Source: Paenibacillus baekrokdamisoli (lineage in GTDB: Bacteria > Bacillota > Bacilli > Paenibacillales > Paenibacillaceae). Taken from it: a DNA stretch of 64,000 bases. The notes beneath the pieces were generated by a model, which had not been told where the DNA came from, made no database searches, and was given only the letters and a program-made list of their open reading frames with translations. A program made the translations under genes and the position numbers. The stretch is from assembly GCF_003945345.1 (NCBI RefSeq), contig NZ_AP019308.1:4791501-4855500 (forward strand). The letters run 5' to 3'. Each line of letters begins with the position of its first letter. Positions within the stretch are counted from its first letter, which is position 1. Shown piece by piece: positions 1 through 64,000 of this stretch.

Positions 1-960
1 CTTCTTACTAAAAAAGCAAGTGAAGGCGTTAAGGTTCGTTTTCTGTATGACGATATTGGCAGTTCCCATCTTCCGCGTCATTTCTTTGACCGTTTGAGGA
101 ATGCTGGCGGCGAGGTAGCTGCTTTCTTCCCCTCCAAAATCCCTTATTTGAATATCCGAGTTAATTATCGGAACCACCGGAAGCTTGCTATTATGGATGG
201 TACGATCGGCTATATTGGCGGCATTAATATCGGGGACGAATACTTAGGACTTAATAAGAGGTTCGGTTATTGGCGCGATTCGCATTTACGTATTCAAGGC
301 TATGCGGTCCAGCAGATGCAGGCACATTTTATGATGGATTGGAACTTGGCCTCCTCAGCTGCGATTGACCGGAATATGGAGGAGTTGTTCCCCGAGAGCG
401 TGGATTGCGGCTTAGCAGGCATACAAATCGTTTCGAGCGGGCCTGATCGCGCGATGGAACAAATTAAAAATGCCTATATCAAAATGATTAATGCAGCCAA
501 AGAGAGCATTTATATTCAAACCCCGTATTTTATACCGGATGAGAGTATGTTGAATGCCTTGAAAATGGCTGCTCTCTCTGGTGTAGATGTGCGGATCATG
601 CTTCCGAGCAGGCCCGATCACCAAATGGTGTTCTGGGCATCGCATTCTTATCTGGGCGAATTGCTCGCAGAGGGAATCAGATGCTATCAATATGATAAAG
701 GCTTCCTGCATGCAAAAATGATTGTTGTTGATGGCAAAGTTGCCTCCATTGGCACAGCCAACTTTGATATCCGCAGCTTTAAGCTGAACTTCGAGATCAA
801 TGCGATGATTTTCGACTCTGGAACGGCCCAGACATTGAAGCGAGTTTTTGAAGACGATATCGAGGATAGCTTCGAGCTCACTTATGACGCCTATATGAGC
901 AGGCCGCTGCTCCAGCGGTTTAAAGAATCCTGCACAAGACTGCTATCCCCTATCCTTTAA
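1..960 (+). CDS. cls: Cardiolipin synthase, C-terminal part (5' end outside window)
   Basis: Membrane phospholipase D-family enzyme that condenses phosphatidylglycerol into cardiolipin. The frame is open from base 1, so the start, the N-terminal membrane segments and part of the first catalytic domain lie upstream. Both HKD motifs are visible: NHRKLAIMDG near base 175, followed by GGINIGDEYLG, and FLHAKMIVVDG near base 706, followed by the GTANFDIRS signature. The C-terminus (SRPLLQRFKESCTRLLSPIL) is typical of Bacillota Cls. The first TTG in frame (base 94) lies inside the domain and is not a real start. A hairpin follows directly after the stop. Confidence 0.93.
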   Translation, partial: LLTKKASEGVKVRFLYDDIGSSHLPRHFFDRLRNAGGEVAAFFPSKIPYLNIRVNYRNHRKLAIMDGTIGYIGGINIGDEYLGLNKRFGYWRDSHLRIQGYAVQQMQAHFMMDWNLASSAAIDRNMEELFPESVDCGLAGIQIVSSGPDRAMEQIKNAYIKMINAAKESIYIQTPYFIPDESMLNALKMAALSGVDVRIMLPSRPDHQMVFWASHSYLGELLAEGIRCYQYDKGFLHAKMIVVDGKVASIGTANFDIRSFKLNFEINAMIFDSGTAQTLKRVFEDDIEDSFELTYDAYMSRPLLQRFKESCTRLLSPIL

Positions 961-981
961 AAGCAATCTTAAAAGGCTGTA

Positions 982-1002
982 TGTGAGGACCTAATCCTCA
1001 CA
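982..1002. terminator. Hairpin between convergent cls and sulfatase genes
   Basis: An 8-bp perfect stem (TGTGAGGA/TCCTCACA) overlaps the stop codon of the minus-strand sulfatase and lies 21 bases after the cls stop. The U-tract is weak on both strands, so its terminator role is inferred from the convergent context. Confidence 0.4.
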
Positions 1003-2427
1003 CCATACCGGATATTGATTTAAATACCCCTTAAATTCATGCTTTATTCGATCATATTTAATCAATTGTTCTCCTGAAAGAGCTTCTGAAAAATCATATG
1101 ACTTATAATAGGCGGCCAATTCTTCCCGACAATTAGCACAAATCTGAGGATATTGGTCTGCAATATTATGAAGTTCATTTGGATCTGCCTTTAAATCATA
1201 TAGATTTTCCAATCCGCCATTGGCATGGTAGATATACTTATAGTTTTCCCATCTTATCATCATCTTTAAGGTATGCCTTCGTCCGAACTCTGCAATTACT
1301 TTATTCCGGAAAGGCATCTCAGGATGAATTCCGGCTTGTATCAGATTCTTTCCTGAAGAAGCTGCAGGTACTGTGCCGCCTGATACAGTAATAAACGTAG
1401 AATAAATATCCTGCAGCATAGTAAATTGAGCTCTTCGCTCATCCAATGGCAGGACAGACGGCCAACTTACAATCATGGGCACTCTAGTCGAAGCTTCATA
1501 ATATGATCTTTTGCCGAATGCATAATGATCCCCTAATAATTCTCCATGATCAGATGTAAAAATAATTAGCGTATTATCAGTCAACCCTAAATTGTCGAGC
1601 GTATCCAATATTTTGCCAACCTGTTTATCAACAAAGGAGACACATCCATAGTAATGGGCGCGAAGCTTCATTATCTCCTCATGATTCACATTTTCGATAC
1701 CATTAACCTTATAATCATTTTGAATATCCGTGGTGAGATCATCTGGAACACGCTCTTCCTCTGTATGTATCGGTGCGGGTATGTCTTCTATGTCGTACAT
1801 TGTATTATAAGGCGAACAAGGATCAAACGGCGGGTGTGGCTTAATAAAAGAAGTATAGATAAAGAAGGGTCTATTCTTGTTCCCCCGAATAACTTCACAA
1901 GTTTTATTCCCTACCCATGCCGTGGAGTGCATTTCTTCCAGCAAGTCGGATACCTGTGGTACGTAATAATTCTCACTTCGTTTTCCATGGGGTTCAATAA
2001 TATGACTATAGCCCTGTTCTTGTAAAAAAAGTAAATAGTCGTCATCCTGAATATGAGTGGGGATTTCTTCGGAAAGATACATACGATCAAATCCATGATG
2101 TTCTCTGACTGGAACGAAATGCATTTTACCCACGGCGCAGGTGAAATAAGCTTGCTCGCGCACAAGTTTAGGAAGAGGATCAGAAATCTCCTCAATATTC
2201 TCTGTATTATCCGTTAATCCGAGTTCAAACGGATGCAGTCCTGAGATCAGGCCGTGTCTTGCTGGCATACAAACGGGAGTTTGGCTATAGGCATTATCAA
2301 AGCAAATCCCCCGTTTAGCCAACCTGTCGATGTTCGGAGTCTTCACCAAGTTGTTGCCATAGCACCCTAGTACATCAAATCGTAATTGATCACACATGAT
2401 TAGAAGTAAATTAGGTTTGTTGCTCAT
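991..2427 (-). CDS. Sulfatase (Cys-type, formylglycine-dependent)
   Basis: 478-residue alkaline-phosphatase-fold sulfatase, predicted to hydrolyse an organic sulfate ester. The formylglycine site is CMPAR at C53-R57 (CxPxR type). The N-terminal metal-binding CDQLR (about 12-16), the GKMHF lysine motif and the distal TSDHGELLGDH motif are present. No signal peptide is evident, so it is probably cytoplasmic. It needs a formylglycine-generating or anaerobic maturase, and none is encoded in this window. The substrate (choline sulfate, aryl sulfate or carbohydrate sulfate) cannot be told from sequence. It starts 18 bases after the upstream PAS/GAF histidine kinase on the same strand, so the two are probably cotranscribed. 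Confidence 0.88.
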   Translation of the reverse strand: MSNKPNLLLIMCDQLRFDVLGCYGNNLVKTPNIDRLAKRGICFDNAYSQTPVCMPARHGLISGLHPFELGLTDNTENIEEISDPLPKLVREQAYFTCAVGKMHFVPVREHHGFDRMYLSEEIPTHIQDDDYLLFLQEQGYSHIIEPHGKRSENYYVPQVSDLLEEMHSTAWVGNKTCEVIRGNKNRPFFIYTSFIKPHPPFDPCSPYNTMYDIEDIPAPIHTEEERVPDDLTTDIQNDYKVNGIENVNHEEIMKLRAHYYGCVSFVDKQVGKILDTLDNLGLTDNTLIIFTSDHGELLGDHYAFGKRSYYEASTRVPMIVSWPSVLPLDERRAQFTMLQDIYSTFITVSGGTVPAASSGKNLIQAGIHPEMPFRNKVIAEFGRRHTLKMMIRWENYKYIYHANGGLENLYDLKADPNELHNIADQYPQICANCREELAAYYKSYDFSEALSGEQLIKYDRIKHEFKGYLNQYPVWCED

Positions 2428-2445
2428 CTATTTCCACGCTCCCAT

Positions 2446-4029
2446 TTAACGAATCGTACACGGAAGATAGATATCCACTGTCGTTCCTTCGTTCCTTTTA
2501 CTCGCAATCTTCATTCGGCCTTGATGTGTCGCGATAATCTTCTGGACAATCATCATGCCGAGGCCATTCCCTTCGGGCTTGGTAGTATGGAAGGGCTCCC
2601 CGATCTTACTCATTACCTCCTCTGTCATACCCTCACCGTTATCCGTAATTCGAATGCGTTGGTCGGCATCCACTGCATCCAGATGAACGTGGATCATCCC
2701 TCCATAAGGCAAGGCCTCCATCGCATTTTTCAAGATATTCAGGAACATTTGCTTCATTTGATTCCGGTCGCATCTAATTTCAAGACTCTGAGTAAACTCA
2801 CACTCCAACGTAATCCCATTCATCGTCGCCTGAAATTCAAAAATAGTCAGTACTTCTTGCAAAATGGCCAGGCATTGCTCTTCTTTGAAAATGATATTTT
2901 GCGGTTTACCCAAAATCATAAATTCGCTCACGATCAAATTCATACGGTCCAGCTCTGACATCATCGTTGTATAGAAATGCGGCTTGAGCTGTTTACCCGA
3001 CAACTGGAGCATCCCCTTTACTGTCGTAAGGGGGTTGCGGACCTCATGGGCAATGCTAACCGCAAGCTGACCGGCAAAAATCAGTTTCTCTGTATTGCGG
3101 AGCATCTCTTCGGTTGTTTTCATATCCGTAATATCACGCAAGTTGCCTACTACACGATTGATGGCTTTGCTGCTATCGTAGATGGGAACCACGTCTAATA
3201 TGTAATACCGCGGAAGCCCATTGACCTGAAGACACAGCTCCATACCAATGCACACCTCTCGCTTATCAATAACACGCTCAAAATAAGCTCCAATCGTGCC
3301 CAGTTGATAGACGGAGCTATACATGTAGTTTTCTTTATTCCAATTCTCCCCTTGCAGAATAGCCAAGCTGTTCTCATTAATCTCAACAATTTGACCATAT
3401 GCATCCGTTATGATCACACCATAATAATTCGTTTCGAGCAGCACTTGATTCAGGATTTGAAGCTGCATATTCTGCCTGCGAAGGACCAGCTCACGTTCGG
3501 CTGAATCGGCTATCGTACATAAGAGAGCAAGCAAATGGGGATGCGCGAACTCAATATCCGTCATAAACGAAATGGTTCCTTCGATTCGTCTATGACCCTC
3601 GTTATAGAAAGGAGCCGAACAGCAGGAGAGATTATGATGTATCCTATAGTAATGATCCTCACCGGTAAGCTGAACAGGCTGCTTGAAACGCAGACACATC
3701 ATAATGGAATTACTATCGTTCTCTTCTAACATTCGCGCGCCTACTACAATACCCAGCTTATTAACCGTGGCTATAATAGTCGGATCGCCCTTAAATGCAA
3801 GAACATGTCCCTTATCATCCGTTATGGCAATAAGAAAGGGATCCCCGGTCACAGAGGAAAGAAACTTATCGACAAAAAAATGTAGGATTTCTATGAATTC
3901 CTTATAATTATGAAGCTTAACGGTCAATTCTCCAGCAGTTAAATGATCCTCTAGTATGATCGGGTTATTAGGATCTAAGCCGCGCTGCTGAAGTCGTTGT
4001 TTCTCATCAAAAATGATCTTTTTATCCAT
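2446..4029 (-). CDS. Soluble GAF/PAS sensor histidine kinase
   Basis: 527-residue cytoplasmic histidine kinase without membrane segments. In order: a GAF-like sensor region (about 45-185) resembling N-terminal sensors of AcoR-type proteins; a short helix; a PAS domain (about 195-305, starting NYYGVIITDAYGQIVEIN); a HisKA domain with phospho-acceptor H328 in SIAHEVRNP; and an HATPase domain ending in GNGLGMMIVQKI. The layout recalls Bacillus sporulation kinases (KinA/KinE type). No partner response regulator is adjacent, so it is an orphan kinase here. The downstream sulfatase is close enough to share its mRNA. A start with AAAGGT seven bases upstream is used. Confidence 0.85.
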   Translation of the reverse strand: MDKKIIFDEKQRLQQRGLDPNNPIILEDHLTAGELTVKLHNYKEFIEILHFFVDKFLSSVTGDPFLIAITDDKGHVLAFKGDPTIIATVNKLGIVVGARMLEENDSNSIMMCLRFKQPVQLTGEDHYYRIHHNLSCCSAPFYNEGHRRIEGTISFMTDIEFAHPHLLALLCTIADSAERELVLRRQNMQLQILNQVLLETNYYGVIITDAYGQIVEINENSLAILQGENWNKENYMYSSVYQLGTIGAYFERVIDKREVCIGMELCLQVNGLPRYYILDVVPIYDSSKAINRVVGNLRDITDMKTTEEMLRNTEKLIFAGQLAVSIAHEVRNPLTTVKGMLQLSGKQLKPHFYTTMMSELDRMNLIVSEFMILGKPQNIIFKEEQCLAILQEVLTIFEFQATMNGITLECEFTQSLEIRCDRNQMKQMFLNILKNAMEALPYGGMIHVHLDAVDADQRIRITDNGEGMTEEVMSKIGEPFHTTKPEGNGLGMMIVQKIIATHQGRMKIASKRNEGTTVDIYLPCTIR

Positions 4030-4138
4030 TGGTTTTACCTTTTAGTCCTTCTTGTTTTCTTGTATAGGATTAGCCCATGGGCCAATTTGTTATTTCCAAT
4101 AATATCATGGATAGTCTCTATTTTACATGCAGAACTTA

Positions 4139-4171
4139 CTAAAAAAAGCACCCTACTCGAATAGGATGCTT
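4139..4171 (-). terminator. Rho-independent terminator, minus strand
   Basis: A 10-bp stem (4146-4155 with 4162-4171, one G-U pair) around a CTCGAA loop is followed on the minus strand by a run of seven U. It lies downstream of the small remnant frame and of mazF, as a second stop for that transcript. Confidence 0.7.
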
Positions 4172-4190
4172 CACGATTTATCTATCCCGC

Positions 4191-4286
4191 TTACTTCAGC
4201 TTATTGATCTCAAACAGCCTTGCCGTCTTCACAGATCCAGCAGGCTTACCTCCAGCACACCAAAAAACTTTGGATGGGGATATCAT
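4191..4286 (-). pseudogene. Orphan C-terminal-like coding remnant (31 codons)
   Basis: A short minus-strand frame reading ...VFWCAGGKPAGSVKTARLFEINKLK before its stop. The composition looks like a real protein C-terminus, but no ribosome site precedes the only ATG and the mazF terminator lies just upstream. I cannot name a family. It is most likely a leftover from a deletion; chance is possible. Confidence 0.25.
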
Positions 4287-4301
4287 ATATTTTGTGAGCA
4301 A

Positions 4302-4326
4302 GTAAAAAGAGCTACTGCAGCAGCTC
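4302..4326 (-). terminator. Terminator of mazEF
   Basis: Hairpin with GAGCT/AGCTC outer stem around a CTGCAG core, followed on the minus strand by five U. It lies 17 bases after the mazF stop codon. Confidence 0.6.
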
Positions 4327-4342
4327 CTTTGTTTTTTCGAAA

Positions 4343-4720
4343 TTAGGCGAGAATAGAGCGTACATTAGTGATCACAAGCTGGTAGAAATACGATGTCGGG
4401 TCCACTTTACCAATTACCACAGCATCTCTCGCGGCCAGGTCGAGCGACTTGGCTTGATCAGTGAGCACGACGCCGCTCAGCTCTGTGAATTGAACTCTTG
4501 GATGGGGCGTGTTGATTCCACTGGGAACTGTGACCTCAAAAGGATACTCCTTTTTATGAGTTGTGATCGGAACAATCATGGCGAATTCTGAATTTTCTGG
4601 ATCAATAAGTCCATCTGATAGTACGATTGCGGAGCGCCAGCCGTGTTGTTCGTGCCCCTTCGTCGGGTGCATGTTCAACCATACAACGCTCCCGCGTTCC
4701 ACATGTCCTGTAATCGGCAT
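4343..4720 (-). CDS. mazF: MazF/PemK-type endoribonuclease toxin
   Basis: 125-residue toxin of the MazF/PemK family, a ribosome-independent mRNA interferase fold. The family start RGSVVWLNMHPTKGHEQHGWRSAIVLS is present at about residues 9-35; PITTHKKEYPFEV and VLTDQAKSLD follow at the usual places. The length matches the family. Its ATG overlaps the antitoxin stop by one base (TAATG), indicating translational coupling. The short C-terminal extension (YFYQLVITNVRSILA) replaces the usual LxxLLG tail, so cleavage specificity cannot be predicted. Confidence 0.87.
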   Translation of the reverse strand: MPITGHVERGSVVWLNMHPTKGHEQHGWRSAIVLSDGLIDPENSEFAMIVPITTHKKEYPFEVTVPSGINTPHPRVQFTELSGVVLTDQAKSLDLAARDAVVIGKVDPTSYFYQLVITNVRSILA

Positions 4721-4989
4721 TAAATAATCTCATCCCCCATAGGATCGGCAAACATCTCTTCGTGAGCAACCATATCCGGTTTGCATTTCGCGCGGAGCGA
4801 CAGAAAATGTTTCCGCAGAGATTCTTGATCGTCGGCGGTCGGAACCGCTGTACGCAGAAGAACTTCTTTGTTCTCCGTGACGTACATTTCGATCTCAACT
4901 CCATCGGTGAATTTTACTAGCTCAGAAACTTCTTGAGGAATACGGACGGCTAAACTATTGCCCCACTTGCGTACGGTTGCAGTTGTCAT
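4720..4989 (-). CDS. mazE: MazE-type antitoxin (AbrB/SpoVT fold)
   Basis: 89-residue antitoxin with the swapped-hairpin DNA-binding signature TVRKWGNSLAVRIPQEV (residues 5-21) followed by an acidic C-terminal tail (HEEMFADPMGDEII) that would occupy the toxin surface. The ATG at 4989 is chosen over upstream starts because GAAAGGA lies about eight bases before it. It forms an operon with mazF by a one-base overlap. A palindrome upstream (5043-5067) suits autorepression by MazE or MazEF. Confidence 0.85.
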   Translation of the reverse strand: MTTATVRKWGNSLAVRIPQEVSELVKFTDGVEIEMYVTENKEVLLRTAVPTADDQESLRKHFLSLRAKCKPDMVAHEEMFADPMGDEII

Positions 4990-5042
4990 ATAGACCAGTC
5001 CTTTCTTCTGTTCATGATTCAAGAGTACCACAACCTTTCACA

Positions 5043-5067
5043 CCTGTATACACTAAGTATATACAGG
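5043..5067. promoter_or_regulatory. Palindromic operator upstream of mazEF
   Basis: Perfect 8-bp inverted repeat (CCTGTATA, 9-base spacer, TATACAGG) located 54-78 bases before the mazE start. On the minus strand it contains TATACT, a candidate -10 element; no clear -35 was found. Antitoxin autoregulation through such sites is established for MazEF systems; binding here is inferred. Confidence 0.55.
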
Positions 5068-5443
5068 AATCGGAAATTGGATACGCCAAATTAATATTCA
5101 GTAACCGAAGCCAAGGAACCATAATAATGCTTTCTCTTCGCGGTACCAGCAGGTGGTCAGAATGGAGAGATGTGATTTGGAACAGGGGAATGTACGAAGA
5201 TCAATAATTTTTATTACCACCACCCCATGGGGCGGTTTTTGTTTGATCGATAAGCAAAATTAAGATCTACTAATAATATGCCTATCCTGATCTTTAGCGC
5301 ATCGATGGCTGCCGGATACATATAGCCGGCAGCGAAATCCGGAGACAAAGGCGAACGCTATCGCTTCTTCAGAACGATTCCGTCCGCTTCGCTATGTACT
5401 TCGTGATGGCACATTGATTATGGTTTAGAACCTTAATGATTCA
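5068..5443. other. Intergenic stretch between mazEF and rnhA with two hairpins
   Basis: No gene was recognised. A GC-rich hairpin with a plus-strand U-tract lies at 5217-5241, and a second inverted repeat (GCTGCCGG/CCGGCAGC, 10-base spacer) lies at 5308-5333 without a U-tract. A GGTACCGCG match at 5139-5147 on the minus strand recalls the T-box core, but no other T-box element was found. Confidence 0.4.
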
Positions 5444-6103
5444 TTACTTTCTTCCGTAATCCGCTTTAATTTCTCCCCACTGCTTCGTTTGCCATTTTAC
5501 GACTTTAGTATCGTACGTATTCGTATGCAGCCATCTGACGGCGCGATCTACGAGCTCCCAGATCTCAGCTGTGGAATCATCCTTTACTAAAGTGGAGGAT
5601 ACAGCCTTCTGCTTCACCCATTTCAGTGCGTTTACCGAGTCACTATAGAGAGTCTTGTTACTTCCCTGCTTCTTCAAATAGGCTAAGCCATGTACGATGG
5701 CTAGAAATTCACCAAGGTTATTCGTTCCCTTTCGAATAGGACCAACAGAAAAGAGAATTTCTCCCGACTGTGTATCTACGCCCTTGTATTCCACAGGCCC
5801 TGGATTACCGCTCGTTCCTACGTCAACGGAGATACTGTTGTAGTCAATCTCCTCATCGGTTGCTGCACTTGAAGACCGTTTCGAGCTACTTTTCTGTGGT
5901 TGGCTGCTGCTTGGCCCTTTGCTGCCTTGGCCCCAATGCTTCTTCCAGCCTGCTTTATACGCTTCCTCCGCCGCTGCTTTGGTTTCAAAAGATTTGAACT
6001 TCGCATCATCAAACTTATTAATTTGCTCCTGGCAGTCCGACCAGCTTACGTAGACACCCGGCTTTCTTCCGACCCATACCACGTAAAATTTTTGCTTTGC
6101 CAT
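5444..6103 (-). CDS. rnhA: RNase HI with N-terminal hybrid-binding (viroplasmin) domain
   Basis: 219-residue ribonuclease H that cuts RNA in RNA/DNA hybrids. Residues 4-50 form the caulimovirus viroplasmin-like hybrid-binding domain (FYVVWVGRKPGVYVSW, then FKSFETKAAAEEAY). A Ser/Lys-rich linker runs from about 55 to 85, and the RNase H domain fills 88-219. The catalytic acids are in place: D94 (SVDVGTSGNPG), E132 (NLGEFLAIVHGL), D155 (LYSDSVNALKW) and D215 near the C-terminus. The domain order is that of eukaryote-type RNase H1, also common in Bacillota. It stands alone as a single gene. Confidence 0.9.
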   Translation of the reverse strand: MAKQKFYVVWVGRKPGVYVSWSDCQEQINKFDDAKFKSFETKAAAEEAYKAGWKKHWGQGSKGPSSSQPQKSSSKRSSSAATDEEIDYNSISVDVGTSGNPGPVEYKGVDTQSGEILFSVGPIRKGTNNLGEFLAIVHGLAYLKKQGSNKTLYSDSVNALKWVKQKAVSSTLVKDDSTAEIWELVDRAVRWLHTNTYDTKVVKWQTKQWGEIKADYGRK

Positions 6104-6174
6104 CTATATATCCGTCCCGTCTTAGTAAGAATACTTGCCGCTCAGTTCAATCACTTGCCTGCATATAACTATAC

Positions 6175-6200
6175 CAAAAAAAGATGCCCTTGCGGCATCT
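6175..6200 (-). terminator. Terminator, minus strand
   Basis: Perfect 7-bp stem (AGATGCC/GGCATCT) with a run of seven U on the minus strand. It lies between rnhA and the TfoX gene and is the second of two such hairpins in this gap. Confidence 0.6.
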
Positions 6201-6262
6201 CATTATGCTTATGGGACGATCAGCTGACACCTCTCTTTGGGGAGCAGTTCGCTTCTTCCGAC

Positions 6263-6292
6263 AAAAATATCCCGACCTCGTATGGTCGGGAT
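6263..6292 (-). terminator. Terminator of the TfoX-N gene
   Basis: Perfect 9-bp stem (ATCCCGACC/GGTCGGGAT) followed on the minus strand by five U after one AT pair, 43 bases after the stop of the TfoX-like gene. Confidence 0.75.
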
Positions 6293-6334
6293 CAACTCTC
6301 TTACTGCTTCATCTAGAGAAACTGCCTGTCCGTA

Positions 6335-6709
6335 TTAGCCCTTCTTCGAACTTGATTTCTTCTTAGGCACCTTCTCCGGCATCGCACTGACCCACTTCAA
6401 GGACTGATCGATCCACGCTGTAATTTTATCCGGTTCTTCCCACCACTGCTCCGGAATGGTTACATATTCCTTCATAGGTTTGCCCGGCATAGGAGAAAAT
6501 AGCGTTGCTCCTTCTTTCTCAATTAAACGAGAACGCTCCTCCTCCGGAAGGCGAATAAAGATTTGCTGTCCATAGAGTCCTGTGAACATGTTGCCGTTAA
6601 TAAACCCGGCGAGATTTCCGAACATAGGACGAATATGAATATGAGGATCACCCGGCATAACAGCAGCGAACAATTGTTTCATCTCCTCATTCGTACGAGG
6701 TATGGACAT
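6335..6709 (-). CDS. TfoX N-terminal domain protein
   Basis: 124-residue protein of the TfoX N-terminal family (HIRPMFGNLAGFINGNMFTGLYGQQIFIRLPEEE, then FSPMPGKPMKEYVTIPEQWW). The family is named after the Haemophilus competence regulator, but stand-alone N-terminal domain proteins in Bacillota have no established function. The C-terminus is Lys/Ser-rich. It is monocistronic, with a strong terminator downstream. No membrane segment or signal peptide. Confidence 0.82.
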   Translation of the reverse strand: MSIPRTNEEMKQLFAAVMPGDPHIHIRPMFGNLAGFINGNMFTGLYGQQIFIRLPEEERSRLIEKEGATLFSPMPGKPMKEYVTIPEQWWEEPDKITAWIDQSLKWVSAMPEKVPKKKSSSKKG

Positions 6710-6839
6710 AGGTGACGCTCCCTTCGATTTCTTATCATTTCACTGATGTTCTTAAGCCGTTTCAGGCTTCAGGTCATCTATAATCTCCCTGATCCATAAT
6801 AATTATTTATTATCACTTGTATTTTAGCAACGACTTACG

Positions 6840-6882
6840 TAAGTGTCAACTTAAATAGATTTATTACTTAAGTTGACACTTA
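6840..6882. promoter_or_regulatory. Perfect 15-bp inverted repeat overlapping the arsR promoter
   Basis: Two perfect 15-base arms (6840-6854 and 6868-6882, core AGTGTCAACTTAA) separated by 13 bases. The right arm contains the -35 hexamer TTGACA of the downstream promoter, so a bound repressor would block polymerase. Autoregulation by the ArsR-family protein is the natural inference. Confidence 0.7.
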
Positions 6883-6901
6883 ATTAAGTATGTGCTAAAT
6901 T
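6873..6901 (+). promoter_or_regulatory. SigA-type promoter of the arsR-SRPBCC operon
   Basis: TTGACA (6873-6878), a 17-base spacer, then TAAATT (6896-6901). The expected transcription start is at about 6908, which is the A of the ATG, and no Shine-Dalgarno sequence precedes the ATG. The transcript may therefore be leaderless. Confidence 0.6.
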
Positions 6902-6907
6902 AATGCC

Positions 6908-7237
6908 ATGATAGAAAAAGTGATCCACGCTATAGCAGAACCTAGACGCAGAGATATTTTATATCTCGTTGGGAATGAAGAGCTCACATCGAGCTCCATC
7001 GCGTCTCATTTTGACATTTCGGCGCCGGCAGTATCTCAGCATCTCAAGGTTCTCGAGGAATCTGGACTTCTTGTCGTCAGGAGAGAGGGAACCAAACGGT
7101 ATTATCGTATGAGGAGGGAAGGTTTTGCCGATCTGAAAGAGTACATTGATCGTTTCTGGGACAACAGCCTGCTGCTATTGAAGGAAGCCGCGGAAGAAGA
7201 AGAAAGGAGACAGCGTAACCATGAATCAAACGAATGA
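6908..7237 (+). CDS. ArsR-family winged-helix repressor
   Basis: 109-residue ArsR-type regulator of the group paired with SRPBCC proteins. It begins IHAIAEPRRRDILYLVGNEEL, has the recognition helix SAPAVSQHLKVLEESGLL and the wing VVRREGTKRYYRM. The metal-binding CxC of metallosensors is absent, so it probably does not sense metal. It overlaps the SRPBCC gene by 17 bases. The ATG has no ribosome site, and the promoter places the transcript start at or next to it. An inverted repeat covers the promoter. Confidence 0.88.
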   Translation: MIEKVIHAIAEPRRRDILYLVGNEELTSSSIASHFDISAPAVSQHLKVLEESGLLVVRREGTKRYYRMRREGFADLKEYIDRFWDNSLLLLKEAAEEEERRQRNHESNE

Positions 7238-7673
7238 CACGATAACTAAGGAAATGTTCATCGATTGCCGTCCGGAGATCTTATTCTCCTTCTTTACCGA
7301 CCCCGAGAAGATGGTTCGCTGGATGGGCAGACATATTCTGCTGGAGCCAAAAATCGGCGGGAAATATCGGATAGATGTTAATGGATCGGATATTGCGATG
7401 GGGGAATATAAAGAAATTATTCCAAATGAGAAAATCGTCATGACGTGGGGCTGGGAGAAGTCCAAAGTAGTTCCTCCTGGTACGAGTACGCTTGAATTTC
7501 GCCTCACACCCAAGGACAAAGGTACTGTTCTGCTATTAACTCACTATGATTTGCCGGTCGAAGAAATTGCCTCCCATACACAGGGCTGGATGCACTACAC
7601 AGCTAGACTCCAAACCTTGGCTGAGGGCGGCGATCCAGGCGTAGATCCGTGGTCAGTTACGGCCATGCATTAA
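7221..7673 (+). CDS. SRPBCC (AHSA1-like) protein
   Basis: 150-residue START/Bet v1-fold protein of the activator-of-Hsp90-ATPase-like family. Signature segments are FSFFTDPEKMVRWMG near the N-terminus, GGKYRIDVNGSD, and TLEFRLTPKDKGTVLLLTHYDLP. These proteins bind a hydrophobic ligand in a deep cavity, but the ligand is unknown. Translation is coupled to the upstream ArsR gene by a 17-base overlap, and AGGAGACAG precedes the start. An ArsR/SRPBCC pair is a common arrangement. Confidence 0.82.
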   Translation: MNQTNDTITKEMFIDCRPEILFSFFTDPEKMVRWMGRHILLEPKIGGKYRIDVNGSDIAMGEYKEIIPNEKIVMTWGWEKSKVVPPGTSTLEFRLTPKDKGTVLLLTHYDLPVEEIASHTQGWMHYTARLQTLAEGGDPGVDPWSVTAMH

Positions 7674-7711
7674 CTTACAAATAAACGATTAAATTAGGGA
7701 GATGGAAGTCA

Positions 7712-8269
7712 ATGACTACATTAACTTGCGATTGTGGATTCTCAGTCGAAGAGGAAAACCGTTATGAAGTGGAAGCGAAGATGTGGCATCATGCGATTCA
7801 CGATCATGCCGATATGTTGAAAAGCATGTCCGTGGAGCAGCTTACACAATGGCTGGCGGCAAAGGACAAGCAATTAGGTGATTCTTCTGCTATTCACCAG
7901 GAGGTTATGTTCGCAGCAAGCCCGAACCGCATCTATGAAGCGTTGACCGATGCTGCACAGTTTAGCAAGGTCGCGGGAGGCGCTCCTACAGAAATAACTC
8001 CTGAAGCCGGCGGCTCGTTCTCCTGCTTCGGAGGGATGATCGCAGGAAAAAATATTGAACTAGTGCCTAACAAACGAATCGTTCAAGCTTGGCGTGTCGC
8101 AAATTGGGACGAGGGTGTTTATTCACTGGTCAAGATCGAACTGGAGGGACAAGGCTCAGAAACCCGCCTAACCCTTAGTCATACAGGCTTTCCTGGGGGT
8201 CAAGAAGCACACCTGGCTCCGGGCTGGCATACAAACTACTGGGAACCGCTCAAGCAATATCTGGCCTAA
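7712..8269 (+). CDS. DUF1059-like plus SRPBCC two-domain protein
   Basis: 185-residue protein. Residues 1-45 (TLTCDCGFSVEEEN, two Cys, then WHHAIHDHADML) resemble the small Cys/His DUF1059 domain. Residues 58-185 form a second AHSA1-type SRPBCC domain (VMFAASPNRIYEALTDAAQF to HTGFPGGQEAHLAPGWHTNYWEPLKQYL). It follows the first SRPBCC gene by 38 bases with its own GGGAGATGG site, so it is the third gene of the arsR operon. A strong terminator closes the unit. The two SRPBCC domains could share a ligand or act as paralogous partners. Confidence 0.78.
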   Translation: MTTLTCDCGFSVEEENRYEVEAKMWHHAIHDHADMLKSMSVEQLTQWLAAKDKQLGDSSAIHQEVMFAASPNRIYEALTDAAQFSKVAGGAPTEITPEAGGSFSCFGGMIAGKNIELVPNKRIVQAWRVANWDEGVYSLVKIELEGQGSETRLTLSHTGFPGGQEAHLAPGWHTNYWEPLKQYLA

Positions 8270-8275
8270 TACTAT

Positions 8276-8315
8276 AAAAACGGTATCCGTTCTATTGAAA
8301 CGGATACCGTTTTTT
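8276..8315 (+). terminator. Terminator of the arsR-SRPBCC operon
   Basis: 11-bp perfect stem (ACGGTATCCGT/ACGGATACCGT, 9-base loop) preceded by five A and followed by five U, seven bases after the last stop codon. Confidence 0.9.
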
Positions 8316-8347
8316 ATATCTCCTTTATATCTCCTTTATATCTCCTT
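8316..8347. repeat. Three tandem copies of an 11-bp unit (ATATCTCCTTT)
   Basis: Two perfect copies and a third of 10/11 bases between the operon terminator and the 3' end of the DUF1761 gene. It would sit in the 3' untranslated region of the minus-strand transcript. Such repeats usually arise by slippage; no function is evident. Confidence 0.8.
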
Positions 8348-8380
8348 ATCACTTCCAAAGGGCATGGAGTGCCCCCAATA

Positions 8381-8767
8381 TTAGGAATGCAATGCAATGC
8401 CATGGTCGCCGATCGCGATTGCATATTCTTTTCTCGACATCAATCCAAAAGCTGCATTTTTCAAATAGGCTACCGCCAGAAGGAGACCGACTATCAGCCC
8501 CAATAAAATACCCGACCCTATGTCATCTACACTGGCAGCCTGTACGATCACAGCCATCAGAAACGAGCTAAGAAAAGCAACGATCGGCGAAGCGACGTAC
8601 ATCGGCAACTTACTCTTCCGCTTATCAAGATTGGCTTTATTTAATTGCATCCACGTTCTTCCAAATAACACGGGAGAGTAGTACGCTGCACCGAAGGCCA
8701 TATATACCAGCCCTCCAACCAGAACGGCAAAATAATTTAACTCCGTGATATTTATCTCCATAACCAT
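8381..8767 (-). CDS. DUF1761 membrane protein with a frameshifted C-terminus
   Basis: 128-residue product of the DUF1761 family: a small integral membrane protein with about four segments starting ELNYFAVLVGGLVYMAFGAAYYSPVLFG. The ATG at 8767 has GGGGGAG upstream. The frame ends IALHS*, but dropping one copy of a triple AATGC repeat (8386-8400, plus strand) would continue it as IAFLILGALHALWK and stop at 8349-8351, the hydrophobic tail expected for this family. The present allele therefore looks like a slippage frameshift that removes the last membrane turn. It lies 26 bases after the also frameshifted AraC/GyrI gene, on the same strand. Confidence 0.72.
   Translation of the reverse strand: MVMEINITELNYFAVLVGGLVYMAFGAAYYSPVLFGRTWMQLNKANLDKRKSKLPMYVASPIVAFLSSFLMAVIVQAASVDDIGSGILLGLIVGLLLAVAYLKNAAFGLMSRKEYAIAIGDHGIALHS
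8386..8400. repeat. Triple AATGC repeat at the DUF1761 frameshift
   Basis: Three perfect 5-bp copies. Loss of one copy would restore the family C-terminus on the minus strand, so the repeat number decides the reading frame. Confidence 0.75.
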
Positions 8768-8793
8768 GAATCTCCCCCACATACTTATTTCCA

Positions 8794-9725
8794 TCATTTT
8801 GGTTCGATGGCAAGTGCTATCGCCGTGATGCGACAATCCAGATCAAGCGTCCCTGGCTTGCTTGCAATACTTATAAGCTCAACTGGGTTCCCTAAATAAC
8901 GATACCCGCTTCGAGGCAGCCAGAAGCTGTAAAGCTCCGAATAGCATTCAATCAGCAAATCCCTTCTATTGTATTCGATCGCTTCCTCAAACGGATATAG
9001 GACATGTTTGCCCCCTTTAAATGATGCCGTATCCATTTCATGACCGATATCTATATCTCCAGTGACAGCGATACAGCAATCATATCGGCACTTATCTACC
9101 GGTGTAATATACGGATTATTACACGGCACCCCCAGCATCATCGTATCCTTACTGATCAGATCTCTAGCCTTAGCATAACGGAACACATTCTCCCAGGTAT
9201 CGGTGATGCCCTGTGTATATGGACCAAGATGCCGCGCGAACATCACGGTTTGCTCCTCCAGCACCACGGTCTGTACCTTCGTGAGATCAAGCCACTGAAA
9301 TCCAGTATAGTCGCTTTCCTGTTCACTTTCTTTCTGTTTTCTGCTCTGTTGTTTAGATTTCTTGCTATGGAGATATTCTCTAGGGAACCTTTTCAGGTAA
9401 GCCCCTTTTGGACTATGCTTGAAATATTCTGTAAAAGAGTAAGTAAAATAGGATAACGAGCTAAATCCGCAATACATTGCAATCTCCGTTACAGGCATAT
9501 GAGGTTCATAAATCAAGAAGTGTGCAGCCCGTTCCAGTCGAAGCCGCTTCACATAATCGGCAGGTGTCTCCCCGACGATCTCTGCAAATACTCTGTGAAA
9601 ATGAGAAGGAGAGTACGCCGACAATTTAGCGAGCTGCTCCAGAGGCAGCTTCTCTTCCAGATGGCGTCAATGTATTCCAGAGCTTTGTTAATCCTCTTTC
9701 TCTGTTCTTGATCTATATCCGTCAT
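8794..9725 (-). pseudogene. AraC-family regulator with GyrI-like domain, one-base frameshift near the start
   Basis: The native start is an ATG at 9725 behind AAGGAAGG, reading MTDIDQEQRKRINKALEYIDA. At about 9663 the frame is lost: one added base (GCC to GCCC) would continue as HLEEKLPLEQLAKLSAYSPSHFHRVF, the standard first helices of an AraC DNA-binding domain. The rest is intact for 276 codons: the second HTH (MPVTEIAMYCGFSSLSYFTYSFTEYF), a Lys/Gln/Ser linker, and a GyrI/AraC effector-binding domain starting LTKVQTVVLEEQTVMFARHLGPY. No good start exists downstream of the shift. It is therefore a recent pseudogene, a programmed shift or a sequence error. It is probably cotranscribed with DUF1761. 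Confidence 0.8.
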
Positions 9726-9910
9726 TACGTCAAACGCCTACCTTCCTTCTTGGCTTTGTTGTATATCCCTTTCATTTTATCAAGTGCTGGATGTTATATA
9801 CCATGCTCACCATCCTGTTATGAACATTCTCTTTATTACAACGGTAATTCGCATTTGTTTTGTGAATGAGTGAGTGAGTGGTTTAACTAGGGTCCTTCCC
9901 GCTCCTAATG

Positions 9911-9955
9911 AAAAAGCCATCCCACAGATCTTTCACCTGTTGAGATGGCCTTTTC
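9911..9955 (-). terminator. Terminator of the 9954-10442 gene, possibly bidirectional
   Basis: Stem GCCATC..ACAG / CTGT..GATGGC with a U-tract on both strands, abutting the stop codon of the minus-strand gene. Confidence 0.7.
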
Positions 9956-10442
9956 AGTATGAAGATGGCATGGAGTTCTCAAGACGAATAGTAATCTCTA
10001 CGTTGTCTGATGACGGATCCGCATCCGTACGAATGAAGTTCCAATACAGCGGTACCATTCCTCTAAGACGTTCATATTCGGGAGTATTTAACTGAAGACC
10101 TTCTACTCGATGCCCTGTAAAGCGATAATCTCTCTCCTCGAGCTTGAGGAATTTAATCGCTAATAAACTCTTAATGCCACCAATTGTAATGAACGGGAAA
10201 CTATAGCCATGAAGCACCGCGTACTCAATCGTTTGCCAGTTCTCCTTGGCATATGTCAGCAGGCGCTCCCAGTTCACCTCGGAAGTAACGCACTCTGCAA
10301 GCTCGGCCTCGCTGCCCGACTGAAGCAGCCCCAAGATCTCTGAGGGTGCAAGGCCATGAGCAAGCAGCCTTTCAAGCTGAAGTGCGTAACGCTGAGGCAG
10401 CTTCACTTCGCTTCTATTCTCTTCTTCTATACGGTTGTTCAT
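9954..10442 (-). CDS. Uncharacterised soluble protein
   Basis: 162-residue protein of no family I recognise. The N-terminal half is helical (LPQRYALQLERLLAHGLAPSEILGLLQSG), followed by a patch with aromatic residues (NWERLLTYAKENWQTIEYAVLHGYSFPFITIGGIKSLL) and a C-terminal beta-like part (YWNFIRTDADPSSDNVEITIRL). No signal peptide or membrane segment. The ATG at 10442 has GGAGGGG six bases upstream; two earlier ATGs in frame are less well placed. It is monocistronic with a clear terminator. Function unknown. Confidence 0.7.
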   Translation of the reverse strand: MNNRIEEENRSEVKLPQRYALQLERLLAHGLAPSEILGLLQSGSEAELAECVTSEVNWERLLTYAKENWQTIEYAVLHGYSFPFITIGGIKSLLAIKFLKLEERDYRFTGHRVEGLQLNTPEYERLRGMVPLYWNFIRTDADPSSDNVEITIRLENSMPSSY

Positions 10443-10600
10443 GGTTTTCCCCTCCATGACCATGTTTTACTTGTACCCGCATCATACGAGATGGCAGGCG
10501 ACGCTATGATCGCTTCCCACTTTTCCGGATAGATGATGCATAGCCTGCCCTCCCTCCACAAAGAATAACGTATGGCTGATCAAGAAGGAGGGACCTGAAA

Positions 10601-10684
10601 TTGGCTAAACAACAAGGGCATGGCGCTCAGAATACAACGACTCGTACCTCGGACAAGAAAGGTAAGAAATCCGGCAACAAGTAA
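10601..10684 (+). CDS. Very small basic protein (27 aa)
   Basis: TTG start behind AAGGAGGG (11-base spacing), coding MAKQQGHGAQ..., rich in Lys, Gln, Asn, Thr and Gly, ending KKGKKSGNK. The ribosome site is excellent, and a strong terminator closes the unit about 120 bases later. The composition recalls small acid-soluble or minor spore proteins (SspO/YuzL type), but the sequence is not one I can identify; spore function is a guess. The 3' untranslated part holds five 13-bp tandem repeats. Confidence 0.6.
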   Translation: MAKQQGHGAQNTTTRTSDKKGKKSGNK

Positions 10685-10698
10685 CAGCTGATGACTAT

Positions 10699-10762
10699 AA
10701 GCAAGTAATACAAGCAAGTAATACAAGCAAGTAATACAAGCAAGTAATACAAGCAAGTAATA
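10699..10762. repeat. Five tandem copies of a 13-bp unit (AAGCAAGTAATAC)
   Basis: Four perfect copies and a fifth of 12/13 bases, 14 bases after the small basic ORF and before its terminator. The array lies in the predicted 3' untranslated region. No inverted symmetry and no spacer structure, so it is not a CRISPR. Confidence 0.9.
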
Positions 10763-10803
10763 TCTGCAAGAAAGCTCATGAATTTAAGTAAGCTAATGAC
10801 TTA

Positions 10804-10835
10804 GACCGTGAAGCAATCTGCTTCGCGGTCTTTTT
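10804..10835. terminator. Terminator between small ORF and deacetylase
   Basis: 11-bp stem (GACCGTGAAGC/GCTTCGCGGTC, one G-U-type mismatch) with a five-base loop and five U on the plus strand. It ends the small basic ORF transcript and could also serve the convergent deacetylase gene. Confidence 0.85.
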
Positions 10836-10853
10836 GAATGGTCTTTTTGATGC

Positions 10854-11594
10854 TTATTTATGGGTTCGAATAATCTCTTGTGTCTTAAAGTTGATAAGCT
10901 CAGATACTGTAACGATCTGGAAGCCTCTTCTTTCAAGCTCCGGTAAAATAATCTTAAGCGCTCGAACCGTCTGTGTAGAGCCGGGCGTATAATCATGAAG
11001 CAGCACAATATCCCCGTTACGGGCATTGTTCAGGACTTTCTTCACGATCCTGTTAACGCCAGGGCTTCTCCAGTCGTTCGTATCTTGATGCCAGGACCAC
11101 AATACGGTTGTATAGCCCATCTTTTTTGCGATTTGAAGTAATTGCTCGCTATAGAATCCACCCGGTGGACGGAATAGCGCCGGTTTTTTGCCTGTAAGCT
11201 GTACAATGGATTGTTCGGTTTTGAGGATTTCATTCTGAATCGTTAGTGGATCCATTTTTGCCTTGAAGTAAACATGATTGAACGTATGATTGGCTAATTC
11301 ATGTCCTTCCTCAACCTCCCTTTTAATGGTCTCTGGGAAACGATTTACACGATTTCCGATGACGAAGAAGGTCGCTTTGGCATGGTATTGTTTCAGAAGA
11401 TCCAGAATTTGATTCGTTGTTTCTGGATAAGGCCCATCATCAAAGGTTAAAGCAATCTTCTTCTCCTCCAGCGGTACCTCCCAAACAATCTCTCCCCTCT
11501 TCTCGTAGAAATATCTATCTTTCTTAGGATGCTCAAATCCGCAGAAGACGAAGAAACACAACGTAACGAACAAACAACGCTTCATAGCGACCAC
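10854..11594 (-). CDS. Polysaccharide deacetylase (PdaB/PgdA-like, NodB fold)
   Basis: 246-residue carbohydrate esterase 4 protein that removes N-acetyl groups from peptidoglycan or another GlcNAc polymer. Motifs in order: TFDDGP with the catalytic Asp and metal Asp, HELANHTFNH with both metal His, RPPGG, and IVLLHD. A hydrophobic N-terminus (CLFVTLCFFVFCGF) acts as signal or anchor, so it works outside the membrane. The GTG at 11594 is chosen because TAGGAGG lies six bases upstream. Neighbours include a spore lipoprotein and two more deacetylases, which suggests cortex or spore-wall work; this is inferred. Confidence 0.87.
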   Translation of the reverse strand: MVAMKRCLFVTLCFFVFCGFEHPKKDRYFYEKRGEIVWEVPLEEKKIALTFDDGPYPETTNQILDLLKQYHAKATFFVIGNRVNRFPETIKREVEEGHELANHTFNHVYFKAKMDPLTIQNEILKTEQSIVQLTGKKPALFRPPGGFYSEQLLQIAKKMGYTTVLWSWHQDTNDWRSPGVNRIVKKVLNNARNGDIVLLHDYTPGSTQTVRALKIILPELERRGFQIVTVSELINFKTQEIIRTHK

Positions 11595-11659
11595 TTCGTA
11601 CCTCCTATTCACTTGCTTTTATATGTTAACCAATGGTTGTTCAGATATCGATATGTAAG

Positions 11660-11695
11660 AAAAGGACCAACAGTCCAAACCGGAACTGTCGGTCC
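11660..11695 (-). terminator. Terminator of the spore lipoprotein gene
   Basis: 11-bp stem (GGACCAACAGT/ACTGTCGGTCC with one G-U) followed on the minus strand by a U-rich tract, 13 bases after the stop. Confidence 0.75.
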
Positions 11696-11707
11696 GTACG
11701 GATAAGA

Positions 11708-12421
11708 TTAACGGAAAGGCTTCGTTACCGCATGTCCAATATCCTCAATGATGAGGGTGACTTCATTTGCAAACTTCTTAACCGGATGTTTACTTATCAT
11801 ATCTGCATGAGCTTTTATTATCTTTTGGTGTATAGCCTTGTTTGTTGTTACATAAATCTTGTAAGTCGGATATTCCCGGTGAAGCGTGTTATAGACATGC
11901 TTTTCAATTTTCTTCCCTTGCTGCGTATGAATCACATCAAGTCCGACAACAGCTTGCTTATTGTTCACAACTACAGTCGCTTTTTTAACTCCGCTGACCT
12001 TTTGCGTGCTCATTACCATTTGTTTGGCTGTTCGTAAATTGTTCTTGTTTAATGTCCCGGCTGTACCATCCACTGCGTTCATTGGATGTACGGTGTTCAT
12101 TGGATGTACGGTGTTCATTGGGTGAACGGTGTTCATTGGGTGAACGGTGTTCAATGGGCGCATCGGATTGGCCGGAGTCGGATACGTCGGATACGTCGTA
12201 TTCGTCGGATTCGTCGTATTGTACAAGTTGGTATTTCTCATTGTCCCGTCAGGCAGCAGGGTTGACCCCGTGTAAGGTGCCACATTTGTTCCGATCTTTC
12301 TAACAGCATTGTTCGTTTTTACTTCCATCTTTTTGACAGGATGTTGTGCGCATGCAGTAAGAGATGAACCCACTGCACATACCATTAACAGCGATAAGAC
12401 AGATTTCCATGGTTTATTCAT
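11708..12421 (-). CDS. YhcN/YlaJ-family sporulation lipoprotein with NTVHPM repeats
   Basis: 237-residue lipoprotein with a lipobox ending at C24 (SSLTAC). A low-complexity Thr/Asn/Pro region (about 60-115) includes TNPTNTTYPTYPT and four NTVHPM-type hexapeptides plus a degenerate one. The C-terminal YhcN/YlaJ domain follows (KKATVVVNNKQAVVGLDVIHTQ, then YKIYVTTNKAIHQKI). Family members sit in the inner forespore membrane and affect germination or outgrowth. The repeats are encoded by an 18-bp tandem array that could change length by slippage. An AAAGGAGG site precedes the ATG. It is monocistronic. Confidence 0.85.
   Translation of the reverse strand: MNKPWKSVLSLLMVCAVGSSLTACAQHPVKKMEVKTNNAVRKIGTNVAPYTGSTLLPDGTMRNTNLYNTTNPTNTTYPTYPTPANPMRPLNTVHPMNTVHPMNTVHPMNTVHPMNAVDGTAGTLNKNNLRTAKQMVMSTQKVSGVKKATVVVNNKQAVVGLDVIHTQQGKKIEKHVYNTLHREYPTYKIYVTTNKAIHQKIIKAHADMISKHPVKKFANEVTLIIEDIGHAVTKPFR
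12077..12166. repeat. Five 18-bp in-frame tandem repeats in the spore lipoprotein
   Basis: Units of 18 bases form two subtypes (GTTCATTGGATGTACGGT twice, GTTCATTGGGTGAACGGT twice) and a degenerate fifth copy. Each encodes one NTVHPM-like hexapeptide on the minus strand. Confidence 0.9.
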
Positions 12422-12517
12422 TTTTTAGCCTCCTTTTTCTTTCTGGTTATTAGCATGAGCAAAATGCCGTTTTTAATGAATGGTAAATAGCTGAATAGCT
12501 GCCTACAGGAAACGAGC

Positions 12518-13354
12518 TCAATTCAAATGGTTTATCATTTGATACAGCCTTTTTGCGGAAATACTGGCACTTCCAGCGTTAATACGCGGTATTTCCAGAT
12601 GATCTACCCCACGCGAGGCCAGGCCAGGATGAATCGTAAATGCGTATCTAATGCCGGATTCGAGTAATAAGACACTAAGCTGGGAGTTGTAAATGCCATA
12701 GGGGTAGCTAAAGGAATTCAATTCTGACATCCCCACCTTATTTAATAACTGAAGACAGGTTGACGTATCCTGCAACACCCGATTTTCATACATCTGCTGA
12801 CTTTCTTTGCCGGTGGCGGTTACCAAATGAGCAGTTAAGTAGCTTTTTCTACCAGCCTTCTTATGCATATCATGGGTATGACATTGAAAATCAATGTTGG
12901 GCGGTTCCGTGCGCATCGCATGTATTTGGTCTACAGAAAGATGCGGCAGATAGGGACTTACTTCAAGCAAATAATTCGTCACTACAAAATTAACTGCAGG
13001 AACGGAAAGCTCCTTTAAGATCGGGTATGCTTGCGTATAAAAGCTTTCATAACCATCATCGAATGTGATCAGGACAGCATTACTTGGAACGGGCCCACCC
13101 TGCATAAAAAGACGAAAATCATGAAGTGAAATGAAATGGTATCCCTTGCTCTTTAGAAAGGTTAATTGCTGTCTAAACAGAGCAGGAGTTATCGTCAATG
13201 AATTCGTATTGCTATTGTCCAGATGATGATACATAAGAACAGCAACTTTATCTGTATGGCCGTTGGTTGCTACAGCAGTATGAGCAGGTGATTGAGCAAT
13301 TAGAATGAAAAGCAGGAAGCTGCCTAATGTTAGGCGGTATACCCTGTGCTTCAT
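12518..13354 (-). CDS. Secreted polysaccharide deacetylase (IcaB/PgaB-like)
   Basis: 278-residue carbohydrate esterase 4 protein with a cleavable-looking signal peptide (about 1-28, LTLGSFLLFILIAQSPAHTA). The IcaB-like start VAVLMYHHLDNSNTNSLTITPALFRQQLTFL is followed by ITFDDGYESF (catalytic and metal Asp), the second metal motif FQCHTHDMH, and FSYPYG. It would deacetylate an extracellular amino-sugar polymer. It starts behind AGGAGGAG, 96 bases upstream of the lipoprotein gene. No synthase (IcaA/PgaC) is next to it. Confidence 0.85.
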   Translation of the reverse strand: MKHRVYRLTLGSFLLFILIAQSPAHTAVATNGHTDKVAVLMYHHLDNSNTNSLTITPALFRQQLTFLKSKGYHFISLHDFRLFMQGGPVPSNAVLITFDDGYESFYTQAYPILKELSVPAVNFVVTNYLLEVSPYLPHLSVDQIHAMRTEPPNIDFQCHTHDMHKKAGRKSYLTAHLVTATGKESQQMYENRVLQDTSTCLQLLNKVGMSELNSFSYPYGIYNSQLSVLLLESGIRYAFTIHPGLASRGVDHLEIPRINAGSASISAKRLYQMINHLN

Positions 13355-13482
13355 TTAACCGTACTCCTCCTTTATAAAATCGCAATAATCCTTAATATTT
13401 GTCATATTGTTGCAATTTATCCCTAATTGTAAGAGCCTTCGGTCTCGGTACGAACAGGAGCGAGCAAATTCCCCCACGAAAA

Positions 13483-13514
13483 AACAGGCTCACGTCTACG
13501 CGTGCGAGCCTGTT
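13483..13514. other. Hairpin upstream of the ChbG-like gene
   Basis: Imperfect stem AACAGGCTC..ACG/CGT..GAGCCTGTT with an A-run on its left, so it is terminator-shaped for the minus strand, where no gene precedes it. It lies 110 bases before the plus-strand ChbG start; a leader role cannot be excluded. Confidence 0.35.
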
Positions 13515-13625
13515 TCTGAGATAATCTTCCTATTGGCAAAACCATTAATAACACCGTTACTTGTACCTATCCAACTGATAGGTGAAGCATACAATATCAA
13601 AAAAAGTAATTTAGGAGATACTACT

Positions 13626-14585
13626 TTGACCAAATATCTCATCATCAATGCTGATGATTTTGGATTATCTGACCGTGTAAACCAAGGTATACTGAAAGCC
13701 CATAAGTTCGGAACGGTATCCAGCACCTCCCTAATGGTCAATATGCCCGGATACGAGCATGCGATTCTCGCAGCCAAACAAACACCATCCTTGGGTGTAG
13801 GCTTACATTTTAACCTAACATCTGGGAAACCCCTCTCCCCCGCAGCAGCCATTCCTTCCCTCCTACGTAAGGATGGCTGCTTCTCTGGAGAAAGGCATAG
13901 CTGGAAGGAAGAAGAGGTTGAGATTGAGCTAAACCATCAATATAACAAAATCGTCTCCACCAAGGTCATTCCTACTCACTTGGACTCCCATCATCATATT
14001 CATATCGAAGTCCCCTCCGTTTACAACGTCATGAAGAAGTTCGCAATTCTCCATGCGCTGCCTCTAAGATTGAATCCTTTTGCCTCTGATCCAATTGACC
14101 ATGCCCTACGTACTGACTACCTCATCATGGATACGTATGATACCGAAGACGGCATAGTACGCCTTCTTACGCATATTCAAACTTTACAAGAAGGAACAAC
14201 CGAGATCATGTGCCACCCACAGGATTCCGAAAATGAGACTAAAGGTGCGGAGCTGCTAGCCCTGACGAATCCGTTGATTAAAGAGGCTATTCAAATGCAC
14301 GCAATCCAGCTCATTCATTTCAGACAGCTCATTCATTTCGGACAGCTTCCTAAAATTGAGCCTTTGCTTGAGTTTGAGCCTTTGCTTGAGCCTTTGCTTG
14401 AGCTTGAACCACCTCAGCCCAGCTCTCCCATACCTAGCCACTCGAAACGTCGTATACCAAGCAGGAAGAGAAGAATATTAAAAACCAGAAAGAAAATAGT
14501 GACCCTTAAAAAAACGCGAATCCGCAAGAAGAAGCATCTCTCCCCTTTGTCCAAAACCAAGAAAAGGAAGCCAAGGGGCTATTAG
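13626..14585 (+). CDS. ChbG/YdjC-family carbohydrate deacetylase with an unusual basic tail
   Basis: 319-residue protein from a TTG start with GGAGA at suitable distance; the longer frame to 13407 has no ribosome site. Residues 1-235 are a full YdjC-family deacetylase: metal-binding NADDFG near the start, THLDSHHHIH in the middle, and TEIMCHPQ. This family deacetylates chito-oligosaccharides or related sugars in the cytoplasm. Residues 236-319 are foreign to the family: short duplications (LIHFRQ/LIHFGQ; EPLLEFEPLLEPLLELEP), then about 46 residues very rich in Lys and Arg. The tail could bind nucleic acid or an anionic wall polymer, or come from repeat expansion that read past the old stop. 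Confidence 0.82.
   Translation: MTKYLIINADDFGLSDRVNQGILKAHKFGTVSSTSLMVNMPGYEHAILAAKQTPSLGVGLHFNLTSGKPLSPAAAIPSLLRKDGCFSGERHSWKEEEVEIELNHQYNKIVSTKVIPTHLDSHHHIHIEVPSVYNVMKKFAILHALPLRLNPFASDPIDHALRTDYLIMDTYDTEDGIVRLLTHIQTLQEGTTEIMCHPQDSENETKGAELLALTNPLIKEAIQMHAIQLIHFRQLIHFGQLPKIEPLLEFEPLLEPLLELEPPQPSSPIPSHSKRRIPSRKRRILKTRKKIVTLKKTRIRKKKHLSPLSKTKKRKPRGY
14286..14405. repeat. In-frame short duplications in the ChbG tail
   Basis: Two copies of an 18-base unit CTCATTCATTTC(A/G)GACAG lie near 14311-14346, followed by three partial copies of CCTTTGCTTGAG(TTTGAG) up to about 14405. They encode the LIHF(R/G)Q and EPLLE repeats at the junction of the deacetylase domain and the basic tail. Confidence 0.7.
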
Positions 14586-14624
14586 TTCTCTAATAGTCCA
14601 TTCACCAAGCTCCCAAATTCGGAC

Positions 14625-14735
14625 ATGATCAAGCAAATCATCACTTATACCCAAGCTTACGGCCGAAGGTATGATTTGAACTGCCCCAAAGCTAAGAAAG
14701 CGCCTAGATCCGTGAGAACTGATATAATAGAATAA
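14625..14735 (+). other. Possible 36-aa ORF in the gap before the SWIM gene
   Basis: ATG-started frame (MIKQIITYTQAYGRRYDLN...) with no ribosome site. It fills most of the 194-base gap between the ChbG gene and the SWIM gene. It could be a remnant or chance; I do not recognise it. Confidence 0.15.
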
Positions 14736-14779
14736 ATAATCACTACCCATAAACCTTAATTCGCGGGAGACATTCCATA

Positions 14780-16408
14780 ATGAAACCTACCTATAGCATG
14801 GATGACACACAGTGGGATAAGCTCATTGATCATGTGTCCAAGTATTTCGATGATCTTACGATTAAGCGCGGATTCCAATATTTCAAGCAAGAGCGTGTCC
14901 AGCAGTTCACGATGCCAGAGCCTGAGCATCTTGAAGCCGTTGTTGAAGGAAATGAACCCTATCGCGTCGATATCCGATTAAATACCTTCTTGTCCAGCCA
15001 TTGTACTTGTCCGGTTCAGGGCAACTGCAAGCACATGATTGCCGTCTTACTTCATTACGCCAGCTTGCTCGAGCGCCCGATTCACGCAATCGTGAATGCC
15101 AAATCCAATGTAGTCTCGAAGCAAGCCAAACATGCACATGCTGCTCCATTGGCTGCTTCTACCTTAACCAAACTAAAGGAGCAAGCCAGTAAAATACCCA
15201 CAATGTCCATTGCTCAGTGGCATGAGCTCTTTGAGCTTTGCTGCGCTCCGCTGTCCGATAGCACCCCAAATGCGCAATATGTGAAGGATACAGCAGCCGT
15301 TATTAATAAAATAAAGCCTCCGCTATCACCAATCAAGGAGCAGTTATTCGGCTTACATCTCTACCTGTTCATACTGGAGAAGCTGGTCAAGCAATCTCAG
15401 CACCAGCCGCAGAATCAATGGCGTACTTCTGGCTATTATATGGGTTTCCATACCCATGTTGCGGCGGATGATGTGAGAGAAACGATAGATAAGATTTTCG
15501 CAAATGAGCTTGCAATCTCTTCTGAACCGGAGCATTGGTCCAGCGTGATCGAGACGCTAGCTTATCTTCGCAGACGGATGTTAACGGAGTCGCAGTCCCT
15601 CACTTATTTCTCCGATCTCTATTCTCAGCTGTGGATCAAGTGGATTCATCCTGCTCTCCAAGGTACGTCTGTATACATGGAGGAATTGGCGCATTTATTA
15701 GCTGCCAAAGAAGAACTAGGGTCGGCTCTCTCCAAGCTTCCTTGGCTGGCAGCTCAGATTCGGATGCACTTCTATCTCTCTCAGGATCAAGAGGCTTGGT
15801 CGCTGTTACAGACTGCTGGGAGCAGCTCGGTCATCCGTTCCGAGGATCTGTACTCCTTCTTACATGAACTATCTGACGCCAAGGCATGGCCACGTTTAGT
15901 CAATTGGTTAGTGGAGGCTGGACCCTTGCTGAGCAGCTATCGAAAAGGCAGTATGCAGCCTTATTCGGTTTATTGGGAAAGAGCTGTTCAAGCGCTTCCC
16001 GAAGCCGAGCCGCAAATGTGGAAAAGCCTTGTACTCATGCTTCCTTATTCCAGAGATATCTATGAGGAAACGTTGATTACACATGGCCGATGGCTGCAAT
16101 GGATGGATTATCATTTGAGTACCGGCAGCATGCCCCATGACTTTCGTGTCAGCGATTTGCAGCCGATTGAGAAGCAAGCGCCTGAGCTTCTGCTGCCCTT
16201 CTATCATCAGGCTGTAGAAAGATTCATCCTGGAAAAGAATAGACATAGCTACAAAGCAGCGGTAAAGCTGCTTAAGCGGTTGTTCAAGCTGTATAAGAAA
16301 ATGAAACAGGAGGATCGCTGGGAGCTGTTCTTCACCGCATTCTCCGATCGACATAGCCGTCTTCGCGCACTGCAGGAGGAGCTTCGGAAAGGAAAACTCT
16401 TAACATGA
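14780..16408 (+). CDS. SWIM zinc-finger protein
   Basis: 542-residue protein with a SWIM zinc finger at residues 75-87 (CTCPVQGNCKHMIAVLLHY, CxC...CxH ligands), preceded by a typical FDDLTIKRGFQYFKQERVQQF segment. The remaining 450 residues are alpha-helical and Trp/Leu-rich with no catalytic motif seen. SWIM proteins bind DNA or partner proteins, and in many Bacillota they are encoded directly before a SNF2 helicase. Here the stop overlaps the helicase start by four bases (ATGA), so the two are coupled and probably form a complex. A role in DNA repair or chromosome remodelling is inferred. Confidence 0.85.
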   Translation: MKPTYSMDDTQWDKLIDHVSKYFDDLTIKRGFQYFKQERVQQFTMPEPEHLEAVVEGNEPYRVDIRLNTFLSSHCTCPVQGNCKHMIAVLLHYASLLERPIHAIVNAKSNVVSKQAKHAHAAPLAASTLTKLKEQASKIPTMSIAQWHELFELCCAPLSDSTPNAQYVKDTAAVINKIKPPLSPIKEQLFGLHLYLFILEKLVKQSQHQPQNQWRTSGYYMGFHTHVAADDVRETIDKIFANELAISSEPEHWSSVIETLAYLRRRMLTESQSLTYFSDLYSQLWIKWIHPALQGTSVYMEELAHLLAAKEELGSALSKLPWLAAQIRMHFYLSQDQEAWSLLQTAGSSSVIRSEDLYSFLHELSDAKAWPRLVNWLVEAGPLLSSYRKGSMQPYSVYWERAVQALPEAEPQMWKSLVLMLPYSRDIYEETLITHGRWLQWMDYHLSTGSMPHDFRVSDLQPIEKQAPELLLPFYHQAVERFILEKNRHSYKAAVKLLKRLFKLYKKMKQEDRWELFFTAFSDRHSRLRALQEELRKGKLLT

Positions 16409-19359
16409 ACACTTATACAGATACCCTTACAGTCCATGCAAGCTTAAGTGCATATGGAGATGCACTTATTTTTGGATCAACAAGTTCAGACAACTACGTG
16501 CCTGGCCTATTCTTGAAGCAGCGTCTATTCGCTTGGCATGAAGCTTCGTTCTATGGCACGGAGCTTGCGATTCAACAGGTGCAGGAGGTCGAGCTTGTGC
16601 TGCTTCCCTCCGAGCAGGTAATTCCTTTCTTCGCAGAACGGAATATTCTGGAGCATATCCAATGGGAGTGGGCCGAGGAGGCTGAGCCCTTGGTACAGCT
16701 TGCTCCTATGCTGGCTGCATGCATAGAGGAGAAGAGATTCATCCCCAGCTTATCAGCGTTTCAGGCAGGCAAGCTGCAGTGGACTTGGGATGAGGCGGCG
16801 CTTGGCGTGGAAGAACAAGCTCTGCTGGGTAAAGCAAGCCTTGAGGATCACTTCAAGGATGGATTAAGTGCGGCATTCTCTGCCGCTGTATTTCATCGTT
16901 ATTATGGAACAGAAGTGAGTGCAGCTGATCTTCGGAGAGAGTACCCCCTGCTCTTCACCAAGGATCGAGCTGCCGCTGCTGGCATAGATGAACAAGCTTG
17001 GCTGATTGCGATTGGCTGGAAAGCCGATACCGCACCTTTCCGTCCACTCTTGCAGCTGCTGGAGCCTGATGACAATGAAATTTCATGGCGTCTTAAGCTG
17101 GTTCTGCAGGACAAGCAGGATCCTGCTGTACTTGTTCCCGTAAGACTCGCCCATGACGGTGACGTATTCGGATCATGGCCGGGCGCATGGTCGGCCTATA
17201 TACACGAGCGCTCAATAGGCTGGCTGGACCGCTTGCGTGCAAGTCTGCCTGCAGAACAAACAGCTGGCAGCCGTGAGGATGTGCTGAGCAGCCCGCTTAC
17301 CGATGAAGCGGCTTGGCAATTCTTGACGATAGACAGCCAGCGTTTACTCGAAGCTGGCTGGCAAGTGCTGCTCCCGGCATGGTGGGAAGCAGCAAGCCGG
17401 AAGAAACCCCGGCTTCGCGCCAAGGTTCGCTCCGGTGTAGGCGGATCAGGAAGCTCTGGAGGCTCGCTGCTCGGGCTGGACTCGCTGATCGATTTTGATT
17501 GGCGGATCGCTATTGGAGATACAGATCTCACCGAGGCTGAATTTGCCGACCTTGTTGCCCGTAACGAGCGTTTAGTCCGCTTCCGCGGACAATGGGTCCC
17601 GCTTGATCCCGCCCTTCTCGCGCAAATTCGCAAGGCCATGTCCGGCGTAGACAGCATGCAGGGGTTATCCTTTCAAGATGTATTACAGCTGCATCTGCTT
17701 GGAGAAGGCGATGGGTCGGAGAATGGCGAACAAGAACAATCGCTTGAGAGTTCAGCGCGCATCCAGCTTGAGGTTGAGCTGAACAAGCATTTGATTACAC
17801 TCATCAGCCAGCTAGGACAGCAGGCAGAATGGCCGAAACTTGATGAACCAGTTGGACTGCAGGCGGAGCTGCGGGCTTATCAACGTGATGGATACAGCTG
17901 GCTCGCTTTTCTAAGACGCTTCGGACTTGGTGCTTGTCTTGCGGATGATATGGGACTTGGTAAAACGGTGCAGTTTATCGCTTATCTGCTGCAGCTTAAA
18001 GAAACGACTCCAAACACGGACCGCTTCCCTTCTCTCCTTATTTGCCCAACCTCGGTACTGGGCAACTGGCAGAAGGAGCTAACCCGGTTTGCTCCGTCCT
18101 TGCGGGTCATGCTCCACTATGGAGGCAAACGTCTTGGTCATGAGGACTTTCAAGCCGAAGCTGGTGAAGCGGATATCATTCTCACATCTTATGCGACCGC
18201 TGCGCTGGATCAGGAGCTGCTTAAAGCCTTCACTTGGACAACTCTTTGCCTAGATGAAGCGCAAAATATTAAGAATGCACAAACCAAGCAATCTTCCGCC
18301 GTTCGCAGCTTCCCGGCCAGACATCGCATTGCGCTCACGGGAACGCCTATCGAGAATCGACTGTCAGAGCTCTGGTCCATCTATGATTTTATCAATCCGG
18401 GATATCTGGGTACCTCCCGCGCCTTTAATGAACGATTCAGCAACGCAATCGAGAAAGAGCGTAACGAACAGCGTACAGCTGACCTGCAAAAGCTGGTCAA
18501 GCCGTTCATGCTGCGGCGTAAGAAGAAGGATCCGGCCATACAGCTCGACTTGCCAGATAAGAACGAGATGAAGACCTATATCCATCTCACAGCTGAGCAG
18601 GGTGCGCTGTATGATCAATCCGTCAATACGCTTATGGAACGTATGCAGAAGCTGGAGGGTATTGAGCGCAAAGGGGCTATTCTTGCTGCACTCACACAGT
18701 TCAAGCAGCTCTGTGATCATCCAATGCTCTTGACGAAGGAGCCCCTTCCGGAAACGGATAAAACGAAGGATGGTTACGTGGATACGGAAACGTTAATCAG
18801 TCGTTCAGCCAAGCTGGAGCGTCTGCTCGCCATGGTGAAGGAGCTGCGGGAAGAGGGCGAGCGCTGCCTAATCTTTACGCAGTACATTGGCATGGGCCAG
18901 CTGCTGCAGCTGGTGCTTCGGCAAGAGCTGCAAGAGCCCGTACTCTACTTAAATGGAAGCACCTCCAAATCGGCGCGCGATAAGATGATTGATCAATTCC
19001 AATCCCAGTCGCTGCCTGCTGCGGAACAGCCAAGCGTGTTTATCCTCTCCATTAAGGCTGGAGGCGTAGGTCTTAATCTTACGGCAGCCAATCATGTCTT
19101 TCACTTCGACCGCTGGTGGAATCCGGCAGTTGAGAACCAAGCGACCGACCGTGCCTACCGCATGGGACAGACCCGTGATGTGCAGGTACACAAGTTCATT
19201 TCGCTGGGGACGCTGGAAGAACGTATTGATGAAATGCTGGAGAATAAGCAGCAGCTTAGCGATAATGTTATCGCGAGCTCTGAAGGCTGGATCACCGAGC
19301 TATCAACGGAAGCGCTGAAGGATCTCTTTACACTGCGGCGTGATTGGATGGGCGGATAA
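16405..19359 (+). CDS. SNF2-family DEAD/DEAH helicase-like ATPase
   Basis: 984-residue Swi2/Snf2 ATPase. Residues 1-470 contain the bacterial SNF2-associated N-terminal region (ESSARIQLEVEL-type linker before the motor). The motor domain carries LRAYQRDGYSWLAFLRRFGLGACLADDMGLGKT (Walker A about 513-520), DEAQ at about 616, and ALTGTPIENRLSELWSIYDF. The C-terminal RecA domain carries FTQYIGMG, LNLTAANHVFHFDRWWNPAVENQATDRAYRMGQ and LGTLEERIDEML. It translocates on double-stranded DNA rather than unwinding it. It is operonic with the SWIM protein and followed by a strong terminator. Confidence 0.93.
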   Translation: MNTYTDTLTVHASLSAYGDALIFGSTSSDNYVPGLFLKQRLFAWHEASFYGTELAIQQVQEVELVLLPSEQVIPFFAERNILEHIQWEWAEEAEPLVQLAPMLAACIEEKRFIPSLSAFQAGKLQWTWDEAALGVEEQALLGKASLEDHFKDGLSAAFSAAVFHRYYGTEVSAADLRREYPLLFTKDRAAAAGIDEQAWLIAIGWKADTAPFRPLLQLLEPDDNEISWRLKLVLQDKQDPAVLVPVRLAHDGDVFGSWPGAWSAYIHERSIGWLDRLRASLPAEQTAGSREDVLSSPLTDEAAWQFLTIDSQRLLEAGWQVLLPAWWEAASRKKPRLRAKVRSGVGGSGSSGGSLLGLDSLIDFDWRIAIGDTDLTEAEFADLVARNERLVRFRGQWVPLDPALLAQIRKAMSGVDSMQGLSFQDVLQLHLLGEGDGSENGEQEQSLESSARIQLEVELNKHLITLISQLGQQAEWPKLDEPVGLQAELRAYQRDGYSWLAFLRRFGLGACLADDMGLGKTVQFIAYLLQLKETTPNTDRFPSLLICPTSVLGNWQKELTRFAPSLRVMLHYGGKRLGHEDFQAEAGEADIILTSYATAALDQELLKAFTWTTLCLDEAQNIKNAQTKQSSAVRSFPARHRIALTGTPIENRLSELWSIYDFINPGYLGTSRAFNERFSNAIEKERNEQRTADLQKLVKPFMLRRKKKDPAIQLDLPDKNEMKTYIHLTAEQGALYDQSVNTLMERMQKLEGIERKGAILAALTQFKQLCDHPMLLTKEPLPETDKTKDGYVDTETLISRSAKLERLLAMVKELREEGERCLIFTQYIGMGQLLQLVLRQELQEPVLYLNGSTSKSARDKMIDQFQSQSLPAAEQPSVFILSIKAGGVGLNLTAANHVFHFDRWWNPAVENQATDRAYRMGQTRDVQVHKFISLGTLEERIDEMLENKQQLSDNVIASSEGWITELSTEALKDLFTLRRDWMGG

Positions 19360-19365
19360 AGAATA

Positions 19366-19409
19366 CCTCTAGCAGGATGCGTTTTTTGCAGCTTGCTAGA
19401 GGTTTTTTT
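19366..19409 (+). terminator. Terminator of the SWIM-SNF2 operon
   Basis: 9-bp stem CCTCTAGCA/TGCTAGAGG with seven U, six bases after the helicase stop. Confidence 0.9.
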
Positions 19410-19432
19410 ATGAAATTTAAATGAGATCATGT

Positions 19433-19455
19433 ATCCGCGGTTCGAATTCGCGGAT
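19433..19455. repeat. Inverted repeat upstream of the SDR promoter
   Basis: Perfect 7-bp arms (ATCCGCG/CGCGGAT) with a 9-base spacer, 12 bases before the -35 of the SDR promoter. A regulator site is possible. Confidence 0.45.
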
Positions 19456-19466
19456 TGAATTCATGG

Positions 19467-19495
19467 TTGACAAAAATTCTTATTACGAATACAAT
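19467..19495 (+). promoter_or_regulatory. SigA-type promoter upstream of the SDR gene
   Basis: TTGACA, 17-base spacer, TACAAT. It lies 186 bases before the SDR start, leaving a long leader. Confidence 0.6.
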
Positions 19496-19631
19496 GATCC
19501 CATGAGGAAACAGTGTTACCAAAAATTCCTTTCAACCATATTTAAAATTTCTTTACGTATTATTTTTATCCGAATATTGCTTATGCTGAAGTTCTTATAA
19601 CAAATGACTTCAGTTAATTATTGATTTTTAG

Positions 19632-19663
19632 GTAACAATGTTACTGAAATAAAATAACGTTAC
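19632..19663. promoter_or_regulatory. GTAAC/GTTAC inverted repeats before the SDR start
   Basis: GTAAC-AAT-GTTAC (19632-19644) followed by the palindrome TAACGTTA (19655-19662), directly before the GGAGG site. A further GTTACC lies at about 19514. TetR-type regulators use such sites, but no regulator gene is adjacent. Confidence 0.4.
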
Positions 19664-19680
19664 TATGGAGGTTGATTATT

Positions 19681-20466
19681 ATGTTCAATTACTCAAACAA
19701 AACAGCTCTTATCACAGGTGCATCATCCGGTATTGGTGAAGCTTTTGCCAATTCGCTAGCAGCTAAGAAATGCAATCTCATTCTGGTCGCACGCAATGAA
19801 GCGAAGCTTACGACGTTGGCTGCAGAGCTTTCAGCTGCATACAAGGTTAAAGCAACGGTAATCGCACTTGATCTTTCCGCACCAGGTGCGTCACAAGCTT
19901 TATTCCAAGTGGTTCAAAACCATCATTTAAAGGTTGATCTCTTAATTAACAATGCGGGTTTTGCCACCTATGGGTACTTTGAGCAAGTTTCAGGAGCACG
20001 GCAGCATGAGGAAGTCATGCTTAATGTCGCTGCTTTAGTGGATATCACACATGCATTCATGCCTGATTTATTACGTAATCAAGATGGCGGGTTAATCAAT
20101 GTTTCTTCTACTGCTGCCTTTCAACCCGATCCTTACATGGCGGTTTATGGAGCAACCAAAGCGTTCGTACTCTCCTTTAGTGAGGCACTTTGGGCCGAAA
20201 ACCGTAAACGTGGGCTTAAGGTTCTTGCACTCTGCCCAGGTGCAACAGAAACTGCCTTTTTTAATGTTGTTGGCTCGAGTGAAGCATCCGTTGGCTCTAG
20301 GCAAACACCAAATACCGTTGTAACGAACGCTTTAAAGGCATTCGAGAAAGGCAAAAGTCATCTTATCTCCGGTCGTCAAAATTATTTGGTCTCCCAGGTT
20401 TCAAGATTTTTCTCTCGTCAATTTACATTAGGCATCGTTGAACGCACTCTCCGACCACGTAAGTAA
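19681..20466 (+). CDS. Short-chain dehydrogenase/reductase
   Basis: 261-residue NAD(P)-dependent oxidoreductase of the classical SDR family (DltE/YqjQ-like). It has the Rossmann glycine motif TGASSGIGEAF (about 13-23), NNAG, catalytic Ser in INVSSTAAF, and Tyr/Lys in YGATKAF. The ATG at 19681 follows GGAGG by nine bases. The C-terminus (RQNYLVSQVSRFFSRQFTLGIVERTLRP) may associate with the membrane, as in related proteins. Substrate unknown. It is monocistronic; palindromes upstream suggest regulated expression. Confidence 0.87.
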   Translation: MFNYSNKTALITGASSGIGEAFANSLAAKKCNLILVARNEAKLTTLAAELSAAYKVKATVIALDLSAPGASQALFQVVQNHHLKVDLLINNAGFATYGYFEQVSGARQHEEVMLNVAALVDITHAFMPDLLRNQDGGLINVSSTAAFQPDPYMAVYGATKAFVLSFSEALWAENRKRGLKVLALCPGATETAFFNVVGSSEASVGSRQTPNTVVTNALKAFEKGKSHLISGRQNYLVSQVSRFFSRQFTLGIVERTLRPRK

Positions 20467-20522
20467 ATCACCCATTGGTTTGGTGCGCTAAGATGTTCAA
20501 CCCGCGATTAATAAACACAGCA

Positions 20523-20564
20523 AAGAGGCTCGTCCATGAATTAACATCATTGGATGAGCCTCTT
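20523..20564. terminator. Hairpin between SDR and sensor kinase genes
   Basis: 14-bp stem (AAGAGGCTCGTCCA/TGGATGAGCCTCTT, one G-U pair) with a 14-base loop and only a weak U-tract. It lies between convergent genes, so a bidirectional terminator is likely. Confidence 0.6.
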
Positions 20565-20642
20565 CGCTATGTTCGAGCAAGAACTTTCATGCCCCCATTA
20601 CCCACTCTGGCTATTCTTTAGTCAAGGGAAAGCAGCGGCAAG

Positions 20643-22025
20643 TTACAACCGCGGAAGTGTTACGGTGATGGTCGTCCCGGAGCCATACTGGCTTTGCAGC
20701 TGAATGTTCCCTTGATGAAGCGTAACCACTTGCTGAACGATGGACAGCCCCAGGCCACTTCCTGTTGAGGATCGCTGCCTGATTTTATCTACTTTGTGAA
20801 ACCGCTCAAAGAGAAAAGGAATGTCTTCTTCTGGAACGCCTATGCCCGTATCGCCGATCTCCACCTCTATCGTTTCTTCATCCGAGCTCGTAATACGGAT
20901 ACTGATCGTATCACCAGACTCACAGAATTTGATGCTGTTAGAAATCAGATTGAGCCACACCTCATAGAGCAGCTGAGCGTCAGCGACGATCATAACCTCT
21001 GGAAGGTCGAGGTCCAGCTGCAACGATTTCTCCGACCACTGCCATTCGAGCATGATGATGATCTGTCGGATCTGCTCATCTAAGCGAAATTCGCTTTTTT
21101 GCAAACCCTTATCTTCCTTATCCAGCGCAGCTAGCGTAAGAAGCTGCTTGCTCAAGGAGGACAAGCGCCTGCTCTCCTCTTCAATAATGGTCAGGTATCT
21201 CTCCGATTCCTCCGGCGTAGTCTCCTTATCCAGCACTGCCCTAACGAAGCCTTGAATCGAGGTTAATGGGGTTTGAAACTCATGCGAGACATTCGCAACG
21301 AATTCCTGCCTCATCTGATCCAGCTGTTGGATCGACCTTGTCATATGAGAGAAATGGTTAGCCAGATCACCAATTTCATCTTTGCGTGAGACCTCGAGTC
21401 CAACATTGAAGTTTCCTTTGACGATTCGCTGCGTGGCCTTGGTTAGCTCCTTGATTGGTCTTACAATAAAACGAGAAAAAACAATAATCAGCAGCAGACT
21501 AATGAGGAAGGTACTTCCAAGAAGAACGGCAACGATGATTCGAACTTCACCGATCTGCTTCTGAAGATCCGGCCTAATGAATAAGGCTACCTTCCCATCA
21601 GGGGAATCAATAGGAATCCCCACCGTATTGCGGATGCTATTTTCGAAGAAAGCGATGATCTGTATACGATGATTTTCTACACTCATACCATGGTAAACGC
21701 CACCATCTAGCACGGATTGCAGCTCTGCGTCTGATAATTGGCCATGCTTGAATGCAGAACCATAGACCTTGCCCTGCAAATTCCCATGAACCGCATAAAT
21801 TTGAAACCCTAAAGCTGCAATATGAGTCAGATACGTATCCAAATCCACCTTCATGTTCGGCTCGTATAAGGAACGGATATTCTCACCAATCGTCATGATT
21901 TTTTGCTCGTTATCTGATTTCAATCGAAGCTCATAATACAAGCTGGTCATGAGTAAGCCGAAGATGCTGCTAACCAGAGCGATCATCACGAACGTTAGCA
22001 CGATGCGTATATATAAGGATTTCAT
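20643..22025 (-). CDS. HssS/YclK-like membrane sensor histidine kinase
   Basis: 460-residue histidine kinase. TM1 spans about 9-31 and TM2 about 162-184, enclosing an extracytoplasmic sensor of about 130 residues. The HAMP domain runs from about 185 to 237 (FIVRPIKELTKATQRIVKGNF), the HisKA has H248 in NVSHEFQTPLTSI, and the HATPase ends GLGLSIVQQV. The paired regulator overlaps its start by four bases. The regulator resembles HssR of the heme-sensing HssRS system, but no hrtAB heme exporter is in the window, so heme sensing is only a possibility. Confidence 0.88.
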   Translation of the reverse strand: MKSLYIRIVLTFVMIALVSSIFGLLMTSLYYELRLKSDNEQKIMTIGENIRSLYEPNMKVDLDTYLTHIAALGFQIYAVHGNLQGKVYGSAFKHGQLSDAELQSVLDGGVYHGMSVENHRIQIIAFFENSIRNTVGIPIDSPDGKVALFIRPDLQKQIGEVRIIVAVLLGSTFLISLLLIIVFSRFIVRPIKELTKATQRIVKGNFNVGLEVSRKDEIGDLANHFSHMTRSIQQLDQMRQEFVANVSHEFQTPLTSIQGFVRAVLDKETTPEESERYLTIIEEESRRLSSLSKQLLTLAALDKEDKGLQKSEFRLDEQIRQIIIMLEWQWSEKSLQLDLDLPEVMIVADAQLLYEVWLNLISNSIKFCESGDTISIRITSSDEETIEVEIGDTGIGVPEEDIPFLFERFHKVDKIRQRSSTGSGLGLSIVQQVVTLHQGNIQLQSQYGSGTTITVTLPRL

Positions 22026-22702
22026 CCTTCACCAACCTCCAGCTTATACCCGAGTCCACGAATCGTCGTGATGGTGAAATCTGCTTGCCGGTCTGCGAAC
22101 CGCTCGCGCAAGCGCTTGATGTGAACATCGACTGTTCTGCTGTCACCTAAGAAGTCTGCTCCCCAGATCAATTGGATTAATTGCTCACGCGTATAGATCC
22201 GTCCCGGTTGGCTGGCTAATTGAGCGAGCAGCTCAAATTCCCGCAGCGGCAAGGGAATCGTTAGCTCTCCAATCTTCACTTCATATCCCCTTCGATCGAT
22301 ATGCACCTGACCGAGCTTGATGAATTCGGATGAAACTAATTTGTATCTGCGTAACAAGGCTTGAATGCGGAACAGCAGCTCTTTGGGCTCGAAGGGCTTG
22401 ACCAAATAATCATCGGTTCCCGAACCAAACCCTTGCTCCTTATCCTCGATCTCTCCTTTTGCAGTAAGCATGATAACAGGAATGTCATAATGCTCCCTAA
22501 TCTCCCTGCACAGCTCAAGACCGTTCATCACGGGCATCATTATATCAACAATTGCCAAATGCACCTGCTCATTTTCAAGGATCGTAGAGGCAACTTCCCC
22601 ATTCTCCGCTTCCAGCACCATGTAGCCTTCTTTACTCAATACAAACCGCAGGAGCTCTCTAATATAGGGATCATCATCCGCGACAATAATATGTATTCTC
22701 AT
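22022..22702 (-). CDS. OmpR-family response regulator (HssR-like)
   Basis: 226-residue regulator. The receiver has acidic pocket DDD at 9-11, phospho-acceptor D53 (AIVDIMMP) and the switch Lys in LVKPFEPKELLFRI. The C-terminal winged helix has LPLREFELLAQLASQPGRIYTREQLIQLIWG and TVDVHIKRLRERF. GTDDYLVKPFEPKELLFRIQALLRRY is very similar to HssR. It comes first in the operon and is followed by the kinase with a four-base overlap (ATGA), giving near-equal translation. Confidence 0.9.
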   Translation of the reverse strand: MRIHIIVADDDPYIRELLRFVLSKEGYMVLEAENGEVASTILENEQVHLAIVDIMMPVMNGLELCREIREHYDIPVIMLTAKGEIEDKEQGFGSGTDDYLVKPFEPKELLFRIQALLRRYKLVSSEFIKLGQVHIDRRGYEVKIGELTIPLPLREFELLAQLASQPGRIYTREQLIQLIWGADFLGDSRTVDVHIKRLRERFADRQADFTITTIRGLGYKLEVGEG

Positions 22703-22773
22703 CTCTTATCTCCTAACTCTACATTGAACTGGCTCATATCGTTGCTATGTCTTTATGATGACCGAAACGCAGC

Positions 22774-22813
22774 AAAAAAGCTATCCTTCTGGCATTGAAG
22801 CCTTAAGGATAGC
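22774..22813 (-). terminator. Terminator of the chemoreceptor gene
   Basis: 9-bp stem AGCTATCCTT/AAGGATAGC(C) followed by six U on the minus strand, seven bases after the stop codon. Confidence 0.88.
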
Positions 22814-22819
22814 CCTTCA

Positions 22820-24577
22820 TCAGATATGAAATTTGTTGGCAAGCTGCTTCATATTATCCGACATCCGGCTTAAGTTCTGTGCCGAAGCAGCGATCTGCTC
22901 CATCGATGCCAACTGCTCCTCATTGACAGATGAGATGGCTCCTGCCGTGCCTGCTGAATTCGCAGATACACTCTCCATTTGCTGAAGAGCTGCCGAGATT
23001 TCCTGCGCACTTGCGGACATCTGCTGTGCAGCCGCCGAGGCTTCTTCTGCCTGATCGACAACACTGCGGGTCGCTTGAAGAATCCGGACAAAAGCCTCAC
23101 CCGTTTTGTGAATGGAGAGGGTACCCGACATGACCTCATTCTCGCCTTTGAGCATAGATTCACCGGCATGATGAATATCCCCGACAATTGTGCTGATTAG
23201 ATCCGTAACCTTGGCGGCAGAATCACTGGAACGCTCTGCTAGCTTCCGAATTTCACCGGCTACGACAGCGAAGCCCTTGCCATGCTCTCCCGCCCGAGCT
23301 GCTTCTATGGACGCGTTCAGAGCTAACAAATTCGTCTGCTGCGAAATGCCTTGAATCGCCTCGGCAATTTCACCAATTTCCTTTGTACGCGCGCCAAGCT
23401 GCTTAACAACTGCGCTTAAATCGCCAACCGTCTCACTGATGAAAGTCATCTGCTCCGAAGATTGAATAATCAGCTGATTGCCTTCTTCTGCTTCCTGCAG
23501 AGTAGCAGCGGACGCTTCGAATGTAGTCGTAGCCGTAGTTGCAATGCGTCCAATCCCACTTGCCATCTCTTCCATCGCATTGGAAGTCTCTTCAATACTG
23601 CCTGCTTGCGTTGCATTATTAGCGGCCAGTTCAGATAGAGAATCAGATGTAACATGAGCGGCTTGAACCGTTTCCCCAATTACACTAGACAACTGATTGG
23701 AAGAAGCAGCTAGTGAGTTCGCACTAAGCAGCTGGTTACCGGCAAGCTCTCTTAGATTGCTCGACAAGCGATTAAAGGAAGCCGCAAGCTGTCCAATCTC
23801 ATCCTTGTTGGAGACAATGATCTCGCTTCCAGTCAAATCACCTTCTGCCATACGCTCCGCTTGATTCGAAATGCGGATGACCGGTCTTGAGATATGCAGA
23901 GCGAATGGGGTCAGAATGGCTAAACCTGCAGCTATACAAATACCGAGCGTGATTAGCATTGTAATCAGAATGTCATGCTGCCCGCTATTATAGTCCTGCA
24001 TGTATGAACCCGCTGCAATAATCCAACCCCATGATGCGAAATTCTCGGCATAGGCAACCTTGAGTGCTTCTTTCGTTGAATCAGGAAGCGGCCAATTATA
24101 ATAAGTAAACCCGCCGCCGTTCTTCGCGGCCTTCACCATATCTTGTATGTAATAAGTGCCATCGGACGTTTTCTTGTCCCAAATACTCTGCCCCTCAAGC
24201 TTCGGATGGGCTAACAAGTTCCCCTTATCATCGAGAACGAAGAAGTAGCCATTCTTGCCTAGATCGATTTTCGCGTTGATGGGTCTCGTATTGTCAGCCT
24301 GCTTCTCCCCTAGTAGGAGGATACGCAAGTTTTCTTTGGCCTCATCAAGCGTTATGGAACCGCTGCGCACTTCGGTATCCAAGGCAATCAGCATTTGCCC
24401 AGCCATCTCTACGTTATTCTTTAACCCATTCTCAATCAGGGAGGTTGTCTCTCTGCCCGTTACCTGATAGGTTACTACCCCGAAAGCTAGAATAGGAACG
24501 ATTAACAAAAAGGAAGATACAATCAAAAGCTTCCTTTGAATGGTGAGTCTAAACATGCCTCTCGCTTTATTCGACAT
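22820..24577 (-). CDS. Methyl-accepting chemotaxis protein with Cache sensor
   Basis: 585-residue transmembrane chemoreceptor. TM1 lies at about 15-38, a single Cache-2-type extracellular domain at about 40-195 ([28 protein letters not shown], then [16 protein letters not shown]), TM2 at about 205-227, then HAMP and the signalling domain. The conserved hairpin tip is at about 425-455 ([30 protein letters not shown]). Cache-2 receptors of this type often bind small carboxylates, but the ligand is not predictable here. It would act in polar arrays through CheW/CheA. It is monocistronic. Confidence 0.92.
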
Positions 24578-24967
24578 TATTCATCAGCCCCTTTAACTCT
24601 AGTTGGTTCTTTCTTCCTATTAGGATAAGCTTTTTTTAGAAAATAGCAAATTTTGTGTATACAATTTTATTTTTTTTAGCTAATTTTAGGAAATTGTGTG
24701 AATGAATTATGAAAAAATAGTAAATGGTTGAGGATCAATCATTTAGATAGCATTCAAAATACCTATCAACCTCCATATCAAAATAGGGTGTTGCTACAAG
24801 GTTGACAGGGGGTGGAGTTGGTTGGATCGAGCTGTGAATTTCAATTCCGTATTATCACTATTTTTAGCAATTCTGTGGATGAATCGCTCAAATTTCGCCT
24901 AGGCATGTGTCACTCTGCCCGTTTGTGAATAGGCTATAGCATCAGTCTGTTTTTGGAGGGGTACTCA
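24578..24967. other. Divergent intergenic region between chemoreceptor and repeat protein
   Basis: 390 bases, AT-rich on the left (several T/A runs at 24630-24690). It must hold both divergent promoters, but I could not assign a convincing -35/-10 or SigD box. No ORF with a ribosome site and no hairpin worth reporting was seen. Confidence 0.4.
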
Positions 24968-25801
24968 ATGACAAGAAACTTCTACAACTATGGTCCATAT
25001 CCTCAGCCGATTTATGACTATCGCTATGTGAATCCATACAGCTATTCTTATTTCGATCCGCGACAATATCAGCAGGCTTATCCTTATGGCGGGGTATATT
25101 ATAGCGGTGTATATCCTTATGGCGGTGGCTATTATGGCGTACAGCGTCCTAGAGAGGAATATGTTCACGCTCAGCCGGTTCAGCCCGATAATCAAGGGTT
25201 AGGCCTTCATGCTCAAGCTCAGCTTGGTGGAAAATATGGTGTCGGCATGCATGCGAATGGAAAGTTTGGCGGGGATCATCTTGCAGCTATGAATGCTCAT
25301 GGTCATCTCGGTGGGGACTATGGAGCTAACCTCAATGCCCATGGTCATCTGGGCGGAGGCCAAGGACTAGGTGTTCATGCTGGCGGTCAAGTGGGAGGAA
25401 CTCACGGCCTTGGTGCTCATGGAAGTGCCAATATTGGCGGCGGTCAGGTCCTTGGTTTCAACACGGGAAGTCATTTTGGAGGACACTATGGCGCTAACGT
25501 AAATGCCCACGGTCATCTGGGCGGCGGACAAGGGCTAGGTGTTCATGCTGGCGGTCAAGTCGGAGGTATGCATGGGCTTGGCATGCATGCCGGTGCTGAT
25601 GTTGGCGCTGGTCATGGTGTTTCTTTAGAAGCTGCCGGCCATTTGGGAGGAAATAAAGGCGTTGGCATGAATGCCCATGGTCATCTTGGTGGCGGGCACG
25701 GCGTTGGTTTCGATGTCGGTGGTCATTGGGGCAGCCATGATGGTCATGTGGGCCTCTACGTTGGCGGCGGCAAAAAAGATCCTACTGAGGATAACGGTTA
25801 G
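24968..25801 (+). CDS. Tyr-rich protein with thirteen 14-residue Gly/His repeats
   Basis: 277-residue protein starting at an ATG with GGAGGGG nine bases upstream. Residues 1-65 hold 19 Tyr with many Pro and Gly (YPYGGVYYSGVYPYGG), like spore-coat proteins that are cross-linked through tyrosine. Residues 77-258 are thirteen head-to-tail 14-mers with consensus G-(L/V)-G-x-x-A-x-G-x-(L/V)-G-G-x-x, for example GLGVHAGGQVGGTH. His often fills positions 5, 9 and 14. The tail is KKDPTEDNG. No signal peptide or membrane segment. A spore-coat or surface structural role is inferred from composition; the repeats could stack as a beta-solenoid and bind metal. A strong terminator follows. It is monocistronic. 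Confidence 0.75.
   Translation: MTRNFYNYGPYPQPIYDYRYVNPYSYSYFDPRQYQQAYPYGGVYYSGVYPYGGGYYGVQRPREEYVHAQPVQPDNQGLGLHAQAQLGGKYGVGMHANGKFGGDHLAAMNAHGHLGGDYGANLNAHGHLGGGQGLGVHAGGQVGGTHGLGAHGSANIGGGQVLGFNTGSHFGGHYGANVNAHGHLGGGQGLGVHAGGQVGGMHGLGMHAGADVGAGHGVSLEAAGHLGGNKGVGMNAHGHLGGGHGVGFDVGGHWGSHDGHVGLYVGGGKKDPTEDNG
25196..25741. repeat. Thirteen 42-bp in-frame repeats
   Basis: Degenerate 42-base units encoding the 14-residue repeats. Units 4-5 and 8-9 (GANxNAHGHLGGGQ plus GLGVHAGGQVGG) are nearly identical pairs, suggesting duplication of a larger block of four units. Confidence 0.85.
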
Positions 25802-25828
25802 CAAAGATATTCTTATAGCAAGAAGCCT

Positions 25829-25852
25829 AAGGGAGAATCCTCTCCCTTTTTT
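25829..25852 (+). terminator. Terminator of the repeat-protein gene
   Basis: 8-bp stem AAGGGAGA/TCTCCCTT with a four-base loop and six U, 27 bases after the stop. Confidence 0.88.
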
Positions 25853-25854
25853 AC

Positions 25855-26042
25855 ATATCAGTTACGTCACAGAGAGTGTAGTTCACACCTGTAAGGACAA
25901 CCAGCAGCAAGCTCAGACTCAATTAATTACCATTCAGGATGTTGAAGTAGGCATTAATAATCAGGTTATCGAAATTTTAGAAGACATGCAATTTCATGCC
26001 GAGCAGCTTAGCACAATTAATGATAGAATGAAAAAACACTGA
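25855..26042 (+). pseudogene. 3' remnant of an unidentified gene
   Basis: An open frame without any ATG/GTG/TTG start reads ...HTCKDNQQQAQTQLITIQDVEV, continues with a helical Glu/Gln-rich stretch, and ends NDRMKKH* inside the palindrome at 26022-26069. Codon use looks protein-like. It lies after a terminator, so it has probably lost its 5' part. Family not recognised. Confidence 0.35.
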
Positions 26043-26069
26043 CCGCGGTCAGTGTTTTTTCATTCTATC
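26022..26069. terminator. 48-bp perfect palindrome, copy 1 (bidirectional terminator)
   Basis: Every base from GATAGAATG to CATTCTATC pairs around a CCGCGG centre, with six A and six U flanking the GC core (CACTGACC/GGTCAGTG). It is therefore a terminator in both directions. A second, almost identical copy lies at 26237-26283. Confidence 0.85.
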
Positions 26070-26236
26070 AGGCTGTCGAGAAACCCCCTGTTTTTTGCAG
26101 GGGGTTAAAAATAGCCATTCGGGTCAACAAAACTGGGGTCTCAGATCGTTTTAAATCGATTTTCGTTTTAAAACTTGAGTCTCCCCCAATAAAAAATAAA
26201 GTGTCGGAAAGTCCGTTTGACTTTCTCGACACTCTG
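26069..26236. mobile_element. 168-bp MITE-like insertion between duplicated palindromes
   Basis: The segment begins CAGGCTGTCGAGAAA and ends with the reverse complement of CAGAGTGTCGAGAAA, so it has 15-bp terminal inverted repeats with 13 matches. It has no coding capacity. It contains a CCCCCTG/CAGGGGG hairpin just inside the left end. It is flanked by 47-bp direct copies of a palindromic terminator, which reads as a long palindromic target duplication. IS1182-type transposases are known for variable, often palindromic targets; mobilisation by one of them is inferred. Confidence 0.7.
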
Positions 26237-26283
26237 GATAGAATGAAAAAACACTGACCGCGGTCAGTGTTTTTTCATTCTAT
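26237..26283. terminator. Palindrome, copy 2, terminator of the aldo/keto reductase gene
   Basis: Bases 26237-26283 repeat 26022-26068 exactly; positions 26238-26283 form a 46-bp perfect palindrome. It abuts the stop codon (26283-26285) of the minus-strand reductase and supplies its terminator. Confidence 0.85.
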
Positions 26284-27182
26284 TATAGGCTATCGATTAA
26301 CTCCGCTGCTTTTGCATTTGCCACAACCTGCTCCGGATCTTTACATCCCGGAATTACAGCGGTTACCGCTGGATGCTTCAAGCACCATGCCAATGCCCAG
26401 CTAGCCATATCTACGCCCGCTGGTACCTCATTCTGCTTGATGCGCTCCACTTCCTGCAGCTTAAGCTCTGTGCTCTTCAGATCATGCCGATGCCGGACAT
26501 CCGTTTCACTGAAAGTGGCTCCAGGCTTATATTTGCCGCTAAGATAACCACTGGCAAGCGGTACGCGTGCCAGTACACCCAAATCCTGCCGTTCACAAGA
26601 CGGGAACACCCTCTCCTCTGGAATGCGGTCCAACCGGTTATATACAACTTGAATCACACTAGCGTTCACTTGCGTTGAAGCATCCGTCTGATGAAGATTG
26701 TCATTGCTGCCGATGGATATGCCAAGATGGCGGATTTTCCCCGCTTGTACCTGTTTGTCGAGCGTAGTCCACAGAGCATCATTATCGAATGCCTGATCCG
26801 GTCCTGAATGGAACTGATACAGATCAACGTAGTCGGTATGTAGTGCTTTTAATGAAGCATCCAGCTGTTTGATCACATCCTGCGGCTCGAATACGTCCGT
26901 ACGCGTAAACCGCTCATGGAAATGATGGCCGAACTTCGTAGCGATAATCCAATCTTCACGATTACGTCTTGCAATATAGTTACCGATGAACGACTCTGAC
27001 AAATGATCACCGTAGCACTCCGCCGTATCGATGAGATTAATACCTTGTTCCTTACCTTTGTCGAGTATGGCATCAACTTCTGGTTGCGTATATGCCCTTC
27101 CCCATTCTCCTCCGAATTGCCAGGTTCCAAGCCCAATGACCGAAACATCTAATTCCGTCTTGCCTAATCTCCGATATTTCAC
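26283..27182 (-). CDS. Aldo/keto reductase
   Basis: 299-residue NAD(P)H-dependent oxidoreductase of the aldo/keto reductase superfamily (YhdN/GSP69-like). Catalytic Asp and Tyr are in NLIDTAECYGDHLSE, Lys in IIATKFGHHFHER, and the His motif in YVDLYQFHSGPD. The C-terminal cofactor segment is AVIPGCKDPEQVVANAKA. The GTG at 27182 lies eight bases after GAGGAG and is preferred to the GTG nine bases upstream. The next gene upstream on the strand is a thioredoxin-like protein whose stop lies 28 bases away, so the two may be cotranscribed. Confidence 0.9.
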   Translation of the reverse strand: MKYRRLGKTELDVSVIGLGTWQFGGEWGRAYTQPEVDAILDKGKEQGINLIDTAECYGDHLSESFIGNYIARRNREDWIIATKFGHHFHERFTRTDVFEPQDVIKQLDASLKALHTDYVDLYQFHSGPDQAFDNDALWTTLDKQVQAGKIRHLGISIGSNDNLHQTDASTQVNASVIQVVYNRLDRIPEERVFPSCERQDLGVLARVPLASGYLSGKYKPGATFSETDVRHRHDLKSTELKLQEVERIKQNEVPAGVDMASWALAWCLKHPAVTAVIPGCKDPEQVVANAKAAELIDSL

Positions 27183-27210
27183 TACAACCACTCCTCATCT
27201 CAGGCTGTCT

Positions 27211-27522
27211 CTATTTTATCATGATATCGTACAAATAATTAACTGAACGCATGGCATACTCAAACCGAATCGGTTCACCATTCTGGAGCAGCACCAGACA
27301 AGGAATACTAGAGATCTTCCAAGCCTCACGAAGCTTAGGCGCATAGTTAATGTTGATCTTATACATCGTTATAGGAACATTAGAAGCTTCTACAACCTCG
27401 AGCATTCGTTCTGCCACTTTGCAGGTCCCACAGAATGGACTAGAGAAGAGGATGGCATCCTTACCATTACCAATCCGAACCATATTTAGCCACTCGTCTT
27501 CGCTTATTTCTTGAATTGCCAT
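27211..27522 (-). CDS. Thioredoxin-like protein
   Basis: 103-residue thioredoxin-fold protein with active site CGTC at residues 31-34 (LFSSPFCGTCKVAERML) and the cis-Pro segment SSIPCLVLLQNGEPI. It lacks the WCGPC motif of true thioredoxin, resembling Bacillus YtpP/YdbP proteins. It probably acts as a cytoplasmic disulfide reductase. It precedes the aldo/keto reductase by 28 bases on the same strand. Confidence 0.85.
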   Translation of the reverse strand: MAIQEISEDEWLNMVRIGNGKDAILFSSPFCGTCKVAERMLEVVEASNVPITMYKININYAPKLREAWKISSIPCLVLLQNGEPIRFEYAMRSVNYLYDIMIK

Positions 27523-27580
27523 GGTCCCTTATCCATCCTTCGTTCCTTTGACGTTGTTATATTGTGCTTTAACCAGATAG

Positions 27581-27853
27581 TTTTCACTTCGGCAAAATAG
27601 CGTATTATCCTTGCGAGAGGTCAAAAACGGTATATTTGAGGTCAATGGCCAGATCAGCCTGCTGCTGAATGCCACGTCTAAACAACCCACCAAGCAAGAT
27701 CTTTAGCTGCCGGAGAACCCAGTTTATCTCATAGACTCCTTAATAATGGACGGTGAGATTCTATGGGGTAACTTACACGATAGCGGACTCAACAAAGAAT
27801 GGTTATTTGACGAGCTTGCAGCTCAAGGATATCAAAACATCACAGTGGAATAA
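27581..27853 (+). pseudogene. DUF421 (YetF-like) C-terminal pseudogene with an internal stop
   Basis: One frame reads REVKNGIFEVNGQISLLLN... to KQPTKQDL, meets TAG at 27704, then continues in the same frame as LPENPVYLIDSLIMDGEILWGNL and on to GYQNITVE. These are the two halves of the cytoplasmic domain of DUF421 membrane proteins (spore germination-associated YetF type). The three N-terminal membrane segments are missing and no start is visible. The 3' end overlaps the end of the convergent SUKH gene by 14 bases. Confidence 0.7.
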
Positions 27854-28328
27854 TGCCGTCTTTTACAGCTTGAGAACAGGAATTTATTGATTTTCTAAGA
27901 AAGGTACTAAAACTATCCCAAACTAAAACTGGAGGTCCATCGCCCTCTACATACTGGTAAACTGGAGGGTCATTTCCCTCTGTTATTACAAAGAAGTTGA
28001 ATTCATATCCTTGGTGCATTGAAAATACAAACGCACCGGTAGGTAAATTAAATGATTCTTGGTTTTCATCCATTAAGTTTTCAGCTTCTTTTCTTAGCTC
28101 CAATAGGTTTTCTGCATTTCGAAATAAAATATCTGTCCCTTGAAAGAGCATCCCTGCATTCTGACCAATTGACAAGAGAAACTCTCTATATTGATAAGGA
28201 AATGGAGAACCTATGATCTTTTCACAATGTTCCACCTCAATCTCGGTAAAACCTTGAATCTCATTAACATTAGCTATTTTGAACCCCAGAAGTGAACTTA
28301 CTATTGCAAATTTATCTATTAATAACAC
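27840..28328 (-). CDS. SMI1/KNR4 (SUKH) family protein
   Basis: 162-residue SUKH-superfamily protein: FTEIEVEHCEKIIGSPFPYQYREFLLSIGQNAG is the hallmark N-terminal segment, followed by the GAFVFSMHQGYEFNFFV strand pair. SUKH proteins are often immunity proteins to contact-delivered toxins, but many stand alone. No toxin gene is intact here; a broken zinc-ribbon fragment lies upstream. The start sits on a weak ribosome site (AAGAAGGTGTTATT). Confidence 0.78.
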   Translation of the reverse strand: MLLIDKFAIVSSLLGFKIANVNEIQGFTEIEVEHCEKIIGSPFPYQYREFLLSIGQNAGMLFQGTDILFRNAENLLELRKEAENLMDENQESFNLPTGAFVFSMHQGYEFNFFVITEGNDPPVYQYVEGDGPPVLVWDSFSTFLRKSINSCSQAVKDGIIPL

Positions 28329-28411
28329 CTTCTTTTACTTGTTGCATGACTTATAATAACCTCCACATTGGGAAACCTTTTCTTTAACTGTTGTATCACT
28401 TCAGCAAGATT

Positions 28412-28615
28412 CTAATTCAAGTAATCAACAATTTCATTGCATTTTTCACATGGTTCGGCAACGCCATCTACCACTTTCTTTAGTCCTTTCTTTCCGGTAT
28501 CGTTACCTCCCCATTTGATTTCATCATTGATAAAATACTCATAGTCCCACATATCGCCAAACTTAAACTGAATTTTTATTTTGCTATTTTGATTACAACT
28601 ACAACAATTGCGCTT
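28412..28615 (-). pseudogene. Start-less fragment of a Cys-rich small protein
   Basis: An open frame reads KRNCCSCNQNSKIKIQFKFGD, then MWDYEYFINDEIKWGGN, and ends DGVAEPCEKCNEIVDYLN*. Two Cys pairs (CSC, CEKC) suggest a zinc ribbon. It has no start before an internal Met, while an ATG/GTG with some coding look is in another frame just upstream (about 28640-28616), so a frameshift has probably broken it. It may once have been paired with the SUKH gene. Confidence 0.45.
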
Positions 28616-28703
28616 TCACTTCTGTGCACCATTCTACAATAAGAGAGCTTATATTCATATGTAAATAGTAGGGCTGGAAGACTTCCATGTGAACGGCAAA
28701 TAA

Positions 28704-28730
28704 CCACAACCTAATCAGTTGTGGATTTTC
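28704..28730. terminator. Hairpin after the O-acetylation operon
   Basis: 7-bp perfect stem CCACAAC/GTTGTGG with short U-rich tracts on both sides, 28 bases after the stop of the DHHW gene on the minus strand. Confidence 0.5.
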
Positions 28731-28757
28731 CTTGGTGTGGGCTATGAAATGACCCTA

Positions 28758-29897
28758 TCAGCTCAGCTTCATAATGGCGTTATTATCGATGAACGTTGTC
28801 GTATTGAACAGAAACAGCACCTTTGTAATGCCATTCTCCAACATATATTTACTTATGCTGCCGTTATAGTAACGAATGTCGATGACATCAATTTCCGGTA
28901 CGTGAAGCGTGAGGAACGGAATGAAGCTGTGGGCATAAGAATCCTTGATGACGAGCAGCTTCTCTTGCTTAACCGTCTGCGGATCGAGCTTGCTTGTAAT
29001 CTTCATTAACGCATGAACCCCGCCTAGGAAATACGAATATTTATCCTTCTTCGCGAGAAAGCTGAAGTCGTACAGGCTGGCGAACGTCTGATTCGTATCC
29101 GCAATATATAGGCTTGTATCAACAGGATTCTTGGGTATATAAGCTTGGATGGAATCAGGCTTCAGGCCGGCAAATTGACTCTTAGTATGATAGCTTCCGA
29201 GAAACGAGTCCGTAACCGTTGTAATCGTAAAGTCGGATTCGGCCAGCGGCTTCCAGCCCATCTTCCGCGCGTAGGCTGCATAGGCTAAGTACGCACCATG
29301 CGTCGTCCAATGATGGTCGGTCCGGTAATAGAGCTGCTCTGCAACATGCGAACTTAGGGTATCAAATCCATTCATGAACGATAAGCTGCCTTTCAGCTGC
29401 TCCGCAATAAATGCATTTACCTTCGCTTGCGAGTAGATTGGAGCGAGCCATGGCATTTTCTCCGGGTACATACCTGAGGAAGTAGGTGCAAGCAGGAAGG
29501 TCATATCCACCTCCGGATGTGCCTGCGCGAACTGCTTCACAGCCTCCGTATATTGCTGTACCTGCTTATAACTCGGCTCCGCAAACTTTTCGAATAGGTA
29601 GCCGTCTTTGCCTTTGTAGACTCCATTATTCTCCTGCTGCAGCCGCAGCTGCTCCATCACCGACTTCGCCCAAACCCACTCCGTTCGCAGCGGAAAATGA
29701 TCCGTTATGAAATTTTCGGTCTCCTCCGAGAATGTCTTCGACCATATATTCGCCCAGGAAAGCTGAGGAATATGCTGCAGAGGACGATTCTCAACTTCGG
29801 AGAAGCTGCGATATGGCAGAATGACGAATAACAGGGACATGCTGAAGAGAACCGCCACGAACCCACCTATAAGTATTCGATCTGCCCGTGATTTCAT
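28758..29897 (-). CDS. DHHW-motif protein (AlgJ/AlgX-like O-acetylation partner)
   Basis: 379-residue membrane-anchored extracellular protein: one N-terminal membrane segment (about 8-28, ILIGGFVAVLFSMSLLFVIL), then an SGNH-like fold with the DHHW signature (YYRTDHHWTTHGAYLAY) and KDSYAHSFIPFL. With the MBOAT protein encoded just upstream it would move acetyl groups from a cytoplasmic donor to an exported polymer. Its gene is last of a three-gene operon, 18 bases after the MBOAT stop. The acceptor polymer is unknown; an exopolysaccharide or wall polymer is likely. Confidence 0.85.
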   Translation of the reverse strand: MKSRADRILIGGFVAVLFSMSLLFVILPYRSFSEVENRPLQHIPQLSWANIWSKTFSEETENFITDHFPLRTEWVWAKSVMEQLRLQQENNGVYKGKDGYLFEKFAEPSYKQVQQYTEAVKQFAQAHPEVDMTFLLAPTSSGMYPEKMPWLAPIYSQAKVNAFIAEQLKGSLSFMNGFDTLSSHVAEQLYYRTDHHWTTHGAYLAYAAYARKMGWKPLAESDFTITTVTDSFLGSYHTKSQFAGLKPDSIQAYIPKNPVDTSLYIADTNQTFASLYDFSFLAKKDKYSYFLGGVHALMKITSKLDPQTVKQEKLLVIKDSYAHSFIPFLTLHVPEIDVIDIRYYNGSISKYMLENGITKVLFLFNTTTFIDNNAIMKLS

Positions 29898-29915
29898 ATC
29901 ATGGATTCTCCTTTG

Positions 29916-31298
29916 CTAGAAACGGAAATATAAGAAAGGGTTGAAGGTGGCATCTACCAAATAGGCGACAGACAAGAAGAATAGAACCGTATACCAGCCT
30001 AGCTGAAGTGTCTGGTTATAATCTCGGCGTAATTTATCGGTCGGCAAGGAAGCGACGGCTAGTACCAGCAGCAGAATCGCATTCGTATACGTCATATACA
30101 AGGTGTCTGTATTCCACAGAGGTTGGCCGTTCAAGCCGACCATCGCCCGCAGATAATGAAGCATTGCAGGAAACTGATCGAAGGCGAACAGTACCCATCC
30201 AATCAGAATGAGAATCAGTGCATAGACATGACGCACCCACCTTGGAAGTCGCTGCAGAATAGCAAGCATACGCCATTTCTCAATAATAAGAATAACGCCG
30301 AAGTACAGCCCCCATAGCAGGAAATTCCAGCTTGCGCCATGCCAAATCCCTGTCAGCAGCCATACAATCAGAATGTTGCGGAGCTGAATGAGCCCGCCTC
30401 TTCGGTTGCCACCAAGCGGGATATAGACATAATCACGAAACCACGTACTTAGCGAAATATGCCAGCGGCGCCAAAAGTCCGTAATACTCTGAGACGTGTA
30501 CGGTTTGTTGAAATTCTCATTGAATCGGAAGCCGAACATGAGACCAAGTCCGATAGCCATATCCGAATAACCGCTGAAATCAAAGTAAATTTGGAAGGCA
30601 AAAGCAATAATGCCCAGCCATGCGGTTAAAATCGGCATCGTATCCATATTGGAATTGGAGATTGTATGCCACAACAATCCAATATTGTTGGCTAGCAGTA
30701 CTTTTTTCGCGAGTCCCATAATGAACCGCCGGATCCCCTCTGCAAACAGCTCCACAGATACCTTACGGCTGCGTAATTGCTCAGCAAGTGTGGAATATTG
30801 CACGATAGGACCTGCTACCAGCTGTGGAAATAACGCGACGAACGTTCCGAAATCAATCCAATTGCGCTGCGCCTTCGCCTTTCCTTTGTACACATCAATA
30901 ATGTAGGACATCGATTGGAAGGTGTAAAAGGAAATACCGATTGGCAGCGGAAGGTCGGTAAGCGGAATATGCGTACCTAACAATGCATTCACATTATGAA
31001 TGAGGAAGTCTGCATATTTGAAATAAGATAAGAGGCTCAAATTAACAATCACCGAAGCGATAACAATCCATTTGCGCTGAATAGGACGGAGCTTCGGTCT
31101 GCTAAGAAGCAGGCCAAAGCTATAATCCGTCACCGTGGAGAGAAGCATAATGACAATGTAGACCGGCTCGCCCCAGGCATAGAAGAGTAGACTAAATACG
31201 AATAAGATTAGATTCTTCATCCGCCATGGGGAGCAGAAATAGACAAGCAATACAGCAGGCAAGAATAGAAAAAGGAAGAGCAGGCTGCTGAATACCAT
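29916..31298 (-). CDS. MBOAT-family O-acyltransferase (AlgI/DltB-like)
   Basis: 460-residue membrane-bound O-acyltransferase with about 11 segments. Family motifs: PIGISFYTFQSMSYIIDVYKG, PQLVAGPIVQYS, NKPYTSQSITDFWRRWHISLSTWFRDYVYIPLGGN, and TGIWHGASWNFLLWG with the catalytic His. It passes acetyl groups across the membrane. It lies between a DUF4358 lipoprotein gene (five-base gap) and the DHHW gene, a triad found repeatedly in Bacillota. Confidence 0.93.
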   Translation of the reverse strand: MVFSSLLFLFLFLPAVLLVYFCSPWRMKNLILFVFSLLFYAWGEPVYIVIMLLSTVTDYSFGLLLSRPKLRPIQRKWIVIASVIVNLSLLSYFKYADFLIHNVNALLGTHIPLTDLPLPIGISFYTFQSMSYIIDVYKGKAKAQRNWIDFGTFVALFPQLVAGPIVQYSTLAEQLRSRKVSVELFAEGIRRFIMGLAKKVLLANNIGLLWHTISNSNMDTMPILTAWLGIIAFAFQIYFDFSGYSDMAIGLGLMFGFRFNENFNKPYTSQSITDFWRRWHISLSTWFRDYVYIPLGGNRRGGLIQLRNILIVWLLTGIWHGASWNFLLWGLYFGVILIIEKWRMLAILQRLPRWVRHVYALILILIGWVLFAFDQFPAMLHYLRAMVGLNGQPLWNTDTLYMTYTNAILLLVLAVASLPTDKLRRDYNQTLQLGWYTVLFFLSVAYLVDATFNPFLYFRF

Positions 31299-31303
31299 AG
31301 GCT

Positions 31304-31834
31304 TTACGCTTTATCGAAGAAGCTGTTGAAGATATTCTCGAGGTCAGCGGCTTTATCCGAAATGATGAAGAGAACATAATTGCCCTTGGTCACAAGCTTA
31401 TAATTTTTCGCATTCTCGTATTGATCAGGCAGGTAGGTTTCGAATGACTTCTGTACATCGGTGGCACGTTTTTTAACTGCTGTTTCCACTGCGGCAATAT
31501 CTTTGGCATCCTTCACTTTAAAGATGGCGATTTCGTTGGTTTTCACATTCATTAATGGCGTCATAATTGTATATTGTTCAACCACTGCTGGATCCAGATG
31601 GTAGAGGTTTTTTACCATGTCGGCTGTAAGCTCCATTAGCATAGGTTGTTCGACTTGCTTAAGCATCTCATCTACCATTTCCTTGGTTGTAAGCTTCGAT
31701 TGGACGGGTTTCTCTTGGCTCGCGGTATTTCCGGGCTTATTGGTGCTCGCGTTATTGCCGTTATTACTGGAGCAAGCTGAAAGCATAATTCCCATTACGA
31801 TTGTCATGATGATTAACACAGTACGTTTTTTCAT
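31304..31834 (-). CDS. DUF4358 lipoprotein
   Basis: 176-residue lipoprotein with lipobox LSAC (C21) from the ATG at 31834, which follows AAGGAGA by nine bases; a longer frame upstream lacks a ribosome site. After an Asn/Thr-rich linker, the DUF4358 domain runs from about 50 to 175 (LTTKEMVDEMLKQVEQPMLMELTADMVKNLYHLDPAVVEQYTI to IISDKAADLENIFN). It is the first gene of the O-acetylation operon. Function unknown; its constant pairing with MBOAT/DHHW genes points to an accessory role at the outer face of the membrane. Confidence 0.85.
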   Translation of the reverse strand: MKKRTVLIIMTIVMGIMLSACSSNNGNNASTNKPGNTASQEKPVQSKLTTKEMVDEMLKQVEQPMLMELTADMVKNLYHLDPAVVEQYTIMTPLMNVKTNEIAIFKVKDAKDIAAVETAVKKRATDVQKSFETYLPDQYENAKNYKLVTKGNYVLFIISDKAADLENIFNSFFDKA

Positions 31835-32021
31835 GTTTGTATCTCCTTGGTGTTGTTTTTTGTTGTGTTCAATATGTCTAGAGACGGCGCTAGTTCTCAT
31901 AAGGTTGCAATAAACCTCGGACTGGTAAAAGTTTGCAGTCGTTAGGATGTTGTCCAAAGATAATCCTATCGCAACATAATTGTGTCGCGGACTGGAAATT
32001 TATAGCGCATTGTGATATTGT

Positions 32022-32047
32022 ATTTTTGTAATTAAAATTACAAAAAT
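32022..32047. promoter_or_regulatory. 26-bp perfect palindrome before the RHH-ankyrin gene
   Basis: ATTTTTGTAATT and its exact reverse complement separated by AA, ending 17 bases before the ATG of a gene whose product starts with a ribbon-helix-helix-like domain. Such proteins usually bind palindromes at their own promoters, so autoregulation is proposed. Confidence 0.65.
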
Positions 32048-32064
32048 CGCATAAGGAATCCAAC

Positions 32065-32919
32065 ATGCCACCTAAAAAACAAAGTGTCGTCATTTCCATC
32101 CGTCTTGATGATCTATCGCTGAAAGCCGTCGATTTGCTGGTCGAATCCGGATTGGAGACAAACCGGTCCAGAGCGGTGTCTCATTTCATTAACGTTGGCA
32201 TTCAATCCTCGGAAGAGCTTCTGAAGAAAGCCCAACTGCTGGCAGATCGCGTTCACCAGCTTCGCAATGAAATGATCGATGCAGTCAAAATCAACAACCT
32301 AGAACGGGTTACGGAGCTGCTCGGCCAGGATGCAACGCTGGTGAATGCTAGCAATAGCAAGGGAGAGACTGCTGTTCTTATGGCTGCTTACTACAGAGCC
32401 AATGAAGTGCGGGAACTGCTTGTCGGCAAAGGGGCGGAGCTTACGATCTTTGAAGCCTGCGCGGTTGGTCACACGGGGCGCGTCAAAGAATTACTCAGCC
32501 AGTCGCCCGATCTCATTCACAGCTGCAGCACAGATGGGTATACACTGCTTGGTCTTGCTGCTCATTTCGGCAACGAAGAGACGGTCAAGCTGCTGCTCGA
32601 GCACGGCGCTGATATTAATGCTCAAAGCAGCGATGGCAACCTGAACAACATGGCCATTCATGCCGCAATTGCCGGTAATTATGAGCATGTCGTAGAGATC
32701 CTTATCAACTACGGGGCGGATGTAAATGCGAAATGCGAAGGCAAATGGCGGCCAGGCTTTAGTCCTCTTCATGTTGCGGCCTATTTTGGAAGAGAGTCGA
32801 TAGCGAAGCTGCTGCTCCATCATCATGCGGACAAATCTGCTCTGACAGATACCGGGGATACGGCATCCCTGTTAGCCCAGATCAAAGGCCATCAAGAACT
32901 AGCGCTGCTCTTACACTAA
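32065..32919 (+). CDS. Ribbon-helix-helix plus ankyrin-repeat protein
   Basis: 284-residue protein. Residues 5-50 (KQSVVISIRLDDLSLKAVDLLVESGLETNRSRAVSHFINVGI) have the strand-helix-helix pattern of an RHH DNA-binding domain. A short helix links to about five ankyrin repeats (75-284), for example DGYTLLGLAAHFGNEETVKLLLEHGADINAQ and FSPLHVAAYFGRESIAKLLLHHHADKSA. A DNA-binding head with a protein-binding tail suggests a regulator controlled by a partner. A perfect palindrome precedes the gene. A second small ankyrin gene follows by 24 bases. Confidence 0.8.
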   Translation: MPPKKQSVVISIRLDDLSLKAVDLLVESGLETNRSRAVSHFINVGIQSSEELLKKAQLLADRVHQLRNEMIDAVKINNLERVTELLGQDATLVNASNSKGETAVLMAAYYRANEVRELLVGKGAELTIFEACAVGHTGRVKELLSQSPDLIHSCSTDGYTLLGLAAHFGNEETVKLLLEHGADINAQSSDGNLNNMAIHAAIAGNYEHVVEILINYGADVNAKCEGKWRPGFSPLHVAAYFGRESIAKLLLHHHADKSALTDTGDTASLLAQIKGHQELALLLH

Positions 32920-32943
32920 CAAACCCTAAAGGAGAACTGTCCA

Positions 32944-33333
32944 GTGGAAAACAAAACAGCCATAAATCCAGAATTGGTGCAACAATTTGTAGGTAATGCT
33001 CATGGTGATTTGGATCGAGTTCGAGAGCTTCTTGAGGCGGAGCCTGGTCTGCTTCATGCCGCTTGGGATTGGGGTGGCGGCGACTGGGAGACTGCACTGG
33101 GAGCGGCCGCTCACATGGGGAGGAAGGATATTGCCCTTTATCTACTTGAGAAAGGGGCGCGGATTGATCTATTCGCAGCAGCCATGCTGGGTAAGCTGGA
33201 TCTAGTTCGAGCGATTCTGAATGAGAATCCAGCGCTCAAGCAAGCGCGAGGACCTCATGGAATTCCACTCCTTAACCATGCAGAGGCCGGCGGTGCTGAA
33301 GCCGCTGAGGTACTTGCTTTCCTTCGAGAATAG
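32944..33333 (+). CDS. Small ankyrin-repeat protein
   Basis: 129-residue protein from a GTG with AAAGGAGAAC upstream. It holds about three ankyrin-like units (NAHGDLDRVRELLEAEPGLLHAAW, TALGAAAHMGRKDIALYLLEKGARID, LFAAAMLGKLDLVRAILNENPALKQ), ending in a short helix. No signal peptide. It is the second gene of a two-gene operon with the RHH-ankyrin protein, and the two may interact through their repeats. Confidence 0.8.
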   Translation: MENKTAINPELVQQFVGNAHGDLDRVRELLEAEPGLLHAAWDWGGGDWETALGAAAHMGRKDIALYLLEKGARIDLFAAAMLGKLDLVRAILNENPALKQARGPHGIPLLNHAEAGGAEAAEVLAFLRE

Positions 33334-33359
33334 CGGAACCTGAAGAGGTCACGCAGTGT

Positions 33360-33400
33360 AAAAAGCCGATCCCCCAAGCTTACTCCTAGTGGATCGGCTA
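33360..33400 (-). terminator. Terminator of the flavodoxin-fold reductase gene
   Basis: 8-bp stem GCCGATCC/GGATCGGC with five U on the minus strand, 46 bases after the stop of the minus-strand gene. It may also stop the convergent ankyrin operon. Confidence 0.7.
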
Positions 33401-33445
33401 TCCTTACCACAGATTTCGTCAGCCGTGGGTGCTTATTCATACTCT

Positions 33446-34033
33446 TCAGGCATTTATCATTTTGAAATAACGATAGATTTTATTTAATTTCTCCGCATGT
33501 TTCCCTTTTGGACTTTCCATATTCCCAAATTCAAAAAACTTCACTTTTTTTATACCCACATAATTAAACAAGGCCTTCCTCATTAATACCTTGTGCGCAT
33601 TATACAACCAGTATAAAAGATAAAAAGTAGGTCCCTTCATCGTTGAAATACAAACCACTGACTTCCCCTTCAAGAGTCCTTCTGGCAGAAGTCCGCCCTT
33701 ATCTTTATAGGCAAAGTTTGAAGAAAACATTTGGTCGATATAACCCATGAGCATAGCGGGAGGCCGTCCCCACCATATCGGATATACGAAAACGATTGTA
33801 TCCGCCCACATAATTTGTTCGCGGTACTTGGCAAGCTCCGGATCGGTATGCATATCCCTTCTGCGTTTTGTTTTATTGAAAACCAGAATCGGATTAAACC
33901 CCTCCTCGTACAAATCCAGCACCTTTACCTCTTCAATAAGGGGATTCTCACTGCTTCCTTCGATGACTTTTTGCATAAATGCATAACTTAGACTCTGATG
34001 ATTGGGATGCGTATAAATAACCAGCGTTTTCAT
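33446..34033 (-). CDS. NAD(P)H-dependent quinone oxidoreductase (flavodoxin fold)
   Basis: 195-residue FMN-binding flavodoxin-like oxidoreductase (MdaB/NQO-type). Motifs: MKTLVIYTHPNHQSLSYAFMQKV at the N-terminus (phosphate loop), DLYEEGFNPIL, ADTIVFVYPIWWGRPPAMLMGYIDQMFSSNFAY and the C-terminal GKHAEKLNKIYRY. It reduces quinones by two electrons. It is divergent from a MarR gene across a 118-base region with an inverted repeat, an arrangement typical for redox- or phenolic-responsive regulation. Confidence 0.87.
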   Translation of the reverse strand: MKTLVIYTHPNHQSLSYAFMQKVIEGSSENPLIEEVKVLDLYEEGFNPILVFNKTKRRRDMHTDPELAKYREQIMWADTIVFVYPIWWGRPPAMLMGYIDQMFSSNFAYKDKGGLLPEGLLKGKSVVCISTMKGPTFYLLYWLYNAHKVLMRKALFNYVGIKKVKFFEFGNMESPKGKHAEKLNKIYRYFKMINA

Positions 34034-34049
34034 CGTGCCACCTCTTTAC

Positions 34050-34063
34050 TTATCATCTGATAA
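34050..34063. promoter_or_regulatory. TTATCA-TC-TGATAA operator candidate
   Basis: Perfect 6-bp inverted repeat 17 bases before the reductase start. Related ATGATAATT direct repeats lie at 34098-34106 and 34112-34120 over the marR promoter, so one regulator could control both genes. Confidence 0.5.
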
Positions 34064-34090
34064 CAAAATGGTAACACATCTCGTTTTTAG

Positions 34091-34119
34091 TTGTCAAATG
34101 ATAATTGTTTTATGATAAT
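34091..34119 (+). promoter_or_regulatory. Promoter of marR
   Basis: TTGTCA (34091-34096), 17-base spacer, GATAAT (34114-34119), 33 bases before the TTG start. It contains the two ATGATAATT repeats, which suits MarR autorepression. Confidence 0.6.
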
Positions 34120-34151
34120 TATATTGTTATTGTTAGGAAGAGGTGATCCCT

Positions 34152-34595
34152 TTGGACAAAAATGCTTTGTTTCATAAGTTTGTGGCCTTTACCAATACTG
34201 TTCATGAAGTAACACATGAAATGACAAAAGATATTAAATCCGCTGCCATTACCCCTGTTCAATATAGTATTCTTGAATATCTCGCGGTTAGTCAGCCCGT
34301 TACCCTCAGTCAGATAAGCGATTGTCTGCATATGTCCATGCCGAATACGAGTCGAGAGCTGAAGAAACTTAGTGAAAAAAATCTATGCGAAAAATTTGCC
34401 GATGCCAGCGATCGACGCAAGCAATATATCCGTCTTTCTATGGAAGGGCAAGCTATGATGAATGAAGCCTTTAAACGCATAGAAACCCGTTTCCTGCAGC
34501 GGATACAGAAGACTTCCGAAGAAGAACTGGGTGAAATCGAACGCGCTTTGGATGTGCTTCAATCCAAAGTGTTTTATACAGATAAGTCTTATTAA
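34152..34595 (+). CDS. MarR-family regulator
   Basis: 147-residue winged-helix regulator from a TTG start with GGAAGAGGTG about six bases upstream. It has LTPVQYSILEYL-like segment ITPVQYSILEYLAVSQPVTLSQISDCLHMSMPNTSRELKKLSEKNLC and the wing DASDRRKQYIRLSMEGQAMM. No redox-sensing Cys near the N-terminus of the OhrR kind. Divergent to a quinone reductase gene, it is likely to repress it in the absence of a phenolic or electrophile ligand. Confidence 0.88.
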   Translation: MDKNALFHKFVAFTNTVHEVTHEMTKDIKSAAITPVQYSILEYLAVSQPVTLSQISDCLHMSMPNTSRELKKLSEKNLCEKFADASDRRKQYIRLSMEGQAMMNEAFKRIETRFLQRIQKTSEEELGEIERALDVLQSKVFYTDKSY

Positions 34596-34642
34596 TTGGA
34601 TTAAATCGCAAGCTATAAATAAATGAGCACTGTCAGATACGA

Positions 34643-34668
34643 AGACCGCCACGATGCCGTGGCGGTCT
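34643..34668. terminator. Hairpin after marR
   Basis: 11-bp perfect stem AGACCGCCACG/CGTGGCGGTCT with a four-base loop, but no good U-tract (GATTGTC). It is a terminator by position, 47 bases after the marR stop. Confidence 0.55.
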
Positions 34669-34857
34669 GATTGTCAATCTTCTTAGTTTATGAATTTCAA
34701 TTCTTGCAGCATTCTCTTCAGCATCGTGGCGCTTTACGCACGTGTTGCGTTCTCTTTGGGAGCGAAAGTGTTGTCTCTCAATGGTCCTACAGCAGGAGAT
34801 GTTCTGCACGAATACAAGATTATATTGTTGGAAAGCATATTGACTTATGATGATTCC

Positions 34858-35589
34858 TCAGTTTCTTTCAAAATTCTTATTTACCAAGCTTATTGTTTCT
34901 TGCGAGGTTGTTGTGTCGATAAACTTAACTAAGAGAGAGATTCTGTTTTGCGGATTTAGAATATTCCAGTAGTAATTCTTCACTTCTTCTATATCCTCTA
35001 CTAGAGGGACTTCGAAAGGTTCACCGTTATAAGAGAATAGGGTACCATCGACCTCTTTACTATACGTATGAATGCAATGTCCTTCGCCGGGTACAAATTT
35101 ATCGTAATTATAGAAGTTTCTTACACAGATTTCAGGACGATTGCGAGAACTTTTGAGAATCGATAGTTTATAATTTTTATTAGATATATCAATAATACCC
35201 GAAATTCTAGGCGTAAAATGGGGAGCATCCGGCTCATATTCCCGTGTACATAAGGAGCTTTCGAATGTTTCAGCACTCTTTAACCCATCCACTATCGTTT
35301 CGGTTTGATCTCCGTTCGAAATAATATGGATATCATTTATTTTCTTGAGCGGATAATAAATAATCAATGAAGGATCAATCATCTTGGACTCATCAAATGC
35401 CTTGTTCTTTACAAAATCCCCTTCGATTTCAAAAATACGATTTCGGCTATTTTCGCTTCTCCCCATAATCCAGTACACCTGAACATAATGAGCCCGAGAA
35501 GGAGTCATACCTATGATGATTCCCCTCCCAGGGTAAGCATTTTCTTGTAATAGAGTGATGTTATCTCTCAAAAGCTGATGAATAGACAT
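34858..35589 (-). CDS. PurO-like IMP cyclohydrolase family protein
   Basis: 243-residue protein matching the archaeal-type IMP cyclohydrolase (PurO) family: ENAYPGRGIIIGMTPSRAHYVQVYWIMGRSENSRNRIF, then DPSLIIYYPLK, SNGDQTETIVDGL and the Arg/Glu-containing EPDAPHFTPRISGI. PurO closes FAICAR to IMP in the last purine step. Bacillota normally use PurH for this, and the gene is alone, away from any pur operon, so its substrate may differ. The start has GGAGAGGGAAC upstream. Cytoplasmic, no signal. Confidence 0.75.
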   Translation of the reverse strand: MSIHQLLRDNITLLQENAYPGRGIIIGMTPSRAHYVQVYWIMGRSENSRNRIFEIEGDFVKNKAFDESKMIDPSLIIYYPLKKINDIHIISNGDQTETIVDGLKSAETFESSLCTREYEPDAPHFTPRISGIIDISNKNYKLSILKSSRNRPEICVRNFYNYDKFVPGEGHCIHTYSKEVDGTLFSYNGEPFEVPLVEDIEEVKNYYWNILNPQNRISLLVKFIDTTTSQETISLVNKNFERN

Positions 35590-35634
35590 GTTCCCTCTCC
35601 TTTTAGCTTATTAATAGATTGCTTTCCTCTACCA

Positions 35635-36273
35635 TCATTTTGCATACTGCAAAATCGCTATCGCAGCCCGTTCCCGCCGATCCACGTCTTCGCTTCTCAT
35701 AGCTTTTCTTAAAATGTCCAACGCTTCCTCAATGGTCTGCGCATCTACACACATCGGGCTGCCCGCTTCTTGCTTACTCTCATTAGATTTGGACATCCAG
35801 CGCTCCAATTGCTCCTGAGAAATGGACCGTTCGAACTTCGCAACCGCTACCGGATGAATGAGAAATTGCTGCAGCTCCGCATGTAATTCTTCCCTTAAAA
35901 GGCTCTTTATCCAGGTTACGCCACGTCGATGACAAAGATTAGCCGCCGCCGCCTCTTCATCCTCTTCCGTGTTAAACCTATCAAGATAGTAATAGTCGCC
36001 AAGATCACCCAGATGGACAGCATCTTTATCCGTAACAAGGAGGTAGTCTCCGTCCTGCATGACATGTACGAAGGTACTCACCTCCTCCAATTGATCGAGC
36101 AGTTCCTGTCCCTCAACGTAATTAATGTAAGCTAGTCTCTTCTTCAATTCATCCTTGCTCACATTCTCCAAATCGCCAATACCAGGCCAATCCATTCCAA
36201 CAAAATTATTCTTCAAGAACTCCGCCATCCGTTTTACCCCATGAGAGTCTAGTCGCATTTGAAATAAATTCAT
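35635..36273 (-). CDS. Conserved protein of unknown function
   Basis: 212-residue soluble protein, starting MNLFQMRLDSHGVKRMAEFLKNNFVGMDWPGIGDLENVSKDELKKRL. The first half (VSTFVHVMQDGDYLLVTDKDAVHLGDLGDYYY) resembles the N-terminal reading domain found in some Mrr-like restriction proteins; the nuclease part is absent. The C-terminus is helical. The family occurs in Bacillota, but I know no function. It has GGAGGAGGAATG upstream and lies 45 bases before the PurO-like gene on the same strand, so cotranscription is possible. Confidence 0.7.
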   Translation of the reverse strand: MNLFQMRLDSHGVKRMAEFLKNNFVGMDWPGIGDLENVSKDELKKRLAYINYVEGQELLDQLEEVSTFVHVMQDGDYLLVTDKDAVHLGDLGDYYYLDRFNTEEDEEAAAANLCHRRGVTWIKSLLREELHAELQQFLIHPVAVAKFERSISQEQLERWMSKSNESKQEAGSPMCVDAQTIEEALDILRKAMRSEDVDRRERAAIAILQYAK

Positions 36274-36334
36274 TCCACATTCCTCCTCCGATAATCCAGC
36301 CTCGTAAATTCGTTTTTAAGCTGCCTTTTATTAC

Positions 36335-37012
36335 TTACCACCGAATTTGTTTGATAAGCTCAATCATCCTATTTCGATTACTTGAACTTGTTGGCCATTG
36401 TTGGATTTCATTGATGATGTGCGCCAAATTGGTATATCCTTTTGCCAAACCATTCAAGCGAGCCGCCAAAGTAGCAAGTATCCGTTCATCTTGAGAAGCA
36501 TACAGGGTGCTAAACCTTTCCATCGCATGCGGATACCTCTTCAGATAATATTTTTGATGCCGATCTTCGGCAAGGTAAAATCCGGTGTATGGAGCAATCT
36601 CAGTTTCAGGCTCCCCCTTACCTAGCTCCTTCCTTTTCCCTAGAACCTGCTGGATCACTTCCTGCTGATTGCCATCACAATAAAGCAACAGAGACCTATA
36701 CTGCCGTCCTTTATAATCATTGATATTCATGGGATTGTGGTTATTCCAGAACATATCCAGGATGGTTTCAAACGTAATGATCTCAGGATCAAAATCAATT
36801 TGGACCGTCTCCGTATGATCCCCCATTTCACGATATGTAGGCGCAATAGAACTGCCCCCAGCGTATCCCACACTCGTTCTGATGACACCCGGTAAATGAC
36901 CAAACAAGGCTTCAGGACTCCAAAAACAACCCATGCCAAGCGTCACGGTCTGAACATTACTTGTCGAAAAAGAAGGCTCAATCCCGTTATCATGTATGTC
37001 CCGATTGTTCAT
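36335..37012 (-). CDS. msrA: Peptide-methionine (S)-S-oxide reductase
   Basis: 225-residue MsrA that repairs oxidised methionine. The catalytic Cys is C29 in LGMGCFWSPEALFG, followed by VGYAGG and GDHTETVQIDFDP. The C-terminal part after residue 165 (MERFSTLYASQDERILATLAARLNGLAKGY) is longer than in E. coli MsrA and contains no resolving Cys, so recycling may use a single-Cys mechanism with an external thiol. No MsrB is adjacent. It is monocistronic. Confidence 0.93.
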   Translation of the reverse strand: MNNRDIHDNGIEPSFSTSNVQTVTLGMGCFWSPEALFGHLPGVIRTSVGYAGGSSIAPTYREMGDHTETVQIDFDPEIITFETILDMFWNNHNPMNINDYKGRQYRSLLLYCDGNQQEVIQQVLGKRKELGKGEPETEIAPYTGFYLAEDRHQKYYLKRYPHAMERFSTLYASQDERILATLAARLNGLAKGYTNLAHIINEIQQWPTSSSNRNRMIELIKQIRW

Positions 37013-37145
37013 CTAGTTCACCCCATTTACGAAACCGTCTCACATATTCTACGCTTATTTTAACCTAAACGAAGAACTATAGTAGTGTCCTCTCAACTCC
37101 TTCCGAAACTGCTCCTTTCATCTAGGTGAAGAGATTTCCGCTACA

Positions 37146-37180
37146 GCAAAAAACCCACAACCTCTTACGATTGTGGGTTT
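37146..37180 (-). terminator. Terminator downstream of the GH3 gene
   Basis: 10-bp perfect stem AAACCCACAA/TTGTGGGTTT with a run of six U on the minus strand, about 117 bases after the beta-glucosidase stop. Confidence 0.7.
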
Positions 37181-37296
37181 GTATGGTTGATGCGAACCGT
37201 GGAGAGGCAAATCCACCATTGACCGCCGCGTGTTGACATAGTCGTATGGCGAGTTGGCTTGGCGGCGGCTTAATCAGCTCATTGCTGTTTCTACAT

Positions 37297-40083
37297 TCAC
37301 ACTTGTTTAAATTCGATCCAGTCGATCTGCAAGCCTGGTTTGACGAAATCCAATTTCAATTCATAAAGGCCTGCTTCCAGTTCGATTTTCACAAGTTTCT
37401 GTCTGATCCATTTGCCTTCCGTCCCATTCGTTTGAATGGTCGTCATCAATTGATCGTTCAGGGTCACATTACAAGCGCTTTGAGCCAGCTCAGGTTCCGG
37501 AGACATGATGTTGACAATGATCCGGTATTGGCCGGCCTGATCCACTTTCACATAGGTCGACCCAGCTGCGGCAGGTTTAACCTGTGCATTTTGGGATAGT
37601 GCTTGTGCTTGCTCCGGCGAAAGAGATGGATTCGCCTTGAATGTATCGACCGTTTCTACAATCTCCTGTTTTCTTGAGAACACCGGTGCATGCATGATGA
37701 ACTCGCAAATGTTAATGGCAGAGCGCTGAAGTTCCCCACGGGTTAAGGTGCCATTTTCCAAGGAATCGAGAGTATTGTCATCCCAGCCATTGATTTCCGC
37801 CCCATAGTTAGGAACAACCATATACAGGTCGTTTTGTGCGCGGACCATCCAATTCGTATATTTTCGATCCGCAGGTCCTCCATCGACGACATCGTTCATG
37901 ATAGCCCACCAATCCGTCATCACGATGCCTTTAAAGCCCCATTCCCCGCGAAGAATCGTGGTATTCATATCATAATTAGAAGCCGCCCAATGCCCGTTGA
38001 TGGGATTATAGGAGGTCATAATCGAATTCGCGCCGCCCTGCTTCACCGCGATTTCAAAGCCTTTCAGATAAATCTCCCGAAGGGCGCGTTCGGAAACGAC
38101 GGCATCTACCTTACTGCGATGCTTTTCCTGGTTGTTGCAGGCGAAATGCTTCAGCGTGGCGTTAGAGCCGCCCTTCATAATGCCTCGCGTGCATGCTGCG
38201 GCAAATACCCCGGAAATCAGCGGATCTTCCGAAAAATACTCAAAGTTACGTCCATTGAGCGGACTGCGCCGGATATTCAAGCCGGGTCCTAGCAAGGTAT
38301 CCACGTTGTTGCTTAATAATTCCTGGCCTTCCATGACATAAAGTTCTTCGATCAGTTCCGCATTCCAGGTTGCCGCAAGCAAGGTTCCAATTGCAACCTG
38401 GGTCGCCTTCTGCCCGCTATCCATACGAATCCCGGACGGTCCGTCTGCCGTACAAGCAACCGGGATTCCGTAATTGAATAAGCTATCGCTTACCCCCCCG
38501 AAAGCCGAAGCCGTACCCGGTGTAACCAACGGACTGCTCATGCCTTCTCCTCTGACTATCGCAGCCAGATCCTGATCGCTGAGCTGGGCGATAAAGGCTT
38601 CCATGTCGACTTTCCGGTCATAAACATCTCTTAATTTATGTCCTTGATTACCGGTTTGCTCTAAAGTTTCGGGAAGATTTTTCTCGATCCGTTCCGCTAA
38701 AGAAACCTTTCGCTTCGGTACTTCTACAGAGATGAGTTCATACGAACCGTCTTCCTTCCGAGCGCCCGGCTTCATTCTCGTAAAGCTTTCCGTCGGTGCC
38801 AGCGCCTCCTGCAGCTGCTCCACGACTTGAAGAGCTTCCACGACGTAACCGTTTTGTCCTTGGGCGCCTATTTCCGTCAGATTTTTGACACTGGTTCCCA
38901 CATAAATGCGGTATGTCCCGGATTCTAGTACATAAGCGGAAGGATGCCCCGTCACACCGGCGTCATCATAGGAGGCCATAGAATGAACAGGGAAGCTCAC
39001 GGTAAGACGCTGCGATTCACCCGCCTGAAGGACTTTTGTCTTCCCGAATGCCGCCAGAGCTTTAGCCGGCTGCCCCAGCTTTCCTTGCGGTGCTTCGTAA
39101 TAGACCTGCACGACCTCTTTTCCCGCAAAGGTGGTTCCCGTATTTGTTACAGTTACGTCGATTTCAACGTATTTTTCTCCTTCTTTGGTGGTCAGTTTGG
39201 CTTCCTCAGGCTCGATTTTAAATGAGGTGTAAGATAAACCGAAACCAAATTCAAATTGAACCTTATCCGGGCAAAACGTCTCGAAATAACGATATCCCAC
39301 GTAGATATCTTCCTGATAAACGTTTTTAAATTCATTGCCGTAATTGCGGGTCGATGGATAATCCTCGATGGAATAAGCGATCGTATCGGTTAATTTACCG
39401 CTCGGTGTCACCTCTCCGGCCAGCACGTCGGCAATCGCATTGCCCCCTTCCATGCCGCCCTGCCAAGAGTAGATGGCGCACGAAATCGGGTGCACATAGC
39501 TTTCATCGTTCATCCAGCTCATATCAATAATATTCGATACATTCAGCACAACGACAGTTTGTTCAAAATAGGCAGTCACCTGCTTCAGCATCGCTTTTTC
39601 TTCCGCCGTTAATTGGTAGCTTCCCGGCTCGTCGGCATTATCCTGGTCTTCTCCCGCTGTACGTCCGATCACAATGATCGCCTTGTTCGATTTGCTTCTT
39701 GCCTCCGACACCAGTTCATCGGTTAAAGGCATTTCCTTCTGGTGCCACGGCTCTGCAGCCCAGCCGCCTCCGCCATTATCAAATGGATTTTGCTCAATCC
39801 ACTTTTCATAGACAGCCGCCAGTTCTTCGTTAACTGTAAGGTTCTTTTTACTGCGAAGACCATCCAACAAATTGGTCGTATAAGAAACATGGACACTCCC
39901 ACCCGAACCTGTACCGCTGCGATAGTAATTAACTTGGGTTCTGCCGAAAATTGAAACATTCTCGCCGTTTCGAAGCGGAAGCACCTGTCTTTCATTCTTT
40001 AACAGCACCGCGCCTTCTGCGGCTACCGTTCGGCTAAATTCAGCAAAACCTTCTAATGGAACTCCCAGACTCTGTGTACTCAT
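37297..40083 (-). CDS. GH3 beta-glucosidase, reversed domain order, with C-terminal binding module
   Basis: 928-residue glycoside hydrolase family 3 enzyme. The usual order is inverted: the alpha/beta sandwich and fibronectin-III-like domain come first (about 1-480, GAVLLKNERQVLPL, YYRSGTGSGGSVHVSY, KEVVQVYYEAPQG), then the TIM-barrel (about 530-780) with RRSPLNGRNFEYFSEDP, KHFACNNQEKHR and the nucleophile Asp near 723 in GIVMTDWW. The same permutation is known in Ruminococcus albus beta-glucosidase. The last 90 residues form a CBM6/35-like beta-sandwich. No signal peptide, so it acts on imported oligosaccharides. A CcpA-type site lies upstream. Confidence 0.9.
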   Translation of the reverse strand: MSTQSLGVPLEGFAEFSRTVAAEGAVLLKNERQVLPLRNGENVSIFGRTQVNYYRSGTGSGGSVHVSYTTNLLDGLRSKKNLTVNEELAAVYEKWIEQNPFDNGGGGWAAEPWHQKEMPLTDELVSEARSKSNKAIIVIGRTAGEDQDNADEPGSYQLTAEEKAMLKQVTAYFEQTVVVLNVSNIIDMSWMNDESYVHPISCAIYSWQGGMEGGNAIADVLAGEVTPSGKLTDTIAYSIEDYPSTRNYGNEFKNVYQEDIYVGYRYFETFCPDKVQFEFGFGLSYTSFKIEPEEAKLTTKEGEKYVEIDVTVTNTGTTFAGKEVVQVYYEAPQGKLGQPAKALAAFGKTKVLQAGESQRLTVSFPVHSMASYDDAGVTGHPSAYVLESGTYRIYVGTSVKNLTEIGAQGQNGYVVEALQVVEQLQEALAPTESFTRMKPGARKEDGSYELISVEVPKRKVSLAERIEKNLPETLEQTGNQGHKLRDVYDRKVDMEAFIAQLSDQDLAAIVRGEGMSSPLVTPGTASAFGGVSDSLFNYGIPVACTADGPSGIRMDSGQKATQVAIGTLLAATWNAELIEELYVMEGQELLSNNVDTLLGPGLNIRRSPLNGRNFEYFSEDPLISGVFAAACTRGIMKGGSNATLKHFACNNQEKHRSKVDAVVSERALREIYLKGFEIAVKQGGANSIMTSYNPINGHWAASNYDMNTTILRGEWGFKGIVMTDWWAIMNDVVDGGPADRKYTNWMVRAQNDLYMVVPNYGAEINGWDDNTLDSLENGTLTRGELQRSAINICEFIMHAPVFSRKQEIVETVDTFKANPSLSPEQAQALSQNAQVKPAAAGSTYVKVDQAGQYRIIVNIMSPEPELAQSACNVTLNDQLMTTIQTNGTEGKWIRQKLVKIELEAGLYELKLDFVKPGLQIDWIEFKQV

Positions 40084-40259
40084 TTTGTTTCCTCCTGATT
40101 GTCATTTCCATACATATTGATTGCTGGTTCTATAGAAAGGTATCTCGTCTCTCTCGAAACTTCTAGTTTCTCGCGAACCCATGCATGTTCCCTATTAAGT
40201 CCTTTAAAGAATAAAAGCTATAATATTAATATACAAGCACTGCTTCTAAAAAAGCAAAA

Positions 40260-40275
40260 TTCAAAACGCTTACAA
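40260..40275 (-). promoter_or_regulatory. cre-like catabolite control site
   Basis: Minus-strand TTGTAAGCGTTTTGAA matches the CcpA consensus (WTGNAANCGNWNNCAW) except GA for CA near the end. It lies 177 bases upstream of the GH3 beta-glucosidase, where glucose repression would make sense. Confidence 0.4.
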
Positions 40276-40285
40276 CTGTAGATTT

Positions 40286-40345
40286 TTCTAGCTTGTTGAG
40301 AAACCCGGTGCATTTTAATCCCCCGAGTTTCCCTTTTTGATTGGC
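40286..40345. mobile_element. Possible IS1182-type end remnant
   Basis: TCTAGCTTGTTGAGAAACCC resembles the left end of the 168-bp insertion at 26069 (GGCTGTCGAGAAACCC), and both are followed directly by a small GC hairpin. No second end and no transposase are recognisable. Confidence 0.25.
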
Positions 40346-40544
40346 AATCACTGCAAAAATCTTTCGGCTTTACACGGGGGCTGAAATGCTCGCTGAATGG
40401 GAATGTATTTATCACTCTTTTTTTATCCATTATTATTATTGTAATTAACCGTTTATTGTAAAAAGTTCCCTTGTATGTCCAGCTTTCTACATTTACAATT
40501 AAAGAGCAGCAGTAGAAATACGCTTTTTGAGGGATATGACCACG

Positions 40545-42287
40545 ATGAAGCCAAGTATCAGTGAATTAAGGGGTTATTTAGATTCATTATCCTTCTTTTC
40601 GAACTTACCCTATGAAGAAGTCAACTTTGTGCACTCTGCAATGGAATTTGTTGTTCACGAACAACAAGATTTTATAATCCAAAAAGGGGAACAGGGTGAT
40701 GCCTGTTATTTTATTTACGATGGTCATGTAGAGATCGTCAGTCAAGATTTAATTGGTTTAGAAACTGTACTCGCTCAGCTTGGTGTAGGTAGGATTTTTG
40801 GAGAAGTCACACTACATCGTGATACTATTCGAAAGACGTCTGTTCGTGCCAAATCTAAAGTCCAATTATTAAAAATAAATCATATCTCTTTTGATAAAAT
40901 GAGTACAATTTCCCCCCATTTCTTCAACCAACTTGTTGATTTTTCCTTAAATCGTCAAAAAACTACCTTCATTCGTTTGGCTTCCATATTTGCCAGACTA
41001 CCGGAAGACATTATTGAATCCCTTGCGCAGCAATCCTCTTATCAGCAGCTTCCTGAGAATAAGACGATTATTAAAGAAGGCGACTATGGCCACAATTTCT
41101 ATATGGTAATTTCAGGAAACCTACAAGTATCACGAAATGATATTGTTGTAGAGTCTTTACAAAAAGGTGACTTTTTTGGTGAATATGGCTTATTGAGAAG
41201 TCAACAAGAACCTCTAACCATTCGTAACTTGGGACGATGTGAACTTCTAGTTCTGCCTAGAGAAAGTTTCCATAAGGTTCTCGAGAACCAAACTATGCTG
41301 CGTACGCAGTTCGAAGAAATCATTAAAATACGTAATAATGAAACATACCATAACGATAAAAATAATATTATCCCTCATTCAGAGATGCCTCTAATTGAAG
41401 GAGGGAAGAAAAGAAAACACTGGATCATTACAATAGCAGGTACGATCTTTTATTCCATATTAGCTTATGCTTGCATCAAGTTCGAAAACGATATTTTACT
41501 AGTGTTAGCTATTATTATTGGTAGTTTTGTTGGTCCAATCGCATTCGTCAACTACGTGCATGTCAAAAATATTTTAGGCAATCAGCCCTATATAATCATG
41601 CTTTTGTTTTCTTTGACCGCATTAGTGGGAATTCCTTTGGCTTACCAACTGGAAGGTTTGGATTATCTTACTAGTAATAATACATATGCTTCAAGCCTGA
41701 TAACTGCTTTGATAGAAGAGCCATCTAAGCTTTTATTAGTTATATGGCTAATCAAACGTAAACGCACTCGTTTTTTAATGGATAGTGTCGTATACGGAGC
41801 AGCTGCGGGTATGGGGTTTGCTGCTTTTGAATGCATTATCTACGGACTTAATAATATGCATGATCCTGGACAAGCTCTTAGTGTTATTCTATTCCGCGCT
41901 TTGTTAACTCCCTTTGGGCACGGTACTTGGACCGCCATCGCAACAGCGGGTATCTGGCAGCTTTATTTAAACAAACGTTTCCTCCTGTGTTCCGTACTAA
42001 TAATTATAGCTATTGAGCTGCATATGGTATGGAATTTACAGCTAATATCCAGCAAATTTCATATCCTTCAAATGCTCGCAGTTGGAGTTATAAGCCTCTT
42101 TTTACTAAGGACAATCATTCGCAAAGGTATTTCCGATGAGCGAAAATCAATCGTTTTCTTGAATCCTGAGCTCTTAAAGGTACAAGGAAGTTTTACTTAT
42201 ATGAAGTGCAATAATTGTTTAAGTGAACTTCCTTTTGGCTCTCATTATTGCCCTCGTTGTGCTCAAGCTATGCGTGTCAAAGAATAA
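40545..42287 (+). CDS. Fusion of two cNMP-binding domains, a PrsW-type intramembrane protease and a zinc ribbon
   Basis: 580-residue membrane protein. Two Crp/cNMP-binding beta-barrels come first (about 12-130, with EQGDACYFIYDGHVEIVS and GRIFGEVTLHRD; about 140-255, with EGDYGHNFYMVISGNLQVS and GDFFGEYGLLRS). Eight or so membrane segments follow (about 287-530) with PrsW motifs: EEPSK near 391, AAFE near 427, PFGHGTW near 456 and HMVWN near 492. A C-terminal zinc ribbon is at about 555-572 (CNNC...CPRC). PrsW enzymes cut membrane anti-sigma factors; here cyclic nucleotide and metal modules may gate cleavage. Start: GAGGG is 11 bases before this ATG and only two before an earlier one. Confidence 0.8.
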   Translation: MKPSISELRGYLDSLSFFSNLPYEEVNFVHSAMEFVVHEQQDFIIQKGEQGDACYFIYDGHVEIVSQDLIGLETVLAQLGVGRIFGEVTLHRDTIRKTSVRAKSKVQLLKINHISFDKMSTISPHFFNQLVDFSLNRQKTTFIRLASIFARLPEDIIESLAQQSSYQQLPENKTIIKEGDYGHNFYMVISGNLQVSRNDIVVESLQKGDFFGEYGLLRSQQEPLTIRNLGRCELLVLPRESFHKVLENQTMLRTQFEEIIKIRNNETYHNDKNNIIPHSEMPLIEGGKKRKHWIITIAGTIFYSILAYACIKFENDILLVLAIIIGSFVGPIAFVNYVHVKNILGNQPYIIMLLFSLTALVGIPLAYQLEGLDYLTSNNTYASSLITALIEEPSKLLLVIWLIKRKRTRFLMDSVVYGAAAGMGFAAFECIIYGLNNMHDPGQALSVILFRALLTPFGHGTWTAIATAGIWQLYLNKRFLLCSVLIIIAIELHMVWNLQLISSKFHILQMLAVGVISLFLLRTIIRKGISDERKSIVFLNPELLKVQGSFTYMKCNNCLSELPFGSHYCPRCAQAMRVKE

Positions 42288-42326
42288 TATAAAAGAGCCT
42301 AAACCTATGGTCTAAGCTCTTTTATA
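42288..42326. terminator. Bidirectional terminator between PrsW fusion and EPS locus
   Basis: 11-bp perfect stem TATAAAAGAGC/GCTCTTTTATA, U-rich on both sides, between convergent genes. Confidence 0.8.
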
Positions 42327-42332
42327 TAGCAA

Positions 42333-42956
42333 TTAGAAGGACTTTTTACGTCTTCTCGAATCATTATTAGAACTAGTAAAAGCAGGAAATAATGCCACTA
42401 CAAGTCCGACGAGCAAGCCAACCAATCCTGCTGCTGCAAGATAAAGTTTTTGGAATGAAGTAGCCTTTGTTGGCGGAGTAGCCGCTTTAATATCAATTAC
42501 ACTGTCATCAACGGTAATTTTCTTGGAAAACTCCTTAAACACAGCAATAATTTGATTTGCTATAATTGCGGCTTTTTGAGGATCCTGATCCTTAACGCTC
42601 ACCGTCACAATATGGCTGTCATTTTTGTTTGTAATCTCTACCTTCTTGGCAATATCTTGAGGTGTCAGTGTCTGTGCCCATTTATACTGCGCTGCCAACT
42701 GCTCTTGCACGGGATAAGTCACTGCATCAGATGGAAGGAGTACTTTATAGTCTTTAATTAAGCTGATAGCAGCTAGCAGTTCCTGATATAAGTTGGTGGA
42801 GGTACTCGTCGTTTGTCTCAGGATATATACAGAGGCATCCGCAGTATATTCTGCAGGCTTACTAGAACTATAGTAGAGGATAGGCCCTACAAAAACAGCA
42901 AGCGATATAATAACGATCCAAAACCTCTTTAATAACAATCCAAGTAAAGCACTCAT
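42333..42956 (-). CDS. Wzz/YveK-type chain-length or capsular regulator
   Basis: 207-residue polysaccharide co-polymerase: TM1 at about 10-30, an extracytoplasmic helical domain (PAEYTADASVYILRQTTS, DPQKAAIIANQIIAVFKEFSKKI), a Pro-containing segment PPTKATSFQK, and TM2 at about 168-190. No kinase domain is fused, and no separate tyrosine kinase (CpsD/YveL) is in the window. It sets chain length and couples polymerisation to export. It is last of the minus-strand EPS operon, 36 bases after ugd. The ATG is taken, although a TTG six bases upstream fits the GGGG ribosome site as well. Confidence 0.85.
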   Translation of the reverse strand: MSALLGLLLKRFWIVIISLAVFVGPILYYSSSKPAEYTADASVYILRQTTSTSTNLYQELLAAISLIKDYKVLLPSDAVTYPVQEQLAAQYKWAQTLTPQDIAKKVEITNKNDSHIVTVSVKDQDPQKAAIIANQIIAVFKEFSKKITVDDSVIDIKAATPPTKATSFQKLYLAAAGLVGLLVGLVVALFPAFTSSNNDSRRRKKSF

Positions 42957-42992
42957 TTTCAATTATTCCCCATCCTTTGTGTAATGGAGTCC

Positions 42993-44312
42993 TTAGACAC
43001 CAACACCAAAATAGTTAAAGCCAAGCTGATTCATCCGTTGTTTGTCGTAAATATTTCTTAAATCAAAGAAAAATGGCGACTTCATGCTGCTTTTCAATCG
43101 TTCCAAGTCTAAGTTCCGGAATTGATGCCATTCCGTTACAATAATGATGCCGTCACAATCTTGAATAGCTTCATATTCATCCATACAATAGTTGATAGAT
43201 TCCACATTAGCAAGCGATGTTTTCGCCTCATGCATCCCAATTGGATCATACACGTTTAAGGTAACACCTTTCTTGGCAAGTTCCTTAATAATCGTTAGAG
43301 ACGGAGCATCTCGCATGTCATCAGTCTTAGGTTTGAAGGTTAGTCCGAGAACCGCTAATTTTTTGCCTTGAAGTTCAACCATAGCTTCTTCTATTTTCTG
43401 AACCATTTTAATCTTTTGATTATCATTTACTCTAATAGTCGCTTCAACTAATTGCATAGGCGAGCCATTCTCCCTGCCGATATGAGCCAGAGCCTGGGTG
43501 TCTTTTGGGAAACAACTGCCTCCATAACCAGGGCCAGGATGAAGGAACTTCGAGCCAATACGGCCATCTTTACCAATTGCATTGGCTACCTGCTGTACAC
43601 TCGCGCCTACTTTTTCACATAAATTAGCTACTTCATTGATAAAGGATATCTTTAACGCTAAGAATGCATTATTGGCATATTTTATCATTTCCGCGCTCTC
43701 AATATTTGTATAGATAAAAGGGGTCTCATTAAGGTAGAGGACACGATACACGTCCTTCATAATCTCTTTTGCTTTTTCCGTTTCAGCGCCAATAACAACC
43801 TTATCTGGATGTGTAAAGTCATAAATTGCAGTACCTTCACGGAGAAATTCGGGATTCGATACCACATCGAACTCCATGTCTTTCCCTAATTCTTTTAGCT
43901 TCTGAGCAATCACGTTTTTCACTTTCTGACCCGTGCCCACTGGAACCGTGCTTTTGTTGATCACTAATTTGTATCCATTCATATACGTGGCTATTTGCTC
44001 AGCAACCGCCATTACATATCTCATATCGGCGCTTCCATCTTCTTGTGGAGGTGTGCCTACCGCAATAAAGATAACGTCCGCGTTATTAACAGCCTCTGCC
44101 ATGTCCGTTGTGAATTGTAGACGTCTATACTGTACGTTGCGAATAACCATTTCTGTTAATCCCGGTTCGTAGATCGGTACTTGGCCTTTTTTGAGGTTAT
44201 TAATTTTTTCTTCGTTTATATCCACACACACCGTGTCCATTCCAAAATCAGCTAAGCAAGTTCCTGTGACTAAGCCGACATAACCTGTACCTACAACTGC
44301 TATTTTATGCAT
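42993..44312 (-). CDS. ugd: UDP-glucose 6-dehydrogenase
   Basis: 439-residue NAD-dependent enzyme making UDP-glucuronate. Rossmann start IAVVGTGYVGLVTGTCLADFG, VGTPPQEDGSADMRYV, STVPVGTG, central helix motif EMIKYANNAFLALKISFINEVA, and active-site Cys at about 266 in GYGGSCFPKD. The C-terminal domain has LGLTFKPKTDDMRDAPS. The ATG at 44312 has GAGGTG five bases upstream. With GalU in the other arm of the locus it supplies glucuronate to the exopolysaccharide. Confidence 0.95.
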   Translation of the reverse strand: MHKIAVVGTGYVGLVTGTCLADFGMDTVCVDINEEKINNLKKGQVPIYEPGLTEMVIRNVQYRRLQFTTDMAEAVNNADVIFIAVGTPPQEDGSADMRYVMAVAEQIATYMNGYKLVINKSTVPVGTGQKVKNVIAQKLKELGKDMEFDVVSNPEFLREGTAIYDFTHPDKVVIGAETEKAKEIMKDVYRVLYLNETPFIYTNIESAEMIKYANNAFLALKISFINEVANLCEKVGASVQQVANAIGKDGRIGSKFLHPGPGYGGSCFPKDTQALAHIGRENGSPMQLVEATIRVNDNQKIKMVQKIEEAMVELQGKKLAVLGLTFKPKTDDMRDAPSLTIIKELAKKGVTLNVYDPIGMHEAKTSLANVESINYCMDEYEAIQDCDGIIIVTEWHQFRNLDLERLKSSMKSPFFFDLRNIYDKQRMNQLGFNYFGVGV

Positions 44313-44335
44313 CACAACACCTCAAATTTTTCTTG

Positions 44336-44818
44336 TTATTCTATCTGTTTGGCAAGAGCGTCAATTAACCCAATGATCTTTTCATTACCGCTAACGAATT
44401 TTTTCGTATGAAAAGATTCAATCTCATGAATTGCCGTTTCGAGCTCCTCAACTTCATCCAGGCCAATAATCAGTTTATTCTCCGAAAAGTATCCAATAAT
44501 TTCCAACTGATGATCGTCCACATGTTCGTTATATTTCTTTAGTCGCGGTACAGCGATGATCTTTTTGCCTTTTTTTAAACCTCCGACTATTGTACCTGTG
44601 CCCCCGTGAGTAATTAGGAAACTGCATTCCTGCAAGAGTGCATCAAACTCTTGAAAATCTGTAAATGGCCTGTATGCATAATGCCTAGGTTTATAATCGT
44701 TATAACCGATCTGAGCGAACACTTCTTCCTTTATAACGCCCGTTTCTATTAACCGATCAATCTCCCTAAGCAAGCGCTCAAATTGAAAATCTTGCGTTCC
44801 AAGAGATAGAAGAATCAA
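44336..44818 (-). CDS. PssE/Alg13-like glycosyltransferase catalytic subunit
   Basis: 160-residue GT28 C-terminal-type protein (MILLSLGTQDFQFERLLREID at the start, then LLQECSFLITHGGTGTIVGGLKKGKKIIAVPR carrying the nucleotide-sugar site). The TTG at 44818 is chosen: GGGGGGAG is about six bases upstream, and it overlaps the PssD stop (TTGA). PssE/PssD pairs are split versions of MurG-type enzymes, as Alg13/Alg14 in yeast; the rhizobial PssDE pair transfers glucuronate, which fits the neighbouring ugd. Confidence 0.85.
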   Translation of the reverse strand: MILLSLGTQDFQFERLLREIDRLIETGVIKEEVFAQIGYNDYKPRHYAYRPFTDFQEFDALLQECSFLITHGGTGTIVGGLKKGKKIIAVPRLKKYNEHVDDHQLEIIGYFSENKLIIGLDEVEELETAIHEIESFHTKKFVSGNEKIIGLIDALAKQIE

Positions 44819-45273
44819 TATATGCTCCCCCCATAAACAGCCTTCGGATAGAAACGAAGCATAGATTCCCATTGTACAATGAACAAGTCAGCAAATTTAT
44901 ATACAAGCTTTCCTGTTAAGGTTGGTGAATTCATTTTGGCGAAACTTTCGATATATACAACTTTTTTCCTCATGAGCTTGCCTATTATACAAGAAGGAAT
45001 GGAACTCAGCGCCCCGGTACAGATGATAAGATCAGGCTTTTCTTTTATTAAACAAAACAGGGTTTTAAAGAAAATAACGAGCATTAAAAATGGAAAGTTC
45101 CATTTTTTACGATTAATTAGCTCTAATAAATATACATTTTCTTTCTTTGCCAGCTCTCTAGTCATCAAGGTATCTTCCGTAATAAAAAAATAGTTATGCT
45201 GCTTATATAGCTTTTCCAGCTGTCTCATTTGCGTGAGATGTCCTCCAACAGAGCATGCCAATGCTACCTTCAT
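44815..45273 (-). CDS. PssD/Alg14-like membrane subunit of a split glycosyltransferase
   Basis: 152-residue acceptor-binding partner of PssE. The N-terminus VALACSVGGHLTQMRQL is the Alg14 hallmark, followed by a hydrophobic stretch (FPFLMLVIFFKTLFCLI) that attaches it to the membrane and PDLIICTGALSSIPSCIIGKLMRKKVVYIESFAKMNSPTLTGKLVY. It ends four bases into the PssE start, so the two subunits are coupled. Start at 45273 with GAGGTAATAGAC upstream. Together they add a sugar, probably glucuronate, to the lipid-linked repeat. Confidence 0.87.
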   Translation of the reverse strand: MKVALACSVGGHLTQMRQLEKLYKQHNYFFITEDTLMTRELAKKENVYLLELINRKKWNFPFLMLVIFFKTLFCLIKEKPDLIICTGALSSIPSCIIGKLMRKKVVYIESFAKMNSPTLTGKLVYKFADLFIVQWESMLRFYPKAVYGGSIY

Positions 45274-45278
45274 GTCTA

Positions 45279-47156
45279 TTACCTCCTGTCTACTGAAGAA
45301 CGAAACCAAATTTCGAGATTTAATAACATCCAGATTTCCTTCTCATGATTGGTGACGCCATTAATATGCGCTTTTACCATTTCTTCGACTTTTTTCTTAT
45401 TGAAAATTCCTCGATTAAAGAAAGTTGAGGATAAGAGATGGTCTGTCACAAAGTCTTTCATTTCATTCCTAAACCAGTCTGCAATCGGCATATAAAACCC
45501 GATTTTTTTACGATTAATAATATGGTTTGGCAAATATTTCTCTGCAACCTTCTTTACGATATATTTCCGGTTGAAGCCATTAATTTTATAAGACTCTTTG
45601 ATACGGAAAGCAAATTCAGCTAAACGATAGTCCAGGAACGGAAGCCGACCTTCAATGGATGCTGCCATCATCGTACGATCACCACGCTCAAGAAGATTAT
45701 CGGTTAGCCAAAACTTCATGTCGTAATACTGCATCTTGTCCAGATTCGTAACCCCATTAATCACAGGAAACCGAGCACTAGCGTCAGAAAGATATTGATT
45801 TTTGAATTCATCTGAGAGCAGACTATCTGCCTGGGACTCCGAAAAAGAAGCGAACCAATTTCTATATCGTTTAACATCATCTTGAATACTCAAACTGTTG
45901 TAAGCCAATTTCGCTTTACGGAAGGAGTAAGGCAAGGAATTAACCATTTTGGAGATTAAACGATTGTTAAAAACAATTTTCCCCCATGCCGTATCAGTGA
46001 GCTGATCGTAAGCATATTTAGGATATCCGCCAAACAGCTCATCGCATCCTTCTCCAGTCAACACGACACTGACTTCTTTTTTCGCCTGACGTGACATCAG
46101 GAGCATCGGTATATCTGCCGTTTCAGACGAGGGCGCATCACGAAAATGAACGACCTGATAGAGGCTGTCCCGAAAATCCTTTGGACTAATTACAAATTCA
46201 TGATGATCTGTTTTGAACATGTCTGCTACACTTTTAGCATAACCGAGCTCATTGTATTGGGAATTCTCTAAGCCTACCGAAAAAGTCTTAATAGGCTTAC
46301 TGCTATTTTGTGCCATCATGGCAACAATCAGGCTTGAATCCAGCCCACCGCTCAGATAAGCGCCTACAGGCACATCACTAATCATTCTTAAGCGAATGGA
46401 GTCTTGCATTAATTGATCTAGTTCCATTTGCGCATCCGAAAAGGAAAGATTCCTCTTCTCGAAGTTAGTAATATCCCAATATTTCTTCTTCGTTAGCTGA
46501 CCTTGTTTATACAACAAGAAGCTGCCTGGCTCCAGCTTCATCATACCTTTATAGATGGTTTCTGGATTACTAACGTAGCGATTTCTTGTATAGTCTATTA
46601 ATGCGGAGTTATTCACGGACTTATGTATGCCGGGAAATTGGAAAATGGATTTGATTTCTGAAGCAAAAACAAAAGTTGAGCCTGGCTCATACATGTAAAA
46701 CAAAGGACGAATTCCCAAACGATCTCTGGCAATAAATAATTGTTCCTTCTCTCGATCGTAGATAGCGAATGCAAACATTCCATTGAGATATTGCAGACAA
46801 TCCTCGCCGTATTTCTCGTATAGGTTTAAGATAACCTCTGTATCTGTATTTGTTCGAAACTGCCAGCCTTCACTTTCTAATTCGACCCTTAAAGGTTGAT
46901 AGTTATATATCTCACCATTAAAAACAATGGTTGTTTTCCCACTTACGGAAGTCATTGGCTGTTTACCTTTGACCGATAGATCAATAATACTGAGCCGTTT
47001 ATGTCCTAGGCCTACAATCCCATTATTACTGTTAGAGAATACATGGATATCTTCACTATCCGGCCCGCGATGGTGGATTGCATCGATCATGGACTTAAGT
47101 ATATTGGTATAGTTACTATTGGCTATATTTGTATAAAAACCGGCTAATCCACACAT
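45279..47156 (-). CDS. asnB: Asparagine synthase-type glutamine amidotransferase
   Basis: 625-residue class-II amidotransferase: N-terminal nucleophile C2 (MCGLAGFY), RGPDSED, VGLGHKRLSIIDLS, then the ATP-pyrophosphatase loop GAYLSGGLDSSLIVAMMAQ. It is embedded in the EPS operon, five bases before pssD, which suggests it does not serve general asparagine supply. AsnB-like enzymes in surface-polysaccharide loci can amidate uronic acids; glucuronate amidation is a reasonable inference here, not proven by sequence. Confidence 0.88.
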   Translation of the reverse strand: MCGLAGFYTNIANSNYTNILKSMIDAIHHRGPDSEDIHVFSNSNNGIVGLGHKRLSIIDLSVKGKQPMTSVSGKTTIVFNGEIYNYQPLRVELESEGWQFRTNTDTEVILNLYEKYGEDCLQYLNGMFAFAIYDREKEQLFIARDRLGIRPLFYMYEPGSTFVFASEIKSIFQFPGIHKSVNNSALIDYTRNRYVSNPETIYKGMMKLEPGSFLLYKQGQLTKKKYWDITNFEKRNLSFSDAQMELDQLMQDSIRLRMISDVPVGAYLSGGLDSSLIVAMMAQNSSKPIKTFSVGLENSQYNELGYAKSVADMFKTDHHEFVISPKDFRDSLYQVVHFRDAPSSETADIPMLLMSRQAKKEVSVVLTGEGCDELFGGYPKYAYDQLTDTAWGKIVFNNRLISKMVNSLPYSFRKAKLAYNSLSIQDDVKRYRNWFASFSESQADSLLSDEFKNQYLSDASARFPVINGVTNLDKMQYYDMKFWLTDNLLERGDRTMMAASIEGRLPFLDYRLAEFAFRIKESYKINGFNRKYIVKKVAEKYLPNHIINRKKIGFYMPIADWFRNEMKDFVTDHLLSSTFFNRGIFNKKKVEEMVKAHINGVTNHEKEIWMLLNLEIWFRSSVDRR

Positions 47157-47205
47157 TTTGATGCCCCTTTCTATATCCGATCACACTGTAATGACGCATT
47201 TTGGT

Positions 47206-48264
47206 TTATACGTCCCTATATATGTCAACCAACTGATCAAGAACTACATTCAAATCATGTGGCTGAACAATCGTTTTGCTTTTTTGACCATAACGCAATC
47301 TAAGGTGAAAGTCATTGACAAGCATTTCTACAGCTTCTGCTAGAGAACGAGTATCGCCTGGCTCAATAAGAAATCCATTCTCATCCTTGCGGACAATTTC
47401 TGGTATTCCTCCTACATTAGTACTAATCACTGGTAGTCCATAGGCCATGGCCTCTAAGATGGAGATCGGTAAGCCTTCTGCATACGAGGGCAAAATATAT
47501 ACATCCGCATTGGAGAGAAACTTTTTTTTCTGTTCTCCATCAATCCAGCCATGCACGATGCAATTTCCAGTTAGCTGCTTTGATGCTATATACTCTTTTA
47601 ATTTATCAATCTCATTATTGCCGCAAACATGCAGGGTTACCTTGTTTCTTGATGACTCGGGTAGCAGCTCAATAGCATCTACCAAGTCATATATACCTTT
47701 GCGTGGACCAATCTCCCCTAAAAACAGTAATTGAACTTTATCATGCGCTTCTTTATAAGCATCAATTTGAGCTTGCTCTGGGATAACAATGGGATTCGGC
47801 AGCACGCTCACTCGATCATTATCACAAGATGTTTCTACTAGCCTCTTCATTTGATCGGAAAGTACGATAATATAATCTGCACGATTAAGCGTTTTTCTCA
47901 CTAACCACGAATTAAAGCGATTACTCTGCTTAAAATCTTCAAACCCTGAAGCGTGTATATGAAAAACAAGTTTCTTATTCAATATTTTTGAGAGATAGGT
48001 GTATATCGATTTTCGGTAGAAACTGCCTTTTGCAGCAGAATGCAAGTGAACGATATTATAGGATATGGATGAGAATGGGAACCTCAGAATTGCTAGTATA
48101 GAATAAATAATACGCAGGAATGGACTGACGCTATCTATATAGGATGAAAAACGATTAATTGTTACATCCGTATTCCTTTGTTTCAAGCCTTCCATTAGAG
48201 AAATGATAACCGAATTAATGCCACCCTTTACTTTCCTGGAATTGGCTGCGATAATCACTTTCAT
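47206..48264 (-). CDS. GT4-family glycosyltransferase
   Basis: 352-residue GT-B fold retaining glycosyltransferase. The N-terminal glycine-rich loop is RKVKGGINSVIISLMEGL. The C-terminal nucleotide-sugar site has LFLGEIGPRKGIYDLVDAI and the E-x7-E motif in YAEGLPISILEAMAYGLPVISTNVGGIPEIV. It probably acts at the inner membrane face on the undecaprenyl-linked repeat. The start overlaps the preceding gene by four bases. Sugar and linkage unknown. Confidence 0.9.
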   Translation of the reverse strand: MKVIIAANSRKVKGGINSVIISLMEGLKQRNTDVTINRFSSYIDSVSPFLRIIYSILAILRFPFSSISYNIVHLHSAAKGSFYRKSIYTYLSKILNKKLVFHIHASGFEDFKQSNRFNSWLVRKTLNRADYIIVLSDQMKRLVETSCDNDRVSVLPNPIVIPEQAQIDAYKEAHDKVQLLFLGEIGPRKGIYDLVDAIELLPESSRNKVTLHVCGNNEIDKLKEYIASKQLTGNCIVHGWIDGEQKKKFLSNADVYILPSYAEGLPISILEAMAYGLPVISTNVGGIPEIVRKDENGFLIEPGDTRSLAEAVEMLVNDFHLRLRYGQKSKTIVQPHDLNVVLDQLVDIYRDV

Positions 48265-49406
48265 TTTGCCACCTCTTTGCTGCTAGCTTTGCTTATTAAA
48301 CGACGATATAGGCCTAAGTACTCTATACACATTGTCAATATGTCGAATTTCTGTAAATATTGTTTCTTTTTGCTGTTTTTGATTATACCATATTTGCTAT
48401 TAGATGCTTGCATAAGTTTTTCACATAAATCTCTTTCATTTCCAACTTCAAACAGCAGGCCTAGAGAACCATCTTGCAGAAGTTCAGCAGGGCCCTCAAT
48501 ATTACTGGATATTACATCCAGTCCAGATGCAAGTGCTTCAAGCAGGACTAATCCAAATCCTTCTGTTCGTGATGGCATAACAAATAGATCATATTGAGGC
48601 AGCAATTTCGGCACATCGTTTCGATTACCCAGAAATTTCACTTTATCCACGAGTCCATACTGCTCCACTAAACTATTTAGGTAAGGCAGCGAATTTTTAT
48701 CGTAATCGTATTGCCCTCCAATAAAATGGCATTCAAACGAGCAGAAACCCTGCTGCTTAAGCAAGTGGAGAGCCCGTATGAGAATGTCCTGTCCCTTAAT
48801 GCGGTGGGTAATACGCCCAACATTCACAATTCGGAGAATGCCGTCTCCCATAAACTCACGGTTGCCTCCCTTGAATCGAGAAAATCGAATACCGTTATAA
48901 ATCAACGAGGCTTTGTTAATCCCATTCTCATAGCAGTACTGCAGCACAGAATTGGAGATGGCAATATTATGGTTTACTACTCGTTTATGCAAACCCATTT
49001 TCAACCTGGACAGGGAATCGAACAGAAATTTATCATGAACGGAGAAGATTAATTTAAGACTTGGCTTTCTTAGCTTGCAAAGCATAGAGAAATGCTTACT
49101 TCCATGATCATGTGTATGAATAACACCAATACGGTGCTTGTTGACAATTCCGAATAACCTCAGCAGATGCTTAGGATTTCGATCCCCTTCACCACGTTCC
49201 AAAAAATAAACCTCTTTGCAGAGGCTTTCCAATTGCTTTCGCAGATAGGGATCATACTTATTGTTCATAACCACGACAACTAATTCGAATTCACTGTCTA
49301 TTTCAGAAAATGTTTCCGCAAAATCGAGCAACAGTGTCTCAATGCCCCCCATTTCGAGGGAAGAAATAAGATGGAGTATCCCCGTTTTATGACTCTTGGT
49401 TTGCAA
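48261..49406 (-). CDS. GT4-family glycosyltransferase
   Basis: 381-residue GT-B enzyme from a TTG start behind GGAGGGAG. It starts ILHLISSLEMGGIETLLLDFAETF and carries GRITHRIKGQDILIRALHLLKQQ, FLGNRNDVPKLLPQYDLFVMPSRTEGFGLVLLEALASGLDVISSNIEGPAELL. It is a clear paralogue of the next gene upstream (49437-50555): the same start, the same GGxYDYDK and NDVP segments. The two likely arose by tandem duplication and add related sugars. Confidence 0.9.
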   Translation of the reverse strand: MQTKSHKTGILHLISSLEMGGIETLLLDFAETFSEIDSEFELVVVVMNNKYDPYLRKQLESLCKEVYFLERGEGDRNPKHLLRLFGIVNKHRIGVIHTHDHGSKHFSMLCKLRKPSLKLIFSVHDKFLFDSLSRLKMGLHKRVVNHNIAISNSVLQYCYENGINKASLIYNGIRFSRFKGGNREFMGDGILRIVNVGRITHRIKGQDILIRALHLLKQQGFCSFECHFIGGQYDYDKNSLPYLNSLVEQYGLVDKVKFLGNRNDVPKLLPQYDLFVMPSRTEGFGLVLLEALASGLDVISSNIEGPAELLQDGSLGLLFEVGNERDLCEKLMQASNSKYGIIKNSKKKQYLQKFDILTMCIEYLGLYRRLISKASSKEVAK

Positions 49407-49436
49407 CTATACTCCCTCCTCCCTATACACTCTCAA

Positions 49437-50555
49437 CTACTTCGCCGTCAAACTTTGGTACAAATCTCTATAGTTCGCCAGCATGACAGCCATATCGAAT
49501 TCCTTTACTCCTCGCGAAGCCTCGGCAACCATGTTCATCCGCTTACTAGAATTAATACTCATTGCTAGAATCTGATTAGCCAAATCTACATCATTTTCGC
49601 TTTCAAATAGGTATCCATTTAGACCATGCTTGATTAACTCTGAAGGCCCATCGATATTTGCAGCTATAACCGGCAAACCCGCTGCCATTGCCTCTAATAT
49701 AACCAATCCCAATCCTTCATATCTGGATGGAAGCACGAATACATCATATTGGGCTAAATGCGAAGGAACATCGTTGATATTCCCAAGAAAATGAATTTTA
49801 TCAGTGATTTGAAGCTCCGCTGCAAGGGCCTTCAACTGAATCATAGAATCCTTATCATATTCATAAACACCACCTATGAAGGAGCAAGAAACATCCAGCC
49901 CTTTATGAAGACATTCATGAACAGCACGAATCAATACATCCTGTCCTTTTTTTCGATGCGTAATCCGGGCCACATTTACAAGTTTAATTTCTCCGTTAAT
50001 CGCATTATTGTTTTTCCTAAAGGCATAAAACTTCTCCAAACGAATGCCATTATATATTCTTGTCGTATTATTTATATGGCGCTCGGTACATTCGTCCAAA
50101 ACAGCATTGGAAATCGCAATATTACGATTAATGATTTTTTTGTGAAGGAAGATATGAAAACCACTAAGTTTCTTAACAATATGGGTGTCATGAATCGTAA
50201 AGACTAAGCGAAGCTTGGGGAATAACATTTTACATAGAATGGCCCACATTTTACTTCCAAAATTATGAGAATGAATAATTTGAATTCGATTCTTCCGAAT
50301 AATCCCCATCAGCTTCAACAAGTATTTGGGATGACGATGCTTTGGCGGCCTCTGCAGAAGATGTACCTCACAGCCAGTAGCCAAGAGCTCGTCCTTCAAT
50401 TCCTCACTGATAAGATCATTCATAATGACAACAGTAAAGGCTACTTTGGGTTGTGCTGCGTTTTCTGCGATCAAATCAAGCAGCAGCTTCTCCGCGCCTC
50501 CCATTTGAAAAGCCGATATTAAATGCAGTACTCGAACAGTTGATTCGGTTTTCAT
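49437..50555 (-). CDS. GT4-family glycosyltransferase (paralogue of the next gene)
   Basis: 372-residue GT-B enzyme: VRVLHLISAFQMGGAEKLLLDLIAE, NVARITHRKKGQDVLIRAVHE, FLGNINDVPSHLAQYDVFVLPSRYEGLGLVILEAMAAGLPVIAANIDGPSELI. Similarity to 48261-49406 extends over the whole length. It lies 24 bases after the flippase gene in the operon, behind AAAGGAGAAC. Confidence 0.9.
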   Translation of the reverse strand: MKTESTVRVLHLISAFQMGGAEKLLLDLIAENAAQPKVAFTVVIMNDLISEELKDELLATGCEVHLLQRPPKHRHPKYLLKLMGIIRKNRIQIIHSHNFGSKMWAILCKMLFPKLRLVFTIHDTHIVKKLSGFHIFLHKKIINRNIAISNAVLDECTERHINNTTRIYNGIRLEKFYAFRKNNNAINGEIKLVNVARITHRKKGQDVLIRAVHECLHKGLDVSCSFIGGVYEYDKDSMIQLKALAAELQITDKIHFLGNINDVPSHLAQYDVFVLPSRYEGLGLVILEAMAAGLPVIAANIDGPSELIKHGLNGYLFESENDVDLANQILAMSINSSKRMNMVAEASRGVKEFDMAVMLANYRDLYQSLTAK

Positions 50556-50579
50556 TTTGTTCTCCTTTATCCAAAACGT

Positions 50580-51848
50580 TTAGCCTGCTTCTGATAATTT
50601 CTTGGTATAGCTAGAATAGAGCCTAAACAATATTATGCCGTATAGCAACCTGGCAATTGCAACTGAAATAGCCGCCCAGATTAAGCCCCAATAAGGCACG
50701 GTAACCGTAATAAGCAGAACAATCAATACAATCTGTACACATTTGCCTATCGTAATAAATTTAGGTTTACCTAATGAATAAATGGCTTGTTCAATAGGTA
50801 TTAATGCAAACGCAATTATAGCGGACAGCAGCATGAACTGTAGAATAGAAACGGATGGAAGATATTTGGACCCCAGAATAAGTGAAATAACAGGCCTTGC
50901 TAGCGGAATTAATACCAGCATCCCAAGGGAAATGTAAAGGGTTGGTTTCAGTATCTTTTTCGTAAACGCCACGACCTTCTCAGGACTAAGCTCGGATAGG
51001 GTCGGCAGCATAACTTTACTCAACACAAAGGGAAGAAATGCCACAATCGCAGATAATTGAAAGGCAACGTTATAAATTCCGAGTTGATCATAAGCTACCC
51101 AAATAGCGATCATCAAAAAGTCGATTCGGCCTAAGGTATTATTGGGTATTGATACCATTAGCATCCACTTCTCATAGTGAACAATGTCCAACAACATGAC
51201 ACGAACGATTCGCTTAGAAAAATAACTCTTAAGAAAATAAATGTATTTAGAAAGAAAGAAGACCGAAATGAGAAGGGGGAGTAGGTATAAGAAGATGACA
51301 TATTTAAGCAAAATAGCATGATTCAGATACAACAGAAGAATGAACAGGAGGGAAAAAATATACCTAAAGATATTGATCATTGCGCGCAGCTTGAACTTTT
51401 GAACAGCCTGCAAATAGGTATCATTGACAAAAAGCAAGGACTCCCCCAGAAAACCGATTATAAAATAAGGGATATATTGAATGATATCCTCACGCCCAAG
51501 CAGCGTGAATATAAAGCTCCCAAAGAAAAAAACAACACCGATCACAATGAATATAATAGAGAGTTTCGTAAACAAATACAGGCCGAAGATAACATTGGTG
51601 TTCTCCTTATCTTTAGCTGAGAAACGGACGGCTGTATTCTCCATCCCAAAGTCGAATAAAGCACTGCAAAATGCGATGTTAACGAAAAGGTATGAGTATT
51701 TACCATAATCCTCTGGTCCCAAATTAACAGATAGCAGCAAAATGATAATGAAGCTTAATGCTTTCGTCACGATGTTCTCAGAGAATACAATGCTTAAATT
51801 CCTAAAGAGGCGATTTTGCAAAAAACTGTTTTTTTTCGAATGTTCCAT
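50580..51848 (-). CDS. Wzx-type polysaccharide flippase
   Basis: 422-residue MATE/MOP-superfamily transporter with about 12 membrane segments (RNLSIVFSENIVTKALSFIIILLLSVNLGPEDYGKYSYLFV at the start; LGIYNVAFQLSAIVAFLPFVLSKVMLPTLSE in the middle). It moves the lipid-linked repeat unit across the membrane before Wzy polymerises it. Second gene of the minus-strand arm, eight bases after the deacetylase stop. Confidence 0.9.
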   Translation of the reverse strand: MEHSKKNSFLQNRLFRNLSIVFSENIVTKALSFIIILLLSVNLGPEDYGKYSYLFVNIAFCSALFDFGMENTAVRFSAKDKENTNVIFGLYLFTKLSIIFIVIGVVFFFGSFIFTLLGREDIIQYIPYFIIGFLGESLLFVNDTYLQAVQKFKLRAMINIFRYIFSLLFILLLYLNHAILLKYVIFLYLLPLLISVFFLSKYIYFLKSYFSKRIVRVMLLDIVHYEKWMLMVSIPNNTLGRIDFLMIAIWVAYDQLGIYNVAFQLSAIVAFLPFVLSKVMLPTLSELSPEKVVAFTKKILKPTLYISLGMLVLIPLARPVISLILGSKYLPSVSILQFMLLSAIIAFALIPIEQAIYSLGKPKFITIGKCVQIVLIVLLITVTVPYWGLIWAAISVAIARLLYGIILFRLYSSYTKKLSEAG

Positions 51849-51855
51849 ATTACAG

Positions 51856-52881
51856 TTACCTTCTATTCTTGTTAAAATAATGTTTTATCTTTAGTTTTAG
51901 AAGCCGGAATCTTAATTGTTGCACGCCAATATTCTCAACGATCACACGGTCGAGCTCCCATAGATCATGACCAGAATAATTAATTCCATTTATGGCTGTA
52001 ACAGCTGTCGAATATATTTTGGAAACTTCCTTTTTAACGGCATCATTATAATCGACGCTTCTTCCATAAGGGTAAGCAAAATGCCGAACTTCTTGTCCAA
52101 TTCTTTGATCAATTAATGATTTCGATTGCTTCAACTCTCCAATTGCTTCTTGCAAATCTATTGCACTTAATGTCGGGTGATGCATAGTATGGCTACCCAT
52201 TTGAACGTTAACTTCCATAAGCTGCTTAACTTCATGCCAATTAATCATTAACGCATCGCTCGTCATTATTCCCACTTCTAAACGATATCCCAGTTCCTTA
52301 ATCATTTGCTGCTTAATCTGTTCATTATGTTGCTTAATCTCATTCTTAACCAGTTCTGATAACTGAACACGATCGTGTTGGGTAGTAAGACTAAACTCCC
52401 CTTTAAGGTTCTGAAGCTTCAATAGGACAGAGTCCAGCTTGCTGGAAAATACCATATGGTCAATGCTATCAGTCCATAAAGGCATCCTCTCTTCAATAGG
52501 TGATGCGGTTAAAAATATGGTCGCAGGAATCTCAAACTTTTTGAATAGAGCCTGTCCGAGTGTGAAATTATCACGATAACCATCATCAAAAGTGACCACC
52601 ATGTAGTTTTTCTTCAGCTTCGCTTGCTTTAGCAAGGGTTCTACTTGATCCAACGTGATGATTTCGAATTGCTTATTATAGTATTGGAAATGATCGGCAA
52701 GGTTTTTTTGAGTGATAGCCAGAACATGAACATCTTTTGCGGGGAGATTCTCCGATATTCGATGATAACCTACAATATATAATCCTTTTGTAAAAAAAAG
52801 CTTGTCCAGTATAAAATATATCCCTGAGAAGTAAATCACAGAAAAAATAAATGACTTTGCAAATTGTAACATTTTACCCAT
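51856..52881 (-). CDS. Membrane-anchored polysaccharide deacetylase of the EPS locus
   Basis: 341-residue carbohydrate esterase 4 protein. The ATG at 52881 follows TTGGAGTG by about seven bases; a 21-codon extension upstream lacks a site. An N-terminal membrane segment (about 8-27) is followed by LYIVGYHRIS, VVTFDDGYRDNFTLG, MGSHTMHHPTLSAI and VRHFAYPYGRS. An insert of about 80 residues (DSIDHMVFSSKL...) separates the second and third motif groups, as in capsule-locus deacetylases. It would remove acetyl groups from an N-acetylated sugar in the polymer. First gene of the minus arm. Confidence 0.87.
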   Translation of the reverse strand: MGKMLQFAKSFIFSVIYFSGIYFILDKLFFTKGLYIVGYHRISENLPAKDVHVLAITQKNLADHFQYYNKQFEIITLDQVEPLLKQAKLKKNYMVVTFDDGYRDNFTLGQALFKKFEIPATIFLTASPIEERMPLWTDSIDHMVFSSKLDSVLLKLQNLKGEFSLTTQHDRVQLSELVKNEIKQHNEQIKQQMIKELGYRLEVGIMTSDALMINWHEVKQLMEVNVQMGSHTMHHPTLSAIDLQEAIGELKQSKSLIDQRIGQEVRHFAYPYGRSVDYNDAVKKEVSKIYSTAVTAINGINYSGHDLWELDRVIVENIGVQQLRFRLLKLKIKHYFNKNRR

Positions 52882-53010
52882 AAAACACTCCAACCTTTTG
52901 AGTTCTGAAATTTTCTGACATTTTATTCGTTCATACATGGTCATATTTTATATGCTTCTATAATAAAGAGCAATATGATATTATAATTCGACAAATATCT
53001 AGAAAGTTGA

Positions 53011-53034
53011 TTGCAAATCACTTCTCATTTGCAA
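53011..53034. promoter_or_regulatory. Inverted repeat in the divergent EPS promoter region
   Basis: Perfect 8-bp arms TTGCAAAT and ATTTGCAA with an 8-base spacer, midway between the two EPS arms and 9 bases before the plus-strand -10 element. It is well placed for one regulator to control both directions. Confidence 0.55.
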
Positions 53035-53041
53035 AAAGTGT

Positions 53042-53049
53042 GATACAAT
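53042..53049 (+). promoter_or_regulatory. Extended -10 of the plus-strand EPS arm
   Basis: TGATACAAT (53041-53049) is an extended -10 (TGnTACAAT) about 99 bases upstream of the initiating transferase gene. No good -35 is seen at 17 bases; dependence on an activator at the adjacent inverted repeat would fit. Confidence 0.45.
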
Positions 53050-53147
53050 TAGCATGTATTATCTGTAAATCTCTATTTATTTTGTAAATTTCATTAATTC
53101 CAAAGACCTAGTTCACCTCTCATAAATGTGTTTAAAGGATGAAGCAA

Positions 53148-54539
53148 ATGCATAAGTTCAATAACAATTCTTTTTTTCATTTTTCCATGCTTTTCTGTGA
53201 TGTAGCTGCAGTTATTATTTCTTTCTGTTTATCCTATCAAATCGTAGGGAATATTATTGAGCTCCATGAATTCAAAAGCTTCTTCTGGATGTTTCTTATA
53301 TTCATTGCTTTGTATACTTCAACTATGAATCTGTATAACATGTATAATAAGCTCACATTTACATATTACGATCGGATTATTAGAAATGTTTTTAACTCCG
53401 TACTTATCGCTACTCTATCGATCTTGCTTATGATCTATTTTCAAAGCGGTCTTAGCTACAGCCGACACTTTTTTTTCACCTTTATTGGCATCTCATTCTT
53501 ACTAGTTATTTCCTTTCGAACCTACTTTACATATTCCAAAAAACGAACGATTGGATTGCGTAAAAGAGTTCTTGTCGTTGGTGTCCAAAACGTTATAGAA
53601 AAATTCGAATACTATGTAAATAAAACCAATGTAAATATCGATATAATAGGATATGTGGAGTTAAATTCGGAAAGTCCTCTGACAAACTCACCGCTTCTTG
53701 GCAAAATCACAGATCTGGAACAAATACTAAGACAGCATGTAGTGGATGAAGTCTTTTTTGCAATAGGAGACAAGCAAGTTACTAGTATAGAGAATCATGT
53801 CGCTTTATGTGAGAATATGGGGGTTACATCCCGTCTCATTCTGGACTTGTATAGCTTGAGTGTTTCTAAATCTCACTTTACTGGTATTGGAACTTTACCT
53901 ATGCTTACCTTGCACACGGTGAGTTTAAATGATTTCCAATTGTACTTCAAAAGAATTCTAGATTTAATAGGTTCAATCGTAGGGATTCTTATCACTGCTT
54001 TCCTATTTATCTTTCTTTACCCCTTGATAAAACTAGATTCCAAGGGACCTGCCTTATTCGCTCAAAAACGTGTAGGAATTAATGGACGAGTCTTTAACAT
54101 TTATAAATTTCGGACCATGCAGATTGATGCCGAACAACAAAAGCAGAAATTAATGAATGAAAATAAGGTGGACGGTGGGTTTATGTTCAAAATGAACAAT
54201 GACCCTAGAGTCACCCGAGTTGGTCAATTTCTGAGAAGAACTAGCCTAGATGAACTCCCCCAGTTCTTTAATATTTTCTTAGGTCATATGAGTCTGGTAG
54301 GAACTCGTCCGCCAACTCTTGATGAGGTAAAGCGCTATGAAACACATCACTATCGTAGAATTAGTATCAAACCAGGCTTGACGGGGATGTGGCAAATTAC
54401 CGGCCGAAGTGAAATAACTAACTTTGACCAAGTCGTAAAATTAGATACCGAATATATAGATCAATGGTCAATATGGCTCGATGTTAAAATTATTATTAAA
54501 ACGATTATGGTTGTGTTCAATCGAAAAGGTGCTTATTGA
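53148..54539 (+). CDS. Undecaprenyl-phosphate sugar phosphotransferase (initiating)
   Basis: 463-residue polyprenyl glycosylphosphotransferase of the WbaP/WcaJ type. Four N-terminal membrane segments and a CoA-binding-like central domain (KRVLVVGVQNVIEKFEYYV) precede the catalytic part: KRILDLIGSIVGIL, GPALFAQKRVGINGRVFNIYKFRTM, RVGQFLRRTSLDELPQFFNIF, MSLVGTRPP and KPGLTGMWQITGRSE. It loads the first sugar phosphate on undecaprenyl phosphate. The ATG at 53148 is used because AAAGGA lies eight bases upstream. Confidence 0.93.
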   Translation: MHKFNNNSFFHFSMLFCDVAAVIISFCLSYQIVGNIIELHEFKSFFWMFLIFIALYTSTMNLYNMYNKLTFTYYDRIIRNVFNSVLIATLSILLMIYFQSGLSYSRHFFFTFIGISFLLVISFRTYFTYSKKRTIGLRKRVLVVGVQNVIEKFEYYVNKTNVNIDIIGYVELNSESPLTNSPLLGKITDLEQILRQHVVDEVFFAIGDKQVTSIENHVALCENMGVTSRLILDLYSLSVSKSHFTGIGTLPMLTLHTVSLNDFQLYFKRILDLIGSIVGILITAFLFIFLYPLIKLDSKGPALFAQKRVGINGRVFNIYKFRTMQIDAEQQKQKLMNENKVDGGFMFKMNNDPRVTRVGQFLRRTSLDELPQFFNIFLGHMSLVGTRPPTLDEVKRYETHHYRRISIKPGLTGMWQITGRSEITNFDQVVKLDTEYIDQWSIWLDVKIIIKTIMVVFNRKGAY

Positions 54540-54578
54540 ATCTAATTAAAGAAAAATAGAACAGGAGGGAATCCTTTT

Positions 54579-55466
54579 ATGAAAGTAAAAAAAGCAATTA
54601 TTCCAGCTGCTGGGTTAGGTACTCGTTTTCTGCCAGCAACTAAAGCGATGCCTAAAGAAATGCTGCCTATTGTAGATAAACCTACCATCCAGTACATCGT
54701 TGAAGAAGCTGTTGCTTCAGGAATCGAAGATATTATCATTGTCACAGGTAAAGGAAAAAGAGCGATTGAAGATCATTTTGATAACTCCGTTGAATTAGAG
54801 AAGATATTGTTCGATCAAGGGAAATTCGACTTACTTGAACAGGTGCAGCATCCTACTTCTCTAGCTAATATTCATTATATTAGACAAAAAGAGCCTAGAG
54901 GTTTAGGTCATGCCATCTGGTGTGCACGTAAATTCATTGGAAATGAGCCCTTTGCAGTTCTACTTGGCGATGATATCGTAGTATCTGAAAAGCCATGTCT
55001 AGAGCAATTAATTGAGGTTTATGATAAATATCGCGTTTCCGTCTTAGGTGTTCAATCTGTTCCAGATTCAGCAGTTTCACGATATGGAATTGTAGATGGA
55101 TTATCTTTAGAAGAACATATTACGAGGGTAACACGTCTGGTAGAAAAGCCAAAGCTGGAAGAAGCACCCTCTAACTTAGCGATCATGGGTCGATATATTC
55201 TCACTCCACGAATCTTTGAAATTCTTGACTCCCAGAAGCCAGGAGCTGGTGGCGAGATCCAATTGACGGATGCAATTGCTACTTTAAATCTAGTAGAAGC
55301 CGTATATGCTTACGACTTTGAAGGCACCCGTTATGATGTGGGTGAGAAATTAGGATTTATTCAAACCATGTTGGAGTTTGCGCTCAATCGATCCGATTTA
55401 AGAAATGATCTACTTTTACAAATGCAGGTTTTATTAGATAAGTATAGTCTTACCTCATCCAAATAA
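54579..55466 (+). CDS. galU: UTP-glucose-1-phosphate uridylyltransferase
   Basis: 295-residue nucleotidyltransferase: [84 protein letters not shown]. It makes UDP-glucose, the substrate of Ugd in the opposite arm. AGGAGGGAATCC precedes the ATG, 39 bases after the transferase stop. The gene is followed by the c-di-GMP riboswitch, so it lies outside that control. Confidence 0.95.
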
Positions 55467-55505
55467 AATTCCACTCTAACATTAGTACCTCTACTTCTAT
55501 AAACA

Positions 55506-55599
55506 AATATCGTATAAAGGCAAACCTAGTGAAAACTAGCGACGCAAAGCTATAGGGGCTACGGTAATCTACCATGCCAGCCAGCTTCCGGTACATATT
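55506..55599 (+). promoter_or_regulatory. Cyclic-di-GMP-I (GEMM) riboswitch
   Basis: Diagnostic elements in order: GGCAAACC, a CTAGT-GAAA-ACTAG tetraloop hairpin, GACGCAAAGC, GGGGCTACGG...CCATGCCAGC (tetraloop receptor arm) and CCGG. A P1 stem can form from AATAT(C)GTA (55506-55514) with TACATATT (55592-55599). It is followed directly by a terminator and two GH10 genes. The fold class binds c-di-GMP with its conserved core; the regulatory direction cannot be told from sequence. Confidence 0.9.
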
Positions 55600-55600
55600 C

Positions 55601-55621
55601 CTTTTACTTAAGAAGTAAAAG
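55601..55621 (+). promoter_or_regulatory. Possible antiterminator hairpin of the riboswitch
   Basis: Perfect 9-bp stem CTTTTACTT/AAGTAAAAG with a three-base loop. Its 3' arm overlaps the first five bases of the terminator stem, so the two structures compete. Confidence 0.5.
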
Positions 55622-55653
55622 ACTTATCCGGATTATTGGATAAGTCTTTTTTT
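55617..55653 (+). terminator. Riboswitch-controlled terminator
   Basis: 12-bp stem AAAGACTTATCC/GGATAAGTCTTT with an 8-base loop and a run of seven U, 35 bases before the first GH10 start. It forms the expression platform of the c-di-GMP riboswitch. Confidence 0.9.
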
Positions 55654-55687
55654 ATAAAAACTATCAAAAGGGATAAGGTGATCGCAA

Positions 55688-56785
55688 ATGAAGATTATCA
55701 TTCGCAAACATTTTTGGAAAGCTACAATCTTGTCTCTTTTAGCATTAAATCTTTTCTTCAAAACCTCCTTCTTGGATATTGTGTCGGACTTCGCAGATGA
55801 TTTGAGCAACAGAGTACATAACATGTCAACATCTGGATTAAGAGATGCGGCTGCAGCTAAAGGTAAGCATATTGGGGTTGCCACTCAATCTTGGTATTTA
55901 ACCGACTCCAAGTACTCCTCCTTGCTATCCAATGAATTCGATATCATTACGCCTGAATATCAAATGAAAATGAGTGAGATTCAAGATCAACGAGGTGTAT
56001 TCGACTTTACGGAGGCCGATAAAATTGTTGATTTTGCCAAACGGAAAAACATACTAGTTAGAGGACATGCCCTAATCTGGCATGACGCCCTACCATCATG
56101 GGTAGTTAATGGCAACTTCTCAAAAACCGAATGGATTCAGATCCTCAAGGATCATATCACAACGACTGTAAGCCATTTCAAGGGAAAAATATACGCCTGG
56201 GATGTTGTCAATGAAGCGTTCTGGACAAACGGGGATTATCGTCCATCCATTTGGTACACAAATATAGGACCACAATATATTGAAATGGCCTTCAAATTTG
56301 CCCATGACGCAGATCCATCAGCCAAATTATTCTACAATGATTTCGATACGGAAGTTACAAACGCTAAATCAAATGCCATGTATCAAATGATTAAATCACT
56401 TAAGTCTAAAGGCATTCCCATTGATGGGGTTGGCTTTCAGACGCACTTAACGACTGACGGTGTGAATTATAATGATATGACAAATAACTTTCAACGTTTT
56501 GCTAAATTAGGATTAGATACGGATATAACTGAAATGGACGTCATTAGTCACGTTTTTAAAGGCTCTTTTGAAGCAAAAATGAAAGCTACGGCCGATGTGT
56601 ATTCAAACGTTTATAAAATTGCCCTTAGCCTTCCAAGTTGTAAGGTGTTCATGACATGGGGATTGAAGGATGATCACAGCTGGTTAAACGAGGATACCGG
56701 ATTCCAAGAGTACCCTCTACTTTTTGATAATTCTTATAACAAAAAGCCAGCTTACACCGCCATGGAGAGTTTATTGAAAAAATAG
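55688..56785 (+). CDS. GH10 glycoside hydrolase (endo-xylanase family), first copy
   Basis: 365-residue family 10 hydrolase. The N-terminus has a hydrophobic segment (about 11-25, ATILSLLALNLFFKT) without a clear cleavage site, so it may be membrane-anchored and face outward. The catalytic domain starts at KGKHIGVATQSWYL; acid/base Glu about 176 is in WDVVNEAFW and nucleophile Glu about 282 in DITEMDV. GH10 cleaves beta-1,4-xylan, but in an EPS locus the substrate may be the cell's own polymer. It is controlled by the c-di-GMP riboswitch. AAGGTGATCGCAA precedes the ATG. Confidence 0.9.
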   Translation: MKIIIRKHFWKATILSLLALNLFFKTSFLDIVSDFADDLSNRVHNMSTSGLRDAAAAKGKHIGVATQSWYLTDSKYSSLLSNEFDIITPEYQMKMSEIQDQRGVFDFTEADKIVDFAKRKNILVRGHALIWHDALPSWVVNGNFSKTEWIQILKDHITTTVSHFKGKIYAWDVVNEAFWTNGDYRPSIWYTNIGPQYIEMAFKFAHDADPSAKLFYNDFDTEVTNAKSNAMYQMIKSLKSKGIPIDGVGFQTHLTTDGVNYNDMTNNFQRFAKLGLDTDITEMDVISHVFKGSFEAKMKATADVYSNVYKIALSLPSCKVFMTWGLKDDHSWLNEDTGFQEYPLLFDNSYNKKPAYTAMESLLKK

Positions 56786-56813
56786 TCAAATATGAGAATA
56801 GAGGTGAAAACAT

Positions 56814-57926
56814 TTGAAGATACTAGGAACCCGAACATTCTGGGAAAAGAATGTTTGGAAAGTTGGAGTAACCACATTGTTAATTGTGAATCTATTTTTA
56901 AACACTTCATTAATTGACATAGCTTCCAAATTGTCTAATCAGCTAACAAACCAAGTGAATACGCAAGCAGACTCATCCTTAAAGTCATTTGCCCAACTAA
57001 AAAATAAGCATATTGGGATCGCCACTCAATCCTATTATGTAAATGATTCTCAGTATGCATCTGTTCTCAATCATGAATTTGACATTATTACCCCAGAGTA
57101 TCAAATGAAAATGGGTCAAGTTCAACCTCAAAAGGGAGTATTTAATTTTGATGAGGCTGATAAACTGGTTTCCTTTGCTACAAAGAACAATTTACTTATT
57201 CGTGGTCACGCTCTTATTTGGCATCAATCACTCCCCGATTGGGTAGTCAATGGAACCTTTACCAAGGAGCAATGGATCAATATTATGAAAGATCATATTA
57301 CCCAAACCGTTTCCCACTTCAAAGGAAAAATATACGCTTGGGATGTTGTCAATGAAGCTTTCTGGCAAAATGGGGCCTATCGTCCTACTGTCTGGTATGA
57401 CAACATAGGACCTGAATATATCGAACTGGCGTTCAAATTTGCCCATGATGCTGATCCTAATGCAAAACTTTTCTATAATGATTTTGATACCGAAGTAACA
57501 AATGATCGATCGAATGCTATCTATAAAATGGTCACAGCCTTAAAAGCCAAAGGTGTTCCTATTGATGGCATTGGCTTTCAAACTCACTTAACGATAAATG
57601 GTGTAAACTACGCTGAAATGAAGAAGAACTTTCAACGCTTTGCTGATCTTGGATTAGACACGGACATCACCGAGCTAGATATTGTTACACATACCTTTAG
57701 CGGGACTCAGGAAGAAAAGCTACAAGCACAGGCTGAGGTTTACAGTAATATATTTGATATAGCTTTGAACTTACCAAGTGTAAAATCCATTGTGTTCTGG
57801 GGTATGAAGGATGGTCAGAGCTGGTTAAACAAATATACTGGGTTTGCCGAATATCCTTTGCTATTCGACAATTCTTATGACAAGAAGCCCGCGTACAAAG
57901 CTATACTACAAAAATTAAACACCTAA
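56814..57926 (+). CDS. GH10 glycoside hydrolase, second copy
   Basis: 370-residue paralogue of the preceding gene, from a TTG behind AGAGGTGAAAA. It has the same layout: hydrophobic segment (VGVTTLLIVNLFLNTSLIDIAS), then KNKHIGIATQSYYV, acid/base Glu about 181 in WDVVNEAFW, nucleophile Glu about 287 in DITELDI, and the shared TNxxSNAxYxM and YPLLFDNSYxKKPAYxA segments. The 28-base gap shows cotranscription, so both copies share the riboswitch. Divergence is largest at the N-terminus and in the last third. Confidence 0.9.
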   Translation: MKILGTRTFWEKNVWKVGVTTLLIVNLFLNTSLIDIASKLSNQLTNQVNTQADSSLKSFAQLKNKHIGIATQSYYVNDSQYASVLNHEFDIITPEYQMKMGQVQPQKGVFNFDEADKLVSFATKNNLLIRGHALIWHQSLPDWVVNGTFTKEQWINIMKDHITQTVSHFKGKIYAWDVVNEAFWQNGAYRPTVWYDNIGPEYIELAFKFAHDADPNAKLFYNDFDTEVTNDRSNAIYKMVTALKAKGVPIDGIGFQTHLTINGVNYAEMKKNFQRFADLGLDTDITELDIVTHTFSGTQEEKLQAQAEVYSNIFDIALNLPSVKSIVFWGMKDGQSWLNKYTGFAEYPLLFDNSYDKKPAYKAILQKLNT

Positions 57927-57946
57927 TCTCCCATTACTCTTATTTA

Positions 57947-58010
57947 CCCCTTATAAAGATATCAGAATCGGATTTAGTATTTCTGATATTACTTTATAAG
58001 GGGTCTTTCT
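57947..58010 (+). terminator. Terminator after the GH10 pair
   Basis: Long stem CCCCTTATAAAG/CTTTATAAGGGG extended inside by ATCAG/CTGAT, followed by TCTTTCTTT, 21 bases after the stop. The riboswitch unit is thus bounded at both ends and may be transcribed apart from the genes that follow. Confidence 0.8.
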
Positions 58011-58128
58011 TTGTGTTTTATGGTATTATTGAACTAGAGAAAAAAGGCTGGATAGCAGTTTATTGACATTAACCGCTAAGCAACGACATTTTGTTCTCAC
58101 TCTTAGTAAAACACAAAGGAAGATAGCA

Positions 58129-58755
58129 TTGAAAAATAAAAATCTATTAAATACTTTTGCCAAAAATAGTTTGATTATCCTTTGGTGCATCATTATTTGC
58201 ACCAGTTTCTCTTGGTATTTCACTTACCATGTGGCTAAAACAAATTATGAAGCAATATCTGAAATTATGGTGCTCAATAAACCTGCAGACTCCGCACTAA
58301 AAGATGATCAGCCCCAAGAAACAGAATTGATCCTAGAATTACTAGCCAGTTTAGCAATTGTTAATGATTTTCAAACGATTATTTTATCTGATGTCATCTT
58401 AGACAAAGTAAAAGAACAGCTAGTCTCTAAGTATTCCTGGGCAAGTAAAATCTCTCTTGCAGATCTTCGCAAGAACATAGACGTTAATATTAAAAATGAC
58501 ACCCGTATTCTCAAAATAAGCGCGTTTGATACCAATCCACAACATGCTGCCATCATGTCTAATACTGTGAAAGCAATATTCACTACGTTCGCTCAAAAAT
58601 TGACACTTCAGAAATTAATCATTCCTATTAAAAATGCTGAAATTCCGAACACTCCTTCGTTTCCTTATCCAAAAAGATTTATAAGTTTATCCATTATTAT
58701 AGGCTTCCTTACTGGGCTTATCCTAACCATGTATATTTCAAGAAGACCAACGTAA
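58129..58755 (+). CDS. Second Wzz/YveK-like protein
   Basis: 208-residue polysaccharide co-polymerase-like protein from a TTG with AAAGGAAG six bases upstream; a 22-codon extension has no site. TM1 lies at about 12-32 (KNSLIILWCIIICTSFSWYF) and TM2 at about 178-202 with a preceding Pro-rich PNTPSFPYPKR. The middle is helical (NPQHAAIMSNTVKAIFTTFAQKL), paralleling NPxxAA in the first Wzz. It lacks a kinase. Having two Wzz-like genes at opposite ends of one locus suggests two chain-length settings or a heteromeric complex. Confidence 0.8.
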   Translation: MKNKNLLNTFAKNSLIILWCIIICTSFSWYFTYHVAKTNYEAISEIMVLNKPADSALKDDQPQETELILELLASLAIVNDFQTIILSDVILDKVKEQLVSKYSWASKISLADLRKNIDVNIKNDTRILKISAFDTNPQHAAIMSNTVKAIFTTFAQKLTLQKLIIPIKNAEIPNTPSFPYPKRFISLSIIIGFLTGLILTMYISRRPT

Positions 58756-58788
58756 TCAAATAAAAATTCATTCGTAACGAGGTATGGC

Positions 58789-60171
58789 ATGCCATTAAAT
58801 AAAAAAACCGGGGTTTTGATATTCTTAACTCCATTATTGATCGGCTTTCTTTTTGCATTTCTTCTCAAAACCCACTTTTACGTGTATATTGTCTATATTT
58901 TATTAGGTATCGTCTATTATCTATTAGTAAAACGATTTGGAAAAGAAATCTCATTTGTGTTCTTGATACCTACCGTTACTATTGCTTTAGTGCTTGTAGG
59001 GCAAATTTTTCTGCTTGATTTCTATGACCATAATGGTTTAAATCCAATAAAAATTCACCCTTTGGTCTTTTCACTGCTGATTATGATTTATTTAACGTTT
59101 ATTGAAGATCTTATAAAGAAAAGACTTGTCTGGGATAAAGTCACAATTGTAACACTGATTATTCTAGGGTTGTTTTTTTCTATTACTTTTCTACACCGTG
59201 GTCTTAGCGGTATTAGTAATTTCAATCACAATTACCTTGCTCCAATGTCATTTTTTTATTTTATTTACACCCAAAAAAGTTATAACAGAAAAAAGCTAAA
59301 CTTGTATACTAATGTCATTCTGATTGTGTTAGTTATTATTGGTGTTTCAGGGTTAATTGAATACATTTATCAAACGAATCCGCTGCAGTCTATTTATGAT
59401 AACGAAACTCCAACTTGGATTGAAGGAACCTACCATGAAGGTTATCGGATAAAAACGATTATCGGACATCCATTGGATAATGCTTTAGTATTTTTGTTTA
59501 GTATGATAATGGTTCAAGTGAATGTTAAAAACCTCTACCTAAAGTATCCGCTGCTTATTTTATTTATGCTGGATATTCTCGTATCTGGTTCAAGAAGTAT
59601 ATTTGTACTCTCCTTTCTTGTGCTCATTTATAATGATTCAATCAAAGAGAATGGTTGGGGATTCATTAAAAAATATTTATTGTTTCTAACGCCCGTTATC
59701 CTATTAATTGTCGGACTGATATTCTCACCGCTTGGCCAAACCTTTTTAAATCGAGTAAATGGTGCTGACTCTTCAACAGAGGCTAGATATATGATATTGA
59801 ACTACTTTTTTCACCATTTATTTTCCTTTCAGTTTTTGGGATTAGGAGGTGCAACCGAAGAAATTGTACTTTATAATTCCAGCCATGAAAGTGTTTATTT
59901 AGAGAATCCTTGGATAATTTTATTCTTTGAAGTGGGGTATTTTGTTTTCCTCTTTATTTATTATTTATATCTTGTAATTAAGAAGATTGAGTACAAGTAT
60001 TTTGTAATTGTACTTCTAATTGCTCTTTCTGCTATGAATTCATTTGGAGTTAAGACTATTGATATTTACTCGTTGTTTTACCTATTAGCTTATTTCTATG
60101 CACTCAAAGTTTCCAAGAATCCAATGCCCTCCATAAAGTCTGAAGTCCAGCAGGATTCACCTAATTCTTAA
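58789..60171 (+). CDS. Wzy-like polysaccharide polymerase/O-antigen ligase family protein
   Basis: 460-residue integral membrane protein with about 11-12 segments and a large loop near residues 200-225 (QTNPLQSIYDNETPTWIEGTYHEGYRIKTIIGHP), as in Wzy/WaaL proteins. It would join repeat units outside the membrane. AACGAGG precedes the ATG, 33 bases after the Wzz stop. Sequence within this family is poorly conserved; the assignment rests on topology, the loop and context. Confidence 0.82.
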   Translation: MPLNKKTGVLIFLTPLLIGFLFAFLLKTHFYVYIVYILLGIVYYLLVKRFGKEISFVFLIPTVTIALVLVGQIFLLDFYDHNGLNPIKIHPLVFSLLIMIYLTFIEDLIKKRLVWDKVTIVTLIILGLFFSITFLHRGLSGISNFNHNYLAPMSFFYFIYTQKSYNRKKLNLYTNVILIVLVIIGVSGLIEYIYQTNPLQSIYDNETPTWIEGTYHEGYRIKTIIGHPLDNALVFLFSMIMVQVNVKNLYLKYPLLILFMLDILVSGSRSIFVLSFLVLIYNDSIKENGWGFIKKYLLFLTPVILLIVGLIFSPLGQTFLNRVNGADSSTEARYMILNYFFHHLFSFQFLGLGGATEEIVLYNSSHESVYLENPWIILFFEVGYFVFLFIYYLYLVIKKIEYKYFVIVLLIALSAMNSFGVKTIDIYSLFYLLAYFYALKVSKNPMPSIKSEVQQDSPNS

Positions 60172-60193
60172 GCATCTCTACTTTATCTCATAC

Positions 60194-60239
60194 TGACTCA
60201 AGACCCTTTTAATCAAAATCATCTTGAGTCATCCTTTTT
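60194..60239 (+). terminator. Terminator after the Wzy-like gene
   Basis: 10-bp perfect stem TGACTCAAGA/TCTTGAGTCA with CCTTTTT, 22 bases after the stop. Confidence 0.85.
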
Positions 60240-60266
60240 AATTGCATGAGAAAGAAGGGCTCCACT

Positions 60267-60962
60267 ATGTTTAATTCACTTGATAATTCTTTTATCGAAT
60301 GGTTAAATCATCATTCATTTATGTCGCCATTTATTAATAAAATAATTCATGTCATTGCAGATCGTGATGAGTTTAAAGGGCTCATTTTTATGCTTTTCTT
60401 TTGGTCACTTTGGTTCTATTCATCAAAAAATAAAACAAATCAAAAAATTCTGTTAGGAACCTTGCTGGCATGCTTCGTTAGCCTACTAATCTCTAGATCT
60501 ATTACTGAATTAATAGAAAATCGCCCCCGGCCCATGATAAATCCTGTCCTTGGATTTCAAACTCCTATAGGACTAACTAGTGAAATACTTCCCAAAATGA
60601 GTTCTTTTCCTAGTGATCATGCAGCCTTGTACTTTGGATTGTCGATTGGTTTTGCTTTGATTTCCAAACGCATCGGCGGACTATTATTTGCATATACCTC
60701 TTTATTTATTGTACTTCCAAGATTTTATCTGGGTTATCATTACCCTTCGGACATAATAACTGGTCTGTTGATTGGTTTTATTTGCATCTATGCAATAATA
60801 AAAAATAAGTACTTACAACCTACGCTTGATAGAATTGTACAGTGGGAAACGATAAAACCAGCTATATTTTATCCTTGTCTTTTTTTAACGACCTATGAAT
60901 TTTCCACGATGTTTGATAACATACGACATTTTGCCTCCCTTCTATTACATCATGGTTTCTAA
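60267..60962 (+). CDS. PAP2-family membrane phosphatase
   Basis: 231-residue phosphatidic-acid-phosphatase-2 type protein with about six membrane segments. The three catalytic motifs are present: ELIENRPRPM, SFPSDHAALYFGL, and RFYLGYHYPSDI. The ATG at 60267 follows AAGGGC by eight bases; an ATG 21 bases upstream has no site. In this locus it probably recycles undecaprenyl pyrophosphate to the monophosphate, like BcrC/UppP2. It lies after a terminator and may have its own promoter. Confidence 0.87.
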   Translation: MFNSLDNSFIEWLNHHSFMSPFINKIIHVIADRDEFKGLIFMLFFWSLWFYSSKNKTNQKILLGTLLACFVSLLISRSITELIENRPRPMINPVLGFQTPIGLTSEILPKMSSFPSDHAALYFGLSIGFALISKRIGGLLFAYTSLFIVLPRFYLGYHYPSDIITGLLIGFICIYAIIKNKYLQPTLDRIVQWETIKPAIFYPCLFLTTYEFSTMFDNIRHFASLLLHHGF

Positions 60963-61334
60963 AACGCATTCCCCCTGTTTGTAAAAGCAAATGAATACGC
61001 ATGATTTATCTCCGTATTAAGAACTAGTTTCATTTGAAATACATTCATATTAACATTCCTCCGGTAAACCAGCCTCTTAGGTTACTTGTTCAAGAAAAAT
61101 CAAATTCACTTTACTCAAAACAAATGCAACATTCATTAATCCTTTAATGTAGATAGATGAAACCCGTTTAAAATCCTTTCCACAAATGGACAAGAGGCTA
61201 GCCCTTTCGGGCTGGCTACTTGTGTATGGAACAGGGAAGCTAGCGGATGCACTTCAGGTTTTATTTAAATAGCAAAAGGGGTCTTGGGATAGACAAAGGA
61301 TCGAATTTCTAATCTGCAGATAACGGTTTTTATG
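60963..61334. other. Intergenic stretch after the EPS locus
   Basis: About 370 AT-rich bases. The only structure seen is a hairpin at 61190-61223 (ACAAG..GGCTAGCCC-TTTC-GGGCTGGC..CTTGT) without a U-tract. No ORF with a ribosome site. The right part may belong to the decayed insertion sequence. Confidence 0.4.
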
Positions 61335-61378
61335 AAAAAGAGGCTGTGCAGGGAATTAATCCTACACAGCCTCTTTTC
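61335..61378. terminator. Terminator of the transposase remnant
   Basis: 13-bp stem AAAAGAGGCTGTG/CACAGCCTCTTTT around the transposase stop codon, U-rich on both strands. Confidence 0.7.
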
Positions 61379-61722
61379 GTTTTCGCTCTACTGCTGCTTT
61401 CTTCAGCAGATTATGGGCAAGGGAAAGCCATCCGACCTCCAGGCTCACTTTGGGCAAGCCACGAAGCAGAAAACGGCGAAATCCTCGATTGTTTTTATCT
61501 GTCCAATCCACTCTCCGTTGTTTCTTTGCTTTCGTACCGGAAGGCTAGTTTTTCTCCAGCTGGCCAGGTCCATGTGTCTCCGTTTTCATCATAATGCCAG
61601 TTGTCGATCTTACTGATGTCGGCTTGCCATGCCTTGGACTTTTCACGATGATAGGTGCTGTATTTGACGAGTGCTTCCAGGTTTTCTTCTTGGAGATCTA
61701 TTGGCAAGCTAAGTTGATCCAT
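61362..61722 (-). pseudogene. IS1182-family transposase remnant (deleted and frameshifted)
   Basis: The start MDQLSLPIDLQEENLEALVKYSTYHREKSKAW joins the family N-terminus directly to a C-proximal part, so most of the DDE domain is gone. After KETTESGLDR* a +1 shift restores IEDF, then RFLLRGLPKVSLEVGWLSLAHNLLKKAAVERKR before the stop at 61362, the typical IS1182 C-terminus. Upstream, 61741-61798 forms an imperfect 22-bp inverted repeat that buries the GGAGAG site, a structure IS elements use to block read-through expression. Confidence 0.8.
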
Positions 61723-61740
61723 GGTATATTCGATGTACAA

Positions 61741-61798
61741 AGAAATCTCTCCTTTGGAATGGTTGGTCGCACTTCCATTTTACCAAAGAGAGATTTCT
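61741..61798. repeat. Inverted repeat in the 5' leader of the transposase remnant
   Basis: AGAAATCTCTCCTTTGGAATGG pairs with CCATTTTACCAAAGAGAGATTTCT. It sequesters the ribosome site of the transposase in longer transcripts. Confidence 0.65.
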
Positions 61799-61815
61799 TT
61801 TTGCTATGTTTAGAC

Positions 61816-61865
61816 AAAAAAAGGGGCTAGCCCTAAGTCTCTTTGATGACTTTTGGGACAGCCCC
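61816..61865 (-). terminator. Terminator of the amidase gene
   Basis: GGGGCT/AGCCCC outer stem with CCCTAAG/CTTTTGGG-like inner pairing, followed by seven U on the minus strand, 38 bases after the amidase stop. Confidence 0.65.
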
Positions 61866-61902
61866 TTCTGTGTACAACAATCCTATTTGAAACGAAACTT
61901 AT

Positions 61903-63861
61903 TTAAGGCAGCAAGGTTGGTGCTTTACGGTTATGCGTGCCTTGCTCGTAGGCATATGCGAGTTTGATTAATGTTGGTTCGTCAAATGCTCTGCCCAATA
62001 GTTCGAAACCAGCCGGCAGTCCGCCAGGCGTGAATCCAGCAGGCACGGATATTGCCGGGAAACCGGTGAATGGACTAATTCTAGTATTTACGCCTGAGTT
62101 TTGCACCGTACCAATCACGGCTGCCAACTGCATGGTAGTTGGATAGATGATCGCGTCTAGCTTGTTGTCCGCCATGACTTTAAGTATAGCTTCTTGTGTT
62201 ATTTTCGTCCGGTTCAGTAGGATGTCTTTGTATTCTACTGTATCCAATGATTCGCGAGCATCGCGCGCTTTCATCGCAGCCTCCTGTGCCTTATCGTATA
62301 GGCCAGAATTTATGATATCAGTCAAAGTATGATAAGGCGCATTATCACCTTCTTTAGCCAGATAATCATTCAATTGAAATTTAAATTCGTAGTTGCTGAG
62401 ACTTGGAAACTTAGAGATTTTGTCAAGGTTAGGGATTTTGATATCCACGGTAACCGCTCCGAGTTTCCTCATATCACCAATGGCTTTGTTAACTAAATTA
62501 GTGATATCTTGCTCATCCGCCTTTGTGCCGAACAGTTCAGTAGCAACCCCGATTCTAGCGCCCTTCAGACCATCAAGCTTCAACGAATTGGTATAGCTTG
62601 TTGGAATATGTCCAACACCATAAGCAGTTGCCGTATCATCTGGATCATAACCTGCAGTAACATCAAGCATAATCGCGGCATCTGTTACCGTACGTGCCAA
62701 AGGTCCGCCAACATCCTGGGATAAAGCAAGCGGTATAATTCCATCACGGCTAGTTAGCCCCATTGTTGGGCGGATACCAACAAGATTGTTATAGGAAGCA
62801 GGTATACGAATCGAGGCCCCTGTGTCCGTTCCAAGCCCCGCCAGTGCGAAGTTGGATGCAATCGCTGCTGCAGTACCGCCGCTCGAACCACCTGGATAGT
62901 GATCAAGCGCATATGGATTCAACGTTTGACCGCCTAGAGAGCTCGAACTCGTGATTCCGAAGGCAAACTCGTGAAGATTTGCTTTTGCCATAATAATGGC
63001 ACCTGCAGCCTTTAGCTTCGCAACCATTTCAGCATCCTTAGATGGGGTGAAATCCTTCAAACATAAGCAGCCGGCAGTTGTAACCATATCTGCTGTATCA
63101 TAGTTATCTTTGACGATGACCGGAACACCGTGCAGCGGACCACGCGGGCCTTTCGCTGCACGCTCCTTATCTAGCGCTTCGGCGATTTGCAGCGCCTCAG
63201 GGTTCACGGTGATAATGGCACTTAATTTAACGTTCTGATCATCATATTCTTGAATACGCTTGAGATACATTTCCACAAGCTGCTTGGAAGTAAGCTTGCC
63301 CTGATCCATTGCTTTTTGAATGTCGGCTATGGTCGTCTCTGTCACTTGAAAGGGTTTAAGAAAGTCATAAACTCGATACGCAATGGCATAGGCTTGGTTA
63401 TGATTAATGATTGCACCTGGAGCAAAATGAGCAGCATCAACACCGTTCATGAGCTTCGCTTTAAACACAGAACCAACTGAGGTTGAAAGTGCCGTCTGGT
63501 CCAACACATCTTTGAATGGCTCTGCTGCAGCTGCTAATTTCAGCGTGTTGCGAAGAATTGCAGCAACGTCCTGGCGCTTGATTGGATTGGTTGATTGCAA
63601 AGTAAATGAAGTGGGTTGTCCAGCAAGCGCAGCCGACTGGTTCAACAGAGTCACAAGCTCCCTGGAAGTCAAAGGCGCATTCGGATCAAGCTTGCCATTT
63701 CCTAGATTTAAGGAAATTGCTTTTTGGGCATCTCCTTGATACATGGCTGGAGATGTTGTTTGTAGAGCAGCGGCTTGGGCAGTAAGCGGTACAGTTAATA
63801 ATAAGGCACCTGCCACAATCAAAGAGCTTTGTTTCTTCCATTGGGTTACGAAGTTTAGCAT
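61903..63861 (-). CDS. Secreted amidase with SLH-like N-terminal region
   Basis: 652-residue extracytoplasmic enzyme of the amidase-signature family. The ATG at 63861 follows GGAGGGGAC. Signal peptide about 1-31 (LIVAGALLLTVPLTAQAAA). Residues 35-180 look like S-layer-homology repeats (LTSRELVTLLNQSAALAG, IKRQDVAAILRNTLKL, IINHNQAYAIAYRVYDF), which would hold it to wall polymer. The Lys-cisSer-Ser triad is present: K about 250 in VIVKDNYDT, Ser in YPGGSSGGTAAA near 325, and nucleophile Ser in DTGASIRIPAS near 349. It hydrolyses an amide; substrate unknown. Confidence 0.88.
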   Translation of the reverse strand: MLNFVTQWKKQSSLIVAGALLLTVPLTAQAAALQTTSPAMYQGDAQKAISLNLGNGKLDPNAPLTSRELVTLLNQSAALAGQPTSFTLQSTNPIKRQDVAAILRNTLKLAAAAEPFKDVLDQTALSTSVGSVFKAKLMNGVDAAHFAPGAIINHNQAYAIAYRVYDFLKPFQVTETTIADIQKAMDQGKLTSKQLVEMYLKRIQEYDDQNVKLSAIITVNPEALQIAEALDKERAAKGPRGPLHGVPVIVKDNYDTADMVTTAGCLCLKDFTPSKDAEMVAKLKAAGAIIMAKANLHEFAFGITSSSSLGGQTLNPYALDHYPGGSSGGTAAAIASNFALAGLGTDTGASIRIPASYNNLVGIRPTMGLTSRDGIIPLALSQDVGGPLARTVTDAAIMLDVTAGYDPDDTATAYGVGHIPTSYTNSLKLDGLKGARIGVATELFGTKADEQDITNLVNKAIGDMRKLGAVTVDIKIPNLDKISKFPSLSNYEFKFQLNDYLAKEGDNAPYHTLTDIINSGLYDKAQEAAMKARDARESLDTVEYKDILLNRTKITQEAILKVMADNKLDAIIYPTTMQLAAVIGTVQNSGVNTRISPFTGFPAISVPAGFTPGGLPAGFELLGRAFDEPTLIKLAYAYEQGTHNRKAPTLLP

Positions 63862-64000
63862 AAGATGTCCCCTCCTCTTGTATGTAAGAAAACCTAACAC
63901 GTTGATCATAGGGGAATACTAGTAATTTCACAAATGGTCAAAGTCTCAATAAAGCGGATACACTTTAATATATCTTTAAATTACTTTCTATTTCTTGCTT

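Follow-up and report, generated by a model that had tools for sequence, protein, structure and literature searches.

PslG, PelA and BcsZ are self-matrix glycosidases which are encoded with the polysaccharide they process and belong to glycoside hydrolase families other than GH10, and we know of no leader riboswitch preceding any of them. Depolymerization of the matrix linked to c-di-GMP is mostly assigned to protein effectors. The presence of GH10 genes in polysaccharide clusters is already published. With respect to PrmN of Sphingomonas, deletion of prmN left both colony morphology and EPS production unchanged, as given in the accessible text of PMC11340318; this result counts against a matrix-cutting explanation. 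The conserved -2 subsite of GH10 endo-xylanases comprises Glu, Asn, Lys, Gln and Trp (PMC6163442, accessible text). Among riboswitches, Cd1 of C. difficile is a c-di-GMP-I OFF switch in which the antiterminator captures the ligand-pairing C, and pilM is a c-GAMP ON switch in which an aptamer strand forms part of the terminator, as described in the available portion of PMC9262584.

Here we describe a locus of Paenibacillus baekrokdamisoli within a window of 64,000 nucleotides, the whole stretch of DNA analyzed. The reading we favor, at a probability of roughly 0.55, is that two surface-anchored GH10 endo-glycosidases, which would cut the cell's own Wzx/Wzy-type exopolysaccharide, are controlled at transcription by a c-di-GMP-I OFF switch.

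Aptamer and expression platform

The covariance search with the Rfam c-di-GMP-I model that the preliminary description had proposed returned a full-length match above the gathering score. This c-di-GMP-I (GEMM-I) aptamer (RF01051; 55509-55592, plus strand; cmscan 67.6 bits versus a gathering score of 35, E 4.4e-11, model positions 1-87) was the only Rfam match at gathering level in the window and was also recovered by a genome-wide search. The motif GGCAAACC at 55519 carries G, not A, before CAAACC, at the position that sets ligand selectivity. From its sequence, the aptamer probably binds c-di-GMP. Across the whole genome five RF01051 matches were above cut-off, three of which (two in tandem) scored as the related family c-di-GMP-I-GGC, and 23 GGDEF matches were found, 22 of them above cut-off.

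The aptamer is followed on the plus strand by an intrinsic terminator at 55617-55657, formed by a 14-pair stem (55617-55630/55637-55650) and a U run (-17.0 kcal/mol, z -6.1, 0 of 200 shuffles as stable). A second plus-strand hairpin at 57946-58004 (-27.2 kcal/mol, z -6.5, 0 of 200 shuffles as stable) possibly ends the GH10 unit. Neither hairpin (55617-55650; 57946-58004) was listed by a simple scanner. The arrangement first described from the letters, an aptamer and terminator before two GH10 genes in a polysaccharide locus with a second hairpin after them, was borne out by the RF01051 score of 67.6 bits, the hairpin z scores of -6.1 and -6.5 and matches to PF00331.

Growing transcripts were folded using the partition function and minimum-energy structures. 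An extended P1 on the plus strand (55506-55510 with 55595-55599 and 55512-55515 with 55591-55594; span 55506-55599) was predicted with a mean pair probability of 0.77 at 127 nt, which fell to 0.13 at 158 nt. The proposed antiterminator (55587-55632, plus strand) pairs UCCGG of the aptamer 3' strand (55587-55591) with CCGGA of the terminator 5' arm (55628-55632) and encloses a hairpin at 55601-55609/55613-55621. At 139 nt the expected number of pairs between these regions was 4.7, a value reached by 10 of 400 tail shuffles, where the null is a mononucleotide shuffle of the transcript letters 3' of the aptamer scored over the same two regions and is not a test of polarity. In the predicted folds aptamer and terminator do not overlap and the alternative helix borrows from both; the expected ligand-pairing C sits in the aptamer 3' strand which is able to pair with the terminator 5' arm. 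By thermodynamic prediction the platform is thus of the Cd1 type, with a terminator that spares the aptamer strand and an antiterminator that captures this strand together with the terminator 5' arm. The copy in Cohnella sp. AR92 showed an analogous fold on a diverged platform, with 4.1 expected pairs in the alternative helix (34 of 400 shuffles as high, a weak control). There the main competitor of P1 and the terminator can for the most part form together in the full-length transcript, and a P1 bonus of -6 kcal/mol, a crude mimic of ligand, brought P1 to only 0.13-0.40 at 131-147 nt.

The preliminary description had placed only the hydrolases under the switch. The second hairpin fits this claim, but no promoter was listed by the scanner between galU and the aptamer, so that a longer operon may contain the switch as an internal valve. 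A weak CTAACA-N16-TATAAA was seen by eye at 55476-55503, between galU and the aptamer.

GH10 proteins and their subsite residues

Both plus-strand genes encode members of family GH10 by profile and by possession of both catalytic Glu residues. GH10-1 (55688-56785, 365 aa; PF00331 E 1.9e-106) has catalytic Glu176 and Glu282 and carries Tyr91, Ala134, Phe219 and Asp220 at subsite positions. GH10-2 (56814-57926, 370 aa, TTG start; PF00331 E 2.1e-106) has the same catalytic and subsite residues except for Ser in place of Ala134. The structure model of GH10-1 has a mean pLDDT of 75.6, low in the N-terminal part, and an N-terminal hydrophobic helix; both enzymes are presumed to be surface anchored. 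A GH10 search of the genome found no full-length copy other than this pair. A phage origin of the genes was considered and rejected, as a single scan of viral contigs yielded no relative. Plasmid matches to GH10-1 came from 38 records, every one below 60% identity.

The -2 subsite of both proteins departs from the xylanase pattern: Glu, Lys and Trp are kept, Asn is replaced by Tyr and Gln by Ala or Ser. The -1 residues and both catalytic Glu are retained, while at +1 Tyr has become Phe and at +2 Ser has become Asp. The two -2 replacements were found in all six members of this GH10 group. GH10s of polysaccharide loci retained the -2 Asn in 2 of 15 cases and the -2 Gln in none of 15, in contrast to 88 of 88 and 78 of 89, respectively, for other GH10 homologs, counts which refer to genes rather than independent events, with six of the 15 polysaccharide-locus rows forming one clade. 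In a tree of 42 rows the polysaccharide-locus label requires at least three changes. The 89 other rows comprise 74 loci of the first set, nine loci of the second set and six plasmid genes; a tblastn screen for polysaccharide genes, which covered the 74 loci, some of them with short flanks, gave one weak sugar-transferase match (L026). Two rows counted against Gln (L069 and L074) are odd at several active-site columns, probably through translation frame trouble. Counted neither among the 15 nor among the 89 are two PDB rows, the second GH10 of G515, which is catalytically dead, the GH10 from Mesorhizobium, and G629. The last of these (L117) retains both Asn and Gln at -2. The Mesorhizobium GH10, with the residues Trp and Glu, has as neighbors a sugar-nucleotide dehydrogenase and, on the far side of the record start, a glycosyltransferase.

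Plasmid contexts were examined for 14 of the 50 listed rows (38 and 50 records matched), a hand-picked set, neither random nor complete, that omits rows from Streptomyces, haloarchaea, Thermus and Azospirillum, among others. Nine of these plasmid GH10s lay within or beside polysaccharide genes, and the seven in annotated records were all named endo-1,4-beta-xylanase. For the remaining two, in records without annotation at that place, the polysaccharide genes were read from open reading frames and then checked against Pfam, which found Wzy_C in both and Wzz and a flippase in T136; a flippase-like reading frame of SOG26 had no family match in this check.

Polysaccharide locus and its relatives

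Upstream of the switch on the plus strand are a polyprenyl glycosylphosphotransferase, the initiating sugar transferase (53139-54539; TIGR03025 E 2e-121, above cut-off), and, immediately before the switch, galU (54579-55466; TIGR01099 E 5.2e-120, above cut-off). Downstream on the same strand are a Wzz-like chain-length protein (58063-58755; PF02706, with TIGR01006 below cut-off), a polytopic protein (58789-60171) which had no match in Pfam or NCBIfam and is called Wzy-like from context only, and a PAP2 gene. Relatives of the Wzy-like protein were found in three other genomes among 394 searched. The rest of the locus lies on the minus strand (42333-52944) and encodes a Wzz-like protein, UDP-glucose dehydrogenase, glycosyltransferases (three with Pfam support), an AsnB-like protein, a Wzx-like flippase and a deacetylase. 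A family scan of 10 window proteins also identified a sulfatase (991-2427) and, near the locus, a GH3 gene (37297-40083); GH3 is a family of beta-glucosidases and beta-xylosidases. Xylose may be a sugar of the locus polymer, since a UDP-xylose-synthase-like gene is present in the genome (position 3485554), in another sugar locus.

A close GH10 pair was present in 3 of 295 family genomes and was linked to the polysaccharide synthesis locus in all three. In Cohnella sp. AR92 the order aptamer-GH10-GH10 recurs, and gene order is identical from the AsnB-like gene onward, where the examined stretch begins. In G077, of the same genus as P. baekrokdamisoli, both GH10s are kept (GH10-1 at 77%) and locus order matches that of the window, except that the glycosyltransferase encoded at 48261-49406 is missing from the corresponding position. 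No aptamer was found in G077, whether at gathering score or with E relaxed to 10, so the link between aptamer and GH10 is not obligatory. The G077 leader contains two hairpins ahead of GH10-1, of which the second lacks a U run, and it is possibly a decayed platform. In a related locus in G046 (Wzy-like protein 45%), no reading frame of 170 aa or longer within the 19 kb examined encoded a GH10. An RNA-family scan found no aptamer at gathering score in the other tandem-GH10 locus (G515, L116) or in a Nostoc locus (L115).

Proposed mechanism, alternatives and comparison with known systems

The OFF-switch reading draws on an aptamer, terminator, competing pairing, genes, locus and altered subsite residues that were observed or computed; from these we infer polarity in the cell, natural substrate and physiological role. 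At high c-di-GMP the ligand-bound aptamer would retain its 3' strand and block the antiterminator, so that RNA polymerase would halt upstream of the GH10 genes, leaving the matrix intact. When c-di-GMP falls, the aptamer 3' strand would pair with the terminator 5' arm, the polymerase would read through, and both GH10s would be made, with the matrix loosened or released. By analogy and from the modeled folds, the platform favors OFF polarity, with the GH10s made at low c-di-GMP, a logic which points to matrix release. The preliminary description had left open matrix release or maturation; the predicted platform favors release, and maturation appears less favored. An ON switch, in which c-di-GMP prevents termination and production of the GH10s accompanies that of the matrix, whose nascent chains they trim or mature, is unlikely in our estimation. 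Hydrolase genes of polysaccharide operons are frequently expressed along with those for synthesis, as with PslG, PelA and BcsZ, and Bc2 of B. thuringiensis, of the same aptamer class, is described in the accessible text of PMC4933901 as an ON switch upstream of a surface protein. However, the terminator at 55617-55650 spares the aptamer strand and the antiterminator fold uses it, unlike the ON switch pilM as outlined in PMC9262584.

That the switch binds c-di-GMP yet barely alters GH10 expression, or is being lost, would agree with the G077 locus, where no aptamer was found, and with Bc1 of B. thuringiensis, which binds without response according to the accessible text of PMC11218506. We consider this distinctly improbable, as two species whose platforms have diverged both retain a full-length aptamer, a strong terminator and a competing helix. 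The chance that these are ordinary plant-xylan xylanases lying in a polysaccharide locus by accident appears slimmer still, although the GH10 fold and catalytic residues are those of xylanases, the nearest solved structures are Thermotoga xylanases and a GH3 gene (37297-40083) lies near the locus. Both -2 Asn and Gln are replaced; a Streptomyces GH10 carrying N86A at its -2 site retained 8.28% activity (PMC5877695, accessible portion); the pair is linked to the polysaccharide locus in three species; and in the G077 stretch, read by eye, no GH3-like reading frame occupies the corresponding position ahead of the locus.

The earlier suggestion that the enzymes trim the cell's own polymer gained partial support: action on this polymer is better supported than gene position alone permitted, by the altered -2, +1 and +2 residues, by the absence of any other full-length GH10 in the genome and by recurrence in unrelated polysaccharide loci. 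More tentatively, and at slightly less than even odds, loss of the -2 Asn and Gln may mark recurrently evolved non-xylanase GH10s that process the producer's polymer, represented here by a matrix-release pair repressed by c-di-GMP via the riboswitch. If so, a simple sequence test, above all of the -2 Asn, would separate matrix-processing GH10s from xylanases. A release module held off by a riboswitch would couple matrix breakdown to the biofilm signal directly through RNA, with no protein regulator in between, so that a drop in c-di-GMP would lead to matrix depolymerization. Literature searches, with subscription papers mostly outside their reach, gave among the matches listed neither a riboswitch-controlled polysaccharide-cluster GH10 nor the pattern of -2 Asn/Gln loss in GH10s.

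Like PslG, PelA and BcsZ, the pair is encoded with the polysaccharide it would process, the difference being one of glycoside hydrolase family. With Thermotoga XynB (PDB 1vbr, 3niy; 44-45% identity, TM by target 0.90-0.92) the pair shares its fold, the catalytic Glu pair and the -1 residues, and it departs from XynB in the -2 changes of Asn to Tyr and Gln to Ala or Ser, the +1 change of Tyr to Phe, the +2 change of Ser to Asp and the N-terminal hydrophobic helix. As with PrmN of the promonan cluster of Sphingomonas (PMC11340318) and Sfz4 of Zetaproteobacteria stalks (PMC8250860), a GH10 gene lies inside a polysaccharide cluster, a likeness of gene context; the accessible text of neither source mentions a riboswitch. 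The switch itself resembles Cd1 as described in PMC9262584 (accessible text), in that the aptamer 3' strand with the ligand-pairing C pairs with the terminator's switching strand, and aptamer and terminator can coexist. While Cd1 controls flagellar genes, the targets here are glycosidases of a polysaccharide locus, under a polarity that is predicted.

The polysaccharide locus and its RNA elements

The window lies in a genome of one 7.26 Mb contig. A full-length c-di-GMP-I aptamer at 55509-55592, the sole gathering-level Rfam match within the window, is followed by a terminator hairpin of 14 pairs with a U run and then by two GH10 genes, GH10-1 (55688-56785, forward strand) and GH10-2 (56814-57926, forward strand), which are 64% identical; folding also placed a long hairpin 3' of GH10-2. 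The arrangement proposed in the preliminary description, an aptamer and terminator before two GH10 genes in a polysaccharide locus with a second hairpin after them, was confirmed using Rfam, family profiles and folding. The pair is flanked by galU and a Wzz-like gene, and the same locus encodes a polyprenyl glycosylphosphotransferase, UDP-glucose dehydrogenase, glycosyltransferases, a Wzx-type flippase and a polytopic protein labelled Wzy-like from gene context alone. It also encodes an AsnB-like amidotransferase (45279-47156; NCBIfam asparagine synthase over the cut-off, eps_aminotran_1 under it) which may amidate a uronic acid. A PrsW-type intramembrane protease fused with two cNMP-binding domains is encoded at 40527-42287, and a similar protein was read by eye at the matching place beside the locus in G077, a relative of the same genus.

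At another locus of this genome (L098 3744-3947; G000:C1:466743-466946), two c-di-GMP-I-GGC aptamers in tandem stand upstream of a transglutaminase-like gene. Beside it lie two genes named by eye, one for a surface protein of LPXTG type and one for a sortase-like protein. Further aptamers were found upstream of a PilZ gene and upstream of a pyridoxal-dependent decarboxylase gene followed by a chemotaxis-receptor-like gene. These targets fit a surface-and-signalling regulon, consistent with a role in the matrix.

Active sites of the GH10 pair

All -1 subsite residues described for Thermotoga XynB (His104, Trp108, Asn152, Glu153, Gln228, His230, Glu259 and Trp308; available text of PMC6163442) are retained in GH10-1 and GH10-2, as are Glu67, Lys71 and Trp300 of the -2 subsite (XynB numbering). 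At -2, Asn68 is replaced by Tyr and Gln111 by Ala or Ser; Tyr196 at +1 is Phe and Ser197 at +2 is Asp, a pattern found in 6/6 clade members. An N86A substitution at the -2 site of a Streptomyces GH10 left 8.28% of xylanase activity (available text of PMC5877695). Thermotoga GH10 structures were the best match to the structure model of GH10-1, which shows an N-terminal helix, hydrophobic as judged from sequence; the model's mean pLDDT is 75.6, with low values in the N-terminal part. Small residues at the GH10 Gln position leave space for the C6 group of glucose, and would suit a polymer containing hexose or glucuronic acid, a composition that galU and the UDP-glucose dehydrogenase of the locus would permit.

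We predict that both enzymes probably process the polymer of their own locus and are not xylanases. That they are instead ordinary xylanases is unlikely, although a GH3 glycosidase gene near the locus (37297-40083, opposite strand), whose product could act on GH10-released sugars or be unrelated, led us to raise that low estimate slightly. The single other GH10 match in the genome was partial and weak (24.1 bits, over the family cut-off).

Recurrence and distribution

GH10 genes adjoining flippase, O-antigen-ligase and/or glycosyltransferase genes were found on plasmids of Nostoc, several rhizobia and Methylosinus, and G515, a genome from another family of the class, carries a second tandem GH10 pair adjoining a polysaccharide operon. 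Among catalytically intact GH10s of polysaccharide loci (n = 15) the -2 Asn was kept in 2/15 and the -2 Gln in 0/15, compared with 88 of 88 readable and 78/89 in other homologs (n = 89), a contrast which the nominal Fisher values (1e-14 for Asn, 1.6e-11 for Gln) overstate because the genes are related (6/15 from a single clade) and those on plasmids were hand-picked. A 42-row tree requires four changes of the polysaccharide label, gains or losses, with at least three forced by well-supported branches. Replacement of Gln also occurs in 11 of the 89 other homologs, including some in sphingomonad sugar-use loci, which makes Asn the cleaner marker; R. leguminosarum and G515, which retain Asn, speak against a strict rule. 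The second G515 GH10 (L116 9946-11130) has lost both catalytic Glu residues (NE to SG, E to D) and possibly serves the intact copy as a binding-only partner.

Of the named relatives of GH10-1 that were found, the nearest was in Cohnella sp. AR92 (Paenibacillaceae), apparently identical with genome G101. Relatives of GH10-1 occur in 12/295 family genomes (E up to 1e-60). Only three of the 295 hold a close GH10 pair, namely the window's genome, G077 and G101, and at E up to 1e-100 the counts are 2/22 genomes of the genus and 1/37 of the genus of G101; Wzy-like relatives were found in 4/394 family genomes, these three and G046 (45%). The 19 kb examined of the G046 polysaccharide locus gave no GH10 in ORFs of 170 aa or more; the locus holds an epsC RNA (RF01735, 96.9 bits; L105 16885-16996), a different RNA control on the same kind of locus. 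Gene order is mostly kept across the three genomes with the pair, with one glycosyltransferase fewer in G077 and different genes downstream of the Wzy-like gene in Cohnella. Two of these three carry the aptamer (64.7 bits in Cohnella); none was found by RNA-family search in G077, so the link between riboswitch and GH10 genes is not obligatory. The G077 leader before GH10-1 (L082 1300-1480) contains a hairpin and then a terminator-like stem without a U run, and may be a decayed switch.

Predicted switch polarity and comparison with known systems

Polarity was analyzed by computed folding of window and Cohnella transcripts of increasing length. At 127-131 nt the window RNA formed an extended P1, the basal helix of the aptamer (55506-55515 with 55591-55599; mean probability 0.77-0.64), reaching past the Rfam model. 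At 135-143 nt, ligand-free, UCCGG (55587-55591) paired with CCGGA (55628-55632), enclosing a 9-bp hairpin, and P1 probability was 0.00-0.12; the captured CC (55588-55589) is the conserved CC of the aptamer 3' end in the Rfam alignment. The terminator was thermodynamically favoured from 147 nt on, and the choice between folds must therefore be kinetic. In the diverged Cohnella sequence the aptamer 3' strand still pairs with the terminator 5' arm (4.1 expected pairs in the 139-nt transcript). Shuffled tails scored as high as the real pairing in 10/400 (window) and 34/400 (Cohnella) cases, which supports the competing pairing, short of proof. With -6 kcal/mol on P1 as a crude ligand mimic, P1 in Cohnella reached only 0.13-0.40 at 131-147 nt, so that the folding alone does not demonstrate a response to ligand.

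GH10 genes within polysaccharide clusters are already published. In the available text of these reports, deletion of prmN, from the Sphingomonas promonan cluster, left colony morphology and EPS production unchanged (PMC11340318), and sfz4, from a Zetaproteobacteria stalk cluster, was proposed to hydrolyse the stalk polysaccharide (PMC8250860). Among the literature matches listed, with most subscription papers outside the scope, we found neither a c-di-GMP riboswitch tied to such a hydrolase nor the -2 pattern in polysaccharide-locus GH10s; known c-di-GMP-I switch targets include adhesin, chemotaxis and flagellar genes (available text of PMC4933901, PMC9262584).

Two characterized switches bear on polarity (available text of PMC9262584). 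In the ON switch pilM an aptamer strand is built into the terminator; in the OFF switch Cd1 the antiterminator takes C87, the ligand-pairing residue, and aptamer and terminator can coexist. Judged from this architecture, the window switch is predicted to be OFF, with the GH10 genes off at high c-di-GMP (probability about 0.7). The earlier reading of a c-di-GMP switch controlling own-polymer enzymes is partly supported and sharpened, with OFF now the likely polarity, since the window platform, as predicted from folding, follows the logic of Cd1.
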